DNA of 53,298 nucleotides from Bacteroidota bacterium (GTDB lineage Bacteria > Bacteroidota > Bacteroidia > Bacteroidales > JAIFNL01), in NCBI GenBank assembly GCA_020047755.1, contig JAIFNL010000051.1, positions 1 through 53,298 on the forward strand. The letters run 5' to 3'. Below are positions 1-53,298 of this stretch, piece after piece (the first letter of the stretch is position 1; every line of letters starts with the position of its first letter). A model generated the notes under the pieces. That model did not search any database, was not told the origin of the DNA, and was given only the letters and a program-made list of their open reading frames with translations. The position numbers and the translations under genes are program-made.

Positions 1-195
1 TGGCCTATTTTTATCATTTTGGGCATCGATGAGCTTATGGATATGGCGCGAACTGCTGTAAATGTGGTAGGTAATTGCCTTGCCACTGCCGTTGTAGCTC
101 GTTGGGAAGGTGAATTTGACGACAAAGCAGCTAAAGATTATACCCCCGAAAAGAGTGAAGTATTAGAAATTAAATGTGATGATGTGGTAATATAA
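1..195 (+). CDS. Sodium:dicarboxylate symporter family protein, C-terminal fragment
   Basis: The first 64 codons read openly from the window edge to a TAA stop. The peptide contains [16 protein letters not shown], which matches the signature of the last transmembrane region of the dicarboxylate/amino acid:cation symporter (DAACS, GltP/DctA) family, where the Asp and the Asn of NVxGN help bind substrate and sodium. It is followed by a short acidic cytoplasmic tail with an [13 protein letters not shown] segment usual for this family. In the family this is an inner-membrane importer of glutamate, aspartate or C4-dicarboxylates driven by sodium or protons; the substrate cannot be told from the fragment. 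The start lies outside the window. A dispersed repeat begins 15 nt after the stop. Confidence 0.9.
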
Positions 196-210
196 TAATT
201 TGTTGAAAGC

Positions 211-361
211 AGAACTTGATAGTAACCGAAATTCTAAGAAAAGCGAAATTACGCAATTTTTCTAAATTCTAATAACAAATTGTTAAATTCCTATTTTATC
301 ATCACATTTAATTTCTAATGCTTCACTTTTTCAAAAAGGCACCATTTTTTTACACTACCAA
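211..361. repeat. Dispersed repeat, copy A
   Basis: This non-coding stretch of about 150 bp aligns by eye with two others at 52367-52549 and 52664-52835. Shared blocks in the same order are TTGATAGTAACC, AAATTACGCA, AAATTCTAATAACAAATTGTT, CTATTTTAT, a short ACTTTTTCAAAAAG hairpin-like block, and a CATTTTTTTACACTACCAA end (shared with copy B). Copy A lacks the extra ATTGTT-type units found in the middle of the other two. It sits directly after the symporter stop codon. No open reading frame or terminal inverted repeats were seen, so the element type is unknown; a non-autonomous mobile element or a conserved intergenic element are both possible. Confidence 0.75.
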
Positions 362-741
362 ACATTTGTGCTATTATGTTTTTGAGAAAACCCTTTATTA
401 TTCGCTTATTTTTAAGCACTTTGCAAAACCAACCATACAATTAATTTTGATTCACTATTTATCCACTACTTCAAAACAAAAGAACCCTAATTTTTAGATA
501 TGCTTTCCAATTCTGAATTTTATTTCTATTTTTGTGGGGTTGCATATTCTAAATATTTTGAATTTTGCTTGTAATTAATTCAAAATTAGAAAATTATATT
601 AAAATATACAACTTTTCTTTTTGTTTTATTTCACTAATTAACAAAAATAGAACATATATAGTATCAAAATTTAAACCGCATTAATTTCCGATGCATTAAC
701 AACTCGGAAATCTTAGATATTAATTTAACCTGAAAATATAA
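362..741. other. AT-rich intergenic region with no recognised gene
   Basis: This stretch is very AT-rich with frequent stops in all frames. No gene, terminator with a clear U-run or good Bacteroidetes promoter match was found. It must contain the leader and promoter of the PEP/pyruvate-binding gene at 742. Confidence 0.6.
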
Positions 742-3646
742 ATGGAGTCAGTAACTTTTGCGCAAGAATATGATTTTAACGAAACCTCGTTTAAAAATTT
801 GATGCAAAAACGCATCTACAAAGTGTTGATAATCTGTAGCAATTACGATTATTATACCTTAGAAGAAGACGATAGAATAGACGAACAAGTATTTGACGAA
901 TATGTTTCGCTCAACTTGCGCAATCCGCCCATTTTTATTCATGCCAACAGCATCAAAAAGGCTTTTCAGATTCTGCAAGAAGAAGAAATTGACCTGATTA
1001 TCACCATGCTCAGCGTTGGAACTTGTGGTGCTGACAACTTTTTCGCGCGAAGTGTCGATGCGCCTACAAAAAGAAGACCTTTCGGAAATTGATTACGTAT
1101 TTTCGTGGCTTGGAAGTGCCGATATTTTACTTGCCATCATCAAACTGATTGAGGACAAAATGAATGTGGAAGATGATGTGAAACAAGTTGGTGTTCAGGT
1201 AATTCTATTGGTAGAAGATTCCATTCGCTTCTACTCTTCCTATTTGCCCAATGCCTACAAAATAATATTGAAGCAAACTCGCAACTTAATGACCGAAGGG
1301 CTAAACAGTTACCGTGAAATGTTGCGTATGCGAGGTCGCCCAAAAGTACTTTTGGCAACCAATTACAACCAAGCCATAGAACTTTACGAAAAGTACAAAG
1401 ACAGCATGTTGGGAATCATTTCTGACATTCGCTACCGAAGAAACGGAGAAATGGATCCACACGCCGGTTTCCGTTTAGCCAATAGAGTAAAAAAAGACGA
1501 CAGCAATATGCCTTTCCTACTCCAATCGTCGGAAATAGAAAATGAGCTAAAAGCCAAAGAATTAGGAATCGACTTTTTGCACAAGTATTCTAAAAGTTTG
1601 TTGGTCGAATTGCGGAATTATTTATTCAAAAACTTAGCTTTTGGCGATTTTGTTTTTAAAGACCCAAATACTTTTGAAGAAATAGGACGCGCCGCAAACT
1701 TACGCGAATTGCAGCATCAAATTTTAGTAATTCCCGAAAACTCACTGCGTTACCATTTCAATCGCAATAATATTTCGCGCTGGCTCAATGCCCGCGCTAT
1801 TTTCCCTTTGGCTCAGTTATTCAAATACTTAGCAGTCGAAGATTTTAATAGCGTAGAAGATGTGCGCAATTACATTCACAACACCATTGCCAGCTATCGC
1901 CTCAACAAAGGACGTGGAATTATAGCACGTTTCGAGCGCAAAGAATACGACGGTTACCTCACATTTGCACGCATAGGCGAAGGTTCGATGGGAGGAAAAG
2001 CCAGAGGATTAGCCTTTATCGATTCGTTTTTGAAAAGAAATCAATTGAGCCACAAGTACAAAGATGTTTTAATATCAATTCCACGTACCATTGTTATAAC
2101 AACTGATATTTTTGCCAAATTTATGGAAGACAATAAATTATATCCAGTTGTATTGTCCGAACCATTAACCGATAAACAAATATTAGATAAATTTTTAGAA
2201 GGCGCCTTACCTTTAAAAGTACTCCGACAACTAAAAACTTTTTGCAGAGTAGCCAATACTCCTTTAGCAATTCGCTCGTCAAGTCTGCTGGAAGATTCTC
2301 AATACCAACCATTTGCAGGTATTTATTCTACTTATATGATTCCCAACACCAACAATCTGATTCAGATGGTGGAAATGCTCGAAACAGCAATTAAAAGCGT
2401 GTATGCTTCTGTTTATTTCAAAGCAAGCAAAGCTTATATGGACGCTACTTCTAACATTATTGACGAAGAGCAAATGGGAATTATTATTCAAGAAGTATGT
2501 GGAAGTCAATACGATAACTTATTCTATCCAACTATTTCTGGCGTTGCACGCTCTATTAATTTTTACCCAATCGCACCCGAAAAAGCAGAAGATGGAATTG
2601 CAAACGTGGCAATTGGTTTAGGAAAAATAACAGTAGAAGGCGGTCAAACGCTGCGCTTTTCGCCAAAATATCCAAAAAAAATACTTCAACTCTCCTCGCC
2701 GCAAATTACCTTGCGCGATACACAAAAAAAACTGTATGCCCTTGATTTAAACCCCAGTGCATTCAAAGCTTCTACCGACGACGGAGTAAACATCATTAGC
2801 ACCGGAATCAAATCGGCTGAAAACCATTCCTCTATGCGTTTTGTTGCCTCTACCTACGATTACCAAAACAACATGATACGGCACGGCGGCATTTACACCG
2901 GAAAAAAAGTAATTACATTTGCTAACATACTATACCACAATACTTTTCCATTAGCCGAAATCATAGCCGATTTATTAGAAGTAGGACAAAAAGAAATGGG
3001 CTCAGCCATAGAAATAGAATTTGCAGTAAATTTAGACGTTCCCAAAGGACAACCCAGAATATTTAATTTCCTACAAATCAGACCTATTGTACAATCAAAA
3101 GAAGTAGTACATTTGAATTTAAAAGACATAAAAAAAGAAAATTGCATCTTAGTAGCCGAACAAGCTTTAGGAAATGGCGAAATAAAAGGCGTTTGCGATA
3201 TTGTTTATGTAAAACCCCGAAGTTTTAACGCAGCAAAAACAACCGAAATAGCCGACCTTGTTTCTGAAATTAACGACGAATTTGTGGCTAAAAATAAAAA
3301 TTACATACTAATAGGACCTGGAAGATGGGGTTCGAGCGATAAATTTTTAGGTATTCCTGTAAAATGGTCGCAAATTTCAGCAGCTCGTGTAATTGTAGAG
3401 TCAGGTTTAGAAAATTTCAGAATTGACCCAAGCCAAGGCACTCATTTTTTTCAAAACTTAACCTCTTTTGGCGTAGGCTACTTTACAATAAATCCATTTA
3501 TCAACGATGGGTATTATGACATTGATTACCTCCGCGAATTACCGGCAGCCTATGAAAATGAATACATTAGGCATATTCATTTTGAAAAAGAACTAGAAAT
3601 CAAAATAGATGGGAAAAATGGAGTTGGAGTTGTTTTGAAACAATAA
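742..3646 (+). pseudogene. PEP/pyruvate-binding domain protein with receiver-like N-terminus, frameshifted
   Basis: Two overlapping frames encode one protein. The first (742 to about 1022) gives a CheY-like start with strand KVLIICS and ends in DLIITMLSVG. The second (from about 1020 to 3646, about 875 residues) resumes at LVVLTTFSREV. About 20 residues of the receiver-like fold (around helix 3 and strand 4) are missing at the junction and the frame shifts by +1, so this is an internal deletion. The second frame carries the PPDK N-terminal-type ATP-grasp region: GEGSMGGKARGLAFID near its residue 321 and RSSSLLEDSQYQPFAG near 417. A conserved C-terminal part has LIGPGRWGSSDKFLG. The phosphohistidine and PEP-barrel domains of true PEP synthase are absent, as is usual for this Bacteroidetes family, so the reaction is unknown. 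It converges on the DUF2461 gene. The lesion may be real or an assembly error. Confidence 0.85.
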
Positions 3647-3656
3647 ACAGCGTAAA

Positions 3657-3696
3657 ATGAGAGAACTTTTTTATAAAAAAAAGAAAGTTCTCTCAT
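3657..3696. terminator. Bidirectional rho-independent terminator
   Basis: A perfect 13-bp stem (3657-3669 with 3684-3696, core GAGAGAACTTT / AAAGTTCTCTC) encloses a 14-nt A/T loop between two convergent genes. T-rich and A-rich sequence lies inside and beside the stem, so it can stop transcription from both the PEP/pyruvate-binding gene and the giant-gene operon. Confidence 0.85.
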
Positions 3697-3705
3697 ATAA
3701 AATTA

Positions 3706-4368
3706 CTATTTTTCTATAATTTCATTCAAATATTCATTGAACGAAAAAGTTGCATGAAAATAGCTCACCAAATTATCTAAAAAATTAGCGTCAAATATTT
3801 CATTTTTATCTAATTGCCTAAAAGAAATATAATGTTTGTATTTTAACAAATCGCCAAACTCGAAATTTTTATCGTAGCCACGCGGAAGGTTACTCAATTT
3901 ATCGCCCGAAAGTCCGCCATAAACTTTCACAAACTCTTCATTTTCAATAAATGTTTTAAAAGTAAGCGGGTTTTCATAAATTTCATTCCTAATCAATTTC
4001 AAATCGCTTGGCGAAGGTGCATAAATGCCACCTGCAATAAAGCAATTATCCGGTTCAATATGAAGATAATAGCCAGCATTTCCACTCTTTTTTCCTCCTT
4101 TAACCATGTAAGTTCCAAAATTGGCTTTGTAAGGCGATTTATCCTTGGCAAAGCGAATATCTCTATTAATTCTAAAGATACAATCCTTTGGTTTTAAGTA
4201 CGAAACAGAAGTATCAAATTCCGAAATCCGAATAATTAACGAACTGACAAATTCCAAAAAATCCTTTTTAATCAATTCATAACGCTTTCGGTTTAAATCA
4301 AACCACTCTTTATAATTGTTGTCTTTTAATTCTTCCAAAAAAACGACTAACTCTTTATTAATTGCCAT
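3706..4368 (-). CDS. DUF2461 (TIGR02453) family protein
   Basis: The 220-residue product matches the DUF2461 family in length and motifs: KDNNYKEWFDLNRKRYE at the N-terminus, then CIFRINRDIRFAKDKSPYK, GYYLHIEPDNCFIAGGIYAP and LPRGYDKNFEFGDLLKYKHY. The family is widespread in bacteria and has no established reaction; no signal peptide or membrane segment is visible, so it is cytoplasmic. The ATG lies only 6 nt after the stop of the 2244-residue gene upstream, so the two are almost certainly co-transcribed and may share a function. The terminator at 3657-3696 ends the operon. Confidence 0.88.
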   Translation of the reverse strand: MAINKELVVFLEELKDNNYKEWFDLNRKRYELIKKDFLEFVSSLIIRISEFDTSVSYLKPKDCIFRINRDIRFAKDKSPYKANFGTYMVKGGKKSGNAGYYLHIEPDNCFIAGGIYAPSPSDLKLIRNEIYENPLTFKTFIENEEFVKVYGGLSGDKLSNLPRGYDKNFEFGDLLKYKHYISFRQLDKNEIFDANFLDNLVSYFHATFSFNEYLNEIIEK

Positions 4369-4374
4369 ATTATT

Positions 4375-7300
4375 TTATTTTTTATTTTTCTTTTCAGTAG
4401 AAGCTTTTTTCAATTCGTCCTCTTGCCTTTCAGCTGCTTGATTTAATTTTTTACCCGAAATATTTTTATTTTCCGAAAGAATTTTTTCGGCAGCAAAACG
4501 CGCAGCCGCTAAAGTTTCTCGGTTTACTTTTTCGGTAATTTGTCCTCTATTAATATCTTCTACATTCAAATAACCATTTGTTAAAAGTAATTGCATAACA
4601 ATATTATTTACAATGGTTTCGTGCGAATACCCCTCAGCAATAAACAAAGATTGAGCACTTTCGTAAAACTCATTGGCAAACTCCTTGTTGTTTGGCAAAC
4701 TCATTAATTGACTGTACGTTTCGGTAAAACCACTCAGCTCAATATTAATATTTGGCGTAACCAGAAGCGGAGTAAAAGGCGTATTGTAATCAAATCCCTC
4801 GGCATGAATACCCGAAAGATCAATTTCAACCTCAGCATCATCAAAACGTACTAGCTTGGTATGCTTCATTTTATGAATTTGCCACAAAAAGAAATTATAT
4901 CGCCAAAGTTCATTGCTTGTTTTGTCGTTGCACATCAATTTTCCGTAACTATTGTTAATTAATTGCCTTACCATTTGCCTGTTACGGTTAATTTCGGGGT
5001 TTGAAATCCGAACTTCCTGAATCAGTTTGCGCATATCTTCCGAAGCCTTTTGTGGACCTGAAATTTCTTTCCCTTTCTTGCCAATATCGGTAGATAAAAT
5101 ACCAAATTGAATATTCTGAGCTTTTGAGTTTGCATCACGTCCATTCTTCAAAGCATCGATAAAATATTTGGTAGATTTCAATTGTCCGCTCTCGGCAATA
5201 AATGGTTGTCCGGCAGGAGTGCTAGCAAGCGAATTATAGTTGTTGCTGAATACTTTACGGTCAATTAACATTTCTGCAATATCTTCGCCATTAATACCTT
5301 TAGCAATAAAGCGATTCTTAATTATATCAAAATTGACTTTAGTAATCCGGTATTTAATTTTATTTTCCTCAAAATGCTTGTCAATAAAAATTTTATTCAC
5401 AACTTTCTCTATATCAATCTTATCAATCATTTTGAACGAAGAGCACAAATAATGCAATTTGGTAGTAGAATCTAGCTCCCAACTCAAAATATCGTCAAGA
5501 TAATTACCGTGATTATCAATTATTTCGGTAATATTAGGTTCGGAAGTGTAACGCAACAAAGTACGCAAAAAATTAGGACCGTCTTCGCTCGTCGCTTTTT
5601 CCTTGCGCTCGCCATGCGAATCGCGATACAGAATAAAGTTTTCGGGATTGTCAAAGCGTTGAATACCAGCTTCATTTCGCGAATAATTGTGAGCAGTAAG
5701 CATAATATCAATCTTAAATGGCATCGAAATATCGCACAAACCACTAATCGTAGAGCGAGAATTTAAGTCCTCAACATTGCTATCGGCACTACTTTCAAAA
5801 AGCGAATTGTAATATTTTATATAATCTGGGTCAAAATCCGTAACGCGCGAAAAATCACCAATTTCAGTTCCTATTCCAAACAAATTACCTTCCTTGTCGG
5901 GAAAAATATGAAACATATCGCCAGCAATTAATTTTATACTCCTAATGCCTTTTAAGTTGTTTTTCAGCCATTTCAGCATCATAGCAGCCAGCATTTCCGA
6001 TTTGCCCACGCCACTGTCGCCACTAATTTGAACCACAAAAACACTTCCATCTTCCTCTTCCACAGCATAAAGCGAACCATGAACAGGTATTCCGCCCATT
6101 TCTTTGACCTTTTCGTTAATCATCGACAAGCGAGGTTTTTTCACGTCGCCAAAATAATCCGCTTCAGGTTTCAATGGAGTTACTATTGTTTTGATTTTCT
6201 TATTATTAGGTCCATTCAAGTCAAAATAACCTATTTGTGGAAATGAAATTACCTTTTCGGGTGCTCCCAAAAACAAAACCACATCAGGTTCAAATTTTAT
6301 AGCATCTTCAAGGCTTATTTCATCGGCACCAACCAAGCGAAAATTATCGGTAAGGTACTTTATATAAGACTTTTGCATAATATAAAGCTCTTTAAACAAA
6401 CCACGCTTTGTTATTTTGCAACGATAATCGTTAATGTCCATATTTTGCGAAAACTTAGCCATACGTTTAGCAAAAAAATCGGCTGTTGGACGAGTTTTTA
6501 ATTGCTTAATATATTCATTTTGAGACTGATTACCTTGTTCAAAATAAAAATCTTCGCTTTCGGTTCTATCGGCTCTGTGAAATGGATATTCTCGTTTTTT
6601 TGCATCGGTAGCAATGCGAGTATGCGTCTGAACGGGTTGCTCGGTTGCAATCACGCCACACGAGGTCATTATGTCATTGAGCCATTTCAATGCACCGCCA
6701 TTATGTTCTACCAGATTATTTTTATGTACGAAGTCTTTGTGAATACTGTAACCATGTTGCACCATTTCATTGTAACTCGAGTTTTGTCGAGCAAAATTCG
6801 ACTCTACAATCCGCATCAATGAATGTGTGTAACGTATATAATAATCAGTTCCTTTACTTAAATTTATTGTTTCAATTAAAAACAAAACAACCTTACGCAC
6901 TTCATTGCGAAGCTCTGTTTCTTGAATTTTATATTCTGAAGATGAAATAATCTGATTTACAATTAAATAAAAATCATTCTCCAGATTTGCCGAAATAAAT
7001 GTTTCGGTAATCATTCGAGCCTCTCCTTCTTTTACTGCTAAAGTCTGTTTGTATAAAACTTCAAATCTTTCTATTATTTTTTTGATGAATTGAGAGCTTT
7101 CATTGAAAAGATATAATTTTTTAATCGAATTAATTATATTTTTATCACCAAAAACTTCTTTTTCAAATAGATTTTTCAATTTACCCAGCAAACTACGCGC
7201 AAAAGAAGAATCTTCGAAAATTTTTGCTTTTTGTAAATTATCGAATAAATAATGGGCAAATTTAGCCAAATCCAATTCGCTCAACGGAATATGCAAAATT

Positions 7301-10300
7301 TCGACGAATTTTTCAATAGAATGCTCAAGAAGCTCCGTTTTAGTTGGCATTGCAGCCTCTTTAGCAAATGGCAAATTGAAATGCAGCAACAACTCTTTGA
7401 TGTGCTTGCGCAAAATAGCATTCACGCCCTCAAGTTGTGAGCGGTCGAGCACCACAGTATCGCTCAATTTTTTGAGCTTAGTAGTTGGTGTTGCATTAAG
7501 AGCCAGCATTTTAACCTTTGCATCAGAGAATAAAATCTTTTCCAATTCTATCAAAATTTCCATCATTATCAAACGTTCTTCAGGATTGTCAATAATATAT
7601 GAATTGGGTTGGAAATTAAGTTTATTTTGTATATATTTCAAAATTAGAGTCTTACCATATTTTGAAATAACTGTATTTATATCCAAATTTTTAATAAGAG
7701 GAATGTTTCGATAAATCTGCGGCAATAAATTTTCATAAATTTTTGTAAATGCCTTACTTCTAATAAAATCTGTAACATTTTGGCACTGTCCAATATTTTC
7801 ATAAAACTCAAAAACAGAGTTCTTCGACCGTCCTATTGAATTGATGCTAACTCCGCAATCTTGTGGAAATGAATGATAAAGCGTTTTAATTTTACTTATT
7901 CGCAAGCTATCTAACGTTTCGCGCTGTTGGTTTTTAACAGCGTCAAAATCGCTGACAAGTTTTTGAATGTATTCATTGTCATTTTTATACCTGAAAATTA
8001 ATTTTAAAATTTCAGACGTTGATTTGTCTTTATTTTGCTGTTTTGTTTCTACAAATTCTTTCCAATAGCTTAAAAATAAAGAAAGTGCAGTTTCAAACTC
8101 TTTTTCAAACTCTTGATACGATTTTTTATCTCCTTTTAAATAACCACCCAACGAAAAGCGCACAAAACCAGTTTTGTATGGAATTGCAACAATTCCTCTT
8201 TGTATTGCTAGTTGCGAAACAAAATCTTCTAAGTCAAAAAAAGAAAACAGGTTTTTAATTTGAATATTAAACAAATAAGAACCGTTCGATTCTATAATTT
8301 TAACAATATCTGTATATTTCTCATTAATAACCTTTTCTGCTATTTTTTTAGCAAGAATAAGTCTTTTATTAGCCTCTGTTCTAAAGTTACGATTTACTCT
8401 AAATTTATTCAAAGCCTTCACCAAATAATCCTTGTAATACGAAAAGAATGCTTCGTTTTTGTATTTAAAATCGTCGGGAAGCTCAAGAACGTCGAGTTTA
8501 TCGAGAGAAACCAACTCGTCGAGAAGGAAAATATGCAAAGGGCTGCCCTCAAAAAGCGAAATTCGATTGTATTTGCTCTTTTTCTCACCATTTTGAAGCA
8601 AAGTATTTGCATAAATTTCAGTTTTAATAAACTCTTCTATGCTTTTTTTGATACTCGAACGTGAAGCATTTTTTGGCAATTCTGCTTCCATTTTATCTTT
8701 CACTTTCTTTGCTGTTTGTGCTGATTCTAAAGTATTTACAAGCATAAACAGCGAATTGGTATTTCCCCTGTCGAAGGTGTACTTGTTTTTTATAAAATCA
8801 ATCACATCTTCTCTTACAGGTGAAGCAATGACTGAACCTAAGCGATTTCCGGTTGCACCCAAATTTTTGGTGGTAGAAAGCGACGAAACAATACTAATTT
8901 TGGAGTAAGCATTGAAATTATTGAATATATAACGCGAAATGGAACGCCATTTTGGAGTTTCTGGGTTGTCTATTTTAATTGCATCGCTGTAAGCTTCATC
9001 GAGCAAAAGCGTTATTTTACTGTTACTTATGAATTTCAAAAACTTAATAAGCGACGTGTTGTTAAAATCGCTATAACCCGAAGGATTTGATGGGTCGTTG
9101 ATAATAATAGTCAAGTTAGAACAAAACCTATCCCATAAACTTCCGCTGTGGTCAAAAAGTTGGAAGGTATTTTTTATGCGGCTCAAAATATGCAAAAGTC
9201 TATCAAAATCAATATGTCCATCGGGTTTTATATCCACATTCAAATCGAAAGGATTGATGTCGAAACGGTCAGTTGGGAATAAGTCTTTGTACTCCCACGA
9301 AAGCTGCTCGTTGAACAAAATGTAAGGCATTGGTTCCCAAGCCTCGTGCGAAACTAAGTCGCGAATAATCATTTGCACATCATCGGAAATTGACGTTTTT
9401 TCTAAATTTGCTAAATCGCTAATAAACGCCTTTATAATGTTCTTCTCGCTATCGTTTCGCTCTTGATAAGCTTGAAAAATACCTAAATCAATCAGAAAAT
9501 TTTGAAAACGTCCTTTATTATCGGCTTCATTTTCTTGTTTGGTCAAAAATTCTTTGTATTTCTCTAAAAATAAATTGATTCCAAAATTTTTATGAAAGTG
9601 ATTTTTTAAAGTTCTTTGGTAATTATTGGGAATAATGTCGATAATTGTTCTACAATTCTCAATTACCTTTTTATCAACAGCTTGCAACTTTCTGTGGCGC
9701 AAATAACTTCCATACATACGAATTTGATTACGCCCTCCGCCTTCTACAACTGTAGCAATTTTCACTTCATCGGCATTGGAGTAAAAATATTTTTTTGTGC
9801 GCAGTTCAAATTCATTTATTAATTTAGTATTCAGTTCATTATGAATTTTGGGGTCTTTAATTTTAATTACTAAATCAATAAAATCATGCAATTTGCTCAA
9901 CGTATATTTGTCCTTGATTATTTGTTTTGAAAAGTCATCAAATTTAAAGAGCACAATATCTTTGTCTGGATTATTAATTTCGCCAATTTGCTCTATTTTA
10001 AGCTCGTTCAGTTCTTCTTCGTAATCTTTTATTTTTGCTGCTGTTGCATTTCTAAATATAATAAGATTTTCGGTATTTACCTTGTCGAAAATAAGTCGTA
10101 AATTGGTTTGCGTGTTTGCTAGTGCACCTAATTTTTTTGTGTGTATTTTGTTTAAGGCATTGATAATTCCGTTGTGAAAACAAAAAACTAATGAGGTATT
10201 TGTACTCCTAGATTCGTCGGAGTCGTCAATAAATACCAAACGACTCAAAACGTTGTACCAACGAAAGCTATTGAACACATTTTTGCGCATATTGCGTAGT

Positions 10301-11109
10301 TTTACAGCAAATACACTCGTAAAATCATTGCTTACTTCTTCAAAAAGGCTTTCTTCTTCAGTAAACTCAATAACTTTTACATCGTTGGCATTAAAAACCT
10401 CACCTTTAATAAGTTCGATAGCAGTTTGCGCAGTTCCTGAAACTAAGGTTCTGATAAAACCATTCAGTCCTTTGAAGTTGATAGTCGATTCTGTTCTATC
10501 TAAAAAATTATCTTTTTCGGCTTTGGTTGTATAATGTGTACTTTGAATAACCATTTGATCCAAAACATCCATAAAATAGTTCCATTGAGCCTCTTCTATG
10601 TCGCCATTGATGCCAATAACATCTCTAAATTTGCGCAACTCGGTAACTTTATCGCCCAAAATATTTTTGAACATATAATCCACATCTTCTTGAGTAACAG
10701 GCGGAGTACCAATTGAATAGTCGTGCAGATTCAAAATATTATTGAGTTGCTTTTTGGTTGGTTCGTCAACCAATTCATTGTCTTGCAAAAAATGAATTTT
10801 CTCCTTAAACAAATTTCGTTTTGCACTAAAAGCAAATGCCTTAGAACTTTCGTGCGGATAAATCATTAACGAAATATCGGCATAAGAAGGAATTGCTTCT
10901 TTTAACTCAAGAATAGCCTTATCTATTTCAGCTTGCTGTTTTGCGGGGCCAATCGGTTCATCGAAGCAAATTTTCACAAAATTAGCAAGTTTATCAACTA
11001 CATTGTTGGGTAAAAAGTTTTCGGCTCTTTCGCCTAATGACTTGTATAGGTCAATAAAATCGAGCGCATCGCTTCGTAAAAATGCTTTTGGTTTGCCATT
11101 TATTTGCAT
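4375..11109 (-). CDS. Giant protein with PLP aminotransferase-like and HPrK/PEPCK-like kinase domains
   Basis: One uninterrupted 2244-codon frame. Residues 1 to about 480 are not recognised. A fold-type I PLP region follows, with the cofactor residues in canonical order and spacing: N675 in NDPSNPSG, D704 and Y707 in DEAY, K748 and R756 in STTKNLGATGNRLG, and a C-terminal R984 in GFVRFSLGG, so it looks catalytically competent. About 650 mostly helical residues follow. Then comes a P-loop kinase domain with Walker A GDSGVGKSE (G1697, K1703), the form typical of HPr kinase, followed by IAGDMFHIFPDKEGNLFGIG and NSRSTISG, which recall the PEP carboxykinase fold. The C-terminus is lysine-rich. No signal peptide or membrane span is seen. 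I know of no characterised protein with this architecture; domain calls come from motifs only. It leads an operon with DUF2461. Confidence 0.75.
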   Translation of the reverse strand: MQINGKPKAFLRSDALDFIDLYKSLGERAENFLPNNVVDKLANFVKICFDEPIGPAKQQAEIDKAILELKEAIPSYADISLMIYPHESSKAFAFSAKRNLFKEKIHFLQDNELVDEPTKKQLNNILNLHDYSIGTPPVTQEDVDYMFKNILGDKVTELRKFRDVIGINGDIEEAQWNYFMDVLDQMVIQSTHYTTKAEKDNFLDRTESTINFKGLNGFIRTLVSGTAQTAIELIKGEVFNANDVKVIEFTEEESLFEEVSNDFTSVFAVKLRNMRKNVFNSFRWYNVLSRLVFIDDSDESRSTNTSLVFCFHNGIINALNKIHTKKLGALANTQTNLRLIFDKVNTENLIIFRNATAAKIKDYEEELNELKIEQIGEINNPDKDIVLFKFDDFSKQIIKDKYTLSKLHDFIDLVIKIKDPKIHNELNTKLINEFELRTKKYFYSNADEVKIATVVEGGGRNQIRMYGSYLRHRKLQAVDKKVIENCRTIIDIIPNNYQRTLKNHFHKNFGINLFLEKYKEFLTKQENEADNKGRFQNFLIDLGIFQAYQERNDSEKNIIKAFISDLANLEKTSISDDVQMIIRDLVSHEAWEPMPYILFNEQLSWEYKDLFPTDRFDINPFDLNVDIKPDGHIDFDRLLHILSRIKNTFQLFDHSGSLWDRFCSNLTIIINDPSNPSGYSDFNNTSLIKFLKFISNSKITLLLDEAYSDAIKIDNPETPKWRSISRYIFNNFNAYSKISIVSSLSTTKNLGATGNRLGSVIASPVREDVIDFIKNKYTFDRGNTNSLFMLVNTLESAQTAKKVKDKMEAELPKNASRSSIKKSIEEFIKTEIYANTLLQNGEKKSKYNRISLFEGSPLHIFLLDELVSLDKLDVLELPDDFKYKNEAFFSYYKDYLVKALNKFRVNRNFRTEANKRLILAKKIAEKVINEKYTDIVKIIESNGSYLFNIQIKNLFSFFDLEDFVSQLAIQRGIVAIPYKTGFVRFSLGGYLKGDKKSYQEFEKEFETALSLFLSYWKEFVETKQQNKDKSTSEILKLIFRYKNDNEYIQKLVSDFDAVKNQQRETLDSLRISKIKTLYHSFPQDCGVSINSIGRSKNSVFEFYENIGQCQNVTDFIRSKAFTKIYENLLPQIYRNIPLIKNLDINTVISKYGKTLILKYIQNKLNFQPNSYIIDNPEERLIMMEILIELEKILFSDAKVKMLALNATPTTKLKKLSDTVVLDRSQLEGVNAILRKHIKELLLHFNLPFAKEAAMPTKTELLEHSIEKFVEILHIPLSELDLAKFAHYLFDNLQKAKIFEDSSFARSLLGKLKNLFEKEVFGDKNIINSIKKLYLFNESSQFIKKIIERFEVLYKQTLAVKEGEARMITETFISANLENDFYLIVNQIISSSEYKIQETELRNEVRKVVLFLIETINLSKGTDYYIRYTHSLMRIVESNFARQNSSYNEMVQHGYSIHKDFVHKNNLVEHNGGALKWLNDIMTSCGVIATEQPVQTHTRIATDAKKREYPFHRADRTESEDFYFEQGNQSQNEYIKQLKTRPTADFFAKRMAKFSQNMDINDYRCKITKRGLFKELYIMQKSYIKYLTDNFRLVGADEISLEDAIKFEPDVVLFLGAPEKVISFPQIGYFDLNGPNNKKIKTIVTPLKPEADYFGDVKKPRLSMINEKVKEMGGIPVHGSLYAVEEEDGSVFVVQISGDSGVGKSEMLAAMMLKWLKNNLKGIRSIKLIAGDMFHIFPDKEGNLFGIGTEIGDFSRVTDFDPDYIKYYNSLFESSADSNVEDLNSRSTISGLCDISMPFKIDIMLTAHNYSRNEAGIQRFDNPENFILYRDSHGERKEKATSEDGPNFLRTLLRYTSEPNITEIIDNHGNYLDDILSWELDSTTKLHYLCSSFKMIDKIDIEKVVNKIFIDKHFEENKIKYRITKVNFDIIKNRFIAKGINGEDIAEMLIDRKVFSNNYNSLASTPAGQPFIAESGQLKSTKYFIDALKNGRDANSKAQNIQFGILSTDIGKKGKEISGPQKASEDMRKLIQEVRISNPEINRNRQMVRQLINNSYGKLMCNDKTSNELWRYNFFLWQIHKMKHTKLVRFDDAEVEIDLSGIHAEGFDYNTPFTPLLVTPNINIELSGFTETYSQLMSLPNNKEFANEFYESAQSLFIAEGYSHETIVNNIVMQLLLTNGYLNVEDINRGQITEKVNRETLAAARFAAEKILSENKNISGKKLNQAAERQEDELKKASTEKKNKK

Positions 11110-11516
11110 AGTGTTGTCCTAAAAATTACGAATTACAGTTTTTAAATTTTGCAATTAACAGTTGAAAGTTCCTATAAAAATTATTTCATAGAAGCATATA
11201 GTGTTGATTGTTATTCTCAAATAAAATAGCGAACTAGTGTTTTTTATTCAAAAAATATTACAAATAAACACAAAAATTACAGATGCAAATATATAAATTG
11301 TAAAATAATTAACCGTTTAAATTTAATATTATTAACAAAATAGTAATATTTTGAATGATTTTATTTAAGCAAAGCCTTTTTGATACAAATTTAATAGTTG
11401 AGTGTTTCTTTTTTGTTAAGAAAGAATTTTATTGGATATAGTTAGGGCATGTTCGTAAAGTCGATTTTAATCATTAGGTAAATGCTACTTTACAAACAAA
11501 CTCTAATACAACAAGA
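11110..11516. other. Intergenic region upstream of the giant gene
   Basis: AT-rich and without an open frame. Two minus-strand matches to the Bacteroidetes -7 box TAnnTTTG lie at 11286-11293 and 11386-11393, but neither has a good TTTG box at the right distance, so the promoter of the giant gene is not fixed. At 11455-11491 an inverted repeat GTAAAGT/ACTTTAC with an inner CATT/AATG pair could end the metal operon weakly. It contains a 21-nt block that recurs imperfectly at 13761-13780. Confidence 0.5.
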
Positions 11517-12275
11517 TTAATGTAAAATTGCAACAATTAAAAAGATAAAGAAACCCACAAAAAAGATGGTTGTGTTAATAGGAGTGTCGGTATGTTCGTG
11601 AGCTTCTACTAACAATTCTTCGGTAACTAGATACATGAGTGCCGATAAGCCAAATGCCAGAATGTAAGTTAAAACCTCTTCGTTCAAAACACTTAGCATA
11701 ACGGAGCCTGCAAATGCGCCTAACACAAAAGTTATAGCCAGAATACTTACAGCTTGCATTATTTTTGTAGTTACAATCTTCTCTGTTTTTAGCTCGGTAG
11801 CTACTACTAAGCCAAGAACTAATATTTCGAGACTCAAAGCAATACTCAAAAGAACTCCTTCCGATTGCCCTGCTGCAAATCCTACTCCAAGCAAAATGCC
11901 ATCGATAAACAAATCTACGGCTATGCCTATGAGCAAAGCCCAAGGAATAGATACTGCGCCTAGGCTAGCTGTATTGTTTTTTAATGCAGCTTTGTGCTTT
12001 TGTTCTGATAAATGGCTAAAGTGCTTTATGAGTAGCATCAAAAATAATCCGGCAAAAAAACCGACCGAAACGCCCAGTATGTTTTCTCGAGCTACAATAT
12101 CGGGCAATAGCTCAATGGCTACTACTGCAAAAATAACACCTGCAGCTAGGTGCAAAATAAAACTACGCAACTTGCTTTGAACATTGAATATAATTCCTAC
12201 TACGCCACCTATTAGCATGGTTACTAAAGGAATGAGTGAAAAAATAATGATTTGTTGTATAATCTCGCTTTTCAT
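11517..12275 (-). CDS. ZIP family-like metal transporter, divergent
   Basis: The 252-residue product has about seven or eight hydrophobic spans and the layout of a ZIP transporter: a first span ending in IGGVVGIIF, then HLAAGVIFAVVAIELLPD, a polar histidine-containing loop (KHFSHLSEQKHKA), a fourth-span region AVDLFIDGILLG and a fifth-span region SLEILVLGLV. In classical ZIPs these two spans carry HNxxDG and HExPHE metal ligands. Here most histidines are replaced while the Asp and Glu remain, so metal choice or mode may differ. The C-terminal TEELLVEAHEH adds possible ligands. It is the last gene of a minus-strand operon, 42 nt after the CDF gene, and would move zinc or iron across the inner membrane. 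Confidence 0.75.
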   Translation of the reverse strand: MKSEIIQQIIIFSLIPLVTMLIGGVVGIIFNVQSKLRSFILHLAAGVIFAVVAIELLPDIVARENILGVSVGFFAGLFLMLLIKHFSHLSEQKHKAALKNNTASLGAVSIPWALLIGIAVDLFIDGILLGVGFAAGQSEGVLLSIALSLEILVLGLVVATELKTEKIVTTKIMQAVSILAITFVLGAFAGSVMLSVLNEEVLTYILAFGLSALMYLVTEELLVEAHEHTDTPINTTIFFVGFFIFLIVAILH

Positions 12276-12317
12276 TTAATTTAATTGAATCAAGTTAATT
12301 GTTATTTTGAATTTTTG

Positions 12318-13178
12318 TTACTCGTGGTTGTTGGGTTCTATGTGAACGTGTACATGGCAACGAGATATTTCTGCTTTTAATTTGTTTTCGATGTGTGTTG
12401 CTATTGTATGCGATTCTTCAATGGTTAAGTTTGGCTTAACATGTATATTTAGCTCCACAAAAATATCGGGACCCGCAGCACGCACCTTCAGGCTGTGGTA
12501 TTGCTCTATTTCATTTGCATTTTTGAGCAAATCGTTTATTTTTTCACAAACACTGTCTGGTACATGGTCTAAAAGTACATTGATAGAACGTTTTCCCAAA
12601 TTGTATGATACGAAAATAACAATAAGCGCAACTCCCATAGCTGCAATACTATCGGCTATAAAAATACCAAAGTTCGCTGCCACCAATCCCAATAGCACTA
12701 CTAGCGAACTCCAAATATCGGTAGAGAAATGCAAAGCATCAGCTTCCAGAGCTTGGCTATTGTGTTTCTTAGCTACACGCATCAATGCCCGAGAGCGCGA
12801 ATAATCAATTACAATAGATGTAATAACCACCACGTAGCTCCATACATTTACTTCTATGTGTGTATTGCCCGAAATTAATCGGCTCAAAGCTTCATAAATA
12901 ATCCACACACAAGTAATAAGCAACAGCAGCGTTTCGGCAAGTGCCGATAAGTTTTCTATCTTTCCATGTCCGTAATGATGCTCTTTGTCTGCGGGCTTGT
13001 CCGAAATGCGTACAGCAATCATGGTAATGCCTGCCGCCACAAGGTCTAAGGCTGAATGTAAGGCTTCCGACAAAATACCTAAGCTTCCGGTCATTACGCC
13101 TACTATTATTTTGAAAGTAGTAAGAAAAATAGCGGCAATAAACGAGCTAGTAGCTACTTTATTTTTTTCATTTTCCAT
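12318..13178 (-). CDS. Cation diffusion facilitator (CDF) family metal efflux transporter
   Basis: The 286-residue product has the standard CDF layout: six membrane spans and a cytoplasmic C-terminal domain. Metal-site motifs are present: HSALD in the second span, DALHFSTD in the fifth, and the HHYGHGKIE loop between spans 2 and 3. The C-terminal domain has VRAAGPDIFVELNIHV and the histidine-rich end SRCHVHVHIEPNNHE. CDF proteins export Zn, Fe, Mn or Cd from the cytoplasm by proton antiport. The H/D pattern fits the FieF-like group, but specificity is not certain. It lies between a heme-motif lipoprotein (30 nt upstream) and a ZIP-like gene (42 nt downstream), indicating a metal-homeostasis operon. 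Confidence 0.92.
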   Translation of the reverse strand: MENEKNKVATSSFIAAIFLTTFKIIVGVMTGSLGILSEALHSALDLVAAGITMIAVRISDKPADKEHHYGHGKIENLSALAETLLLLITCVWIIYEALSRLISGNTHIEVNVWSYVVVITSIVIDYSRSRALMRVAKKHNSQALEADALHFSTDIWSSLVVLLGLVAANFGIFIADSIAAMGVALIVIFVSYNLGKRSINVLLDHVPDSVCEKINDLLKNANEIEQYHSLKVRAAGPDIFVELNIHVKPNLTIEESHTIATHIENKLKAEISRCHVHVHIEPNNHE

Positions 13179-13208
13179 AATTTGTGTTCTAACAGATAGA
13201 ATTTTGAT

Positions 13209-13658
13209 TTATTGTAACCAAATTTTAGCTACCGTATTCCCATGGCAATTGTTGCATTGCCCTGTTGTAATTTTAGAACTCATGTGTTTCACCTCACCAT
13301 TGGTACCAAGTACGCTAACATATAGTCCTGTACCAAAATCAATAGCTTGGGTTGTGTAAAAATTGCCCAAAGCATCTACTTCTATACTTTTTATTAAATT
13401 GCCTGTATTTTGTGCCGACGAGGTAAGCCTTACTGTTCCATTAGGAAAAGGACTAGTTAAAGAACTTTGATATACACTTCCGGCTACGATAAACAAACCT
13501 TCGCCGTTTCCTCCACTTTTGTGGCAGTTCATACAATTTTTGCCTGTGTTGTGGCTTTCGGAAGAGAAATTTGTGCTGATGCTTGTTTCGTTTTCGTTTT
13601 CATTTTCGCAAGCTAAAATCAATAAAGATAAGGCAAGCAATAACATAAATTGTTTCAT
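13209..13658 (-). CDS. Lipoprotein with two CxxCH heme-binding motifs
   Basis: The start was set at MKQFMLLLALSLLILAC because this gives a lipoprotein signal peptide with the lipobox LLILAC; a longer frame starting at 13724 would put 22 polar residues before it and is unlikely. The 149-residue product has CMNCH after the acidic linker and CNNCH near the C-terminus, both fitting the c-type heme consensus CxxCH, so it may be a di-heme lipoprotein in the periplasm or on the outer membrane. The part between the motifs looks like a beta-rich carboxypeptidase-regulatory-like fold (VAGSVYQSS, VDALGNFYT). It is the first gene of the operon with the CDF and ZIP-like transporters. Electron transfer or metal sensing are possible roles; neither is shown. 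Confidence 0.75.
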   Translation of the reverse strand: MKQFMLLLALSLLILACENENENETSISTNFSSESHNTGKNCMNCHKSGGNGEGLFIVAGSVYQSSLTSPFPNGTVRLTSSAQNTGNLIKSIEVDALGNFYTTQAIDFGTGLYVSVLGTNGEVKHMSSKITTGQCNNCHGNTVAKIWLQ

Positions 13659-14025
13659 AATTTCTTTTTTTTGTTTTGTTTGATTCTGTTTTAGATTGGT
13701 ACTTGAAATTTGCTCATGTTGCAATAATCGTATAAAAATTCAAAATTTTGAGCCTGCTATAAAGTCAATTTTATCATTAGTTCGAAAAGAAGGCATAGTA
13801 CAATAAGCTTTAGCCCCAAAGATTAGAGTATGGGTAAAGCCCAGATTGGTTTATTTTTTCGCAAGGACATAAATGCCGTGAGCTAGTTATTTTGGGGTTT
13901 ACGAGCTGCTCTAAGTAACCTATTAAATTACGCCACAAATCGTTCAACGTTACGTTGAGATGTCCTCTAAGTAATTAGGAAAGAATAAGAATAAAGAATT
14001 AACAAATCACCACATCAATCATGTA
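13659..14025. other. Intergenic region upstream of the metal operon
   Basis: No gene was found. The region holds an imperfect copy (13761-13780) of a block seen at 11457-11477, a degenerate GCTTTAGCCCCAAA ... GGGTAAAGCCC inverted repeat at about 13806-13843 that resembles the REP-like hairpin at 52836-52879, and a small CAACGT/ACGTTG dyad near 13951. It must contain the promoter of the heme-motif lipoprotein operon, but no clear TAnnTTTG box was seen. Confidence 0.5.
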
Positions 14026-15345
14026 CTATTCGTTGTCTTTTATTAAATATTGAAATTCGAACTTACTCTCTTTTTGGTTTTTATATTTTGAGTTTTCCTT
14101 ATCAATCTCCTTTTTACTCGGTTGGTCTTTTTCTTTAGCAAGTTCGCCCGAAAGTCGATATTCCTTAATATCTATAATTTCGCCTTGCTCGTTAAAATAA
14201 TACCACATACCTATCTGTTTAATCATTTTATCGTTTTGGAAATAAACAGCATTTTGAGTAGGCTTTTCGATAAACCTAATAATACTGGTATTGATTTGCC
14301 CGTATTGTTCGTATTCAGATTGAGGAATTTGCCTCCGTGGAGGCTTACACAAATAGCCTCTCATTTTTCGTTCACCATTGGGCCAAAACTCTTCATACAA
14401 ACCAGAAAATTCAAATTCATCATTTTTCTTAATTGCAGTTTTGTAAATAACCGCCTTTTTACTTTCATCATACCTAGTTCGTACCTGTTGGTCTATATAC
14501 ATGGTAATCAGCGTATCTGTTCTATGATTAAAATCTTCGGGGCTAGGATAGTGTACTTTGGCTTTCAATTTACCGCTTACTTGATAATAATAATAAGCAG
14601 TATCAATCCGAGTACCATATTTTATATGCTTTACAGAAGGTTCACCATCATAAAAATATTCTATTTTCTCTAAAATACCATCGGAATAATTAAACTCCCA
14701 TTTTCCAACATAGTAATCGCTACTTCTCACTTTTTTAATGTACCCATGCGCCAAAACCGCTTTGTTTTCAGGGTTTATCATTTGATAGTAATTTCCCTTA
14801 TCTTGCTCGCCTATTTTGAGGGTCGAAATAATTTTAACACCATCGGTTGCATAGTAAGTAACAAGGCTACCCTCAAGCCCTTTCATTTCGCGTCTTTTAT
14901 AAAGCAAGATTACATCGTCGAAAAATAAGTTATATCGTTCGTACGATTCTTTGTAATCTATCGAAAAAGTATTGGCTACCGTTATGCTGTATTTTTTATT
15001 TTTTGTACCCTTATAAAAACCATAAATCTCAGTTCCAGCATCAATCGTTAAAGTATAATTACCATCAACAACCGATTGAGTAACTTTTGAAATAATCGAA
15101 GCAACCAAGCTATCATTGTAATATGACCTAATTTCTCCTATATTGCCATTAAAACGATGTGTTTCAATCAACTCACCTTTTTTGTCAAATTGTTTTCTCT
15201 CGCCCACCACAAGTCCATGGGAGAAATGGCAAATTTCTTTTATCACGTTATTCTTATATCGAAGAGTATCACCAAGATTTCTTGCCGACAACGAATTGAG
15301 CGTAATAACTAAAACAAATAGTATAAATAGACCTTTTTTTATCAT
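14026..15345 (-). CDS. Secreted protein with YwqK/MORN-like repeats
   Basis: The 439-residue product starts with a Sec signal peptide (MIKKGLFILFVLVITLNSLSA). The mature part contains repeated short beta-hairpin segments of the type (E/K)xxxFxxDGxL or GxKxGxWxxY, such as GKWEFNYSDGILEKIEYFYDGE, LYEEFWPNGERKMRGYL and GMWYYFNEQGEIIDIKEY, which resemble YwqK/MORN-variant repeats common in exported Bacteroidetes proteins. The C-terminal 50 residues are highly charged. The function is unknown. It is the last gene of a minus-strand run, 10 nt after another secreted-protein gene, so it belongs to the operon headed by the lipoprotein at 16741 and perhaps by the ABC transporter. Confidence 0.8.
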   Translation of the reverse strand: MIKKGLFILFVLVITLNSLSARNLGDTLRYKNNVIKEICHFSHGLVVGERKQFDKKGELIETHRFNGNIGEIRSYYNDSLVASIISKVTQSVVDGNYTLTIDAGTEIYGFYKGTKNKKYSITVANTFSIDYKESYERYNLFFDDVILLYKRREMKGLEGSLVTYYATDGVKIISTLKIGEQDKGNYYQMINPENKAVLAHGYIKKVRSSDYYVGKWEFNYSDGILEKIEYFYDGEPSVKHIKYGTRIDTAYYYYQVSGKLKAKVHYPSPEDFNHRTDTLITMYIDQQVRTRYDESKKAVIYKTAIKKNDEFEFSGLYEEFWPNGERKMRGYLCKPPRRQIPQSEYEQYGQINTSIIRFIEKPTQNAVYFQNDKMIKQIGMWYYFNEQGEIIDIKEYRLSGELAKEKDQPSKKEIDKENSKYKNQKESKFEFQYLIKDNE

Positions 15346-15355
15346 AATGCTAAGT

Positions 15356-15799
15356 TTAACGTACCATCGACAGTATGCCTACCGCACAGCCTTCTAGCCC
15401 ACCTTTGAACGAAATATAAACCTTGTAAGTAGATGTTTTTCTGCACATAAAATCGAATGCCTTGTAATCTTTTCCCTTTGCCAAATCAAAAGTACTACCT
15501 ATCATATTGTTATTTTCATCATAGAGCTGAAGAACCGCTTCGCCTTCAAATTCTATTGCATTACAAACGGTAAATCGATAGTGGGTTTGTTTGTTGAGAA
15601 CAATAGAAAAGTTAGCAATAGGCGCACTTCCTTTGCGAGCACCTTTTAGCCTTGCTCTGAAATCTTTGATGTAGGTAGCATTGTCGCCCACATTCAACGC
15701 ACAATCGTTTACAAGCTGGTCGTTACATTGTGCTTTTGAATCTATGCTAAAAGTTGTCAATACTAGCAAAAAGATAAAAGGAATGAGTAATTTCTTCAT
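15356..15799 (-). CDS. Small secreted protein of unknown function
   Basis: The 147-residue product has a clear signal peptide (MKKLLIPFIFLLVLTTFSIDSKAQ) and four cysteines in the mature part besides one near its start (CNDQ, DCALN, FTVCNA, DFMCRKT, EGCAVG), so disulfides are possible. The mature part looks like a small beta-sandwich (HYRFTVCNAIEFEGEAVLQLYDENNNMIGS). No family is recognised. It lies 6 nt downstream of a lipoprotein gene and 10 nt upstream of a repeat-containing secreted-protein gene, so the three are co-transcribed. Confidence 0.78.
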   Translation of the reverse strand: MKKLLIPFIFLLVLTTFSIDSKAQCNDQLVNDCALNVGDNATYIKDFRARLKGARKGSAPIANFSIVLNKQTHYRFTVCNAIEFEGEAVLQLYDENNNMIGSTFDLAKGKDYKAFDFMCRKTSTYKVYISFKGGLEGCAVGILSMVR

Positions 15800-15805
15800 A
15801 TTTTC

Positions 15806-16741
15806 CTAATTATTTAATTGTATTCTTTTATTTCTTATTTTTTCGATAACTGAGATAATCTGGTTTAGTTGATCTTGAGTTATATTTACAATACTCGTCT
15901 CGTTCTGCTGTATAATCAATCTACCATCAATTTCAACTGTTTCAGGTTCTCCTACTTGATATTCTATTTTAATTTTGTCATAAATTAAATTTATTTCCAT
16001 TAAATCACCAAGTAAATCTTTAAATGCTTTTTTCGATTCATACTTTTTTATTGCATTGATTAGCTCCGAAAGTATCAATTTTTGTTCACCTATTCGTTCG
16101 GTAATTTTTTCATTCGGCTTTTCTTTTACCACCTGAGTTGCCTGATACATCGCTTCAATCCAAACACCTGTTACTATCAAAATGCTTTGGTCAGCTCTAT
16201 TCATTTCCCTCAAATAACTATCCATTCGATTAAAACTCGAGGTTGAAATATAAATAAGTGAATCTAAATTTTCATTATTCGTTGCCAAACGCTTTAATGT
16301 TTCAAAGTCAAAAAATTGGCTCACACTCAGCTCTTCCGATAATTTGCTGATTGCAGAAATATAACGAAGAACATAAGTTGTTCTATCATAAATATTCAAA
16401 TACCCCAAGTCTGCACCCAAAATTCCTACCCCCAAGGCTTGCTCAAACTTTGTACTGTAATGATCTATATTATCCGGATTGGATAAATATTTCAACGAAA
16501 ACGGCACTCCATTATCTTTTATTAAGGCAGCCATTTCCACAGGCGATGATAAATTGCCCATTATATCCCCCATATTTCCTTCCGAGTCTATAACAGAACC
16601 ATCGTCGTTGCCTATGTTTTTTAAATCATTTTCTATTTTTTCTTCCTCGCTATCATTAATGCACGATGCTACGGAAACAAATAATATTGTTGATACTATC
16701 AGTACAACATATATTGGCACTTTGAATAAATTTTTAATCAT
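15806..16741 (-). CDS. Lipoprotein of unknown function next to ABC transporter
   Basis: The 311-residue product starts with a lipoprotein signal peptide ending in the lipobox SVASC, followed by an acidic Asp/Glu/Asn-rich linker and a mostly alpha-helical domain (SSPVEMAALIKDNGVPFS, GILGADLGYLNIYDRTTYV, WIEAMYQATQVV). I know of no function for this helical family. The gene follows the ABC ATPase-permease by 216 nt and is followed after 6 nt by a secreted-protein gene. A Bacteroidetes-type promoter at 16856-16885 lies just upstream, so the lipoprotein and the two genes after it may have their own transcript. Confidence 0.8.
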   Translation of the reverse strand: MIKNLFKVPIYVVLIVSTILFVSVASCINDSEEEKIENDLKNIGNDDGSVIDSEGNMGDIMGNLSSPVEMAALIKDNGVPFSLKYLSNPDNIDHYSTKFEQALGVGILGADLGYLNIYDRTTYVLRYISAISKLSEELSVSQFFDFETLKRLATNNENLDSLIYISTSSFNRMDSYLREMNRADQSILIVTGVWIEAMYQATQVVKEKPNEKITERIGEQKLILSELINAIKKYESKKAFKDLLGDLMEINLIYDKIKIEYQVGEPETVEIDGRLIIQQNETSIVNITQDQLNQIISVIEKIRNKRIQLNN

Positions 16742-16855
16742 ATTTAACTTAATTTGTATTAAGGTATGTTCTTTTTATGTTGTCATCTATTCTTTTTTAG
16801 CTATTTTTATGTTTTTTTAATGATTATTTTTTTTAATGTTCATTAAAATAAGTAA

Positions 16856-16885
16856 CAAAATTAATATAAAAAAAGACATATCAAA
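16856..16885 (-). promoter_or_regulatory. Candidate Bacteroidetes promoter for the lipoprotein operon
   Basis: Read on the minus strand, TTTG (16882-16885) is followed after 18 nt by TAATTTTG (16856-16863), which fits the -33 TTTG and -7 TAnnTTTG boxes of the Bacteroidetes primary sigma factor. It lies about 115 nt before the lipoprotein start at 16741 and after the ABC transporter stop. The surrounding sequence is very AT-rich, so a chance match is possible. Confidence 0.45.
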
Positions 16886-16957
16886 AGCAATAAATAAAAA
16901 AAAAAAATTTTATCGTATATAAAATATTTTTTATCTTTGATTATTAGATATTTACTA

Positions 16958-19900
16958 TTAATCTATTTTCTTAATTTCGGGTTTAACTTTTTTAGTTTTA
17001 AAGGAAGTAATTTTAATTTTTTTAAAGAAATTATATTTCTTCAGTTTATCTTGTATTTTTATCCCCTCTAATAAATCTAATGTTTTTTTCAATACATTGT
17101 AATACAGCGTAACATAAAACAGTAACGTTATTATCCAAATAAGTATTGTATTAAACCAAAAAGTTTCGTAATAGTTGCCCAGAAAATGTTTTCGTGGAGC
17201 AAAAAATTGAGTTCTAAAATCAAGAGCATGATTGGGCTCAGGATCTAAGTAGATAGGATCTATTTGCTGTATAAGCTTTCCGTCGTATTCTATAATCGGA
17301 TTTTTTTCATAAATCTTTTTCACTATCTCTTGAAGCGATTCATTATGATACTTCTTACGCCTATTATCATAATAGCCTGGCTTTTTCTCTTTCAAATAAT
17401 CAATCATTCGCTCTTTCTTTTCCGATCCCTCTTTGTAAAAGAAATTATAATACGAATCTAGCTCTTTTTTTACGTAAAACCTAGCTTCCTCAATAATACT
17501 ATCGGTAACATTTTCTAAATTCAATTTGTCGATGTGCTTGAATTTCAACTCAACCCTATCGCTCTTTTTTGCAATGTATTGTTGCTCTAATACACTTATT
17601 TTTTTTGCTTCACGTATAAACTCTTTTTTCAATAAATTTAGCTTCTTATCCAAAGCTTCGCGTGCCGAGTCGTTTTTTGAAGCCAAATCTACTTCTATGT
17701 CTTCTTTTACCTCATCTATAATCGTCTCTAAGTAAGGTATATAATGCGCCAATTTAAAGTCGGCTATACTTATTTTCTTTTCTATTTCGTAATAAGTTCG
17801 TTCAAACTTGTTATCTTTATATTGTTTCACCATTAAGGCTTCATAACCCCAGCGTGCAGTCATCACTTCGGCTACTATTGGCACCTTTTCTATGCTACTA
17901 ATTGTTTTGTTCAATTTTTCAAAACTAAACATCGCACCACCCAAAGCCAATTGAGGAATTATTAGCAAAGGTATTAAAATATAGATAGTTACAGCAGAGT
18001 TAAAAGTAGAAGAAATATTCAAACCCATCATATTGGCACCCGCCGAAATAGAAAACAAAATAAGCCAATATTCAAAATACATTTCTTCCACACCCAATAT
18101 CGTATTGCCTACCAAAACAAACAACAAGGCTTGTACTGCTGAAAGCCCAAAAAGGATAATCACTTTTGAAATCAAATAGCTCGAACGGCTTAAATTCAAA
18201 AATGCTTCACGTTTTAATATTTTTCTATCCTTAAAAATTTCTTCTGCACTAACAGTAAGCCCAATAAACAAAGCAACTACCACACTCATAAATATATAAG
18301 GCGGTATATTCACATTTTCTCTAAAAACATAAACCTCCGAATTAGGGTCGGCAATATACCTTATAATATACGAAAGGATAAAACCTAGCAATGGAGATTC
18401 TATCAAATTGATTGCAATATACTGCTTGTTGCTAATTTTTGAAAGCCAATCACGCTTCAAATATATTTTCAACTGCTTGAACCACGTTGGGATATCAAGA
18501 GTACTAACGGGCTTTTCCTTAACTATTTCAACAGGTTCGAGTGAAATTTTTTGGTGGAAATGATCTTCCCAATGCTTAGGACTAACCTTTCGGCTATCCG
18601 TATAATTACCAAATTCATCTACTACTTTTGCCTCTACAATATCAAAAATAGATTCAGGGTTTACATTACCGCAAACAGGACATTCGCCTGATACATTATT
18701 TATTTGATTATCAATTTCTTTGAAATACAAAATTGCCTCAACAGGGTTTCCATAGTAAACCATATAACCACCCGTATCGAGAATCATCATTTTGTCGAAC
18801 ATTTTATAAATCTCCGACGATGGCTGATGAATTACTACAAAAATAAGCTTACCTTTTAGGGTTAGCTCTCTGAGTAAGTCCATTACATTTTCCGAGTCGC
18901 GCGAAGACAAGCCTGAAGTTGGTTCATCGACAAACAAAATGGCGGGTTCTCTAATGAGTTCAAGTGCTATATTTAGTCTTTTGCGCTGTCCACCACTAAT
19001 AAGCTTATTCAAGGGCGAGCCTACTTTTAAATCTTTTCTTTCAAAAAGACCCAAATTTTTCAAAACCGTATTAACCAACTGGATTATCTCCTGCTCTGGC
19101 TTTTTGTTGAAGCACTGCTTAGCATTGAAATACAAATTTTCAAAAACAGTCAATTCTTCTATCAAAAGGTCATCTTGAGGAATGTAACCTATCAAACCTT
19201 CTATCTCTTCTTTATTATGATGAAGATCTATCCCATTAATCAAAACGCGCCCTGACGTAGGAGTAGAAATACCTGATAATGAGTTTAGCATAGTTGTTTT
19301 TCCAGCACCGCTAGCTCCCATTATCCCAATCAATTTACCATGTGTTTCGGAGAACGAAATATTTCGCAAACCCAAATCACCATTCGGAAATTGAAATGAA
19401 ATACTTTCTACCGAAAAAGAAAGCTTTGCAATGATTGAATCCGATAAAAACTTTGCAACTACATCACTATAATAAATTGGTTTTCCTTTAGGAATTCTAA
19501 TAGTGCTACCATTGGCAAATAGATAAATACTTTTATTATTTATTATCTGTCCGTTTAAGTTAACCGCTTCTGCACCTGTGTATTTTAGGAAAAATAACTC
19601 AACCGCTTTTATGTGTAAAATAAAAATATTTCCGTTGAGCGATTCTGTATGTACTTTTTTACAATGCTCCGATTCAATATTTACTTCACTTACAATCAAA
19701 ATATTTGTAAAATCGACCTTGCTCGGTTCATTTTCGATAACAAAAGTCTCAATACTTACAAACTCTTCTTTCGTAATATTAAATACCTCAGCTACTGTGT
19801 TGATGATAGCCATTCGTTGTTCCGAAAATTTCCTTTCGGTATTTATTAACTCAAATAAACGAGTTAATACAACAACTTTTTGTTTTTGGTTAAGATTTTT

Positions 19901-20179
19901 ATTTATTTTTTTGCACAATCCCAGAATTCGCACAGAGTCTTTTACCGAAGTACGCTTTGGTTTTTTATCCTCTTCCGATTCTGTTTCTAAAAGTTTACCT
20001 TCTGCATTTAAACCAGCTTTTTCATAAAACAAATTCAAGTACTCAGTAACAGCCTCGTCGCCCAATTGTTGCGTCAAGAATGTTTTAACATACTTAATCT
20101 CATTTTGTTCAACTCCTTCATCTTGTTTTACAATTATAGCAAATAATTGCATCAAGGCTTTTAATATCTCTTCACTCAT
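16958..20179 (-). CDS. ABC-2 type exporter: fused ATPase and permease with TerB-like N-terminus
   Basis: The 1073-residue product has, in order: a TerB-like helical N-terminus (ALMQLFAIIVKQDEGVEQNE), a degenerate FHA-like stretch around residues 180-250, an ABCG-type ATPase, a linker with CPVCGNVNPE near residue 500, and an ABC-2 permease with about six spans plus a coiled-coil insert before the last span. The ATPase has Walker A GASGAGKTT (about 293), signature SGGQRKRLN (about 396), Walker B FVDEPTSGLSS and H-loop IHQPSSE. It is therefore a membrane half-transporter that probably dimerises; the substrate is unknown. A paralogue with the same architecture is at 37447-40551, which also supports this start. 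It lies 134 nt after siaC, with two palindromes between, and before three exported-protein genes. Confidence 0.9.
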   Translation of the reverse strand: MSEEILKALMQLFAIIVKQDEGVEQNEIKYVKTFLTQQLGDEAVTEYLNLFYEKAGLNAEGKLLETESEEDKKPKRTSVKDSVRILGLCKKINKNLNQKQKVVVLTRLFELINTERKFSEQRMAIINTVAEVFNITKEEFVSIETFVIENEPSKVDFTNILIVSEVNIESEHCKKVHTESLNGNIFILHIKAVELFFLKYTGAEAVNLNGQIINNKSIYLFANGSTIRIPKGKPIYYSDVVAKFLSDSIIAKLSFSVESISFQFPNGDLGLRNISFSETHGKLIGIMGASGAGKTTMLNSLSGISTPTSGRVLINGIDLHHNKEEIEGLIGYIPQDDLLIEELTVFENLYFNAKQCFNKKPEQEIIQLVNTVLKNLGLFERKDLKVGSPLNKLISGGQRKRLNIALELIREPAILFVDEPTSGLSSRDSENVMDLLRELTLKGKLIFVVIHQPSSEIYKMFDKMMILDTGGYMVYYGNPVEAILYFKEIDNQINNVSGECPVCGNVNPESIFDIVEAKVVDEFGNYTDSRKVSPKHWEDHFHQKISLEPVEIVKEKPVSTLDIPTWFKQLKIYLKRDWLSKISNKQYIAINLIESPLLGFILSYIIRYIADPNSEVYVFRENVNIPPYIFMSVVVALFIGLTVSAEEIFKDRKILKREAFLNLSRSSYLISKVIILFGLSAVQALLFVLVGNTILGVEEMYFEYWLILFSISAGANMMGLNISSTFNSAVTIYILIPLLIIPQLALGGAMFSFEKLNKTISSIEKVPIVAEVMTARWGYEALMVKQYKDNKFERTYYEIEKKISIADFKLAHYIPYLETIIDEVKEDIEVDLASKNDSAREALDKKLNLLKKEFIREAKKISVLEQQYIAKKSDRVELKFKHIDKLNLENVTDSIIEEARFYVKKELDSYYNFFYKEGSEKKERMIDYLKEKKPGYYDNRRKKYHNESLQEIVKKIYEKNPIIEYDGKLIQQIDPIYLDPEPNHALDFRTQFFAPRKHFLGNYYETFWFNTILIWIITLLFYVTLYYNVLKKTLDLLEGIKIQDKLKKYNFFKKIKITSFKTKKVKPEIKKID

Positions 20180-20246
20180 TTTTTATGTTTCAGATAAAGG
20201 AGTTAATTTTAAACTGGCATAAGCCCGAATTGTCCATAAACACTAT

Positions 20247-20291
20247 TATAAGCAGTTGCTTATAGTTGATTCTATAAAGTATCTACTTTAT
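20247..20291. promoter_or_regulatory. Twin palindromes between siaC and the ABC transporter gene
   Basis: Two perfect dyads stand side by side: TATAAGCA-gt-TGCTTATA at 20247-20264 and ATAAAGTA-tc-TACTTTAT at 20274-20291, each 8 bp + 2 + 8 bp. Neither is followed by a U-run on the minus strand, so they look more like protein-binding operators or RNA processing hairpins than terminators. They lie 68 nt before the ABC gene start. No known binding motif was recognised. Confidence 0.5.
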
Positions 20292-20313
20292 TGCTTGCTT
20301 GTAAACAATAAAC

Positions 20314-20697
20314 TTAGTCCAAACTATAGCTGATTTGTTCAAATGGAACATCTACAATGTCTGCATACTCTTCGCCTGCTTCTTCCATATCTTCATCATC
20401 ATCTGGATAATGCCATCTTACCAATACCTCATTACCTTCGTCAGACAAGTCTTCGAGTTTAAGTAGTATATCGAGCAATAATTTTGATGAAGCAGTATTA
20501 AAATACACAAGTTTAAAATCCAGTATCGTCTTTTCGTTTGGACTTTGGGCATATTCATCGAGCCATTCTAAAACGGGTTCGTAGAAAGAAGCCACATCTT
20601 CAGGCAAAGACCTTCCGGATATTTCCATTATATTATTTTCAGCATCTAGTATTATAGTGGGCGTATCGTCTGAGCCTTTAATTTTTATTACTTGCAT
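20314..20697 (-). CDS. siaC: SiaC family regulatory phosphoprotein (DUF1987)
   Basis: The 127-residue product fits the SiaC/DUF1987 family: a short N-terminal region GSDDTPTIILDAENN, then ISGRSLPEDV, and the core ILDFKLVYFNTASSKLLLDIL. In Pseudomonas aeruginosa SiaC, Thr68 is phosphorylated by SiaB and dephosphorylated by SiaA; here a Thr at position 68 lies in the equivalent YFNTASS segment. In that system unphosphorylated SiaC activates a diguanylate cyclase (SiaD). No GGDEF gene is present in this window, so the target here must differ or lie elsewhere. The gene follows siaB after 15 nt. Confidence 0.93.
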   Translation of the reverse strand: MQVIKIKGSDDTPTIILDAENNIMEISGRSLPEDVASFYEPVLEWLDEYAQSPNEKTILDFKLVYFNTASSKLLLDILLKLEDLSDEGNEVLVRWHYPDDDEDMEEAGEEYADIVDVPFEQISYSLD

Positions 20698-20712
20698 AAT
20701 TATGTTTGTTTT

Positions 20713-21288
20713 TTATTTTCGTGAAATACTTGATGTTAATACAAAAAATGATTCATCTTTGTCTACTGTAAGGAAATGATACTCTAATGGGCGTCCAGTC
20801 TTTTTTGCAATATCTATAAAACCTAAACCCGCACCGCCTTTTTCAGAAAGCCTACCTTCCCGAATTTGCTGTTTATAAAGCTTTTTCAAGCCTTCTTTGT
20901 CTAAGTTATTGATATTCTCAAGCATATAACGCAATCCATCAATTTTCTCCGTAGGAATTGTATTGCCCGTTGTTACCAAATATTCCGATTCTCCTTTGCT
21001 AATCATGAAAATACCCTTGCCTTCTTTTTCGGCGCTGGCAGTTTCTGGTTGGCTGGCGTGTTTACTTATGTTTTGCAAACATTCTACCATTACATGGAAA
21101 ACCTTTTTTTGTACAGTGTTGGGTTCTTCCTCTCGAAGCATTTTTGACTCTGTAAGCGACGTAAATGCTTTAGTTATTTGATGAGTTATTTCCCCTTCGT
21201 AAACTAAATTTACGTCCTTCGATTTCATCTTTAGATAAAAATCATATACAAAATCAAGGAAGTTGTGCCTATTAACAATCTCTGCCAT
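20713..21288 (-). CDS. siaB: SiaB family protein kinase
   Basis: The 191-residue product fits the SiaB family (DUF6272), a GHKL-fold protein kinase. The N-box is VECLQNISKHA and the G-rich ATP-lid region is GGAGLGFIDIAKKTGRPLEY, as in family members. By analogy with Pseudomonas it phosphorylates SiaC on a threonine in the cytoplasm and is opposed by a SpoIIE-type phosphatase. It lies between the phosphatase gene (126 nt upstream) and siaC (15 nt downstream), which gives the phosphatase-kinase-substrate order of a partner-switching module. Confidence 0.92.
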   Translation of the reverse strand: MAEIVNRHNFLDFVYDFYLKMKSKDVNLVYEGEITHQITKAFTSLTESKMLREEEPNTVQKKVFHVMVECLQNISKHASQPETASAEKEGKGIFMISKGESEYLVTTGNTIPTEKIDGLRYMLENINNLDKEGLKKLYKQQIREGRLSEKGGAGLGFIDIAKKTGRPLEYHFLTVDKDESFFVLTSSISRK

Positions 21289-21414
21289 AATTTAGTTTTT
21301 GGGTTATGAGTAAAATCATAATGTGCTTATTAAAATAATTTTCAAATTTCTTAAATAAAATTGAATTTACCAATTTTTTTCTTAAAATCGATTCCAAAGA
21401 TACAAATATTTTTT

Positions 21415-24045
21415 TTAAAATTCAACTCCTATCATTAAAACATCGTCAATTTGTTTATAATTTCCTTGCCATTTCCTGAAATCTTTCGAAAAATGTTTCA
21501 TATACTGCGGCATTGAAAAATCCAAATTGCTTAATATCTCATCGCGTATTCTTACTACTTGATATTTTCTTCCCTTGTCGCCGCCAATTTGGTCGGGTAA
21601 TCCATCTGAGAAAAAGAATATTTTATCCGATTTTTGATATTTTATCACATGGTTTATAAATGGTTTTTCGTCTTTTTTGTTGTTCGGAATACCACCAATA
21701 GCCTTCGGGCTTCCTCTATATTGCGCTAATTCACCATCTCTAAGCAAATAAAGTGGACGATGAGCACCTGAATACTGCAACTCATTTCGCGTTCTATTTA
21801 TTTTACACAGCGCAATATCCATACCATCACGTGCATTAGCACCTTCTTGATCTTGCTTGAGCGTTGTGCGAACCTCTTCATGCAATTTATCTAGCACTTC
21901 TCCTGCAGTAAATTCTTTATCGTGATCCACAATATTGTTGAGCAAAAAATAACCAATAAACGACAAGAGTGCTCCCGGAACGCCATGTCCAGTACAATCT
22001 ACCGCTGCAATGTAAATATCATCGCCTCGTTTAAAGAACCAAGGAAAATCACCACTTACAACATCTCTTGGTTTGTAAAGAATAAACGAATTTGGCAAAT
22101 ACTCATGAATTAGCTTATTGTCTGGCAATATTGCTTTTTGGATACGCTGAGCATAATTTATACTATCGTTTATCTTTTTGTTTTTATCTATAATTTCGGC
22201 TTCTATTTTTTTCTGTTCCGTAATGTCATGTGCTACAAGCAAAACCGTTTCTAAATCCCCATCTTCGCTAAACTCAGGAATAGCATTTAATTGCATAAAC
22301 CGATGCCCCAAGTTCGATTCAAATTCAAATTCAGTCTCTGTCTTTTCGGGCTTGAAAGCTATTTTTTCAATAATTGTTTTGAAAACTCTCGAAATTGTTG
22401 CCTCCAAACCTACTTCTTCTAATGTACGTCTAATTAAATTTGACTTTTTCACACCCGTATATTCCTCCACTTGAGGGTTCACATAAAAGAACCTTCCTTC
22501 GAGGTTTATCCGAATAATCATATCAATACTATTTTCCGAAAGTGCCTGCATTTGACCACTCATTCGCTGAGCTTTTTCTGCAATTTTACGTACAGTTATA
22601 TCGCGAGTATTAAAAATAATTCCGGCAATAGCTGAATTGTTCAAAAAATTGCGCCCCGTTGATTCTAACCAAAGCGTTTCCTCGTCGTTTTTAGTATATT
22701 GATATTCAAAGGTTCGAGGAGCCTCTGGATTTTCCAGCAACTCAAAGAATATTCTTTTTGTAATATTGTTTTCCGACGTGTGAACCGTTTCAAAAGCACT
22801 TTTGCCTATAATTTCTTCAGGCGCATAACCCAAAATATTTTTTACCGAAGGGCTTTCGTACTTCACAAGCCCATTCTCATCATAAATAGAAATAACTTCA
22901 GAAGCATTTTCGAGCAACGAATGTAACCGCTTTTGCGAATTTTCTACTTCCTTTATTTGCTTTTCAAGGTTTATGTTGGTTTTTTGAAGCTCTTCCTGAG
23001 TTGCACGCATTTCTTCTGCGTTTTGCCTCAATTCTTCTTCATTTTCTTTTAACTCTTCAGTCATTATTCTAGCTTCTTTCAAAAGCTTTTCGGTCTTCGC
23101 ATTCACTTTCAAGTTAAAAACCGTTTGCGCAATGATAGTAGCTAACTCTCTCACAAACTTTATGGTAAGCTCAGGAAAATCCTCCTCAAGCGAAGCAAAC
23201 TCAACAATACCCTGCAATTTTTCATTGCTTATTAAAGGTACAATTAATATCGTTTGTGGTTTTTTATCACCCAAAATACCTGAAGTTATGGTTACATAAT
23301 CTTTCGGTATTTCCTTTCTATAAATATAATCCATTTCATAAGCACACTGACCTATAAGCCCTTGACCTATTTTAAACTCTTGGCTTATGTATTTTTTCCG
23401 ATTGTAGGCATAAGTTGCAATATTGATAATTCTATCGGTATCGTCATCGTAAATATAAAAGGCACCTTGAACAGCTTTCGTGTAATCTATGAGATTTACA
23501 GTTGTTTCGTAGGCTAAAGTATCTATATTGTTGTGCAAACGCAAGATATTGGAAATATGTTCTTTCCCTTTTGCTATCCAATTTTGCTCATTTTCTTTAT
23601 TCTCGGTAAGCTCTAGGTTCGTTTTCATGCGCAAAAGCGCTTTTCCTAGCTCATCATCTTCATCTATTTCGTCAAATTTTCGCGAAAAATCTTTTTTTCC
23701 GATTAAATTCGCAAAATTTGCATTTTTCTGAATCTTATTATTTAACTCCTCTACATCATATTTCAATTCTTTATTAACTCGTTCCGATGAAGTAGAAAGC
23801 AAATAAACGATTGCTGCTATTACAAAAGGGATTAAGTCAATTAGAAAATTCTGCATATTTTCTATATGAAATAGATAAATATCGTTTAAGGTTAGGTCGT
23901 AATTTTTAGTTAAAACTTCTAATGTCCATGATATTAATGGAAATATCAATCCCAATGCAAAGCCAAGTAAAGTTTGGCGTTTTACATAGTTCGATATCCA
24001 AAAGGAGCTCTTAATATCGGAATAGTATTTATATTTTTTTGCCAT
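21415..24045 (-). CDS. SiaA-like SpoIIE/PP2C phosphatase with GAF and PAS domains
   Basis: The 876-residue product begins with two membrane spans (about residues 25-45 and 65-85), then a linker helix, a GAF domain (about 170-320, GQGLIGQCAYE), a Glu-rich coiled coil (about 325-380), two PAS domains (about 380-490 and 500-620) and a C-terminal SpoIIE/PP2C phosphatase. The phosphatase keeps the metal-binding motifs: SGDFPWFF (about 668), DCTGHGVPGALL (about 685), DGMDIAL (about 741), FFSDGLPDQIGG (about 811) and DDVLMIGV. It is an inner-membrane sensor that should dephosphorylate the SiaC protein encoded downstream. Unlike Pseudomonas SiaA, which has HAMP input, this one senses through GAF and PAS domains. 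A promoter candidate lies at 24269-24301. Confidence 0.92.
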   Translation of the reverse strand: MAKKYKYYSDIKSSFWISNYVKRQTLLGFALGLIFPLISWTLEVLTKNYDLTLNDIYLFHIENMQNFLIDLIPFVIAAIVYLLSTSSERVNKELKYDVEELNNKIQKNANFANLIGKKDFSRKFDEIDEDDELGKALLRMKTNLELTENKENEQNWIAKGKEHISNILRLHNNIDTLAYETTVNLIDYTKAVQGAFYIYDDDTDRIINIATYAYNRKKYISQEFKIGQGLIGQCAYEMDYIYRKEIPKDYVTITSGILGDKKPQTILIVPLISNEKLQGIVEFASLEEDFPELTIKFVRELATIIAQTVFNLKVNAKTEKLLKEARIMTEELKENEEELRQNAEEMRATQEELQKTNINLEKQIKEVENSQKRLHSLLENASEVISIYDENGLVKYESPSVKNILGYAPEEIIGKSAFETVHTSENNITKRIFFELLENPEAPRTFEYQYTKNDEETLWLESTGRNFLNNSAIAGIIFNTRDITVRKIAEKAQRMSGQMQALSENSIDMIIRINLEGRFFYVNPQVEEYTGVKKSNLIRRTLEEVGLEATISRVFKTIIEKIAFKPEKTETEFEFESNLGHRFMQLNAIPEFSEDGDLETVLLVAHDITEQKKIEAEIIDKNKKINDSINYAQRIQKAILPDNKLIHEYLPNSFILYKPRDVVSGDFPWFFKRGDDIYIAAVDCTGHGVPGALLSFIGYFLLNNIVDHDKEFTAGEVLDKLHEEVRTTLKQDQEGANARDGMDIALCKINRTRNELQYSGAHRPLYLLRDGELAQYRGSPKAIGGIPNNKKDEKPFINHVIKYQKSDKIFFFSDGLPDQIGGDKGRKYQVVRIRDEILSNLDFSMPQYMKHFSKDFRKWQGNYKQIDDVLMIGVEF

Positions 24046-24988
24046 TTATATATAAAAATATATAACTTGAGTTTCTTAAAATAATGATGAAAGTACACTT
24101 ATTTTTTGATTTAACAAAATTTTAATGTTATAAAAATAAATATTAAATCTTTATTTTCAAAATTTAAAAGTCATTTTTTTTTAAAACCTTTGATTTTCAG
24201 TTAGTAAAACATTAAAAAAATCTATTATATTTTTTTTATGATTTATTTTTTGTTTTGAAACGAACGCCCAAATTTACAAAAAAAAATATTTTTTATACAA
24301 ATTTTTATCTTTTTTGGAATTTTTTTTTTATCTATTCTGTAAAGTAATAGATAATTAAATGATAATTAAAATTTTACAGTTTAATTTTTTCTTTTTTTTT
24401 GTAATTTTTTTTTTTGAAAATTCAAATTATTTTGAAAATTTGAATTTCTGCAAGTTTAAAACTTCTTTTACTTCTTTGCAAAAAAAAATAAATAAATATT
24501 GTTTTTTTGAAAGATAAAAAAGAAATGAAATAGTTTATTTACTTACGTATTTTGAAACGCAAAAATCTGATTATAAATTACTTATTATCAATGCTTTTAA
24601 TATTTATTTCCTAAATATTATTTATCTTTACTCAATTTTTACTTTCTTTTATTTTCTTTTAAAATGTATTTTAGATATTTTCATTATTGCCTTGAACAGT
24701 TATGTTTGTTAAATTTCGCAAGATAGTAATCAGAATTCATATTTTTAGCTTTTTTTAGCTAAAAAACAAGAAGATATAATTTTGGAAAATTACTACAATT
24801 AAAAATAGGAAAGTAATTTTATTGTTTCTATATTTGTGATAACTAGTGAAACCTAATTAATTGTATATTTTGCTTTGCCAAGTGCTTAAAAACAAGCAAG
24901 TAGCAAAAGGTTTGCTCAAAAATAAAATAACTCTGTTGCTTAAAAATATTTCATTTTTTCAAAAAAAAGAGTTTAATCAATTTTTCAA
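24046..24988. other. Very AT-rich divergent intergenic region
   Basis: This 943-nt stretch separates the divergent phosphatase and aminotransferase genes and contains no plausible gene on either strand. It has long A and T tracts, a siaA promoter candidate at 24269-24301, a plus-strand TATATTTG (-7-like) at 24829-24836 without a good -33 partner, and a 16-nt perfect palindrome TTTTTTAGCTAAAAAA at 24751-24766 that can also pair with TTTTTAGCT at 24742-24750. A small RNA cannot be excluded from sequence alone. Confidence 0.55.
24269..24301 (-). promoter_or_regulatory. Candidate Bacteroidetes promoter for the Sia operon
   Basis: On the minus strand TTTG (24298-24301) is followed after 21 nt by TAAATTTG (24269-24276), matching the -33 and -7 boxes of Bacteroidetes promoters. 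It lies about 225 nt before the phosphatase start, which would leave a long 5' leader. The AT-rich background makes chance matches possible. Confidence 0.4.
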
Positions 24989-26086
24989 ATGGAAATAATT
25001 AAAAGTGGTGCCCGTTTTTCGTCAATTGTAGATATCGGTATTCGATTGAAACAAAAATCAATCGAAACAAATTCTCTATTTTTGGCTGCTCACCGAGGAA
25101 TCAATGCCGTTACTACTATCGATTTGTCGCAAGTAATTAAGCGTATTGACTTTAACTCGCCCGAAATTCAAAATTACCCGCCCATCGAAGGGTTTGGGTA
25201 TTTAAAAAAAGCAATTAATCAATATTACTTTGAAAATCAAGCAAATAATGAAAATATTTTTGCAACTATTGGCAGCGCTTTATCGTTAGATTTGGTTTTT
25301 TCTATTTTAGATATCAATGAAGTTTTGTTACCCGAGTTTTATTGGGGTGCTTATGTTAACATCTTGAAAATAAATAAAAAAGAATTTTCAACCTACCCCG
25401 ATTTTGATTTCTTAATACAAAATGCTAAATATTTACAAAAAAAAGCAATTATAATCTGCGAACCCAACAATCCACTAGGCTCTTCCGAAACCGATGATGC
25501 TATTTTTCAAGTAATTGAAGTTTTAAATAAAAAAGGAATTACCGTAATTCTCGATAGCCCATATCGACGAGTTTTTAAATCCGATACTCGTTTTTACACG
25601 CAAATGCTTAATTTTAAAAATGTAATAATTCTCGAAAGTTTTAGTAAATGCTTGGGATTGAGTGGACAACGTATTGGCTTTCTGCATTGTTCCGATGCTG
25701 AATTTAATCAAGAATTTAGAATTAGACTTTTGTACGCTACCAATGGAGTAAATGCTTTTGCCCAGAAACTTATTTTTGAATTACTGACTTCGGTGGAAGG
25801 AAAAAAAGCCGTTAATGACTTTTTAGAAATTACAAATAAAGGAATTATTCGGAATATTGATTTTTTGCATCACAAAAAACTTTTGCCTGATATTTTTTAT
25901 GCCAAATCAAAACCTGTGGGGATTTTTGCCGTTGTAAATAAATCGCAAGAATTTTTGTTTCAAAACAACATTGGTGCCGTAAATTTAAGTTTCTTCAGCA
26001 AAGACAAAGAAAAATACCAACAATTTTCGCGCGTTTGTGTTTCACTCAAACCTGATGAGTTTGAACATTTTTTTAGTAAATTATAA
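24989..26086 (+). CDS. PLP-dependent aminotransferase, class I/II
   Basis: The 365-residue product has the full fold-type I aminotransferase signature at textbook spacing: N161 in EPNNPLG, D189 and Y192 in LDSPYRR, K220 (Schiff-base lysine) and R228 in SFSKCLGLSGQRIG. It is somewhat shorter than the usual 390 residues. The substrate cannot be told; the sequence is not close to a named AspC or HisC that I recognise. It is a single-gene unit: a long AT-rich region lies upstream and a strong bidirectional terminator (26092-26133) follows 5 nt after the stop. Confidence 0.88.
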   Translation: MEIIKSGARFSSIVDIGIRLKQKSIETNSLFLAAHRGINAVTTIDLSQVIKRIDFNSPEIQNYPPIEGFGYLKKAINQYYFENQANNENIFATIGSALSLDLVFSILDINEVLLPEFYWGAYVNILKINKKEFSTYPDFDFLIQNAKYLQKKAIIICEPNNPLGSSETDDAIFQVIEVLNKKGITVILDSPYRRVFKSDTRFYTQMLNFKNVIILESFSKCLGLSGQRIGFLHCSDAEFNQEFRIRLLYATNGVNAFAQKLIFELLTSVEGKKAVNDFLEITNKGIIRNIDFLHHKKLLPDIFYAKSKPVGIFAVVNKSQEFLFQNNIGAVNLSFFSKDKEKYQQFSRVCVSLKPDEFEHFFSKL

Positions 26087-26091
26087 TCCAA

Positions 26092-26133
26092 AAAAAGTTA
26101 AAAAAAGAAAAATATTTCTTTTTTTAACTTTTT
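26092..26133. terminator. Bidirectional rho-independent terminator
   Basis: A perfect 19-bp inverted repeat (26092-26110 with 26115-26133, core GTTAAAAAAAG / CTTTTTTTAAC) with a 4-nt loop lies between the convergent aminotransferase and OmpA-family genes. A and T runs flank the arms, so it should act on both strands. Confidence 0.85.
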
Positions 26134-26152
26134 ATTTTTCTATATTTTTACT

Positions 26153-28135
26153 TTATTCTTTGAAATCGGTCGAAAGTATTCTAAATTCTGTACGTCGATT
26201 TAGCTGGTGAGCAATTTCTTTTTGTGTTGTTGTTTGCAAATTGTTTATGAAATTTTCATCAAGCACATTGTTTTCTTTCAAAAACGTGTGTATTTCAGCT
26301 ATTTTTTTATCCACCGTTTTGGGGTGCGATTCGCCATAACCTTTTGCAATCAACCTTTTTTGCGAAATCCCTTTGCTAATTAAGTAATCTACAACCGATT
26401 GCGCACGAGCCTGCGAAAGCGTCTCATTGCCCTCGGTAGTTCCCCTGAAGTCGGTATTTGCCCCCAATTCGATTGTAATATTGGGGTTGTCATTTAAAAG
26501 TTCCACCAAATTATCCAACGAAACCATCGAAATTGGACTTAAATCGGCTTTTGCATAAGCATATTCGATATTTGGCAATTCAAACACTTTTTTGATTGGC
26601 GGCATCAAAATTTCAATGTTCAAAGTAGTGGTTTTTTCTATCCCGCTTGTGGTTTCTTCGGCTTTACCTTTCAAATAATTTGCAGCCTCGGCGGTAAGCA
26701 AATAGTCAGTTTCTGCACTCAAATCGAACCTAAACGAACCATTTTGCGCAGTTACCCTGTCCATCGACGTTCCATCAGAGCCAATTAAGCTCACTTTTGC
26801 TCCTTCGAGAGTTAATCCCGTTTCTGCATCTTTTACCAAACCTGCCAACACGATTTTAATTTCGGGCAAAGAGAAAGTGTAAATATTATCGCCCATTTTT
26901 TCGTTGCGAGTAGAAGAAAATAAACCGGCATCGTTTGCTTCGTCTTTAAATGAAATTCCAAAGTCATCGGCTTCTGAATTTATAGGCGATTTCATGTTCT
27001 CTAAATGCCAAATTCCTTTACTTAGTGTAGCTTTGAAAATATCCAACCCGCCCATTCCTAAATGCCCATCGGACGAAAAATAGAGGGTAGAATCATTACG
27101 TACATACGGAAACATTTCATTACCAATAGTATTAATTTGTCCTCCTAAATTTTCTACTTTACCCCATTTGTCGGTTTTTCGGGCGCGTGTAACTCTCCAA
27201 ATATCTTTGCCTCCAAAACCCTCTTTCATTTCAGCTACAAAATACAGCGTAAGTTCATCTTCCGAAATTGCTGGGTGCCCAACAGTTATACTACTGTCTG
27301 CTAATATTTTAAGCTCTGTAGGAGCTATCCAAGCTTGCGATTTTTTTTCGGTATAATATATTTTACAACCCGAATTTACTCCTTTTTCTTTTGTGCAACG
27401 AGTAAAATACATTGCCACTTTATTTTTATTCAAATTAGGAGTACCTTCGTCAAAATTTGTATTTACAATCCCCTCGTCGAGAAGCACGGGCTCCGACCAT
27501 TTACCTTTTCTATCTTGGTTCACAACAAAAATACTGCTGTATTTCTCACCTGAAGCATTGTTGGTTTTATTGCCTAGGGAACCCTCACGCGTGGAGGTAA
27601 AATAAATTTCGGAGTAGCTACTTTTTGAGTAAACGGCACAAAAATCGCTCTGTTTGGAGTTAAATGCTTTTAATTCAGTTACAATATATGCACTCGGATT
27701 TGCTGTCCATTTTTTAATTATTTCTATCGATTCTATGCCCAATGAGCCTCGCGCATCGTCCGGTACAAGCTCTTTGTATAATTGATATTGTTCTTTTGCT
27801 TTATCAAATTCGCCATTGATTTTCAATAAATTAGCATAATACAATACAGCATGAGTATCGGGATATTTACCAGTTATGGCTTTTTTGTACCAACTCGGAG
27901 CTTCCTTTGTCATATTCATAAGTCGATAGCATTCAGCAATTTTGAACGAAATTTCCGCTTTTGCGGCTTTTTTCTTGGTTTTGCTGTATGATTTTTTATA
28001 AATATCAATGGCTTTAAAATAATCGCCGGTTTCAAAAAGTTTATCTGCTTTTGAAAACTGATTGCTCTTATTTTGAGCACCTAATTGTGTGGTTACCAGT
28101 CCTATTAATATCAATAATAAAGCTACTTTTTTCAT
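26153..28135 (-). CDS. OmpA family protein with TPR and PD40 beta-propeller repeats (PorE-like)
   Basis: The start was moved to the ATG at 28135, which gives a good signal peptide (MKKVALLLILIGLVTTQLGAQ); the frame opens seven codons earlier. The 660-residue product has N-terminal TPR-like repeats (KADKLFETGDYFKAIDIYKK), a WD40/PD40-like propeller (SEIYFTSTREG, LYFSSDGHLGMGGLDIF, GLFSSTRNEKMGDNIYTF), a carboxypeptidase-regulatory-like domain (LAGLVKDAETGLTLEGAKV) and an OmpA peptidoglycan-binding domain (ELGANTDFRGTTEGNETLSQ). This order is that of PorE, a type IX secretion component, but PorE is a lipoprotein and no lipobox Cys is seen here. It could also be one of several paralogues of unknown role. 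Confidence 0.87.
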   Translation of the reverse strand: MKKVALLLILIGLVTTQLGAQNKSNQFSKADKLFETGDYFKAIDIYKKSYSKTKKKAAKAEISFKIAECYRLMNMTKEAPSWYKKAITGKYPDTHAVLYYANLLKINGEFDKAKEQYQLYKELVPDDARGSLGIESIEIIKKWTANPSAYIVTELKAFNSKQSDFCAVYSKSSYSEIYFTSTREGSLGNKTNNASGEKYSSIFVVNQDRKGKWSEPVLLDEGIVNTNFDEGTPNLNKNKVAMYFTRCTKEKGVNSGCKIYYTEKKSQAWIAPTELKILADSSITVGHPAISEDELTLYFVAEMKEGFGGKDIWRVTRARKTDKWGKVENLGGQINTIGNEMFPYVRNDSTLYFSSDGHLGMGGLDIFKATLSKGIWHLENMKSPINSEADDFGISFKDEANDAGLFSSTRNEKMGDNIYTFSLPEIKIVLAGLVKDAETGLTLEGAKVSLIGSDGTSMDRVTAQNGSFRFDLSAETDYLLTAEAANYLKGKAEETTSGIEKTTTLNIEILMPPIKKVFELPNIEYAYAKADLSPISMVSLDNLVELLNDNPNITIELGANTDFRGTTEGNETLSQARAQSVVDYLISKGISQKRLIAKGYGESHPKTVDKKIAEIHTFLKENNVLDENFINNLQTTTQKEIAHQLNRRTEFRILSTDFKE

Positions 28136-28402
28136 AATCAAAATTTTGTTTAGCATATTAATAGAAATTTTGTTAATTTCTATAAAGTTCTATTTTAGAA
28201 TTACTTTCGAGATTTTTGAAATAATTTAGTTATTTAACAAAATCTCTTTTTATGTTAAGTCTTAATATTTTATTTTAAATTGAAAAAAAACAGAATGCAT
28301 CAAATGCAATTATTTGGTTATAAGCTATTTGTCTTTATTTATTTATCAGTAAAACATTTTTTTTAATTTGTAAAATTAATTATTCTTTAAAATTCTCAAA
28401 AA

Positions 28403-29008
28403 TTATTTTTTCTCGCCAAAATAAACTGAAATTCCAGCAGAAGCTTCAATTCGCTTGATATTAACAAATTCAGCAGAAAGTTCATTCAAGAAATTTTGTT
28501 TAAAGTGTTTATAATCACTTCTTTCTAAAAATTCAAAGAAACGGACAATCCAAGGAGTTTTGCCATAAAAGTCATTAACAATAACATATTTTTTCGAGAT
28601 TCGTTGCATTTCAGATACTATTTTTTGCCTATATTGCTGTTTCATTCCATGCAAAACAAGCGAAGCAGTTACAATGTCGAATGAATTGTCTGGAAATTCA
28701 CTAAAATCGTTTCCATTTGATAATGAGAAACTTATTTTTGGAGAATACCTTTTTTTTGCTTCAAAAATCATTTTTTCGGCAATATCTACTCCATGCACTC
28801 GCTTTGCACCATTTTGGCTGAAAAGAGCTGCCCATGCACCAGGTCCCGTTCCAATATCGAGTACGTCTTTGTCTTTAATATCAACTACCTCAAGTACATT
28901 TGCAAATGATTTACGAAAAGCTCTTTTTACGTAGTTGTCTAGCAACGAATAAATTGGAGCTATTAAATTAAAAATGAATCGTGCGTAGCCGTGTGGATTT
29001 TGTTGCAT
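28403..29008 (-). CDS. Class I SAM-dependent methyltransferase
   Basis: The 201-residue product has the Rossmann-like methyltransferase motifs: motif I VLDIGTGPGAWA (residues 49-60), acidic loop HGVDIAEKMI, and motif IV DIVTASLVLHGM. This is the Methyltransf_11/UbiE-like type, small and soluble. The N-terminus (HGYARFIFNLIAPIYSLLDNYV) resembles that of UbiE/MenG-like enzymes acting on lipid-like substrates, but the substrate is not known. It starts 20 nt after the stop of a membrane-protein gene and is co-transcribed with it. Confidence 0.85.
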   Translation of the reverse strand: MQQNPHGYARFIFNLIAPIYSLLDNYVKRAFRKSFANVLEVVDIKDKDVLDIGTGPGAWAALFSQNGAKRVHGVDIAEKMIFEAKKRYSPKISFSLSNGNDFSEFPDNSFDIVTASLVLHGMKQQYRQKIVSEMQRISKKYVIVNDFYGKTPWIVRFFEFLERSDYKHFKQNFLNELSAEFVNIKRIEASAGISVYFGEKK

Positions 29009-29028
29009 TTACTTTTACCTTGTATTTT

Positions 29029-29874
29029 TTATAATTTCACAAAAAGAGTTAATATTGTAAAATGCAAAATTAGCAAAATTATAAATCCAAATGCTAAATA
29101 TTGCTTGTTTTTTATTTTTGAAAGCCTTATTTCATCGGGGCTATAATAACTCATAGTTGGTAAAAATACTATAATCAAAGTGGCAATTTGCAATAAATAA
29201 AACAAAGAATGTGCAGGAAATCCAACAGCAAAAAGCACCAAACTACCAATAAAATAAGGCAAATATATAACTCGTAGCTTAAAAATAATTTGAGCTCGGG
29301 GCATTAAAATCCAATCGCGATTGTAAGCTGCCCTGAGGAATGAGACTTTAGAGGCTCTACCAATGAAAAAAAGCACAAATCCCGATACAATTCCCAAAAT
29401 AAGAGCCAGTCCGGGCGAAAGTCCAGACCAATTAAAAACATAAAGTAAGCCATCTAAGGTAACAATTCCTGCAATTAAACCGCCAAATGTCAAATTAAAT
29501 GCAAGGATATAAACCCAAGTAAAAAAAAGTTTAAATAAGCCTTTTGTGCCTCGCAATTCATAAGCAATATACCAGAAAAAAAAACTCATAAAAAAGGTTA
29601 TAGCGGGTCCTACTGCAAAAATAGCAATGATATTATCCTTATTCCAAAGTGGTGAATCGTTGGGTGTTAAATATTCAATTGTGTAATTTTTAAATCTAAT
29701 GTCGATGCCGTATTTTGTTGCTACATACTCGGTTGCAATCAGAGGAAAGCTATACACAAAAATATATGCCAACATGAATAAAATAGTCGAATTTGCTATA
29801 ATTGTATATAAATTTGTATAATTTTCGTTTTGCATTTTTTGCGTTTCCATGCCTATTATTTTAGTGAAATACAT
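29029..29874 (-). CDS. Polytopic membrane protein of unknown function
   Basis: The product of up to 281 residues has about seven or eight hydrophobic spans (for example ILFMLAYIFVYSFPLIAT, IIAIFAVGPAITFFMSFFFW, FNLTFGGLIAGIVTLDGLLY, LALILGIVSGFVLFFIG) and a conserved-looking periplasmic segment after span 1. No family is recognised. The ATG at 29850 (METQKMQNE) is an equally possible start. A promoter candidate lies at 29911-29942. The gene overlaps no other and precedes a methyltransferase gene by 20 nt, so the pair may act together on a membrane or lipid substrate; this is inference. Confidence 0.7.
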   Translation of the reverse strand: MYFTKIIGMETQKMQNENYTNLYTIIANSTILFMLAYIFVYSFPLIATEYVATKYGIDIRFKNYTIEYLTPNDSPLWNKDNIIAIFAVGPAITFFMSFFFWYIAYELRGTKGLFKLFFTWVYILAFNLTFGGLIAGIVTLDGLLYVFNWSGLSPGLALILGIVSGFVLFFIGRASKVSFLRAAYNRDWILMPRAQIIFKLRVIYLPYFIGSLVLFAVGFPAHSLFYLLQIATLIIVFLPTMSYYSPDEIRLSKIKNKQYLAFGFIILLILHFTILTLFVKL

Positions 29875-29910
29875 TTATTTGCATTTCATTTGCGTAATTA
29901 AATTCTATGC

Positions 29911-29942
29911 CAAAGTTATTCTTTAATTTAGAAAAAAACAAA
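29911..29942 (-). promoter_or_regulatory. Candidate Bacteroidetes promoter for the membrane protein-methyltransferase operon
   Basis: On the minus strand TTTG (29939-29942) is followed after 20 nt by TAACTTTG (29911-29918), a full match to the Bacteroidetes -33 and -7 boxes. It lies 37 nt before the first possible ATG (29874). The -33 box falls inside the distal arm of the alkaline phosphatase terminator. Confidence 0.55.
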
Positions 29943-29980
29943 TCAGTACTAATTTAGTGCAAAAATTACTGATTTGTTTT
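29935..29980 (-). terminator. Rho-independent terminator after the alkaline phosphatase gene
   Basis: A perfect 14-bp inverted repeat (29935-29948 with 29967-29980, core CAAATCAGTA / TACTGATTTG) encloses an 18-nt loop 16 nt downstream of the phosphatase stop. On the minus strand it is followed by a T run (complement of 29932-29938), the classical terminator layout. Confidence 0.85.
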
Positions 29981-29996
29981 TAGTTTTTAGGCAAAA

Positions 29997-31331
29997 TTAT
30001 TGCTTTATTTCAATAACTGCCGATTTTTTTATAAATTTTATAATATCTGTATTGTCAATAAAACCAGTGAATTGAGAGCTCCCAACTCCAATAGCATAAG
30101 TTAAAACGGCAGTTCCGGTATGCGCACCGGTAGTCCACCAAATACCTGCACTTCGGTTGAGTGAGTCGGTTACTTGGTTTGAAATTTCCTTACTGCTGGT
30201 AGTTTTAAAATAATCATCTTTAAGTATTAAACTGAAATTTTTTGCAACTAATTTATTAGCTGTTTCTGTTTTATTTTCAGTAAGTTCTTCGGCAAAAACT
30301 TCTTCCGACATTTTTTGATTATCAATTTTTAGAAAATCAGTTTTGTAAGCCATTTCGCGCGAACCGTAAGAAAAACCACCAGTTTCGTGGTCAGCAGTTA
30401 TAACAATAAGCGTTTCGTCTGGGTGCTTTTCATAAAATTTTAATGCTTCTTGAACCGCCAAATCGAAGTCAATTACTTCTTGGACAGTAGTTGCGCCATC
30501 GTTATCATGCGAAGACCAATCGATTTTGCCGCCTTCAGCCATCATAAAAAAGCCATTTGGATTTTCCAAATAATCAATTCCAAATCTCACATAATCAGCA
30601 AGTACCACATCATTTTCTTTTTGGTCGATGCGATACGGAATTGCATAACCAGGGATTTTGTCAGCATTGACAGAATAGTATATTTTTTTATTACTATGCT
30701 CCTTTTTATTAAATTGTGTTTCGTTAAAAATAAAATTGTAATTATTTGATTTTAAATTATTTAATAGATATTGAAGCTCAGTTTGGTCTGCGGCATAAAG
30801 TCCACCACCAGCAAACAAATCAAATTGGCTAAGTGCCATATCTTCTGCTATTTCCTTGTACATTGACCTACTTTTTTGCTTAGCGTAAAACGCTGCAGGA
30901 GTTGCATGGTTCATACCTACCGAGCTCAAAATACCTACTTTCATATTGTTTTGTTTTGCAATCTCAGCAATCGAAATGAACTTTTCACCTGTTGTAGGAA
31001 GCATTCCTAATACGCCAGATTTTGTTTTTTTTCCAGTGGCAATAGCAGTTCCAGCAGCAGCAGAGTCTGTAATGCGCATAGAGTCGATACAATTTGTAGT
31101 AGTAAGTGCAAAATATGGCAATTTAGTAAAGCTTAAAGCTGCCTTTCCGTGCATTTTCAAATATTCATTGGTAATCAGAATGTGATTAATGCCCATTCCA
31201 TCTCCAATAAATAAGAAAACATACTTTGCTACAGGTTTTGGCTTCATATTTTCACTCTTTGGACTAAAAGAAAGCAATCCTGTTATTGCTACAAAAAGTA
31301 AAGCAAGTTTTAAAAATCTTATGGTTTTCAT
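29997..31331 (-). CDS. Alkaline phosphatase (PhoA type)
   Basis: The 444-residue product has a signal peptide (MKTIRFLKLALLFVAITGLLSFS) and the alkaline phosphatase active-site motifs: metal-binding D44 in FIGDGMG, nucleophile S90 in TDSAAAGTAIATG, and metal ligands in MAEGGKIDWSSHDND, TADHETGG and TTGAHTGT. It should hydrolyse phosphate monoesters in the periplasm with two zinc ions and one magnesium. The gene begins 40 nt after the mfd stop and may be read from the mfd promoter, but phosphate control is more usual. No Pho-box was recognised. A strong terminator follows. Confidence 0.95.
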   Translation of the reverse strand: MKTIRFLKLALLFVAITGLLSFSPKSENMKPKPVAKYVFLFIGDGMGINHILITNEYLKMHGKAALSFTKLPYFALTTTNCIDSMRITDSAAAGTAIATGKKTKSGVLGMLPTTGEKFISIAEIAKQNNMKVGILSSVGMNHATPAAFYAKQKSRSMYKEIAEDMALSQFDLFAGGGLYAADQTELQYLLNNLKSNNYNFIFNETQFNKKEHSNKKIYYSVNADKIPGYAIPYRIDQKENDVVLADYVRFGIDYLENPNGFFMMAEGGKIDWSSHDNDGATTVQEVIDFDLAVQEALKFYEKHPDETLIVITADHETGGFSYGSREMAYKTDFLKIDNQKMSEEVFAEELTENKTETANKLVAKNFSLILKDDYFKTTSSKEISNQVTDSLNRSAGIWWTTGAHTGTAVLTYAIGVGSSQFTGFIDNTDIIKFIKKSAVIEIKQ

Positions 31332-31371
31332 TGTTCTAAAATTATATTAATTTATTATTGTCTATTGAAAT

Positions 31372-34300
31372 TTATATTTTACCTAATAGTTCTTTAGCTT
31401 TAAATATATCTTTTATATACTTAATTGTTATCATCAATTTATTATTTTTTTCTTCCATTTTACAAATAGAATGCTTTTGTTGAACAAAACTCAACACTCG
31501 ATTAAAAATAGGCGAGTGATAATAAGCCGAATCTTTATTTGAAACAAAATAGCAAATAAACTTATTATTTTTTATTACTATTTTTTCGATTCCTAATTCT
31601 ATAGCTAACCAACGCAAACGTACAACTTCTAACAAACCTTCTGTTTGTGCAGGAAGCTTGCCAAAGCGGTCAAGTAATTGTTGTTCAAATTCTTGTAGCT
31701 GATTTTCTTTTTCAACATTATCTAAATTTCGATAAAGTTTTATGCGCTCTGCCGTATTTTCAATGTACGATTCAGGAAAGAACAATTCAAAATCAGTTTC
31801 TATTTGGCAATCGCTTACAAATCGCAGATTTTTTGCAAATATTTTCTCTTTTTCTGTTGCATTTTCATCTCGTGCGAAAAGTTCTTTAAACTCATTTTCA
31901 CGAAGTTCGAGAAGCGCTTCGTCCAAAATTTTGTGGTAGGTCTCAAACCCAATGTCAGCAATATAGCCACTTTGCTCAGCACCAAGCATATTTCCCGCAC
32001 CACGAATATCCAAATCTTGCAAAGCAATATTAAAACCGCTTCCAAGTTCCGAAAAATTATTGATAGCTTGCAAGCGGCGGCGTGCCTCGCTACTAAGCGT
32101 AGTGAGCGGTGGCGCAAGCAGATAGCAAAATGCCTTTTTATTTGAACGCCCAACGCGCCCGCGCAATTGATGCAAATCACTTAGCCCAAAATTTTGTGCA
32201 TTATTGATGATAATTGTATTTGCATTTGGAATGTCAAGTCCTGATTCTATGATAGTTGTAGCAATTAATACTCCATATTCTTCGTTTACAAAATCGAGCA
32301 TAATTTTCTCTAGCTTATTACCTTCCATTTGTCCATGCGCCACAACGGTGCGTGCATTTGGGCAAAGCCTATTAATCAAAGCTTCTACCTCATAAATATT
32401 TTGTACTCTGTTATTTATGAAAAAAACCTGTCCATTTCGTTCTATTTCGTAATTAATGGCTTCCCTTATAATTTCTTCGCCAAATGTATGTAACTCAGTA
32501 AGAATAGGATACCTGTTTGGAGGAGGTGTTTTTATAATGGATAAATCGCGCGCCCCCATAAGCGAAAATTGCAAGGTACGAGGAATTGGTGTTGCTGTAA
32601 GAGTAAGAGTATCAACATTTAACTTTATTTCTTTCAATTTTTCTTTCATTGCAACTCCAAATTTTTGCTCCTCATCGATAACGAGCAAACCTAAATCTTT
32701 GAATTTAACCTCCTTACCTAATATTTTGTGTGTTCCAATTAGTATATCTATTTTGCCTTCCTGCAATTTTTTGAGCGTTTCGCTTATTTGCTTGCTGCTA
32801 CGTAAACGACTGATATAATCCACAGTAGCTGGAAATTCTTTCAATCGTTTACTAAACGTTTTGTAGTGCTGCAAAGCTAAAATAGTTGTAGGAACTAAAA
32901 CTGCAACTTGCTTATTATCAGCCACAGCCTTGAAAGCTGCACGAATTGCAATTTCGGTTTTTCCAAAGCCCACATCGCCGCAAACGAGCCTGTCCATTGG
33001 CTCAGTTTTTTCCATATCGGCTTTTACATCTATACTTGCTTGCAATTGGTCGGGCGTATCTTCGTAGATAAACGAAGCTTCTAAAGCTTGCTGTAAATAA
33101 GAATCTTCCGTAAACGCAAAGCCTTTTTCTTTGCGGCGTTTAGCGTAAAGAGCAATAAGTTCTTTGGCAATATCTTTTACTTTCGACTTGGTTTTGGCTT
33201 TTAATTTTTGCCAAGTACCTGAGCCAAGTTTATAAATATGAGGTGGTTCTGCATCTTTTCCCTTGTATTTGGAAATTCGATGCAGTGAGTGAATATTCAC
33301 TAAAAGTATATCATTATCCTTGTAAATCAACCGAATAGCCTCTTGCTTTTTTCCGTTTGTTTCGATGGTTTCCAAACCACCAAAGCGACCAATTCCGTGA
33401 TCGGTATGCACAACGTAATCGCCTGGGTGCAAATCTTGCAACTCACTCAAAGTCAATACTTCCTTGCCTTTTACGAGTGAATTGTCGCTTGTTTTAAATT
33501 TGTAATATCGTTCAAAAATCTGATGGTCGGTGTAGCAGCAAACGCGCAAATCATTATCAAGAAAACCGCCATGAATAGAGCTTATAATTGGTTCAAAATG
33601 AACGTTTGCATTGATTTCTTCCGAATTTAAAACTACATTTAATCGTTCTATTTGTTTTGAGCTTTCCGAAAAAATAAAAATCCTGTAATATTCGTCTTGT
33701 TTTTCGTGCAAGTTCATCGCTAAAAGCTGAAAATTCTTGCTAAACGCAGGTTGCATCGAAATATTAAATGAATAATTGAACGTAGAGTTAAAAAGTTTTT
33801 CATGCCCAAATTCAATTATTCTAAATTGCTGTATTTCCGATTTAAAATTATTCCCATTAATTAAATGATCTAATTTTATAATAGATTGTTCTTCTTCACT
33901 TTCACTAAAAACTTCTTTTTTTTCAGCTACATTTTCATAAATCGAATTGAGTTTTTCGTGAGTATATTTTGCATTTTTTGTCCAAATAATAGAACCTTTG
34001 GGCAAGAATTTGAATATACTAATTCGCTCTTTGCCTTTATTTTTATTTTGAATGTCTGGAATAATGGCAATTCGTTCAAATTTTGCTTTTGAAAGTTGCG
34101 AAACGATATCGAAAGTACGAATACTTTCAATTTCGTTGCCAAAAAAGTCGATTCTAAATGGATTATCGTTAGAAAAAGAAAAAATATCTACAATACTTCC
34201 CCTAATTGAATATTGTCCAGGTTCAAAAACGAAATCTACTAGCCTAAAATTATATTCAATGAGCACTTCATTTATAAATTCGATGCTCAATTTATCGCCA

Positions 34301-34743
34301 ACACCAACTTGAAGCGTATTTTCGGTAAGCTCGCTTTCAGTAATTACTTTTTCGGCTAAGGCTTCGGTGTAAGTTACAATGGTTATTTTTCGGCTCGATG
34401 AAGCTATTTTGTTAAAAACATCGGTGCGCTGAATGATTGCGGCACTATCTATTTTATTAAATTGCACCGACCGCTTAAATGACGACGGAAAAAATAAATA
34501 ATCATCACTGCCAGAGATATTTACAATGTCGTTATAAAAATAGGAAGCTTCTTCTTTATCACTTAAAATGATAAAATTTGTACTTGTCTTCTTCTTTAAA
34601 AAAGCTAGAAAGTAAAAACTTGCAGATGAAGCATATAAACCATTCAAATGGTAAATTTGAGGCTCTTTGTTGCTTACATCGTCTAATAAGTTTTCTAAAC
34701 TCTTATTTTCAGCAAATTTCGATATTAATTCTTTTATTTCCAA
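31372..34743 (-). CDS. mfd: Transcription-repair coupling factor Mfd
   Basis: The 1123-residue product has the full Mfd layout: UvrB-like N-terminal domains, the RNA polymerase-interacting domain with LHPGDYVVHTDHGIGRFGG, and a RecG-like SF2 translocase with Walker A CGDVGFGKTE (about residue 586), DEEQ box LVIDEEQKFG (about 688), TATPIPRTL, and motif VI LRGRVGRSNKKAFCYLL. The C-terminal TRCF domain is present. It removes RNA polymerase stalled at DNA damage and recruits UvrA. The length is normal. It lies 79 nt after galM on the same strand. Confidence 0.98.
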   Translation of the reverse strand: MEIKELISKFAENKSLENLLDDVSNKEPQIYHLNGLYASSASFYFLAFLKKKTSTNFIILSDKEEASYFYNDIVNISGSDDYLFFPSSFKRSVQFNKIDSAAIIQRTDVFNKIASSSRKITIVTYTEALAEKVITESELTENTLQVGVGDKLSIEFINEVLIEYNFRLVDFVFEPGQYSIRGSIVDIFSFSNDNPFRIDFFGNEIESIRTFDIVSQLSKAKFERIAIIPDIQNKNKGKERISIFKFLPKGSIIWTKNAKYTHEKLNSIYENVAEKKEVFSESEEEQSIIKLDHLINGNNFKSEIQQFRIIEFGHEKLFNSTFNYSFNISMQPAFSKNFQLLAMNLHEKQDEYYRIFIFSESSKQIERLNVVLNSEEINANVHFEPIISSIHGGFLDNDLRVCCYTDHQIFERYYKFKTSDNSLVKGKEVLTLSELQDLHPGDYVVHTDHGIGRFGGLETIETNGKKQEAIRLIYKDNDILLVNIHSLHRISKYKGKDAEPPHIYKLGSGTWQKLKAKTKSKVKDIAKELIALYAKRRKEKGFAFTEDSYLQQALEASFIYEDTPDQLQASIDVKADMEKTEPMDRLVCGDVGFGKTEIAIRAAFKAVADNKQVAVLVPTTILALQHYKTFSKRLKEFPATVDYISRLRSSKQISETLKKLQEGKIDILIGTHKILGKEVKFKDLGLLVIDEEQKFGVAMKEKLKEIKLNVDTLTLTATPIPRTLQFSLMGARDLSIIKTPPPNRYPILTELHTFGEEIIREAINYEIERNGQVFFINNRVQNIYEVEALINRLCPNARTVVAHGQMEGNKLEKIMLDFVNEEYGVLIATTIIESGLDIPNANTIIINNAQNFGLSDLHQLRGRVGRSNKKAFCYLLAPPLTTLSSEARRRLQAINNFSELGSGFNIALQDLDIRGAGNMLGAEQSGYIADIGFETYHKILDEALLELRENEFKELFARDENATEKEKIFAKNLRFVSDCQIETDFELFFPESYIENTAERIKLYRNLDNVEKENQLQEFEQQLLDRFGKLPAQTEGLLEVVRLRWLAIELGIEKIVIKNNKFICYFVSNKDSAYYHSPIFNRVLSFVQQKHSICKMEEKNNKLMITIKYIKDIFKAKELLGKI

Positions 34744-34822
34744 TGTGTTAAATTACTCAAATAAATGAGGCTTTATATTTTAATGTTAACTATTTTGTTC
34801 ATTTATATATTTTTTAATGCTT

Positions 34823-35820
34823 TCAAAGTGAAATTTTAAAAATAGTCTCATGCTCGTATATTTCACCTGCTTTCAAAAAAGAAGATGGAAATTCAGGTTT
34901 ATTTGGACTATCTGGGAAAAATTGGGTTTCTAAACAAAATCCTGCATGAGCAAAGTAAGCATTTCCTGATTTTCCAGTAAGTGAACTGTCGAGAAAATTT
35001 CCGGTATAAAATTGAATTCCGGGTTTTGTTGTATAAACTTCTAAAATTCTATTACTTTCTGGTTCTGCAACTTTTGCGGCAAAACTTAATTCTCCTTCTT
35101 TTTTGTTCAAAATATAATTGTGATCATATCCATTACCACCTACTTTTTTTATATTTTCTTTTATTGCTTTTTCTATTCGTAAATCCAAAGTATTTTGCAA
35201 TAAATCAGGCATTTCGCCAGTCGGAATCAAATTAGCATCGGGTTTTGTATATTTATCTGCATTTATGCAAATAATGTGGTCTAAAATATCGCCTTTCCCT
35301 TCTCCTTTCAAATTGAAATACGAATGTTGAGTTAAATTTAAGGTGGTTGTTTTGTCTGTTTTTGCGAAATATTTTACGCTCAATTCATTTTTATTGTTGA
35401 GCGTATAATTTACTTTTACATGTAAATTTCCAGGATAATTTTCTTCTCCATCGGCACTTAAATAACTTAAAGACAAACAAATATCGCTTTCATTTTCAAA
35501 AATTTCAGCATTCCATATTTTTTTGTCAAAACCTTCAATTCCCCCGTGCAAATGATTTTCGCCGTTGTTGATGACTACGTTATCCCAATTATTGCACCTA
35601 AATATGGACAAGATTTTAAATAGTGGGGGTTTCTGTATTCTTCAAAAGTATTGAATCCCAAAACAATATCTATTTTGCTTCCATTTTTGTCGGGGACTAA
35701 CCAAGAGGTAATAATGCCGCCATAGTTTGAAATTTTAATTTCTATACCGTTGTCGTTTTTCAGGTTAAAAAGAAAAACGTCATGATTACTTTTACTGAAA
35801 AGTTCTTTTGTAATTTTCAT
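34823..35820 (-). pseudogene. galM: Aldose 1-epimerase (galM), frameshifted by internal deletion
   Basis: Two minus-strand frames together make one aldose epimerase. The N-terminal frame starts at MKITKELFSK (35820; the frame also offers an ATG at 35835) and runs through NYGGIITSWLVPDKNG to CPYLGAIIG. The C-terminal frame resumes at VINNGENHLHGG and continues with LNLTQHSYFNLKGEG (catalytic His region), PGIQFYTGNFLD and the glutamate-containing FCLETQFFPDSP to the normal end. The roughly 18-20 residues normally found between these points (the GRxxNRI block and following hairpin) are missing, and the frame changes at about 35585-35595. The lost segment contains a conserved Asn-Arg used in sugar binding, so the enzyme would not work as read. 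It may be a true deletion or an assembly error. Confidence 0.85.
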
Positions 35821-36196
35821 TTTTTTTAATATCAAAAAAATAGTATATTTTTTAGAGAAATTATATATTCAAAAACAAGGATAATTAAGTATCTAACTAT
35901 TTTAAAATATTTAAAATCCAGATAATTTCATTTGCTTTTTTTACTTAAATCTTCTTTTTCATAAAAAAAAGTAAAAATAAATTTATTTCAAGCTAAAAAT
36001 AGCGTTTTTTTTTGATATTTGTAGGCTTAAAAAAATCTAATTTACAAATATAAAAGAAAGTTACTATAAAATTATTTTTTTTAGCTTTTTTAAGAAAAAA
36101 AAATTAAATTTCGGGTTTTAAAATATGCACAGTAAATGGATAAATATCATTTTCTTTTTTTATAAGTATTTAAAAATAAAATAGTTAATTAAAGTT
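35821..36196. other. Divergent AT-rich intergenic region
   Basis: No gene is visible between galM and the aldo/keto reductase. A minus-strand TATATTTG (36045-36052) resembles a -7 box for galM but has no good -33 partner and lies 225 nt upstream. Several long A and T tracts are present. Confidence 0.5.
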
Positions 36197-37147
36197 ATGC
36201 AGACAAGAAAATTAGGAAAAAACGGTCCAGAAATTTCAGTAATTGGCTTTGGTGCGTGGGGAATAAGCGGCAGAGATTGGGGAAAAACGGACGATAAAGT
36301 TTCAAAAAAAGCAATTCATGCAGCACTTGACCGTGGAATTACATTTATAGACACCGCCGATGTTTATGGTTTTGGTCATTCCGAACGCTTAATTGCAGAA
36401 GTTTTAAAAGAGAGAAAAAACTCGAAAATGCCTGTAATTGCTACTAAAGCAGGCAATAATTTCTATCCACATTTGGACAATAATTTTGATTCAACACCTG
36501 CAAATCCCGATTATTCTAAAAAACATCTTATTTTTGCTGCCGAGCAAAGCCTAAAACGCTTAGGTGTAGAGGCTTTAGATATTTTGCAATTGCACAGCCC
36601 CAATACCGAATTACTTGAAAAAGATGAGCCTTGGGAAGCACTTGAAATTCTAAAAAAAGCAGGTAAAATTAAACATGCCGGCTGGAGTGTGCAATCATTT
36701 AAAGAAACAGAACAGTCGCATATTTTGGATAGACATTCTGACTTAATTGATGTAATACAAGTACGTTACAATTTACTTGAAAGAGAAGCCGAAAAAGTTC
36801 TTTTTCCCAAAGCAATGAAATATGGCACAGGAGTTATAGTACGAATACCTATGCTTTTTGGATTACTTTCGGGCAAATTTACAGAAGAAACTCGCTTTTC
36901 AGAAGATGACCATCGACAAATGAATCTTTCGCCTGAAAAACTTTCTGAATATCTTAAAACTTTAGAAAAATATAAACCGTTTTTTGATAAAAATATACAG
37001 TATTCAATGGCTCAATTGAGCTTAAAATTTTGCATTTCGCACGAGGCTTGCCATGTGGCAATTCCAGGGATAAAGACTGAAAAACAAGCAATTGAAAATG
37101 TAATAGCGGGGTCAATTTCTACTATCCCTTTTGCTGATTTTTTTTAA
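36197..37147 (+). CDS. Aldo/keto reductase
   Basis: The 316-residue product is a complete aldo/keto reductase. The catalytic tetrad is visible: D52 and Y57 in FIDTADVYGFGHSE, K84 in IATKAG and H133 in LQLHSP. The NADPH-binding end has AIPGIKTEKQAIENV. The family reduces aldehydes or ketones with NADPH in the cytoplasm; this member resembles the YajO/IolS-like group acting on sugars or small carbonyls, with no substrate certain. It is followed by a possible terminator and then, 299 nt on, by an ABC transporter gene, so it is probably a single-gene unit. Confidence 0.93.
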   Translation: MQTRKLGKNGPEISVIGFGAWGISGRDWGKTDDKVSKKAIHAALDRGITFIDTADVYGFGHSERLIAEVLKERKNSKMPVIATKAGNNFYPHLDNNFDSTPANPDYSKKHLIFAAEQSLKRLGVEALDILQLHSPNTELLEKDEPWEALEILKKAGKIKHAGWSVQSFKETEQSHILDRHSDLIDVIQVRYNLLEREAEKVLFPKAMKYGTGVIVRIPMLFGLLSGKFTEETRFSEDDHRQMNLSPEKLSEYLKTLEKYKPFFDKNIQYSMAQLSLKFCISHEACHVAIPGIKTEKQAIENVIAGSISTIPFADFF

Positions 37148-37171
37148 GAGATTGTTGAATCACAAAAGGTT

Positions 37172-37201
37172 AAAAAACGTTAATTCTTTTTCCCGTTTTT
37201 T
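37172..37201 (+). terminator. Possible rho-independent terminator after aldo/keto reductase
   Basis: AAAAAACG (37172-37179) and CGTTTTTT (37194-37201) form an 8-bp stem with a 14-nt loop and a T-rich 3' side, 24 nt after the stop codon. The stem is mostly A-T, so strength is uncertain. Confidence 0.5.
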
Positions 37202-37446
37202 CAATTTTATTTTATTTTAAGGCATATTTCTTTATTTTTAGAGTTCGCAAAATTTCACTTTTAATGCTTATTTTTTGTATTTCAACAAATTGTTGATTCT
37301 TTAGCTACTTCTTTTTTGTTACAAACAAATGATTAAATTTAACTTTTTTTTGCATATTAAACAACTCTTTTGTTTTTCTATTTTTTTTACATAAAATATT
37401 TCATAATTTAGTAGTCTGAAAAAAGTTGTTATAACAATTTAATTTT

Positions 37447-40400
37447 ATGAGCGAATCTATATTAAAAGCTATCATTCAGCTATTTGCCATCATTTCAAAT
37501 GTTGATGAAAATGGTGTATCAAAGAAGGCTAGAAGTATAGTTGATTCTGTTCTAAAACCTGTTTTGTCGTATGCTAAGTATCAAGAATACATCAAGCTTT
37601 TTGAAAGTTATGTTGTTGATTTTCATAACATTGTACCCTCTGCACCTGCTTCTGATGTATCTGTAAAAGCTTCTAGTTCTGTACGCACACTTCGTATTTG
37701 CAATGAAGTGAATAAGAGTTTGAATCGTCGCGAAAAATTTCACGTTCTTATTAAATTATTAGAGTTTATTGATGAAGATGACCATATTACAGAGTCGGAA
37801 ATTGATTTTGTAGAAACGGTAAGCCAAACGTTTAATATTTCAGACGAAGAATTTAATAATTTAAAGTACCTTTATTCTAACGAAATACAAAAAATAAAAA
37901 ATAAAAGCAATATTTTGCTCATTAACAATGAGGACGATTCGCAAGAAAAAGGCGGAGCTTGGTTTGCAAAAAATGAACCTGAAAGTTTTTCTAAATACCG
38001 AAAAATATATCGTCCAAAGTTGGTTGGAAGTATTTGGGTTCTTTATGTCCCTAGTATTAAAAGCTTTGCGTTTAAATATTCGGGGTATATGCGTTTGGAA
38101 CTGAACAACCGTCGTATTGTTTCAGAAAGTATTTTTTTCTTAGAACCTGGCGCAATTATTAAAGGTGGTGATATTATTCCTATCTATTTTAGCGATATTG
38201 TAGCCTCTTTTTTATCTTCTAAAAATAGTACCAAATTAGTTTTTAATGGCGAAAATTTAGAATTTAATTTTAAAGGCAGCCGAAATGGAATTAAAAATTT
38301 TAGTTTTTCGGAAGAATCGGGTAATTTAATTGGGATTATGGGTGGTAGCGGCGTAGGCAAATCCACTTTATTTAACTTGCTCAACGGTAGCATAAAACCA
38401 AAAAAAGGCACCTTAACAATCAATGGATACAATATTCATTCGCAATCAAAAAAAATAGAAGGAATTATTGGATATGTTCCTCAAGATGATTTACTTATAG
38501 AAGAATTAACCGTTTTTGAAAATTTGTATTATAGTGCAAAATTATGCTTTGGAAATTTCCCCGAAAAAAAAATTATAAATCTGGTTAATAGGATTTTGGT
38601 CGATTTAGGTTTGTTTGAAATAAAGCATTTGACCATAGGAAGTCCTTTAAAAAAATACATTAGCGGCGGGCAGCGAAAACGCTTGAACATAGCACTTGAA
38701 CTTATTCGCGAACCGTCGATTTTGTTTGTTGATGAACCAACTTCGGGCTTGTCATCTTCCGATTCAGAAACAGTTATGTTTCTACTTAAAGAGCAAGTTC
38801 AGAAAGGAAAACTTGTTGTTGTTAATATTCATCAGCCTTCGTCCGACATATTCAAGCTTTTTGATAAACTTTGGATTCTAGACAAAGGCGGACGGCTTAT
38901 TTATAACGGAAATCCGATTGACGCCATTTCGTATTTTAAGCGAATGAGCGAACATTTGAATCCTGATGAAAATATTTGCCCCACTTGTGGTAATATAAAC
39001 CCTGAGCAAATTCTTAATATTATCGAAGCTCGCGTGGTTGATGAATACGGAAAATATCTGCCAGAGCGCAAAATTTCACCAGAACAATGGTACAATAAAT
39101 ACAAAGAAAATATAGAATCGAAGCTCGAAATAAAAAAAACAGAGTCGAAAATACCTAAAAACCACTTTAAAATTCCAGATTTGGATAAGCAATTTTGGAT
39201 TTATAGCCTTCGTAATTTGATTTCTAAATTTACTAATAAGCAATATTTACTTATCACTTTTTTGGAAGCTCCTCTACTTGCTTTTGTATTATCTTATCTT
39301 ACAAAATTTTATAACTCCGACGGATACGCATTTAGCGAAAATAAAAATTTCCCCTCGTATTTGTTAATGAGTGTAATTGTAGCTCTCTTTTTAGGCTTAA
39401 TCATTAGTGCAGAGGAAATTATACGCGATAGGAAAATATTGAAACGTGAAGAATTTTTAAACTTAAGCCGCTTTAGTTACATCAATTCTAAGATTTTATA
39501 TCTTTTTTTACTTTCTGCTGTTCAAACACTTACATTTGTTTTAGTTGGAAATTATTTTTTTGAGCTTAAAGGTATGTGGTGGCAATTTTGGCTGATTCTT
39601 TTTTCTACATCTGCTTTTGCAAATATTGTAGGATTAAACATTTCTTCTGGGCTTAACTCTGTGGTTAACATATATATACTAATTCCATTCATTCTTGTTC
39701 CTCAAATTTTATTGAGCGGCGTAATTGTATCTTTCGACGATTTGAATCCTAATTTTACCGACCGAGTAAATGTACCTATCATTGGCGACATGGTAGCTTC
39801 GCGCTGGGCTTTTGAAGCTTTAGCGGTCGAAGAATTTAAAAACAATAAATACGAAAAATATTTTTATAAATATGAAAAAGCACATAGCGATGCCTCATTT
39901 AGAAACGCTTACCTCATTCCTAACTTAGAATCGCGCCTTGATGAAAATCTTAAATTAAAAAATGACACTGCAAGTATTGAAAAAGTAGAAAAAAATTTCC
40001 AGATATTGAAAAACGAAATTAAAAAGCTTTGGGAGTTTGGAAACGATATTCCCTTTGGCTCGATTAAACTATTAAATTCTAAGCAATTTACCGAAGAAGT
40101 AGCGCAAGAAACAAAGGATTATTTGCAATATATGAAGTTTCAATATTCAAAAGTTTCAGAGCAAGCAAATGCCGAAAAAGATAGAGTTATAAAAAATATG
40201 ATTGACACACTTGGAACCGAGGGTTTGCTTAAATTAAAGCAGGAAAATCATAACAAACGCTTGGCAGATTATTTGTTAAATGCCTATGACCTTACAAAAA
40301 TTTATGAGATTGATGGCGAATTAATTCAAAAAAAGGATCCAATATTTATGTACCCTACTTCAAAAATAGGGCGTGCTCATTTTTATTCGCCTGTAAAAAT

Positions 40401-40551
40401 GCTAGGAAGTAAAACCATTGACACACTGTGGTTTAATGTTGCTGCAATTTGGGCTATGATTTTTATAGCTTATAATACTTTGCTAATGGATTTGATTAGA
40501 GTTGTACTTACTTATTTTGAAGATTTACGTTTGCGTTGGCAAGAAAAATAG
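37447..40551 (+). CDS. ABC-2 type exporter, paralogue with TerB-like N-terminus
   Basis: The 1034-residue product has the same domain order as the protein at 16958-20179: TerB-like N-terminus (ESILKAIIQLFAIISNVDENG), degenerate FHA-like stretch (about 200-265), ABCG-type ATPase with Walker A GGSGVGKST (about 300), signature SGGQRKRLN (about 405), Walker B FVDEPTSGLSS and IHQPSSD, a linker with CPTCGNINPE (about 511), then an ABC-2 permease with a charged helical insert before the last span. Identity is high across the ATPase. Substrate unknown. The comEC gene starts 15 nt after its stop, so the two are co-transcribed. Confidence 0.9.
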   Translation: MSESILKAIIQLFAIISNVDENGVSKKARSIVDSVLKPVLSYAKYQEYIKLFESYVVDFHNIVPSAPASDVSVKASSSVRTLRICNEVNKSLNRREKFHVLIKLLEFIDEDDHITESEIDFVETVSQTFNISDEEFNNLKYLYSNEIQKIKNKSNILLINNEDDSQEKGGAWFAKNEPESFSKYRKIYRPKLVGSIWVLYVPSIKSFAFKYSGYMRLELNNRRIVSESIFFLEPGAIIKGGDIIPIYFSDIVASFLSSKNSTKLVFNGENLEFNFKGSRNGIKNFSFSEESGNLIGIMGGSGVGKSTLFNLLNGSIKPKKGTLTINGYNIHSQSKKIEGIIGYVPQDDLLIEELTVFENLYYSAKLCFGNFPEKKIINLVNRILVDLGLFEIKHLTIGSPLKKYISGGQRKRLNIALELIREPSILFVDEPTSGLSSSDSETVMFLLKEQVQKGKLVVVNIHQPSSDIFKLFDKLWILDKGGRLIYNGNPIDAISYFKRMSEHLNPDENICPTCGNINPEQILNIIEARVVDEYGKYLPERKISPEQWYNKYKENIESKLEIKKTESKIPKNHFKIPDLDKQFWIYSLRNLISKFTNKQYLLITFLEAPLLAFVLSYLTKFYNSDGYAFSENKNFPSYLLMSVIVALFLGLIISAEEIIRDRKILKREEFLNLSRFSYINSKILYLFLLSAVQTLTFVLVGNYFFELKGMWWQFWLILFSTSAFANIVGLNISSGLNSVVNIYILIPFILVPQILLSGVIVSFDDLNPNFTDRVNVPIIGDMVASRWAFEALAVEEFKNNKYEKYFYKYEKAHSDASFRNAYLIPNLESRLDENLKLKNDTASIEKVEKNFQILKNEIKKLWEFGNDIPFGSIKLLNSKQFTEEVAQETKDYLQYMKFQYSKVSEQANAEKDRVIKNMIDTLGTEGLLKLKQENHNKRLADYLLNAYDLTKIYEIDGELIQKKDPIFMYPTSKIGRAHFYSPVKMLGSKTIDTLWFNVAAIWAMIFIAYNTLLMDLIRVVLTYFEDLRLRWQEK

Positions 40552-40566
40552 CTATTATTTGATAAA

Positions 40567-42666
40567 ATGAATTTTAATAAAACGCCCTTTGTACGCATAG
40601 CCTTGCCCTTTATTTTAGGCATTATTTTGAATTTATATTTTGATATTAATTCCTTATTAAGCTTTTTATTACTCATTTTTTTTTCTATTACTTTGGCTTT
40701 TTTCCATTTCGCTCCTATTTCGCGAAACTATTTTTTTACATCTTTTTATGGCTATTCCCTATTTCTGTTTTTCTTTTTTAGCGGAATTTTCCTTTCAGAG
40801 ATGCGCGAAATACAAAAAGCGAACATCGAAATTTCTGCTGAAAACCAATATATTGCAACCATTGACGATAATTTACAAGAAAGCGAAAAATTTTATAAAA
40901 CATTACTTAAAGTTGAAGAAAATATAACGGATTCTACTGAAAAAGAGACCTACCTGGTCTTAGCGTATTTTAGAAAAGACAAAAAAGTAGCCTCGCTTCA
41001 ATACGGCGATAAAATTTTATTCTCAGCTAAATTGCAGGAAATTAAGCCCAAAGGAAACCCCTATGAGTTTGATTTTCCTAATTATTTGGCAAAGCGAGGT
41101 GTTTTTTACCAAGCATTTTTAGAGCCAGATAGGTTTCAATTTCTCGAAAACTTTAGTGGTTTTTCCATTTTTTTCATCGCCAATAATTTTAGAAATAATT
41201 TACTCCAAATTTATAAAGAAAACAATATTGAAGGTGCTGAATTAGCTGTACTTTCTGCACTTACACTCGGGTATAAAAACTACTTGAGTATAGAAACAAA
41301 ACAAGCATTTACCGATTCTGGAGCTATGCACATTTTATCAGTTTCTGGCTTACACGTTGGCATCATTTTGGGCTTTTTAATGCTGATATTCAGACCGTTT
41401 GGTTCGAGTTCCCGAATTAAGCTTATTAAAGTAATTGTAATCGTATTTTCGCTTTGGGCGTTTGCCCTTATTAGTGGACTTTCGCCTTCGGTGCTCCGCG
41501 CTACTTTGATGTTTACTTTTGTTGCAATTGGCGATTTTATTAACCGTTCAGGCAGTATTTATAACTCTTTGTGGGCTTCTGCCTCTTTACTTTTGCTATA
41601 TTCACCTATCAACTTTTTTGATATTGGCTTTCAACTTTCTTACTTAGCTGTTTTTTCCATAGTAGCCTTACAACCAACTATTTACAAAAGCCTTTACGTT
41701 CCCACCAAACTAGGAAATTATACATGGGAATTAATTAGCGTTTCTATTGCAGCACAGCTTGGTACACTGCCTATTAGCTTGTTATATTTTAACCAATTTC
41801 CTGTTTATTTTATACTTACAAACATTGTAGTTATTCCCTTATCATTTTTTATCACTTATTTAGCTATTGTGCTACTATTTACTGCAAAAATAACGCTTAT
41901 TAGCAAATTCTTAGGGACAATTCTCTATTATTCAGTCTATTTGCTCAATTACAGTGTTACGTATATAACCGATTTGCCTTTAAGCACAATTCAAGGAATG
42001 CAATTAAATTTGATAGAAATGTTTTTATTATATTTTTTTATAATATTTTTGTTCTTATTCTTTTCATTTAAAAGAAAATTTTACCTAAAACTTTCTTTTG
42101 CTTTTTTATTAATAGTTTCTACTTCAAATATTTATTCAAATTACAAAAAAGCACAACAAAATACCTTTGTTGTTTTCAATATAAACAAATCTACTATGCT
42201 TAATTTTACCACAAATAGCGAAAATATTATTGTTTGCGACTCTACACTCGAAAAAAATAAAGCGACAATTAATTTTGCAGCTAAAAATTTTTGGACAGAA
42301 CTTAATGTAGTAAATCCTATGATTAAAAGTATTTTAAATTTAGAAAAAAAAGAAAATAGTTTTCATTCTATCTATTTTGACGAAAATTTTATTTTGTTCA
42401 AAAACAAAAAAATAGCAATTTTAGGATACAATAATTTAGCCGATTTTTACACTACTGAAAAATTAAAACTCGATTATTTGATACTCGCCAAAAATACTAA
42501 AATTACAATTGCCGAAATTTTAGAATTTTATGAGGTTCAACAAATTATTATAGATTCTTCAAATTCTTTTAATAAAATAAAAAAATGGCAAGAAGACGCC
42601 TCTGATTTAGGAGTAGATTTACATATTGTGCCTATGGAAGGCGCATTTGTGGCTATTTTTGAATAA
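40567..42666 (+). CDS. comEC: ComEC/Rec2 family DNA-uptake channel protein
   Basis: The 699-residue product has N-terminal membrane spans, a DUF4131-type OB-fold region (KEIKPKGNPYEFDFPNYLAKRGV-like segment at about 155-185), and the Competence core with SGAMHILSVSGLHVGII (about 252-268) followed by ISGLSPSVLRATLMF and many spans. The last 170 residues replace the metallo-beta-lactamase-like domain of Bacillus ComEC with a shorter, degenerate domain without the HxHxDH motif, as is common in Bacteroidetes. The protein should carry single-stranded DNA across the inner membrane in natural transformation. It lies 15 nt after an ABC exporter gene. Confidence 0.93.
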   Translation: MNFNKTPFVRIALPFILGIILNLYFDINSLLSFLLLIFFSITLAFFHFAPISRNYFFTSFYGYSLFLFFFFSGIFLSEMREIQKANIEISAENQYIATIDDNLQESEKFYKTLLKVEENITDSTEKETYLVLAYFRKDKKVASLQYGDKILFSAKLQEIKPKGNPYEFDFPNYLAKRGVFYQAFLEPDRFQFLENFSGFSIFFIANNFRNNLLQIYKENNIEGAELAVLSALTLGYKNYLSIETKQAFTDSGAMHILSVSGLHVGIILGFLMLIFRPFGSSSRIKLIKVIVIVFSLWAFALISGLSPSVLRATLMFTFVAIGDFINRSGSIYNSLWASASLLLLYSPINFFDIGFQLSYLAVFSIVALQPTIYKSLYVPTKLGNYTWELISVSIAAQLGTLPISLLYFNQFPVYFILTNIVVIPLSFFITYLAIVLLFTAKITLISKFLGTILYYSVYLLNYSVTYITDLPLSTIQGMQLNLIEMFLLYFFIIFLFLFFSFKRKFYLKLSFAFLLIVSTSNIYSNYKKAQQNTFVVFNINKSTMLNFTTNSENIIVCDSTLEKNKATINFAAKNFWTELNVVNPMIKSILNLEKKENSFHSIYFDENFILFKNKKIAILGYNNLADFYTTEKLKLDYLILAKNTKITIAEILEFYEVQQIIIDSSNSFNKIKKWQEDASDLGVDLHIVPMEGAFVAIFE

Positions 42667-42668
42667 AA

Positions 42669-42701
42669 AAAAGCAAAATTGATTTTCTCAATTTCACTTT
42701 T
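42669..42701. terminator. Possible bidirectional terminator between comEC and the C25 peptidase
   Basis: AAATTGA (42676-42682) pairs with TCAATTT (42688-42694) around a 5-nt loop, and outer AAAAG/CTTTT arms extend it across two mismatches. It lies between convergent genes with A-rich left and T-rich right flanks. The stem is weak. Confidence 0.45.
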
Positions 42702-42728
42702 CTATTAAAACAAATAAATCAGAAAATG

Positions 42729-45700
42729 CTATTTTTGAATAACTATTTTTTCGTTAATTGTTTGTTTATCACCAATTAAGCGCACATGATACATACCATT
42801 GGATAAATTTTCTAAATTCAACTCTATTTTGCCATCTATTTGAGAGAATACTTCTTTAAAAACAATCTCGCCATTAATGCTAATCAATTGTATTTCAATA
42901 TTTTCATTCTCATTAAAAGGATATTGAATTGTAAAAAATCCACTAGTAGGATTTGGATACAATTGCATTTTAACACGCTCTAATTCATCAAATCCGGTTG
43001 TATTTATACACGAGAGTTTAGCTTTCCAGCCAAGTCGTTGCTCCGATTCGTCTGAAACAAAGGCAAATGTAAGCGCTCCCTTGGGATTTGTTGCTTTAAT
43101 TTCGGCTAAACCAGTTGCCACTGTTTCGCCGCAATATTCACCTAGCAATCTATCGTAAATGGTTGTGCCATCGAAGATTCGCATATAGTCGTAGCATGTG
43201 TTGCCATCAGGTTCTATATTGAATTCTTCAAAATTCACTTTCAGAATGCTATTTGCTTCTTGCGGGTAAAGGGTCATAATGTAGTACTCATTGGCTTTAT
43301 AATTGCCCGATTTTCCGCCGCTATCGTAAAAATAGCCGCTGCAAGCATTATAAAATTTACCATTTGTCATAATATATTCTACCTCGCCAGTAGTAAATTT
43401 CCACACTTGGCACGAGCCTGCATTTCCTACACTATTTTTAGGCACCACTGTCCAAAAATAAGTTGTATTAGGTAACACATTTATACCATACGATTTATTT
43501 TTCACAGTAATTGGACTGTTTGTCAATGGATTCGAATTAGTTCCAAAGTAAACTTCAAATTCAGTTGCATTTTCTGCCGACCAGCTCAAAATTGCTGGAT
43601 AAATAGCTGTTGCATCATTTGTAGGCGATGGATTTGTGGCGCAACTTGGTACAACACTTGGAGTAAAACATTCTACATTCGCTTTCCAGCCTTCTTTATT
43701 TTCATAAGTATCGCTTTTGAAACGAAATGTAAATGCGCTTGAGGTTGTTATTTTTCCAGGGCTTTTTGTTCCTGTAAATGGACTTCCATTTATTTGTGGG
43801 TAATTAGCATCAGGTCCCTCGTAAACATAAAGATAATCGTAATTCTCTTCTAAGTTAAAACTCTTAAAATCAACTGAAAGCATAGAATTTGAATTGGGCG
43901 AACTAAATGTTTTCACTAAATCTTCATTATCAGAGTAATTGTTTTCTAAATTACCCGAATCATAAAATATTCCATTGCAAGCAGTAATACTTGCAGAGTT
44001 ATTCATTAAATAAACAGGTATTTCGCCAATGTTTAATTTTTTAACTTCGCTAAGGCTATACTGCTTTCTTTCGCCGGCTTGAACCGTAAAATTCAAATTT
44101 ACAGGCGTTCCAATTAGTGTTGTGGTATTTGCTTTTACAGCGAACACAAATTCAGTACTGCTTTTGGGTAATATAGTGTGCGAAACATTTGAATTAAAGA
44201 TAGTTAAATCTGTATTTCCAGCATTTTGAAGGGTCAAAATTCCCTCAAAATTTGCTTCTGCAGTTCCAGTATTTTGTACTTTAATTACAATATTAGCCGT
44301 TTCATCGGGGTCTAAAATTTTATTGGAGTTGTTATCGTTTGTTATTTGCAATTCGTTTATAGTAATGCTCGGCGCATTTGCTGAAATTTTAAAATTACTT
44401 AACCAACTATACTTTGCATTTTCGCTTGTTATTGTCAATTTAAAATCGAGTAGTTCGCCATTAGGCACATTGTCAGCTAATTGAAAAGAAAATGCACTCG
44501 CTATTATCACACTATCTCCAGCATTAATCAGTGCAATGTTTTCCGAGTTATCAATAACTGTAACATATTGATTGGTCGATTCTATTGTAGCTATTATATT
44601 GCTAGCATGATAGTTGGTTGTTTTGCCAGCCAAATTTTTAAATTTAGTTTTCAGCGAAACCGTTTTTCCAAAATCAGGCTTTGGCAACGTTTCAAACGAA
44701 TTTAAAACCACATAAGGTTGGTCGGCAGGCGAAACCGTAATTTCGCCTAAAAATGGCTGTTTATTTTGTGCAGTTATCACAATTGTTGCTTTTCCAACGG
44801 TTAATAAATTTGCCGGAAAACTTAAATTTGCATTACCTTGTGCATCAGCCATTGCGCTTCCAATAAACTTTCCATTTTGCGAAAATGCAACGTAAGCATA
44901 CGCATTAGTTGCAACCGAAAAACTATTACTACCTACAATAAGTACACTTGGTGCAAAAGTTGCTTTAATTGCCTCTGCTTCATATAAATAAGGCATTAAG
45001 GAAGGGTCTCCCATTACGTGATAAATTTCCCAATAATAGGCTTTTAAATCAGAACTTGACGCTTGAACTGCCAAATTTCCGGCTACATTTACTTGCGCTT
45101 GAGTAACATACCATGTTGCTAAATTGTTGATTTCATTAGCTTTATCGTGAAAAAGTGCATCGTAAGCTCCACGCCCACTCGCTTCGTAAGTTGGATTTGC
45201 CGAAATGGCAGCAACGCCTACTCCCCAATAAAAATCCTCGTCCCAGTAAGTGTAGTTTGAGCCACCAATATAGCCAACTGCTCCTTTATTTTTTGCTCTC
45301 AAAACAGCTTCGGCAAAAGCTTCTGATTGGTTAAATGTAACTGATTGGCAGCAATTTCCTATCCAAACGCCATATTTATCGATATTGGTAAGTCCGGCTA
45401 CATCATTATTTCCAAATCGAGGATCAGCCCAACCACTTGGGCTACAATGCGCTGTGTAATTTGCCAACGCAACACCTTGGTTAATTTTTCCGATTACAGA
45501 ACTAGATGCTGCACTATTATTTGATGACATCACCGTACTATTTATAGCATCATTGTATAAATAAGTATAAGCTTCAACTTTATGCGCATCATTCACGTAG
45601 TAGGTATGCGCGTAATTGATTGCACCGTTGCCATATTTAGGAGCAAAATCGGCATCTACACCCGAAACGAGAAGACTTTTTCCTAGATAACTTGCATCTG

Positions 45701-46823
45701 GCATTAGATATTTTTCATATTTTAAGGTCTTTTCTATTTGATTTTCAAGCTGTGTAACTGTTTGAGCAGAGAAGCGTCCGTAAAAAACTTCAGGTAAATT
45801 ATCGCCAGTGTATTCAAAGTAACGTAAATCGGTAACATGCTCATCTCCATTGTAACTACTCTGCCACGATGGAATTTGCTCCACATCGCCAACTAAAAGC
45901 GCGAAGGTAGGAGCATTTGTGCCTGCCGCAGGATTTGTATATAAAGTTTTAAGGTATTCTTTTATGGCAGTTGTTGTCTTGCCTATCTGGTCGGTATAAG
46001 CTGTAACTACTTGAAAACCTTTTTGTTGTTTCCATGTAATAAAGCTAGCTAGTGTTGCTTCAAACATTCTATCAGCTACAATTACAAAAACAGGTGGAGT
46101 TGCTGTTATTAATCCCTTTTGATTGTCATTTTTTGGATTTACAACGAATTTTTCTACTAAATCAGTAAAAAAAGGCGATTGATTACTTGTATTTATTATT
46201 TTTGTTGTAGCTACGTTTTTAAAACTTATTTCAATCTTTAAATTGTTGTAAACTTTCAAAATGTTTTTTTCTGAATTGTATTCAAAAGGCTGAATTTCAA
46301 TTCTTCCAAGTTGAATTGTTCGCATAGTTCCTACGTATTCAAAGCTTGCAATTTCTTTTTTGATAAATGTATTTTTTGAATACGCTTCTTTATCAAAATA
46401 AAACGGAATTTCTTTTTCTGTTTTGCAAATAGACGGTTGCTGTGGCATTATTTTTTCAGAAATTCCATTTTTTCCAAGTACCACAACTTCTTCATCGTAG
46501 CTTACTATTTTAAGTTCAACTTCTGTACCATTGGGTATTTCAATTAGTTTGCTAATCACAGGTAGCTGTGGTTGCCCTTTTCCAAAAGTTTTGCTAAAAC
46601 CTTCAACTTCTAAGCTAACAAATTCGTTTTTCTGACCTTTGCTTGTAGGCTGTTGCACGAAATTTAATTCGCTAATTGTATTTTTAAATATCAGATTATC
46701 AAAACCTTGTTCTATGCTTTGTAAAGTATTTTTCCCATTTTTTAATTTAATAGTAATCTTGTTTTGCGAAAATACATTTGTGCTAAAAAGCACTAATAAT
46801 AAGTAAATTAGATATTTTTTCAT
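42729..46823 (-). CDS. Gingipain-like C25 cysteine peptidase with CUB domains and T9SS sorting domain
   Basis: The 1364-residue product has a signal peptide (MKKYLIYLLLVLFSTNVFSQ), a propeptide region (to about 230), and a C25 caspase-like fold with catalytic His in NYTAHCSPSGW (about 457) and Cys in GNCCQSV (about 489). Then come immunoglobulin-like domains, a CUB domain (about 950-1060, CNGIFYDSGN ... GWKANVEC), a fibronectin-like domain, a second CUB domain (about 1155-1270, CSGYFYDSGG ... GWKAKLSC), and a Por/type IX secretion C-terminal sorting domain (LYPNPTSGFFTIQYPF to the end). It is exported through the outer membrane by the type IX system and either released or anchored. It is a monocistronic unit. 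Confidence 0.94.
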   Translation of the reverse strand: MKKYLIYLLLVLFSTNVFSQNKITIKLKNGKNTLQSIEQGFDNLIFKNTISELNFVQQPTSKGQKNEFVSLEVEGFSKTFGKGQPQLPVISKLIEIPNGTEVELKIVSYDEEVVVLGKNGISEKIMPQQPSICKTEKEIPFYFDKEAYSKNTFIKKEIASFEYVGTMRTIQLGRIEIQPFEYNSEKNILKVYNNLKIEISFKNVATTKIINTSNQSPFFTDLVEKFVVNPKNDNQKGLITATPPVFVIVADRMFEATLASFITWKQQKGFQVVTAYTDQIGKTTTAIKEYLKTLYTNPAAGTNAPTFALLVGDVEQIPSWQSSYNGDEHVTDLRYFEYTGDNLPEVFYGRFSAQTVTQLENQIEKTLKYEKYLMPDASYLGKSLLVSGVDADFAPKYGNGAINYAHTYYVNDAHKVEAYTYLYNDAINSTVMSSNNSAASSSVIGKINQGVALANYTAHCSPSGWADPRFGNNDVAGLTNIDKYGVWIGNCCQSVTFNQSEAFAEAVLRAKNKGAVGYIGGSNYTYWDEDFYWGVGVAAISANPTYEASGRGAYDALFHDKANEINNLATWYVTQAQVNVAGNLAVQASSSDLKAYYWEIYHVMGDPSLMPYLYEAEAIKATFAPSVLIVGSNSFSVATNAYAYVAFSQNGKFIGSAMADAQGNANLSFPANLLTVGKATIVITAQNKQPFLGEITVSPADQPYVVLNSFETLPKPDFGKTVSLKTKFKNLAGKTTNYHASNIIATIESTNQYVTVIDNSENIALINAGDSVIIASAFSFQLADNVPNGELLDFKLTITSENAKYSWLSNFKISANAPSITINELQITNDNNSNKILDPDETANIVIKVQNTGTAEANFEGILTLQNAGNTDLTIFNSNVSHTILPKSSTEFVFAVKANTTTLIGTPVNLNFTVQAGERKQYSLSEVKKLNIGEIPVYLMNNSASITACNGIFYDSGNLENNYSDNEDLVKTFSSPNSNSMLSVDFKSFNLEENYDYLYVYEGPDANYPQINGSPFTGTKSPGKITTSSAFTFRFKSDTYENKEGWKANVECFTPSVVPSCATNPSPTNDATAIYPAILSWSAENATEFEVYFGTNSNPLTNSPITVKNKSYGINVLPNTTYFWTVVPKNSVGNAGSCQVWKFTTGEVEYIMTNGKFYNACSGYFYDSGGKSGNYKANEYYIMTLYPQEANSILKVNFEEFNIEPDGNTCYDYMRIFDGTTIYDRLLGEYCGETVATGLAEIKATNPKGALTFAFVSDESEQRLGWKAKLSCINTTGFDELERVKMQLYPNPTSGFFTIQYPFNENENIEIQLISINGEIVFKEVFSQIDGKIELNLENLSNGMYHVRLIGDKQTINEKIVIQK

Positions 46824-47117
46824 GAAATCATTTATAAAGAATTATTTATTTTGTTTGAGAATAATAAACGTTTTAGTTGGTTCTATTATTCTAAAAACCT
46901 TCTATCTTTTGTAAAAGTTATACATTTTAGAAAACTATTTTCTGTCTTTTTAAAGTTTTTATAAATGCCAAAAATAGATAAAAAAATGTGAATAGATAAA
47001 AAAACAGATAAAAAATTTATTTTAAAGTAAAAAAAGACCTATTTGTATGAAATTCATTTATTCTTCTTATTTTTATCAAATTAAATTAGAGTCAAATCAA
47101 ATATTAATATATTTATT

Positions 47118-48389
47118 ATGAATCATTTATCTCAGTTCTTATCCGATTTTTTTTCCATTCTTAACGAAATGTCGCCATATTTGCTTTTGGGCTTTTTGGT
47201 TGCAGGAATTTTGAATGCCTTGATTCCCAAACGAATGATAAATAAATATTTAGGAAAAAATAATTTCAAATCTGTTTTTAACGCTTCACTTTTGGGAGTC
47301 CCTTTACCACTTTGCTCGTGTGGTGTAATTCCTACCGGAATTTCTTTTTATAAAAATGGAGCTTCAAAAGGTGCAACTAATTCGTTTCTTATCTCTACTC
47401 CTCAAACTGGAGTTGATTCAATATTAGTTACTTATTCGTTGCTAGGGTTGCCTTTTGCAATACTTCGCCCTTTTATAGCCTTAGTTTCGGGAATTATAGG
47501 AGGACTTTTTACCAATGCTTTCGATAAAGAAGTTGAAATTGTTAAAAATCAAATTGTGAATGAAGATTCGACTTATAAAACAATTTTTGATAAAATTTTC
47601 AAATATGCTTTTGTCGATTTCTTGCAAGATATAGCTAACTGGTTGATAATAGGCTTGTTAATTGCAGCTTTCATTTCAGTGGCTATTCCAGAAAGTTTTT
47701 TTTCTAACTATTTGGATAATAGCTTTTTAAGTATGATAGTGGTGTTAATTGCAGCAGTTCCTTTGTATGTTTGTGCTACCTCGTCGGTTCCAATTGCAGC
47801 CGTTTTGTTAATGAAGGGACTTTCGCCAGGAGCTGCACTTGTTTTTTTAATGGCAGGACCTGCTACAAATGCTGCTACTATTACCGTTATTAAAAATTCG
47901 ATGGGAAAAAAAGCTTTATTTTCTTACCTTTTTTCCATTATTTTTTCAGCACTTTTTTTTGGTACTATTATAAACGAATTTTTACCAGCACACTGGTTTT
48001 CGATGGGAGCAATTCATGCTTTGCACTCACACTCACACGAAATACTGCCTTTCTGGTTCAAAACTCTTTCGTCGGTAGCTTTGGCTTTATTGCTTATCAA
48101 TGCCTATGTACAGAAATATAAATCAAAGTTTTTCTCAAATAAAATTAAATATCAACAAGTTACAAACATAAAAGGAATGGAAAATATATCAGTAATAATT
48201 AAAGGAATGAACTGCAACCATTGCAAACAAAATGTGCTTAATGCACTTTCTCAAATATCTGAAATAGAGAATGTTGACGTAGATTTGGTTGCTGAAACAG
48301 CTACAATTAAAGGAAAAAATGTAAATTTAGACCTTGTGAAAGCTGAAGTTGAAAAAATTGGCTATAAATTTATGGGACTAAAAGAATAA
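47118..48389 (+). CDS. SO_0444-type Cu/Zn efflux permease with C-terminal HMA domain
   Basis: The 423-residue product matches the SO_0444 family of the DUF318/YraQ permease superfamily: PLPLCSCGVIPTGISFYKNGASKGATNSFLISTPQTG (positions about 62-98; CSCG is the metal-binding motif), a second repeat with VCATSSVPIAAVLLMKGLSPGAALVFLMAGPATN, and a His-rich loop (HALHSHSHEI). The last 70 residues form a heavy-metal-associated domain with GMNCNHC (about 364-370) and a typical beta-alpha-beta-beta-alpha-beta layout. It should export copper or zinc across the inner membrane, with the HMA domain handing over or sensing the ion. A terminator follows. Confidence 0.9.
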   Translation: MNHLSQFLSDFFSILNEMSPYLLLGFLVAGILNALIPKRMINKYLGKNNFKSVFNASLLGVPLPLCSCGVIPTGISFYKNGASKGATNSFLISTPQTGVDSILVTYSLLGLPFAILRPFIALVSGIIGGLFTNAFDKEVEIVKNQIVNEDSTYKTIFDKIFKYAFVDFLQDIANWLIIGLLIAAFISVAIPESFFSNYLDNSFLSMIVVLIAAVPLYVCATSSVPIAAVLLMKGLSPGAALVFLMAGPATNAATITVIKNSMGKKALFSYLFSIIFSALFFGTIINEFLPAHWFSMGAIHALHSHSHEILPFWFKTLSSVALALLLINAYVQKYKSKFFSNKIKYQQVTNIKGMENISVIIKGMNCNHCKQNVLNALSQISEIENVDVDLVAETATIKGKNVNLDLVKAEVEKIGYKFMGLKE

Positions 48390-48412
48390 TCCTTTTTTTT
48401 AGAAATCAAAAG

Positions 48413-48442
48413 AAGCTATGCAAACGTTTGTGTAGCTTTTTT
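48413..48442 (+). terminator. Rho-independent terminator after the metal permease gene
   Basis: AAGCTA (48413-48418) pairs with TAGCTT (48433-48438) and the inner CAAA-CG-TTTG continues the hairpin across a TG/TG mismatch; six T residues follow at once. It lies 23 nt after the stop. Confidence 0.75.
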
Positions 48443-48524
48443 AATTTGTATCTATCTTACAATAAACAACTTACAAAACAAATAGAAATTTATATATAAA
48501 TATTTATGAATATATGAAAATAAA

Positions 48525-48556
48525 TTTGGATTTCACAAAAAAAAATATTATGTTTG
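48525..48556 (+). promoter_or_regulatory. Candidate Bacteroidetes promoter for etfBA
   Basis: TTTG (48525-48528) is followed after 20 nt by TATGTTTG (48549-48556), a full match to the -33 and -7 consensus. It lies 121 nt before the etfB start and after the terminator of the upstream gene, so it is well placed. Confidence 0.6.
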
Positions 48557-48677
48557 CATAGTAAATTTTAAAAATCAATTTTAAAACAACAATAAATAAA
48601 TCAATATTTAGGCAAACCTTATTTGGCTAAGCAAAAAAAAATTAGGACGTTCAACCTTATTTCAACAAGCAATTTTT

Positions 48678-49421
48678 ATGAAAATACTTATTTGTATAGG
48701 CAGTGTGCCTGATACGACCTCGAAAATTAAATTTATTGAAAACGATACCGTTTTTAATAAAACTGACATTCAGTACATTGTAGGACCTCACGAAGAGCTT
48801 GCACTTACACGGTTGCTCGATTTGCGTGATGCTGGTAATGATTTGAAAATCACAACTGTAACTGTTGGCAACAAAGAAAGTGAAAATACCATTAGAAAAG
48901 CTTTGGCAATGGGAGCAGACGATGCTATCCGCGTAGATGCAGAACCTATTGACGCCTATTTTGTTGCAAATCAAATAGCCGAAGTATTAAAAAAAGGAAG
49001 TTACGATTTAATTGTAACAGGCAAAGAATCAATCGATTATAACGGTGGGCAAGTAGCCGGAATGATTGCCGAAATTCTAGATTTACCTTCCGTAAATAGT
49101 GCCTCATTCTTTGATATTCAAGGAGATAAAATGATAATAGAGCGCGAAAGCGATTTGGGCAAAGAAGTTATAGAAGGAGTAAAACCAATGGTAATTTCTG
49201 CCGGAAAAGGGTTTGCTATCGAGCCGAGAATTCCCAATATGCGTGGAATTATGTTAGCTCGCAAAAAAGAATTGCAAGTAGTGCAAGTATCTAACAATGA
49301 CTCCTTTACCGATTCTCAGAAGTATTACTTGCCACAACCCAAAGGTAAATGCAAATTTATTGCTACCGAAAATGCTGAAGATTTAGTTCGTTTACTTCAC
49401 GAAGAAGCCAAAATTATCTAA
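48678..49421 (+). CDS. etfB: Electron transfer flavoprotein beta subunit (EtfB/FixA)
   Basis: The 247-residue product has the ETF-beta features: KILICIGSVPDTTSKIKF at the N-terminus, VGPHEELALTRLLDLRDAG, the nucleotide-binding TVTVGNKESENTIRKALAMGADDAIRV, the VTGKESIDYNGGQVAGMIAE segment, and the recognition-loop region PRIPNMRGIMLARKKE. With EtfA it forms a heterodimer holding FAD and AMP that accepts electrons from acyl-CoA dehydrogenases. The alpha-subunit gene follows after 66 nt. The promoter at 48525-48556 serves both. Confidence 0.97.
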   Translation: MKILICIGSVPDTTSKIKFIENDTVFNKTDIQYIVGPHEELALTRLLDLRDAGNDLKITTVTVGNKESENTIRKALAMGADDAIRVDAEPIDAYFVANQIAEVLKKGSYDLIVTGKESIDYNGGQVAGMIAEILDLPSVNSASFFDIQGDKMIIERESDLGKEVIEGVKPMVISAGKGFAIEPRIPNMRGIMLARKKELQVVQVSNNDSFTDSQKYYLPQPKGKCKFIATENAEDLVRLLHEEAKII

Positions 49422-49487
49422 TATTCAAGTATTTATTCTTTTTCAGAAAAAAATTATTTTCAAATTTCAGATTAAAATTCGATTAAA

Positions 49488-50462
49488 ATGGCAGTTTTAG
49501 CATATACAGAAAATTGGAATGGCGAATTTAAAAAACTAACGCTCGAGTTGGTTTCTTACGCCCACGCTATTGCAGAAAAAATGGGCACTCAAGTGGTTTG
49601 TTTAACGGTTGGGAATGTTTCGGAAGCCAAACTTTTGGAGCTTGGCAAATTTGGGGCATCAAAAGTAATTGTTGCAAGCGGTGAAGGTTTACAAAATTTC
49701 ACAAGCCAAAGCTATACAAAATTAATTTCGGAAGTTGCTACACAACAAAATGCTCAAGTTTTGGTTTTTGCCAATAATGCCTCGGGCGAATCGCTTGCGC
49801 CACGCGTAAGTATAAGGCTCAAAGCAGGTTTAGCTCCCAATGTGGTTGATGTTCCTTCTAGTTTTGAGCCGCTTGTGGTTCGTAAAAAAGCTTTTTCGGG
49901 CAAGGCTTTTGTTGATTTCAAAATTACCTCAGAGGTAAAAGTTTTGACCTTAACCCAAAATGCTTACAAAATAGTTGAAAACGACGTTAATTGTGCTATA
50001 GAAAAGTATGATTTTGCAGTAAGCCAAGCAGATTTGGCAGTTGTGCCTAAGCAAATAATCAAATCGGACGGAAAAATGTCGGTAACAGATGCTGAGGTTT
50101 TAATTTCGGGCGGAAGAGGCTTAAAAGGTCCCGAAAATTGGGGAATGGTAGAGGAAATGGCTCAAATATTAGGCGCAGGAACTTGCTGTTCGCGTCCGGT
50201 AGCAGATTTGGGCTGGCGACCTCATCATGAGCACGTTGGGCAAACAGGAAAGGTAGTTGCGCCCAATTTGTATATTGCTATTGGCATTTCGGGAGCCATC
50301 CAACATTTAGCCGGCGTAAATGGCTCTAAAGTATTGGTTGCCATAAACAAAGACCCCGAAGCACCATTCTTTGAATCAGCCGATTATGGAATTATTGGCG
50401 ATGCCTTTGATGTTGTACCGCGCTTAAATGCGGCTTTTAAAAAGTTTAAAAGTGCCCAATAA
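49488..50462 (+). CDS. etfA: Electron transfer flavoprotein alpha subunit (EtfA/FixB)
   Basis: The 324-residue product has the ETF-alpha N-terminal domain and the C-terminal FAD-binding domain with [54 protein letters not shown] and [21 protein letters not shown], all of which contact FAD. It pairs with the EtfB encoded upstream and passes electrons from beta-oxidation to the quinone pool or other acceptors. A terminator at 50498-50526 separates it from the acyl-CoA ligase gene that follows. No acyl-CoA dehydrogenase gene is seen in the window. Confidence 0.97.
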
Positions 50463-50497
50463 ATAGTTGAACTTACAATTTTATAATTTAAAAATTA

Positions 50498-50526
50498 GAG
50501 CTTCTATTTGAAGCTCCTATTTTTAC
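50498..50526 (+). terminator. Rho-independent terminator after etfA
   Basis: GAGCTTC (50498-50504) and GAAGCTC (50510-50516) form a perfect 7-bp stem with a 5-nt loop, followed by CTATTTTTAC. It lies 36 nt after the etfA stop. Confidence 0.7.
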
Positions 50527-50581
50527 AATTTTTCAAATTACAATTTAAACTAAAACCAAACCGACCTTAAACTTTTTTGCT

Positions 50582-52302
50582 ATGAAAATAAAAAGAACCT
50601 TTGATATTTTAGATCACATAAAAAATAATTCGCCAAAAGAAATAAATCTTGCCGTAAAAAGAAATGGAAAGTGGGAAAAATTCTCGACCCAAGAATACGT
50701 TGATAATGTGAACTTTACCACTTATGGATTCATGGAACTGGGAATTAAAAAAGGAGACAAAATAGCAAGCGTTTCCAATAACAGACCTGAATGGAATTTT
50801 ATAGATATGGCTATGAATCAGCTTGGTGCCGTTCACGTGCCTATTTATCCAACGGTGAGTGAGGAAACATTTAAGCATATTTTTACGCACTCTGAATCCA
50901 GATTATTATTTTTAGGAACTCCCGAATTGTACCAGCGCATAAAACCTTATGCCGATGATGTTGCGAATATTGAAAAAGTATATGCTTTCGACAAAATTGA
51001 AGGTGCAATTCATTTTGACGAATTGGTTGGATTGGGAAAAAAACATCAAGAAAAATACAAAAATCTTCTCAATGAAATCAAAAATACGGTAAATGAAGAT
51101 GATTTGTGCTCAATTATTTACACTTCGGGCACTACCGGCTTACCTAAAGGAGTAATGCTTTCGCACAAAAATTTCATGTCGAATGTATTGGCTTGTGGCA
51201 CTTTGCTTCCTTTAGATAAGGAAAATAAATCATTGAGTTTCTTGCCTTTGTGCCATGTTCTTGAGCGAATGGTAAATTACCTGGTTCAATATTTAGGAGC
51301 ATCGGTTTATTATGCCGAAAGTATTGAAACTATGGCAGAAAATATTCGTGAAATAAAACCAAATCATTTTACAGCAGTTCCTCGTGTTTTTGAAAAGGTG
51401 TATGATAAAATTCTTGCAAAAGGAAGAGAATTAACCGGAATTAAAAGGTCTTTATTTTTCTGGGCAGTAAATTTAGCCGAAGCGTATGAATTTACGGGAA
51501 AAAGTGCTTGGTATAAATTGCAATTGAAAATAGCCGATAAACTTATTTTTAAAAAGTGGCGCGAAGCCTTGGGTAACGAAATAAAAGTGGTACTTTCGGG
51601 CGGAGCAGCTTTGCAAGTTCGTTTGGCTCGGGTATTTTGGGCAGCGGGCATTAAAATTATTGAAGGCTATGGGTTGACCGAAACTTCGCCGGTTATTGCC
51701 GTAAACCGTTGGGCTTTTCCTGATGTGCGTTTTGGAACGGTGGGACCGCTTATCGAAACCTCGCAAGTAAAAATAGCTGAAGATGGCGAAATTTTATTCA
51801 AAGGACCTAACTTGATGTTGGGTTTCACACAGGCGATATTGGCGAATTGCAAGATAGAAATATATTGAAAATAACCGACCGCAAAAAAGAAATTTTCAAG
51901 CTATCGACAGGTAAATATGTTGCACCTCAAGTAGTTGAAAATAGATTTAAAGAATCGTCTTTTATAGAACAAATTATTGTAGTAGGAGCCGACGAAAAAT
52001 TTACTGCTGCTATGATTGTTCCTAATTTTGATTATTTACGCAACTGGGGCAAACTGCACGAACTTCCGGAATTATCTAATTTAGAGTTAATTGAAAATGA
52101 GAAAGTTTTAGCTCGCTTTACAGAAGAGGTTGAGCGGATTAATGCTCTGTGTAACAAAACCTTCAAAGTGAAAAAATTTGCTTTGGTTCCCGATTCTTGG
52201 TCACCAGAAACCGGAGAACTTTCGCCTACGCTGAAATTGAAACGCAAAGTAATTAAGGAAAAATACCGCGATAAATTTGACCGAATTTATGGTTATAAAT
52301 AG
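50582..52302 (+). pseudogene. Long-chain acyl-CoA ligase (AMP-binding), frameshifted by internal deletion
   Basis: Two plus-strand frames form one long-chain fatty acid-CoA ligase. The first (50582 to about 51825) holds the AMP-binding core: IIYTSGTTGLPKGVMLSH, LPLCHVLERM, VLSGGAALQ and EGYGLTETSPV, and ends in FKGPNLMLGF. The second resumes at HTGDIGELQDRNILKITDRKKEIFK (starting at 51826) and runs to 52302 through the C-terminal domain with GKYVAPQVVE and LTPTLKLKRK-like GELSPTLKLKRKVI. The stretch normally lying between LGY/F and WFHTGD, about 17 residues, is missing and the frame shifts. This removes the hinge-adjacent loop, so the protein as read would be truncated. The enzyme activates fatty acids for beta-oxidation, which fits the etfBA neighbours. 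It may be a real deletion or an assembly error. Confidence 0.87.
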
Positions 52303-52366
52303 TTGCTGATTTAACTCTTAATAATAGGAATGCAAAAAAGAAAAATGCCACGAATGCACAAATTTA

Positions 52367-52549
52367 TTGATAGCGTAACTTGATAGTAACCAAAATTGTA
52401 AGAGAAGCAAAATTACGCAATTTCCCAAATTCTAATAACAAATTGTTCTATTGTTAAATTGTTCTATTGCTATTTTATTAAGAAAAATTGAAAGATTTAC
52501 AATTTTAGCTTACTTTTTGAAGAAGTTCCCATTTTTTTACACTACCAAT
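52367..52549. repeat. Dispersed repeat, copy B
   Basis: This copy shares with copy A (211-361) and copy C (52664-52835) the ordered blocks TTGATAGTAACC, AAATTAC, AAATTCTAATAA, AAATTGTT, and CTTTTT near the end. With copy C it also shares the lead-in GATAGCGTAA and a central run of ATTGTT-type units (ATTGTTCTATTGTTAAATTG). With copy A it shares the end CATTTTTTTACACTACCAA. It begins 64 nt after the acyl-CoA ligase stop; the sequence just before contains TGCCACGAATGCACAAA. Confidence 0.75.
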
Positions 52550-52577
52550 TTATTAAGACGTTGTTGTCAAAAAAAAA

Positions 52578-52607
52578 AATAGCCCCGACCTTCTGGTCGG
52601 GGCTATT
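52578..52607. repeat. REP-like GC-rich hairpin 1
   Basis: AATAGCCCCGACC (52578-52590) and GGTCGGGGCTATT (52595-52607) form a perfect 13-bp stem with a TTCT loop, GC-rich in an otherwise AT-rich region. Eleven A residues lie just to the left, so on the minus strand the hairpin is followed by a T run and could work as a terminator. The same CCCCGACC/GGTCGGGG core recurs at 52902-52921. Confidence 0.75.
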
Positions 52608-52663
52608 GATTTACAATTATTTATATTTTAGCATGGTTTGTATTAAATTATTCTTAAAAAAAT

Positions 52664-52835
52664 AGATAGCGTAATTTGATAGTAACCGATATTTTAAGAA
52701 AAACAAAATTACACATTTTTTTCCAAATTCTAATAATAAATTGTTCCATTGTTCAATTGTTCAACTGTTATTTTATATCGAAAAATTGGAAAATTTAGAA
52801 TTTTAGCGAACTTTTTCAAAAAGTCACTATTTTTG
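52664..52835. repeat. Dispersed repeat, copy C
   Basis: Third copy of the dispersed repeat in the window, with GATAGCGTAA, TTGATAGTAACC, AAAATTACAC, AAATTCTAATAATAAATTG and three ATTGTTC-type units, then GCGAACTTTTTCAAAAAG. Its right end runs into the REP-like hairpin at 52836 instead of the ACACTACCAA end seen in copies A and B. It lies about 115 nt after copy B in the same direction. Confidence 0.75.
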
Positions 52836-52879
52836 GGCTTTAGCCCAAATTGGGAGCGCATGTATTTTGGGCTAAAGCC
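52836..52879. repeat. REP-like inverted repeat 2
   Basis: GGCTTTAGCCCAAA (52836-52849) and TTTGGGCTAAAGCC (52866-52879) form a perfect 14-bp inverted repeat with a 16-nt spacer. Each arm also contains its own small palindrome (GGGCTTTAGCCC, GGCTAAAGCC). A degenerate version is seen near 13806-13843. Confidence 0.75.
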
Positions 52880-52901
52880 TGATTTTCGGTGGTTTTCATT
52901 T

Positions 52902-52921
52902 CCCCGACCTGAAGGTCGGGG
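52902..52921. repeat. REP-like GC-rich hairpin 3
   Basis: CCCCGACCT (52902-52910) and AGGTCGGGG (52913-52921) form a perfect 9-bp stem with a GA centre. It has the same core as the hairpin at 52578-52607. Confidence 0.7.
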
Positions 52922-53059
52922 CTAATTATTTTTTTTTAAAACAACATCTAACTAAAATACCTTTTTATTTTTATTGAGTGTGGTTTGGTTTTTTATTGGT
53001 TGGATAGGTAAAATGGCTGATTTTAGGGCAAATAATGCTTTGTGAGAATGATTTTTGGC

Positions 53060-53298
53060 GAATCCGATTGCTTTTTTGTTGAATCCGATAAGCTTTTTGT
53101 GCTGACCGATAAGCTTTTTTTACTGACCGATGACCTTTTTGTGCTGACCGATGACCTTTTTTTGTTGACCGATAACCTTTTTTTGCTGACCGATGACCTT
53201 TTTTTGTTGACCGATAACCTTTTTTTGTTGACCGATAACCTTTTTTTGTTGACCGATAACCTTTTTTTGCTGACCGATAACCTTTTTTTGTTGACCGA
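53060..53298. repeat. 21-bp tandem repeat array, running off the right edge
   Basis: Eleven full units and the start of a twelfth follow each other without spacers. The main form is GACCGATAACCTTTTTTTGTT, 21 bp; one unit at 53081-53103 is 23 bp and the first two begin GAATCCGAT. Variation is mainly A/G in GAT(A/G)ACC and T/C in TTG(T/C)T. The left units are the most divergent, as expected at the edge of an array. The total length is unknown because the array continues past the window. Confidence 0.95.
53120..53298 (-). CDS. Possible C-terminal repeat tail of a protein, partial
   Basis: Within the 21-bp array one minus-strand frame reads GQQKKVI repeats (variants GQHKKVI and KVI to KLI) from the window edge to a TAA at 53120-53122. 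In this frame the two commonest differences between units fall on third codon positions and are silent (GTT/GTC for Val, CAA/CAG for Gln). That pattern hints at selection for a protein tail. However, the other two minus-strand frames are also open across the array, so the frame is uncertain, and the start lies outside the window. It may be non-coding. Confidence 0.25.
   Translation of the reverse strand, partial: GQQKKVIGQQKKVIGQQKKVIGQQKKVIGQQKKVIGQQKKVIGQQKKVIGQHKKVIGQ

Follow-up and report, generated by a model that had tools for sequence, protein, structure and literature searches.

Introduction

Fold-type I aminotransferases of class I/II, phosphoenolpyruvate carboxykinases (PEPCK, of ATP or GTP type) and HPr kinase/phosphorylase (HPrK) are the described enzymes closest to the protein analysed here, which combines two of these well-studied kinds in one chain. 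In HPrK, the leading Asp of the DD pair acts as general base for the hydroxyl group; PEPCK-type phosphorylation of an enolate requires no general base. The window, that is, the whole stretch of 53,298 nucleotides analysed, contains a gene for which the original prediction had proposed a PLP fold-type I domain and a P-loop kinase in one chain. Structure prediction, fold comparison and conservation agree on this combination, and the encoded 2244-residue protein is a real, conserved and undescribed fusion of known enzyme kinds. Searches of Pfam, NCBIfam and open-access papers on PEPCK/aminotransferase fusions did not find the architecture, and one on channelling yielded general reviews. The earlier claim of no known counterpart is hence right as to proteins described in these sources but not as to encoded ones, about 120 relatives being present in species-level genomes. 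No stand-alone form of the PLP half turned up, the scan of genome contigs having relied on peptide patterns at residues ~503-518, by which such forms would be missed.

Gene and homologues

As had been predicted, the gene is one unbroken frame; it begins with ATG and lies on the minus strand (Table 1), the opposite (plus) strand of the same interval showing stops throughout. Its parts recur in unchanged order in no fewer than 86 largely full-length homologues, which come mainly from Bacteroidota and have identities of about 51-92%. The architecture, whose conservation a full-length search had been proposed to examine, is thus conserved, and no case of separated halves was detected among the long-form homologues examined. 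Over 80 genomes or contigs besides the window's own carry it, nearly always in a single frame; a complete chromosome (Alistipes sp. dk3624, L046) is one of them, and several come from isolates. Since the same part order and single frame recur in these independent assemblies, two separate genes joined through a sequencing or assembly error can be ruled out with near certainty; no observation speaks for such a join. Some hundred species or more, gut Alistipes among them, have kept the 2200-residue combination whole. Searches of plasmid and phage collections gave no full-length match, although one plasmid bears a stand-alone relative of the kinase half, and no known RNA elements were found within the window.

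Table 1. Features of the 2244-residue protein and their positions in the window.
Feature	Residues	Positions	Strand	Basis
Whole gene, one open frame	2244 aa	4375..11109	-	ORF and 86 homologues
Predicted fold-type I aminotransferase fold with insertion	83-1020	8050..10863	-	AF2, Foldseek, VIA
Insertion within the aminotransferase fold, mostly helical with a small alpha/beta part (approximate edges)	~150-560	9430..10662	-	profile and VIA alignments
PLP-binding core: N675, D704, Y707, S745-T746-T747-K748, R756	675-756	8842..9087	-	invariant
Alpha-carboxylate arginine R984, counterpart of aspartate aminotransferase R386	984	8158..8160	-	invariant in 86/86
Linker, mostly helical	1060-1455	6745..7932	-	homologue conservation and AF2
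Predicted PEPCK fold, N- and C-terminal domains	1456-2036	5002..6744	-	AF2, Foldseek, VIA
Walker A GDSGVGKSE	1697-1705	5995..6021	-	sequence, homologue alignment
Insertion following the lid motif HGERKEKATS	~1844-1960	5230..5580	-	alignment
C-terminal helical region	2037-2244	4378..5001	-	homologue conservation and AF2

Predicted structure of the PLP half

Modelling indicates that residues ~83-1020 are a fold-type I aminotransferase fold. The AF2 model of this half (pLDDT 84.4) gave 327 PDB matches at E<=0.001 in Foldseek, the matches listed being PLP enzymes, and VIA superposed it on 1wst with a Z of 15.6 and an rmsd of 3.3 over 368 aligned residues. Pfam agrees, Aminotran_1_2 (PF00155) being matched at residues 607-802 with an E of 2e-9 and 37.4 bits, above its cut-off of 19.7, and also in 38/38 homologues. 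The range of 480-1090 originally proposed for this fold proved less accurate than the fold itself: VIA alignments begin at residues 83-128 and the fold, interrupted by its insertion, extends to ~1020. Profile alignment traces the aminotransferase core from ~570 onward, and gave no significant match of residues 80-320 to ordinary aminotransferases.

All six residues named as essential for PLP chemistry (N675, D704, Y707, K748, R756 and R984) stand where they had been placed and are identical in 86/86 homologues. Residues ~781-782, the expected site of aspartate aminotransferase R292 as placed by spacing only, vary. Beyond Aminotran_1_2, this half best matches the GntC, tyrosine transaminase and CobD families, and ACC synthase is among the solved structures nearest to it in sequence. 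The linker that follows contains the most variable stretch, at about 1260-1400, and the C-terminal tail is variable past ~2204.

Predicted structure of the PEPCK-like half

Residues ~1456-2036 are modelled as a complete two-domain PEPCK fold, beyond a P-loop kinase. The AF2 model (pLDDT 76.5, pTM 0.66) is the less confident of the two halves; nonetheless, its best 50 Foldseek matches were all PEPCK (E 4.5e-6), and VIA aligned 389 residues with 9e33 (Z 12.6, rmsd 4.3). The P-loop kinase proposed at 1600-1990 is supported, but its range must be enlarged to include the N-terminal PEPCK domain. Similarly, its description as HPrK-type holds for the P-loop sequence and not for the fold, which is that of PEPCK with both domains. 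The Walker A GDSGVGKSE lies at residues 1697-1705, with checked positions identical in the 85/85 homologues covering it, and together with the preceding His-Gly we take it to be of the HPrK type.

Lysines, a histidine, an Asp and an N-x-R motif of the PEPCK type are likewise present. Y1652, G1654, K1657, K1658, H1677, S1699, K1703, S1704, D1731, N1783 and R1785 are invariant across homologues and align with substrate, metal and P-loop residues of ATP- and GTP-type PEPCK. From this alignment, K1658, H1677 and D1731 are putative metal ligands, counterparts of the PEPCK Lys, His and Asp, and Y1652, K1657, N1783 and R1785 putative substrate residues. In a profile comparison with PEPCK, at an E of 3e-4 reflecting weak similarity, the motifs KK, H and D and the P-loop are matched to one another. 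Where PEPCK has its DD pair, the protein has an invariant Gly (G1730) for the first Asp, followed by D1731; these two residues presumably also stand in place of the HPrK DD pair with its general-base Asp. The ~1844-1960 insertion is missing, by sequence alignment, in PEPCK and in a 577-residue family described below.

A Pfam scan of the protein found no kinase family and no PEPCK match (PF01293 or PF00821) at E<=1. Among 38 homologues, PF01293 was weakly matched by 3 (best E 0.037, below cut-off) and Hpr_kinase_C, unmatched by the protein itself, weakly by 7 (best E 0.0019).

Stand-alone relatives and genomic context

The closest sequence relatives of the kinase half are found in an unassigned PEPCK-like family of ~570 residues, as in L008, L009, L012 and L. 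fermentum AYP99509.1, the latter annotated as phosphoenolpyruvate carboxykinase. The fusion draws attention to this family, whose members are sometimes labelled PEPCK despite sub-cut-off scores with PEPCK models. None of 20 genomes bearing the fusion also carries the 577-residue form, but both forms are rare (7/99 and 3/99 relatives, for the fusion and the stand-alone form, respectively), so that their lack of co-occurrence is not meaningful as a sign of mutual exclusion.

Canonical PEPCK is present in 18/20 genomes bearing the fusion. The window's own genome (G000) appears to lack it: no ATP-type PEPCK was found there or in a sister genome (G002, only 82% complete), and no GTP-type enzyme was found in G000. 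In a third genome of the same genus (G001) a block of genes adjoins PEPCK; in G000 and G002 this block has other flanking genes. Across homologue loci, the neighbourhood shows no generally conserved partner or operon.

Proposed function

Both sets of active-site residues are kept, as judged by alignment, and this retention favours two linked reactions over a sensor-controlled kinase. The protein may be, as we tentatively propose, a single-chain bifunctional metabolic enzyme whose halves act on one 2-oxo acid. The PLP half would convert an alpha-amino acid into the corresponding 2-oxo acid or back. With a nucleotide and a divalent metal, the PEPCK-like half would interconvert this 2-oxo acid and an enol phosphate, either by decarboxylation-phosphorylation or in the opposite sense. 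In the simplest instance, aspartate, oxaloacetate and PEP plus CO2 would be interconverted, oxaloacetate being passed from one half to the other. Here we infer the substrates, the direction, the transfer between sites and transamination, rather than elimination or decarboxylation, in the PLP half.

This proposal is consistent with the invariant PLP and alpha-carboxylate residues, the full PEPCK fold, the invariant residues aligned with those of PEPCK, the motif pairing in the profile comparison, a Gly at position 1730 where enolate phosphorylation would need no base, halves that were never seen apart in long-form homologues, the apparent absence of canonical ATP-type PEPCK from G000 and G002, and the other flanking genes of the G001 block there. 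Against it stand the variation at the presumed R292 site, the non-transaminases (ACC synthase, GntC, CobD) among the nearest PLP-half matches, the sub-cut-off Pfam scores and weak similarity to PEPCK, the less confident second model and the lack of a conserved operon. Moreover, a PEPCK-type reaction would be redundant in the 18 genomes that keep PEPCK, unless the substrate differs. A more specific form, in which transamination and phosphorylating decarboxylation or carboxylation connect PEP and CO2 with an amino acid such as aspartate in anaerobic Bacteroidota, the 2-oxo acid remaining unreleased and canonical PEPCK being replaced in the window's lineage, is possible but rather doubtful.

It is somewhat unlikely that the kinase acts first, with the PEPCK-like half phosphorylating a hydroxy amino acid or a similar small molecule. 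The resulting phospho-amino acid would next lose phosphate by elimination, be decarboxylated or be rearranged in the PLP half, as in CobD, ACC synthase or GntC. The family matches of the PLP half, and the nearness of ACC synthase, would suit such chemistry, as would a RidA gene, whose product removes enamine intermediates, lying directly downstream and convergent in 8/70 loci with downstream sequence, in two clades. Nevertheless, most loci have no adjoining RidA, the HPrK-type general-base Asp is presumably replaced by the invariant Gly1730, and the PEPCK-type 2-oxo-acid residues K1657, Y1652, N1783 and R1785 are kept.

That the protein is simply the PEP-forming carboxykinase of these bacteria is unlikely. 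The apparent lack of ATP-type PEPCK in G000 and G002 and of the GTP type in G000, and the different borders there of the block that adjoins PEPCK in G001, agree with direct replacement; coexistence with canonical PEPCK in nearly all bearing genomes makes it improbable as a general role, and G002 is incomplete. Still less probable is a sensory PLP half, responding to an amino acid or to PLP, that regulates an HPrK-like kinase targeting a protein, as the P-loop and weak Hpr_kinase_C matches might suggest, given that the PEPCK N-terminal domain is part of the fold, the fully conserved catalytic PLP residues exceed a sensor's need, and no conserved target gene lies nearby.

Returning to the bifunctional proposal, if the halves act in sequence, the protein would link amino-acid metabolism to PEP metabolism in a new way and be one of few natural fusions of an aminotransferase with a carboxykinase-like domain.

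Comparison with known systems

With aspartate and aromatic aminotransferases and kynurenine aminotransferase II, the PLP half shares the fold, the PLP Lys, Asp, Asn and Tyr, the phosphate-binding Ser and Arg, and the alpha-carboxylate Arg, at 9-17% identity to fold-type I aminotransferases in structural alignments. It differs from them in its fusion to a PEPCK-like domain and in size, ~940 versus ~400 residues because of the long insertion, and from classical aspartate aminotransferase in apparently having no conserved counterpart of Arg292 at the expected spacing.

ATP- and GTP-type PEPCK have in common with the other half both fold domains, the aligned KK/His/Asp metal site, the N-x-R motif and a P-loop. 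The HPrK-like sequence of this P-loop, the Gly at the leading position of the DD pair, the ~110-residue insertion after the lid motif and scores below the Pfam cut-offs of both families set it apart from PEPCK, while HPrK has neither its PEPCK N-terminal domain nor its substrate residues. The ~570-residue family comes nearest, with about 27-36% identity across 190-290 residues and common GDSGxGKSE, KK, H and N-x-R motifs, although its members stand alone, with no PLP half, keep the DD pair and do not carry the insertion.

Frame, signature residues and predicted folds

The original prediction had placed a fold-type I PLP enzyme and a P-loop kinase in one unbroken frame. All 2244 codons are open on the minus strand, and the six PLP-type residues (N675, D704, Y707, K748, R756 and R984), together with the Walker A motif GDSGVGKSE, are found at the places assigned to them. 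Upon Pfam search, the sole family reached was Aminotran_1_2 (residues 607-802, E 2e-9), neither the PEPCK nor the HPrK families being reached by the giant protein itself.

Structures of both parts were predicted with AlphaFold2 on 38 sequences. The model of residues 1-1060 was confident (pLDDT 84.4, pTM 0.84) and matched fold-type I aminotransferases with Foldseek E-values down to 1e-6, residues 83-1020 aligning with 1wst by VIA (Z 15.6, 368 residues aligned), in agreement with the PLP fold proposed. Profile comparison with 11 PLP-enzyme sequences of the same genome aligned the core from about residue 570 onward (E 2e-9). Since the VIA range begins at 83 and the profile core at ~570, an N-terminal arm and a long insertion, the latter with approximate edges, precede the core; the arm lies near residues 83-150 and carries a G134-x-P136-P137 motif.

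The model of residues 1050-2215 was fair (pLDDT 76.5, pTM 0.66), and its best 50 Foldseek and VIA rows were all PEPCKs, the best match showing Z 12.6 and rmsd 4.3 over 389 aligned residues in VIA. The kinase half is thus supported by its predicted fold, although this fold is that of PEPCK, including within the matched range the N-terminal domain, which HPrK is not known to possess. In a sequence alignment that took in two PEPCKs of the ATP type, one of the GTP type and the ~577-aa relatives, YFGxVKK (1652-1658) paired with the Y-x-G-x-x-KK of PEPCK, H1677 with its metal-binding histidine, GDSGVGKSE with its P-loop, G1730-D1731 with its DD pair and N1783-x-R1785 with its N-T-R / N-S-R; a separate profile alignment with PEPCK matched the KK, histidine, P-loop and aspartate motifs in this way too (E 3e-4). 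Judging by known PEPCK structures, K1658, H1677 and D1731 are presumably metal ligands, and from its position one can only guess that R1498 might be the counterpart of the PEPCK substrate arginine R87.

Coordinates of the giant gene, its relatives and other genes of the window
Feature	Position	Strand	Description
Giant gene	4375-11109	-	single open frame, 2244 codons
PEPCK fold	residues 1456-2036 (model 407-987)		VIA alignment
RidA gene	downstream of giant gene, within ~40-450 bases	convergent	enamine/imine deaminase-like; L016, L021, L091, L092; L051, L064, L083, L084
~570-aa PEPCK-like family	L008, L009, L011, L012, L141:4314-6023
876-aa protein	1016-3646	+	PPDK_N ATP-binding domain at 324-707; otherwise weak DUF5752 match
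ABC ATPase-permease proteins	16958-20179; 37447-40551	-; +	two related proteins with a common N-terminal extension, 17 kb between them
Genes adjacent to one another	20314-24045	-	by appearance, GAF/PAS protein (phosphatase-like C-terminus), histidine-kinase-like ATPase protein and small protein; possibly a partner-switching set
Second aminotransferase	24989-26086	+	class I/II, ordinary size, PF00155 match
Putative secreted cysteine peptidase	42729-46823	-	1364 aa, C-terminal sorting domain, by reading of the sequence

Distribution and conservation

The giant is sporadically distributed, with seven full-length copies (the window's own counted) among 99 related genomes of the order and two others among 395 genomes sampled in the phylum. 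Scanning of a species-level genome collection gave 120 encoded relatives. Eighty of them were retained, the majority full length. They belong chiefly to Bacteroidota (Marinilabiliaceae, Rikenellaceae including Alistipes, Odoribacter and Ancylomarina). A small number are MAGs that carry the label Calditrichota, Ignavibacteriota or Chlorobiota, and the pair from Calditrichota do not group together in the tree. The architecture is conserved in other genomes, and the frame is single except in three contigs: L077 (break between approximately residues 411 and 464), L050 (broken near residues 111-134) and L004 (two stops beyond the main frame). Across 86 aligned homologues of 51-92% identity, the six PLP-half residues, the Walker A positions checked, and K1657, K1658, H1677, D1731, R1785 and R1498 of the kinase half are identical in all covering sequences.

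Genomic context

No gene generally conserved beside the giant was found in the neighbourhoods of its loci. A RidA gene lies closely 3' of it in two separate clades (8/70 loci with enough downstream sequence), an adjacency that might reflect a functional link to PLP chemistry. The 876-aa PPDK_N protein adjoins the giant in the window's own genome and its sister, not in the third member of the genus, and has no PF00391 (PEP-utiliser) match at E<=1. The single PF00391 match in the window's own genome falls in a 583-residue frame, too short for pyruvate phosphate dikinase.

Canonical ATP-PEPCK is present in 18 of 20 giant-bearing genomes. Neither ATP- nor GTP-PEPCK was found in the window's own genome (98% complete), nor ATP-PEPCK in its sister (82% complete). 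In the third member of the genus the PEPCK gene adjoins a three-gene block (ORFs at 8184-9842 of L142), also present in the other two genomes with other genes at its borders (loci compared: L142, L151, L152).

Proposed chemistry and comparison with known families

Because both active sites are strictly conserved and always occur together in the long form, the most economical reading of the sequences is that the giant would be one enzyme, its two catalytic halves having a common metabolite. A shared 2-oxo acid would be the natural link, since the kinase half keeps the PEPCK-type 2-oxo-acid residues and the PLP half the alpha-carboxylate arginine for amino-acid substrates. Aspartate-oxaloacetate-PEP would be the simplest case, against which count both the apparent lack of conservation of the classical aspartate-specificity R292 at its expected place and the ordinary PEPCK kept by most hosts. 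As the main rival, the kinase would act first, with PLP-dependent elimination or decarboxylation following. The first Asp of the DD pair, the general base in HPrK, is an invariant Gly in the giant, and its loss would argue, weakly, against hydroxyl phosphorylation.

Both halves are divergent branches of known superfamilies, and no description of the two combined turned up in Pfam, NCBIfam or the open-access literature searched. The sequences nearest to the kinase half are stand-alone ~570-aa proteins of an unassigned PEPCK-like family, which certain Bacteroidales possess (L008, L009, L011, L012); a Limosilactobacillus fermentum plasmid encodes a 569-aa member annotated as phosphoenolpyruvate carboxykinase. 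Their P-loop reads GDSGAGKSE, and their PEPCK family matches are weak, under the PEPCK model cut-offs. They retain the DD pair, which is Gly-Asp in the giant, and lack an insertion of ~110 residues that the giant carries.
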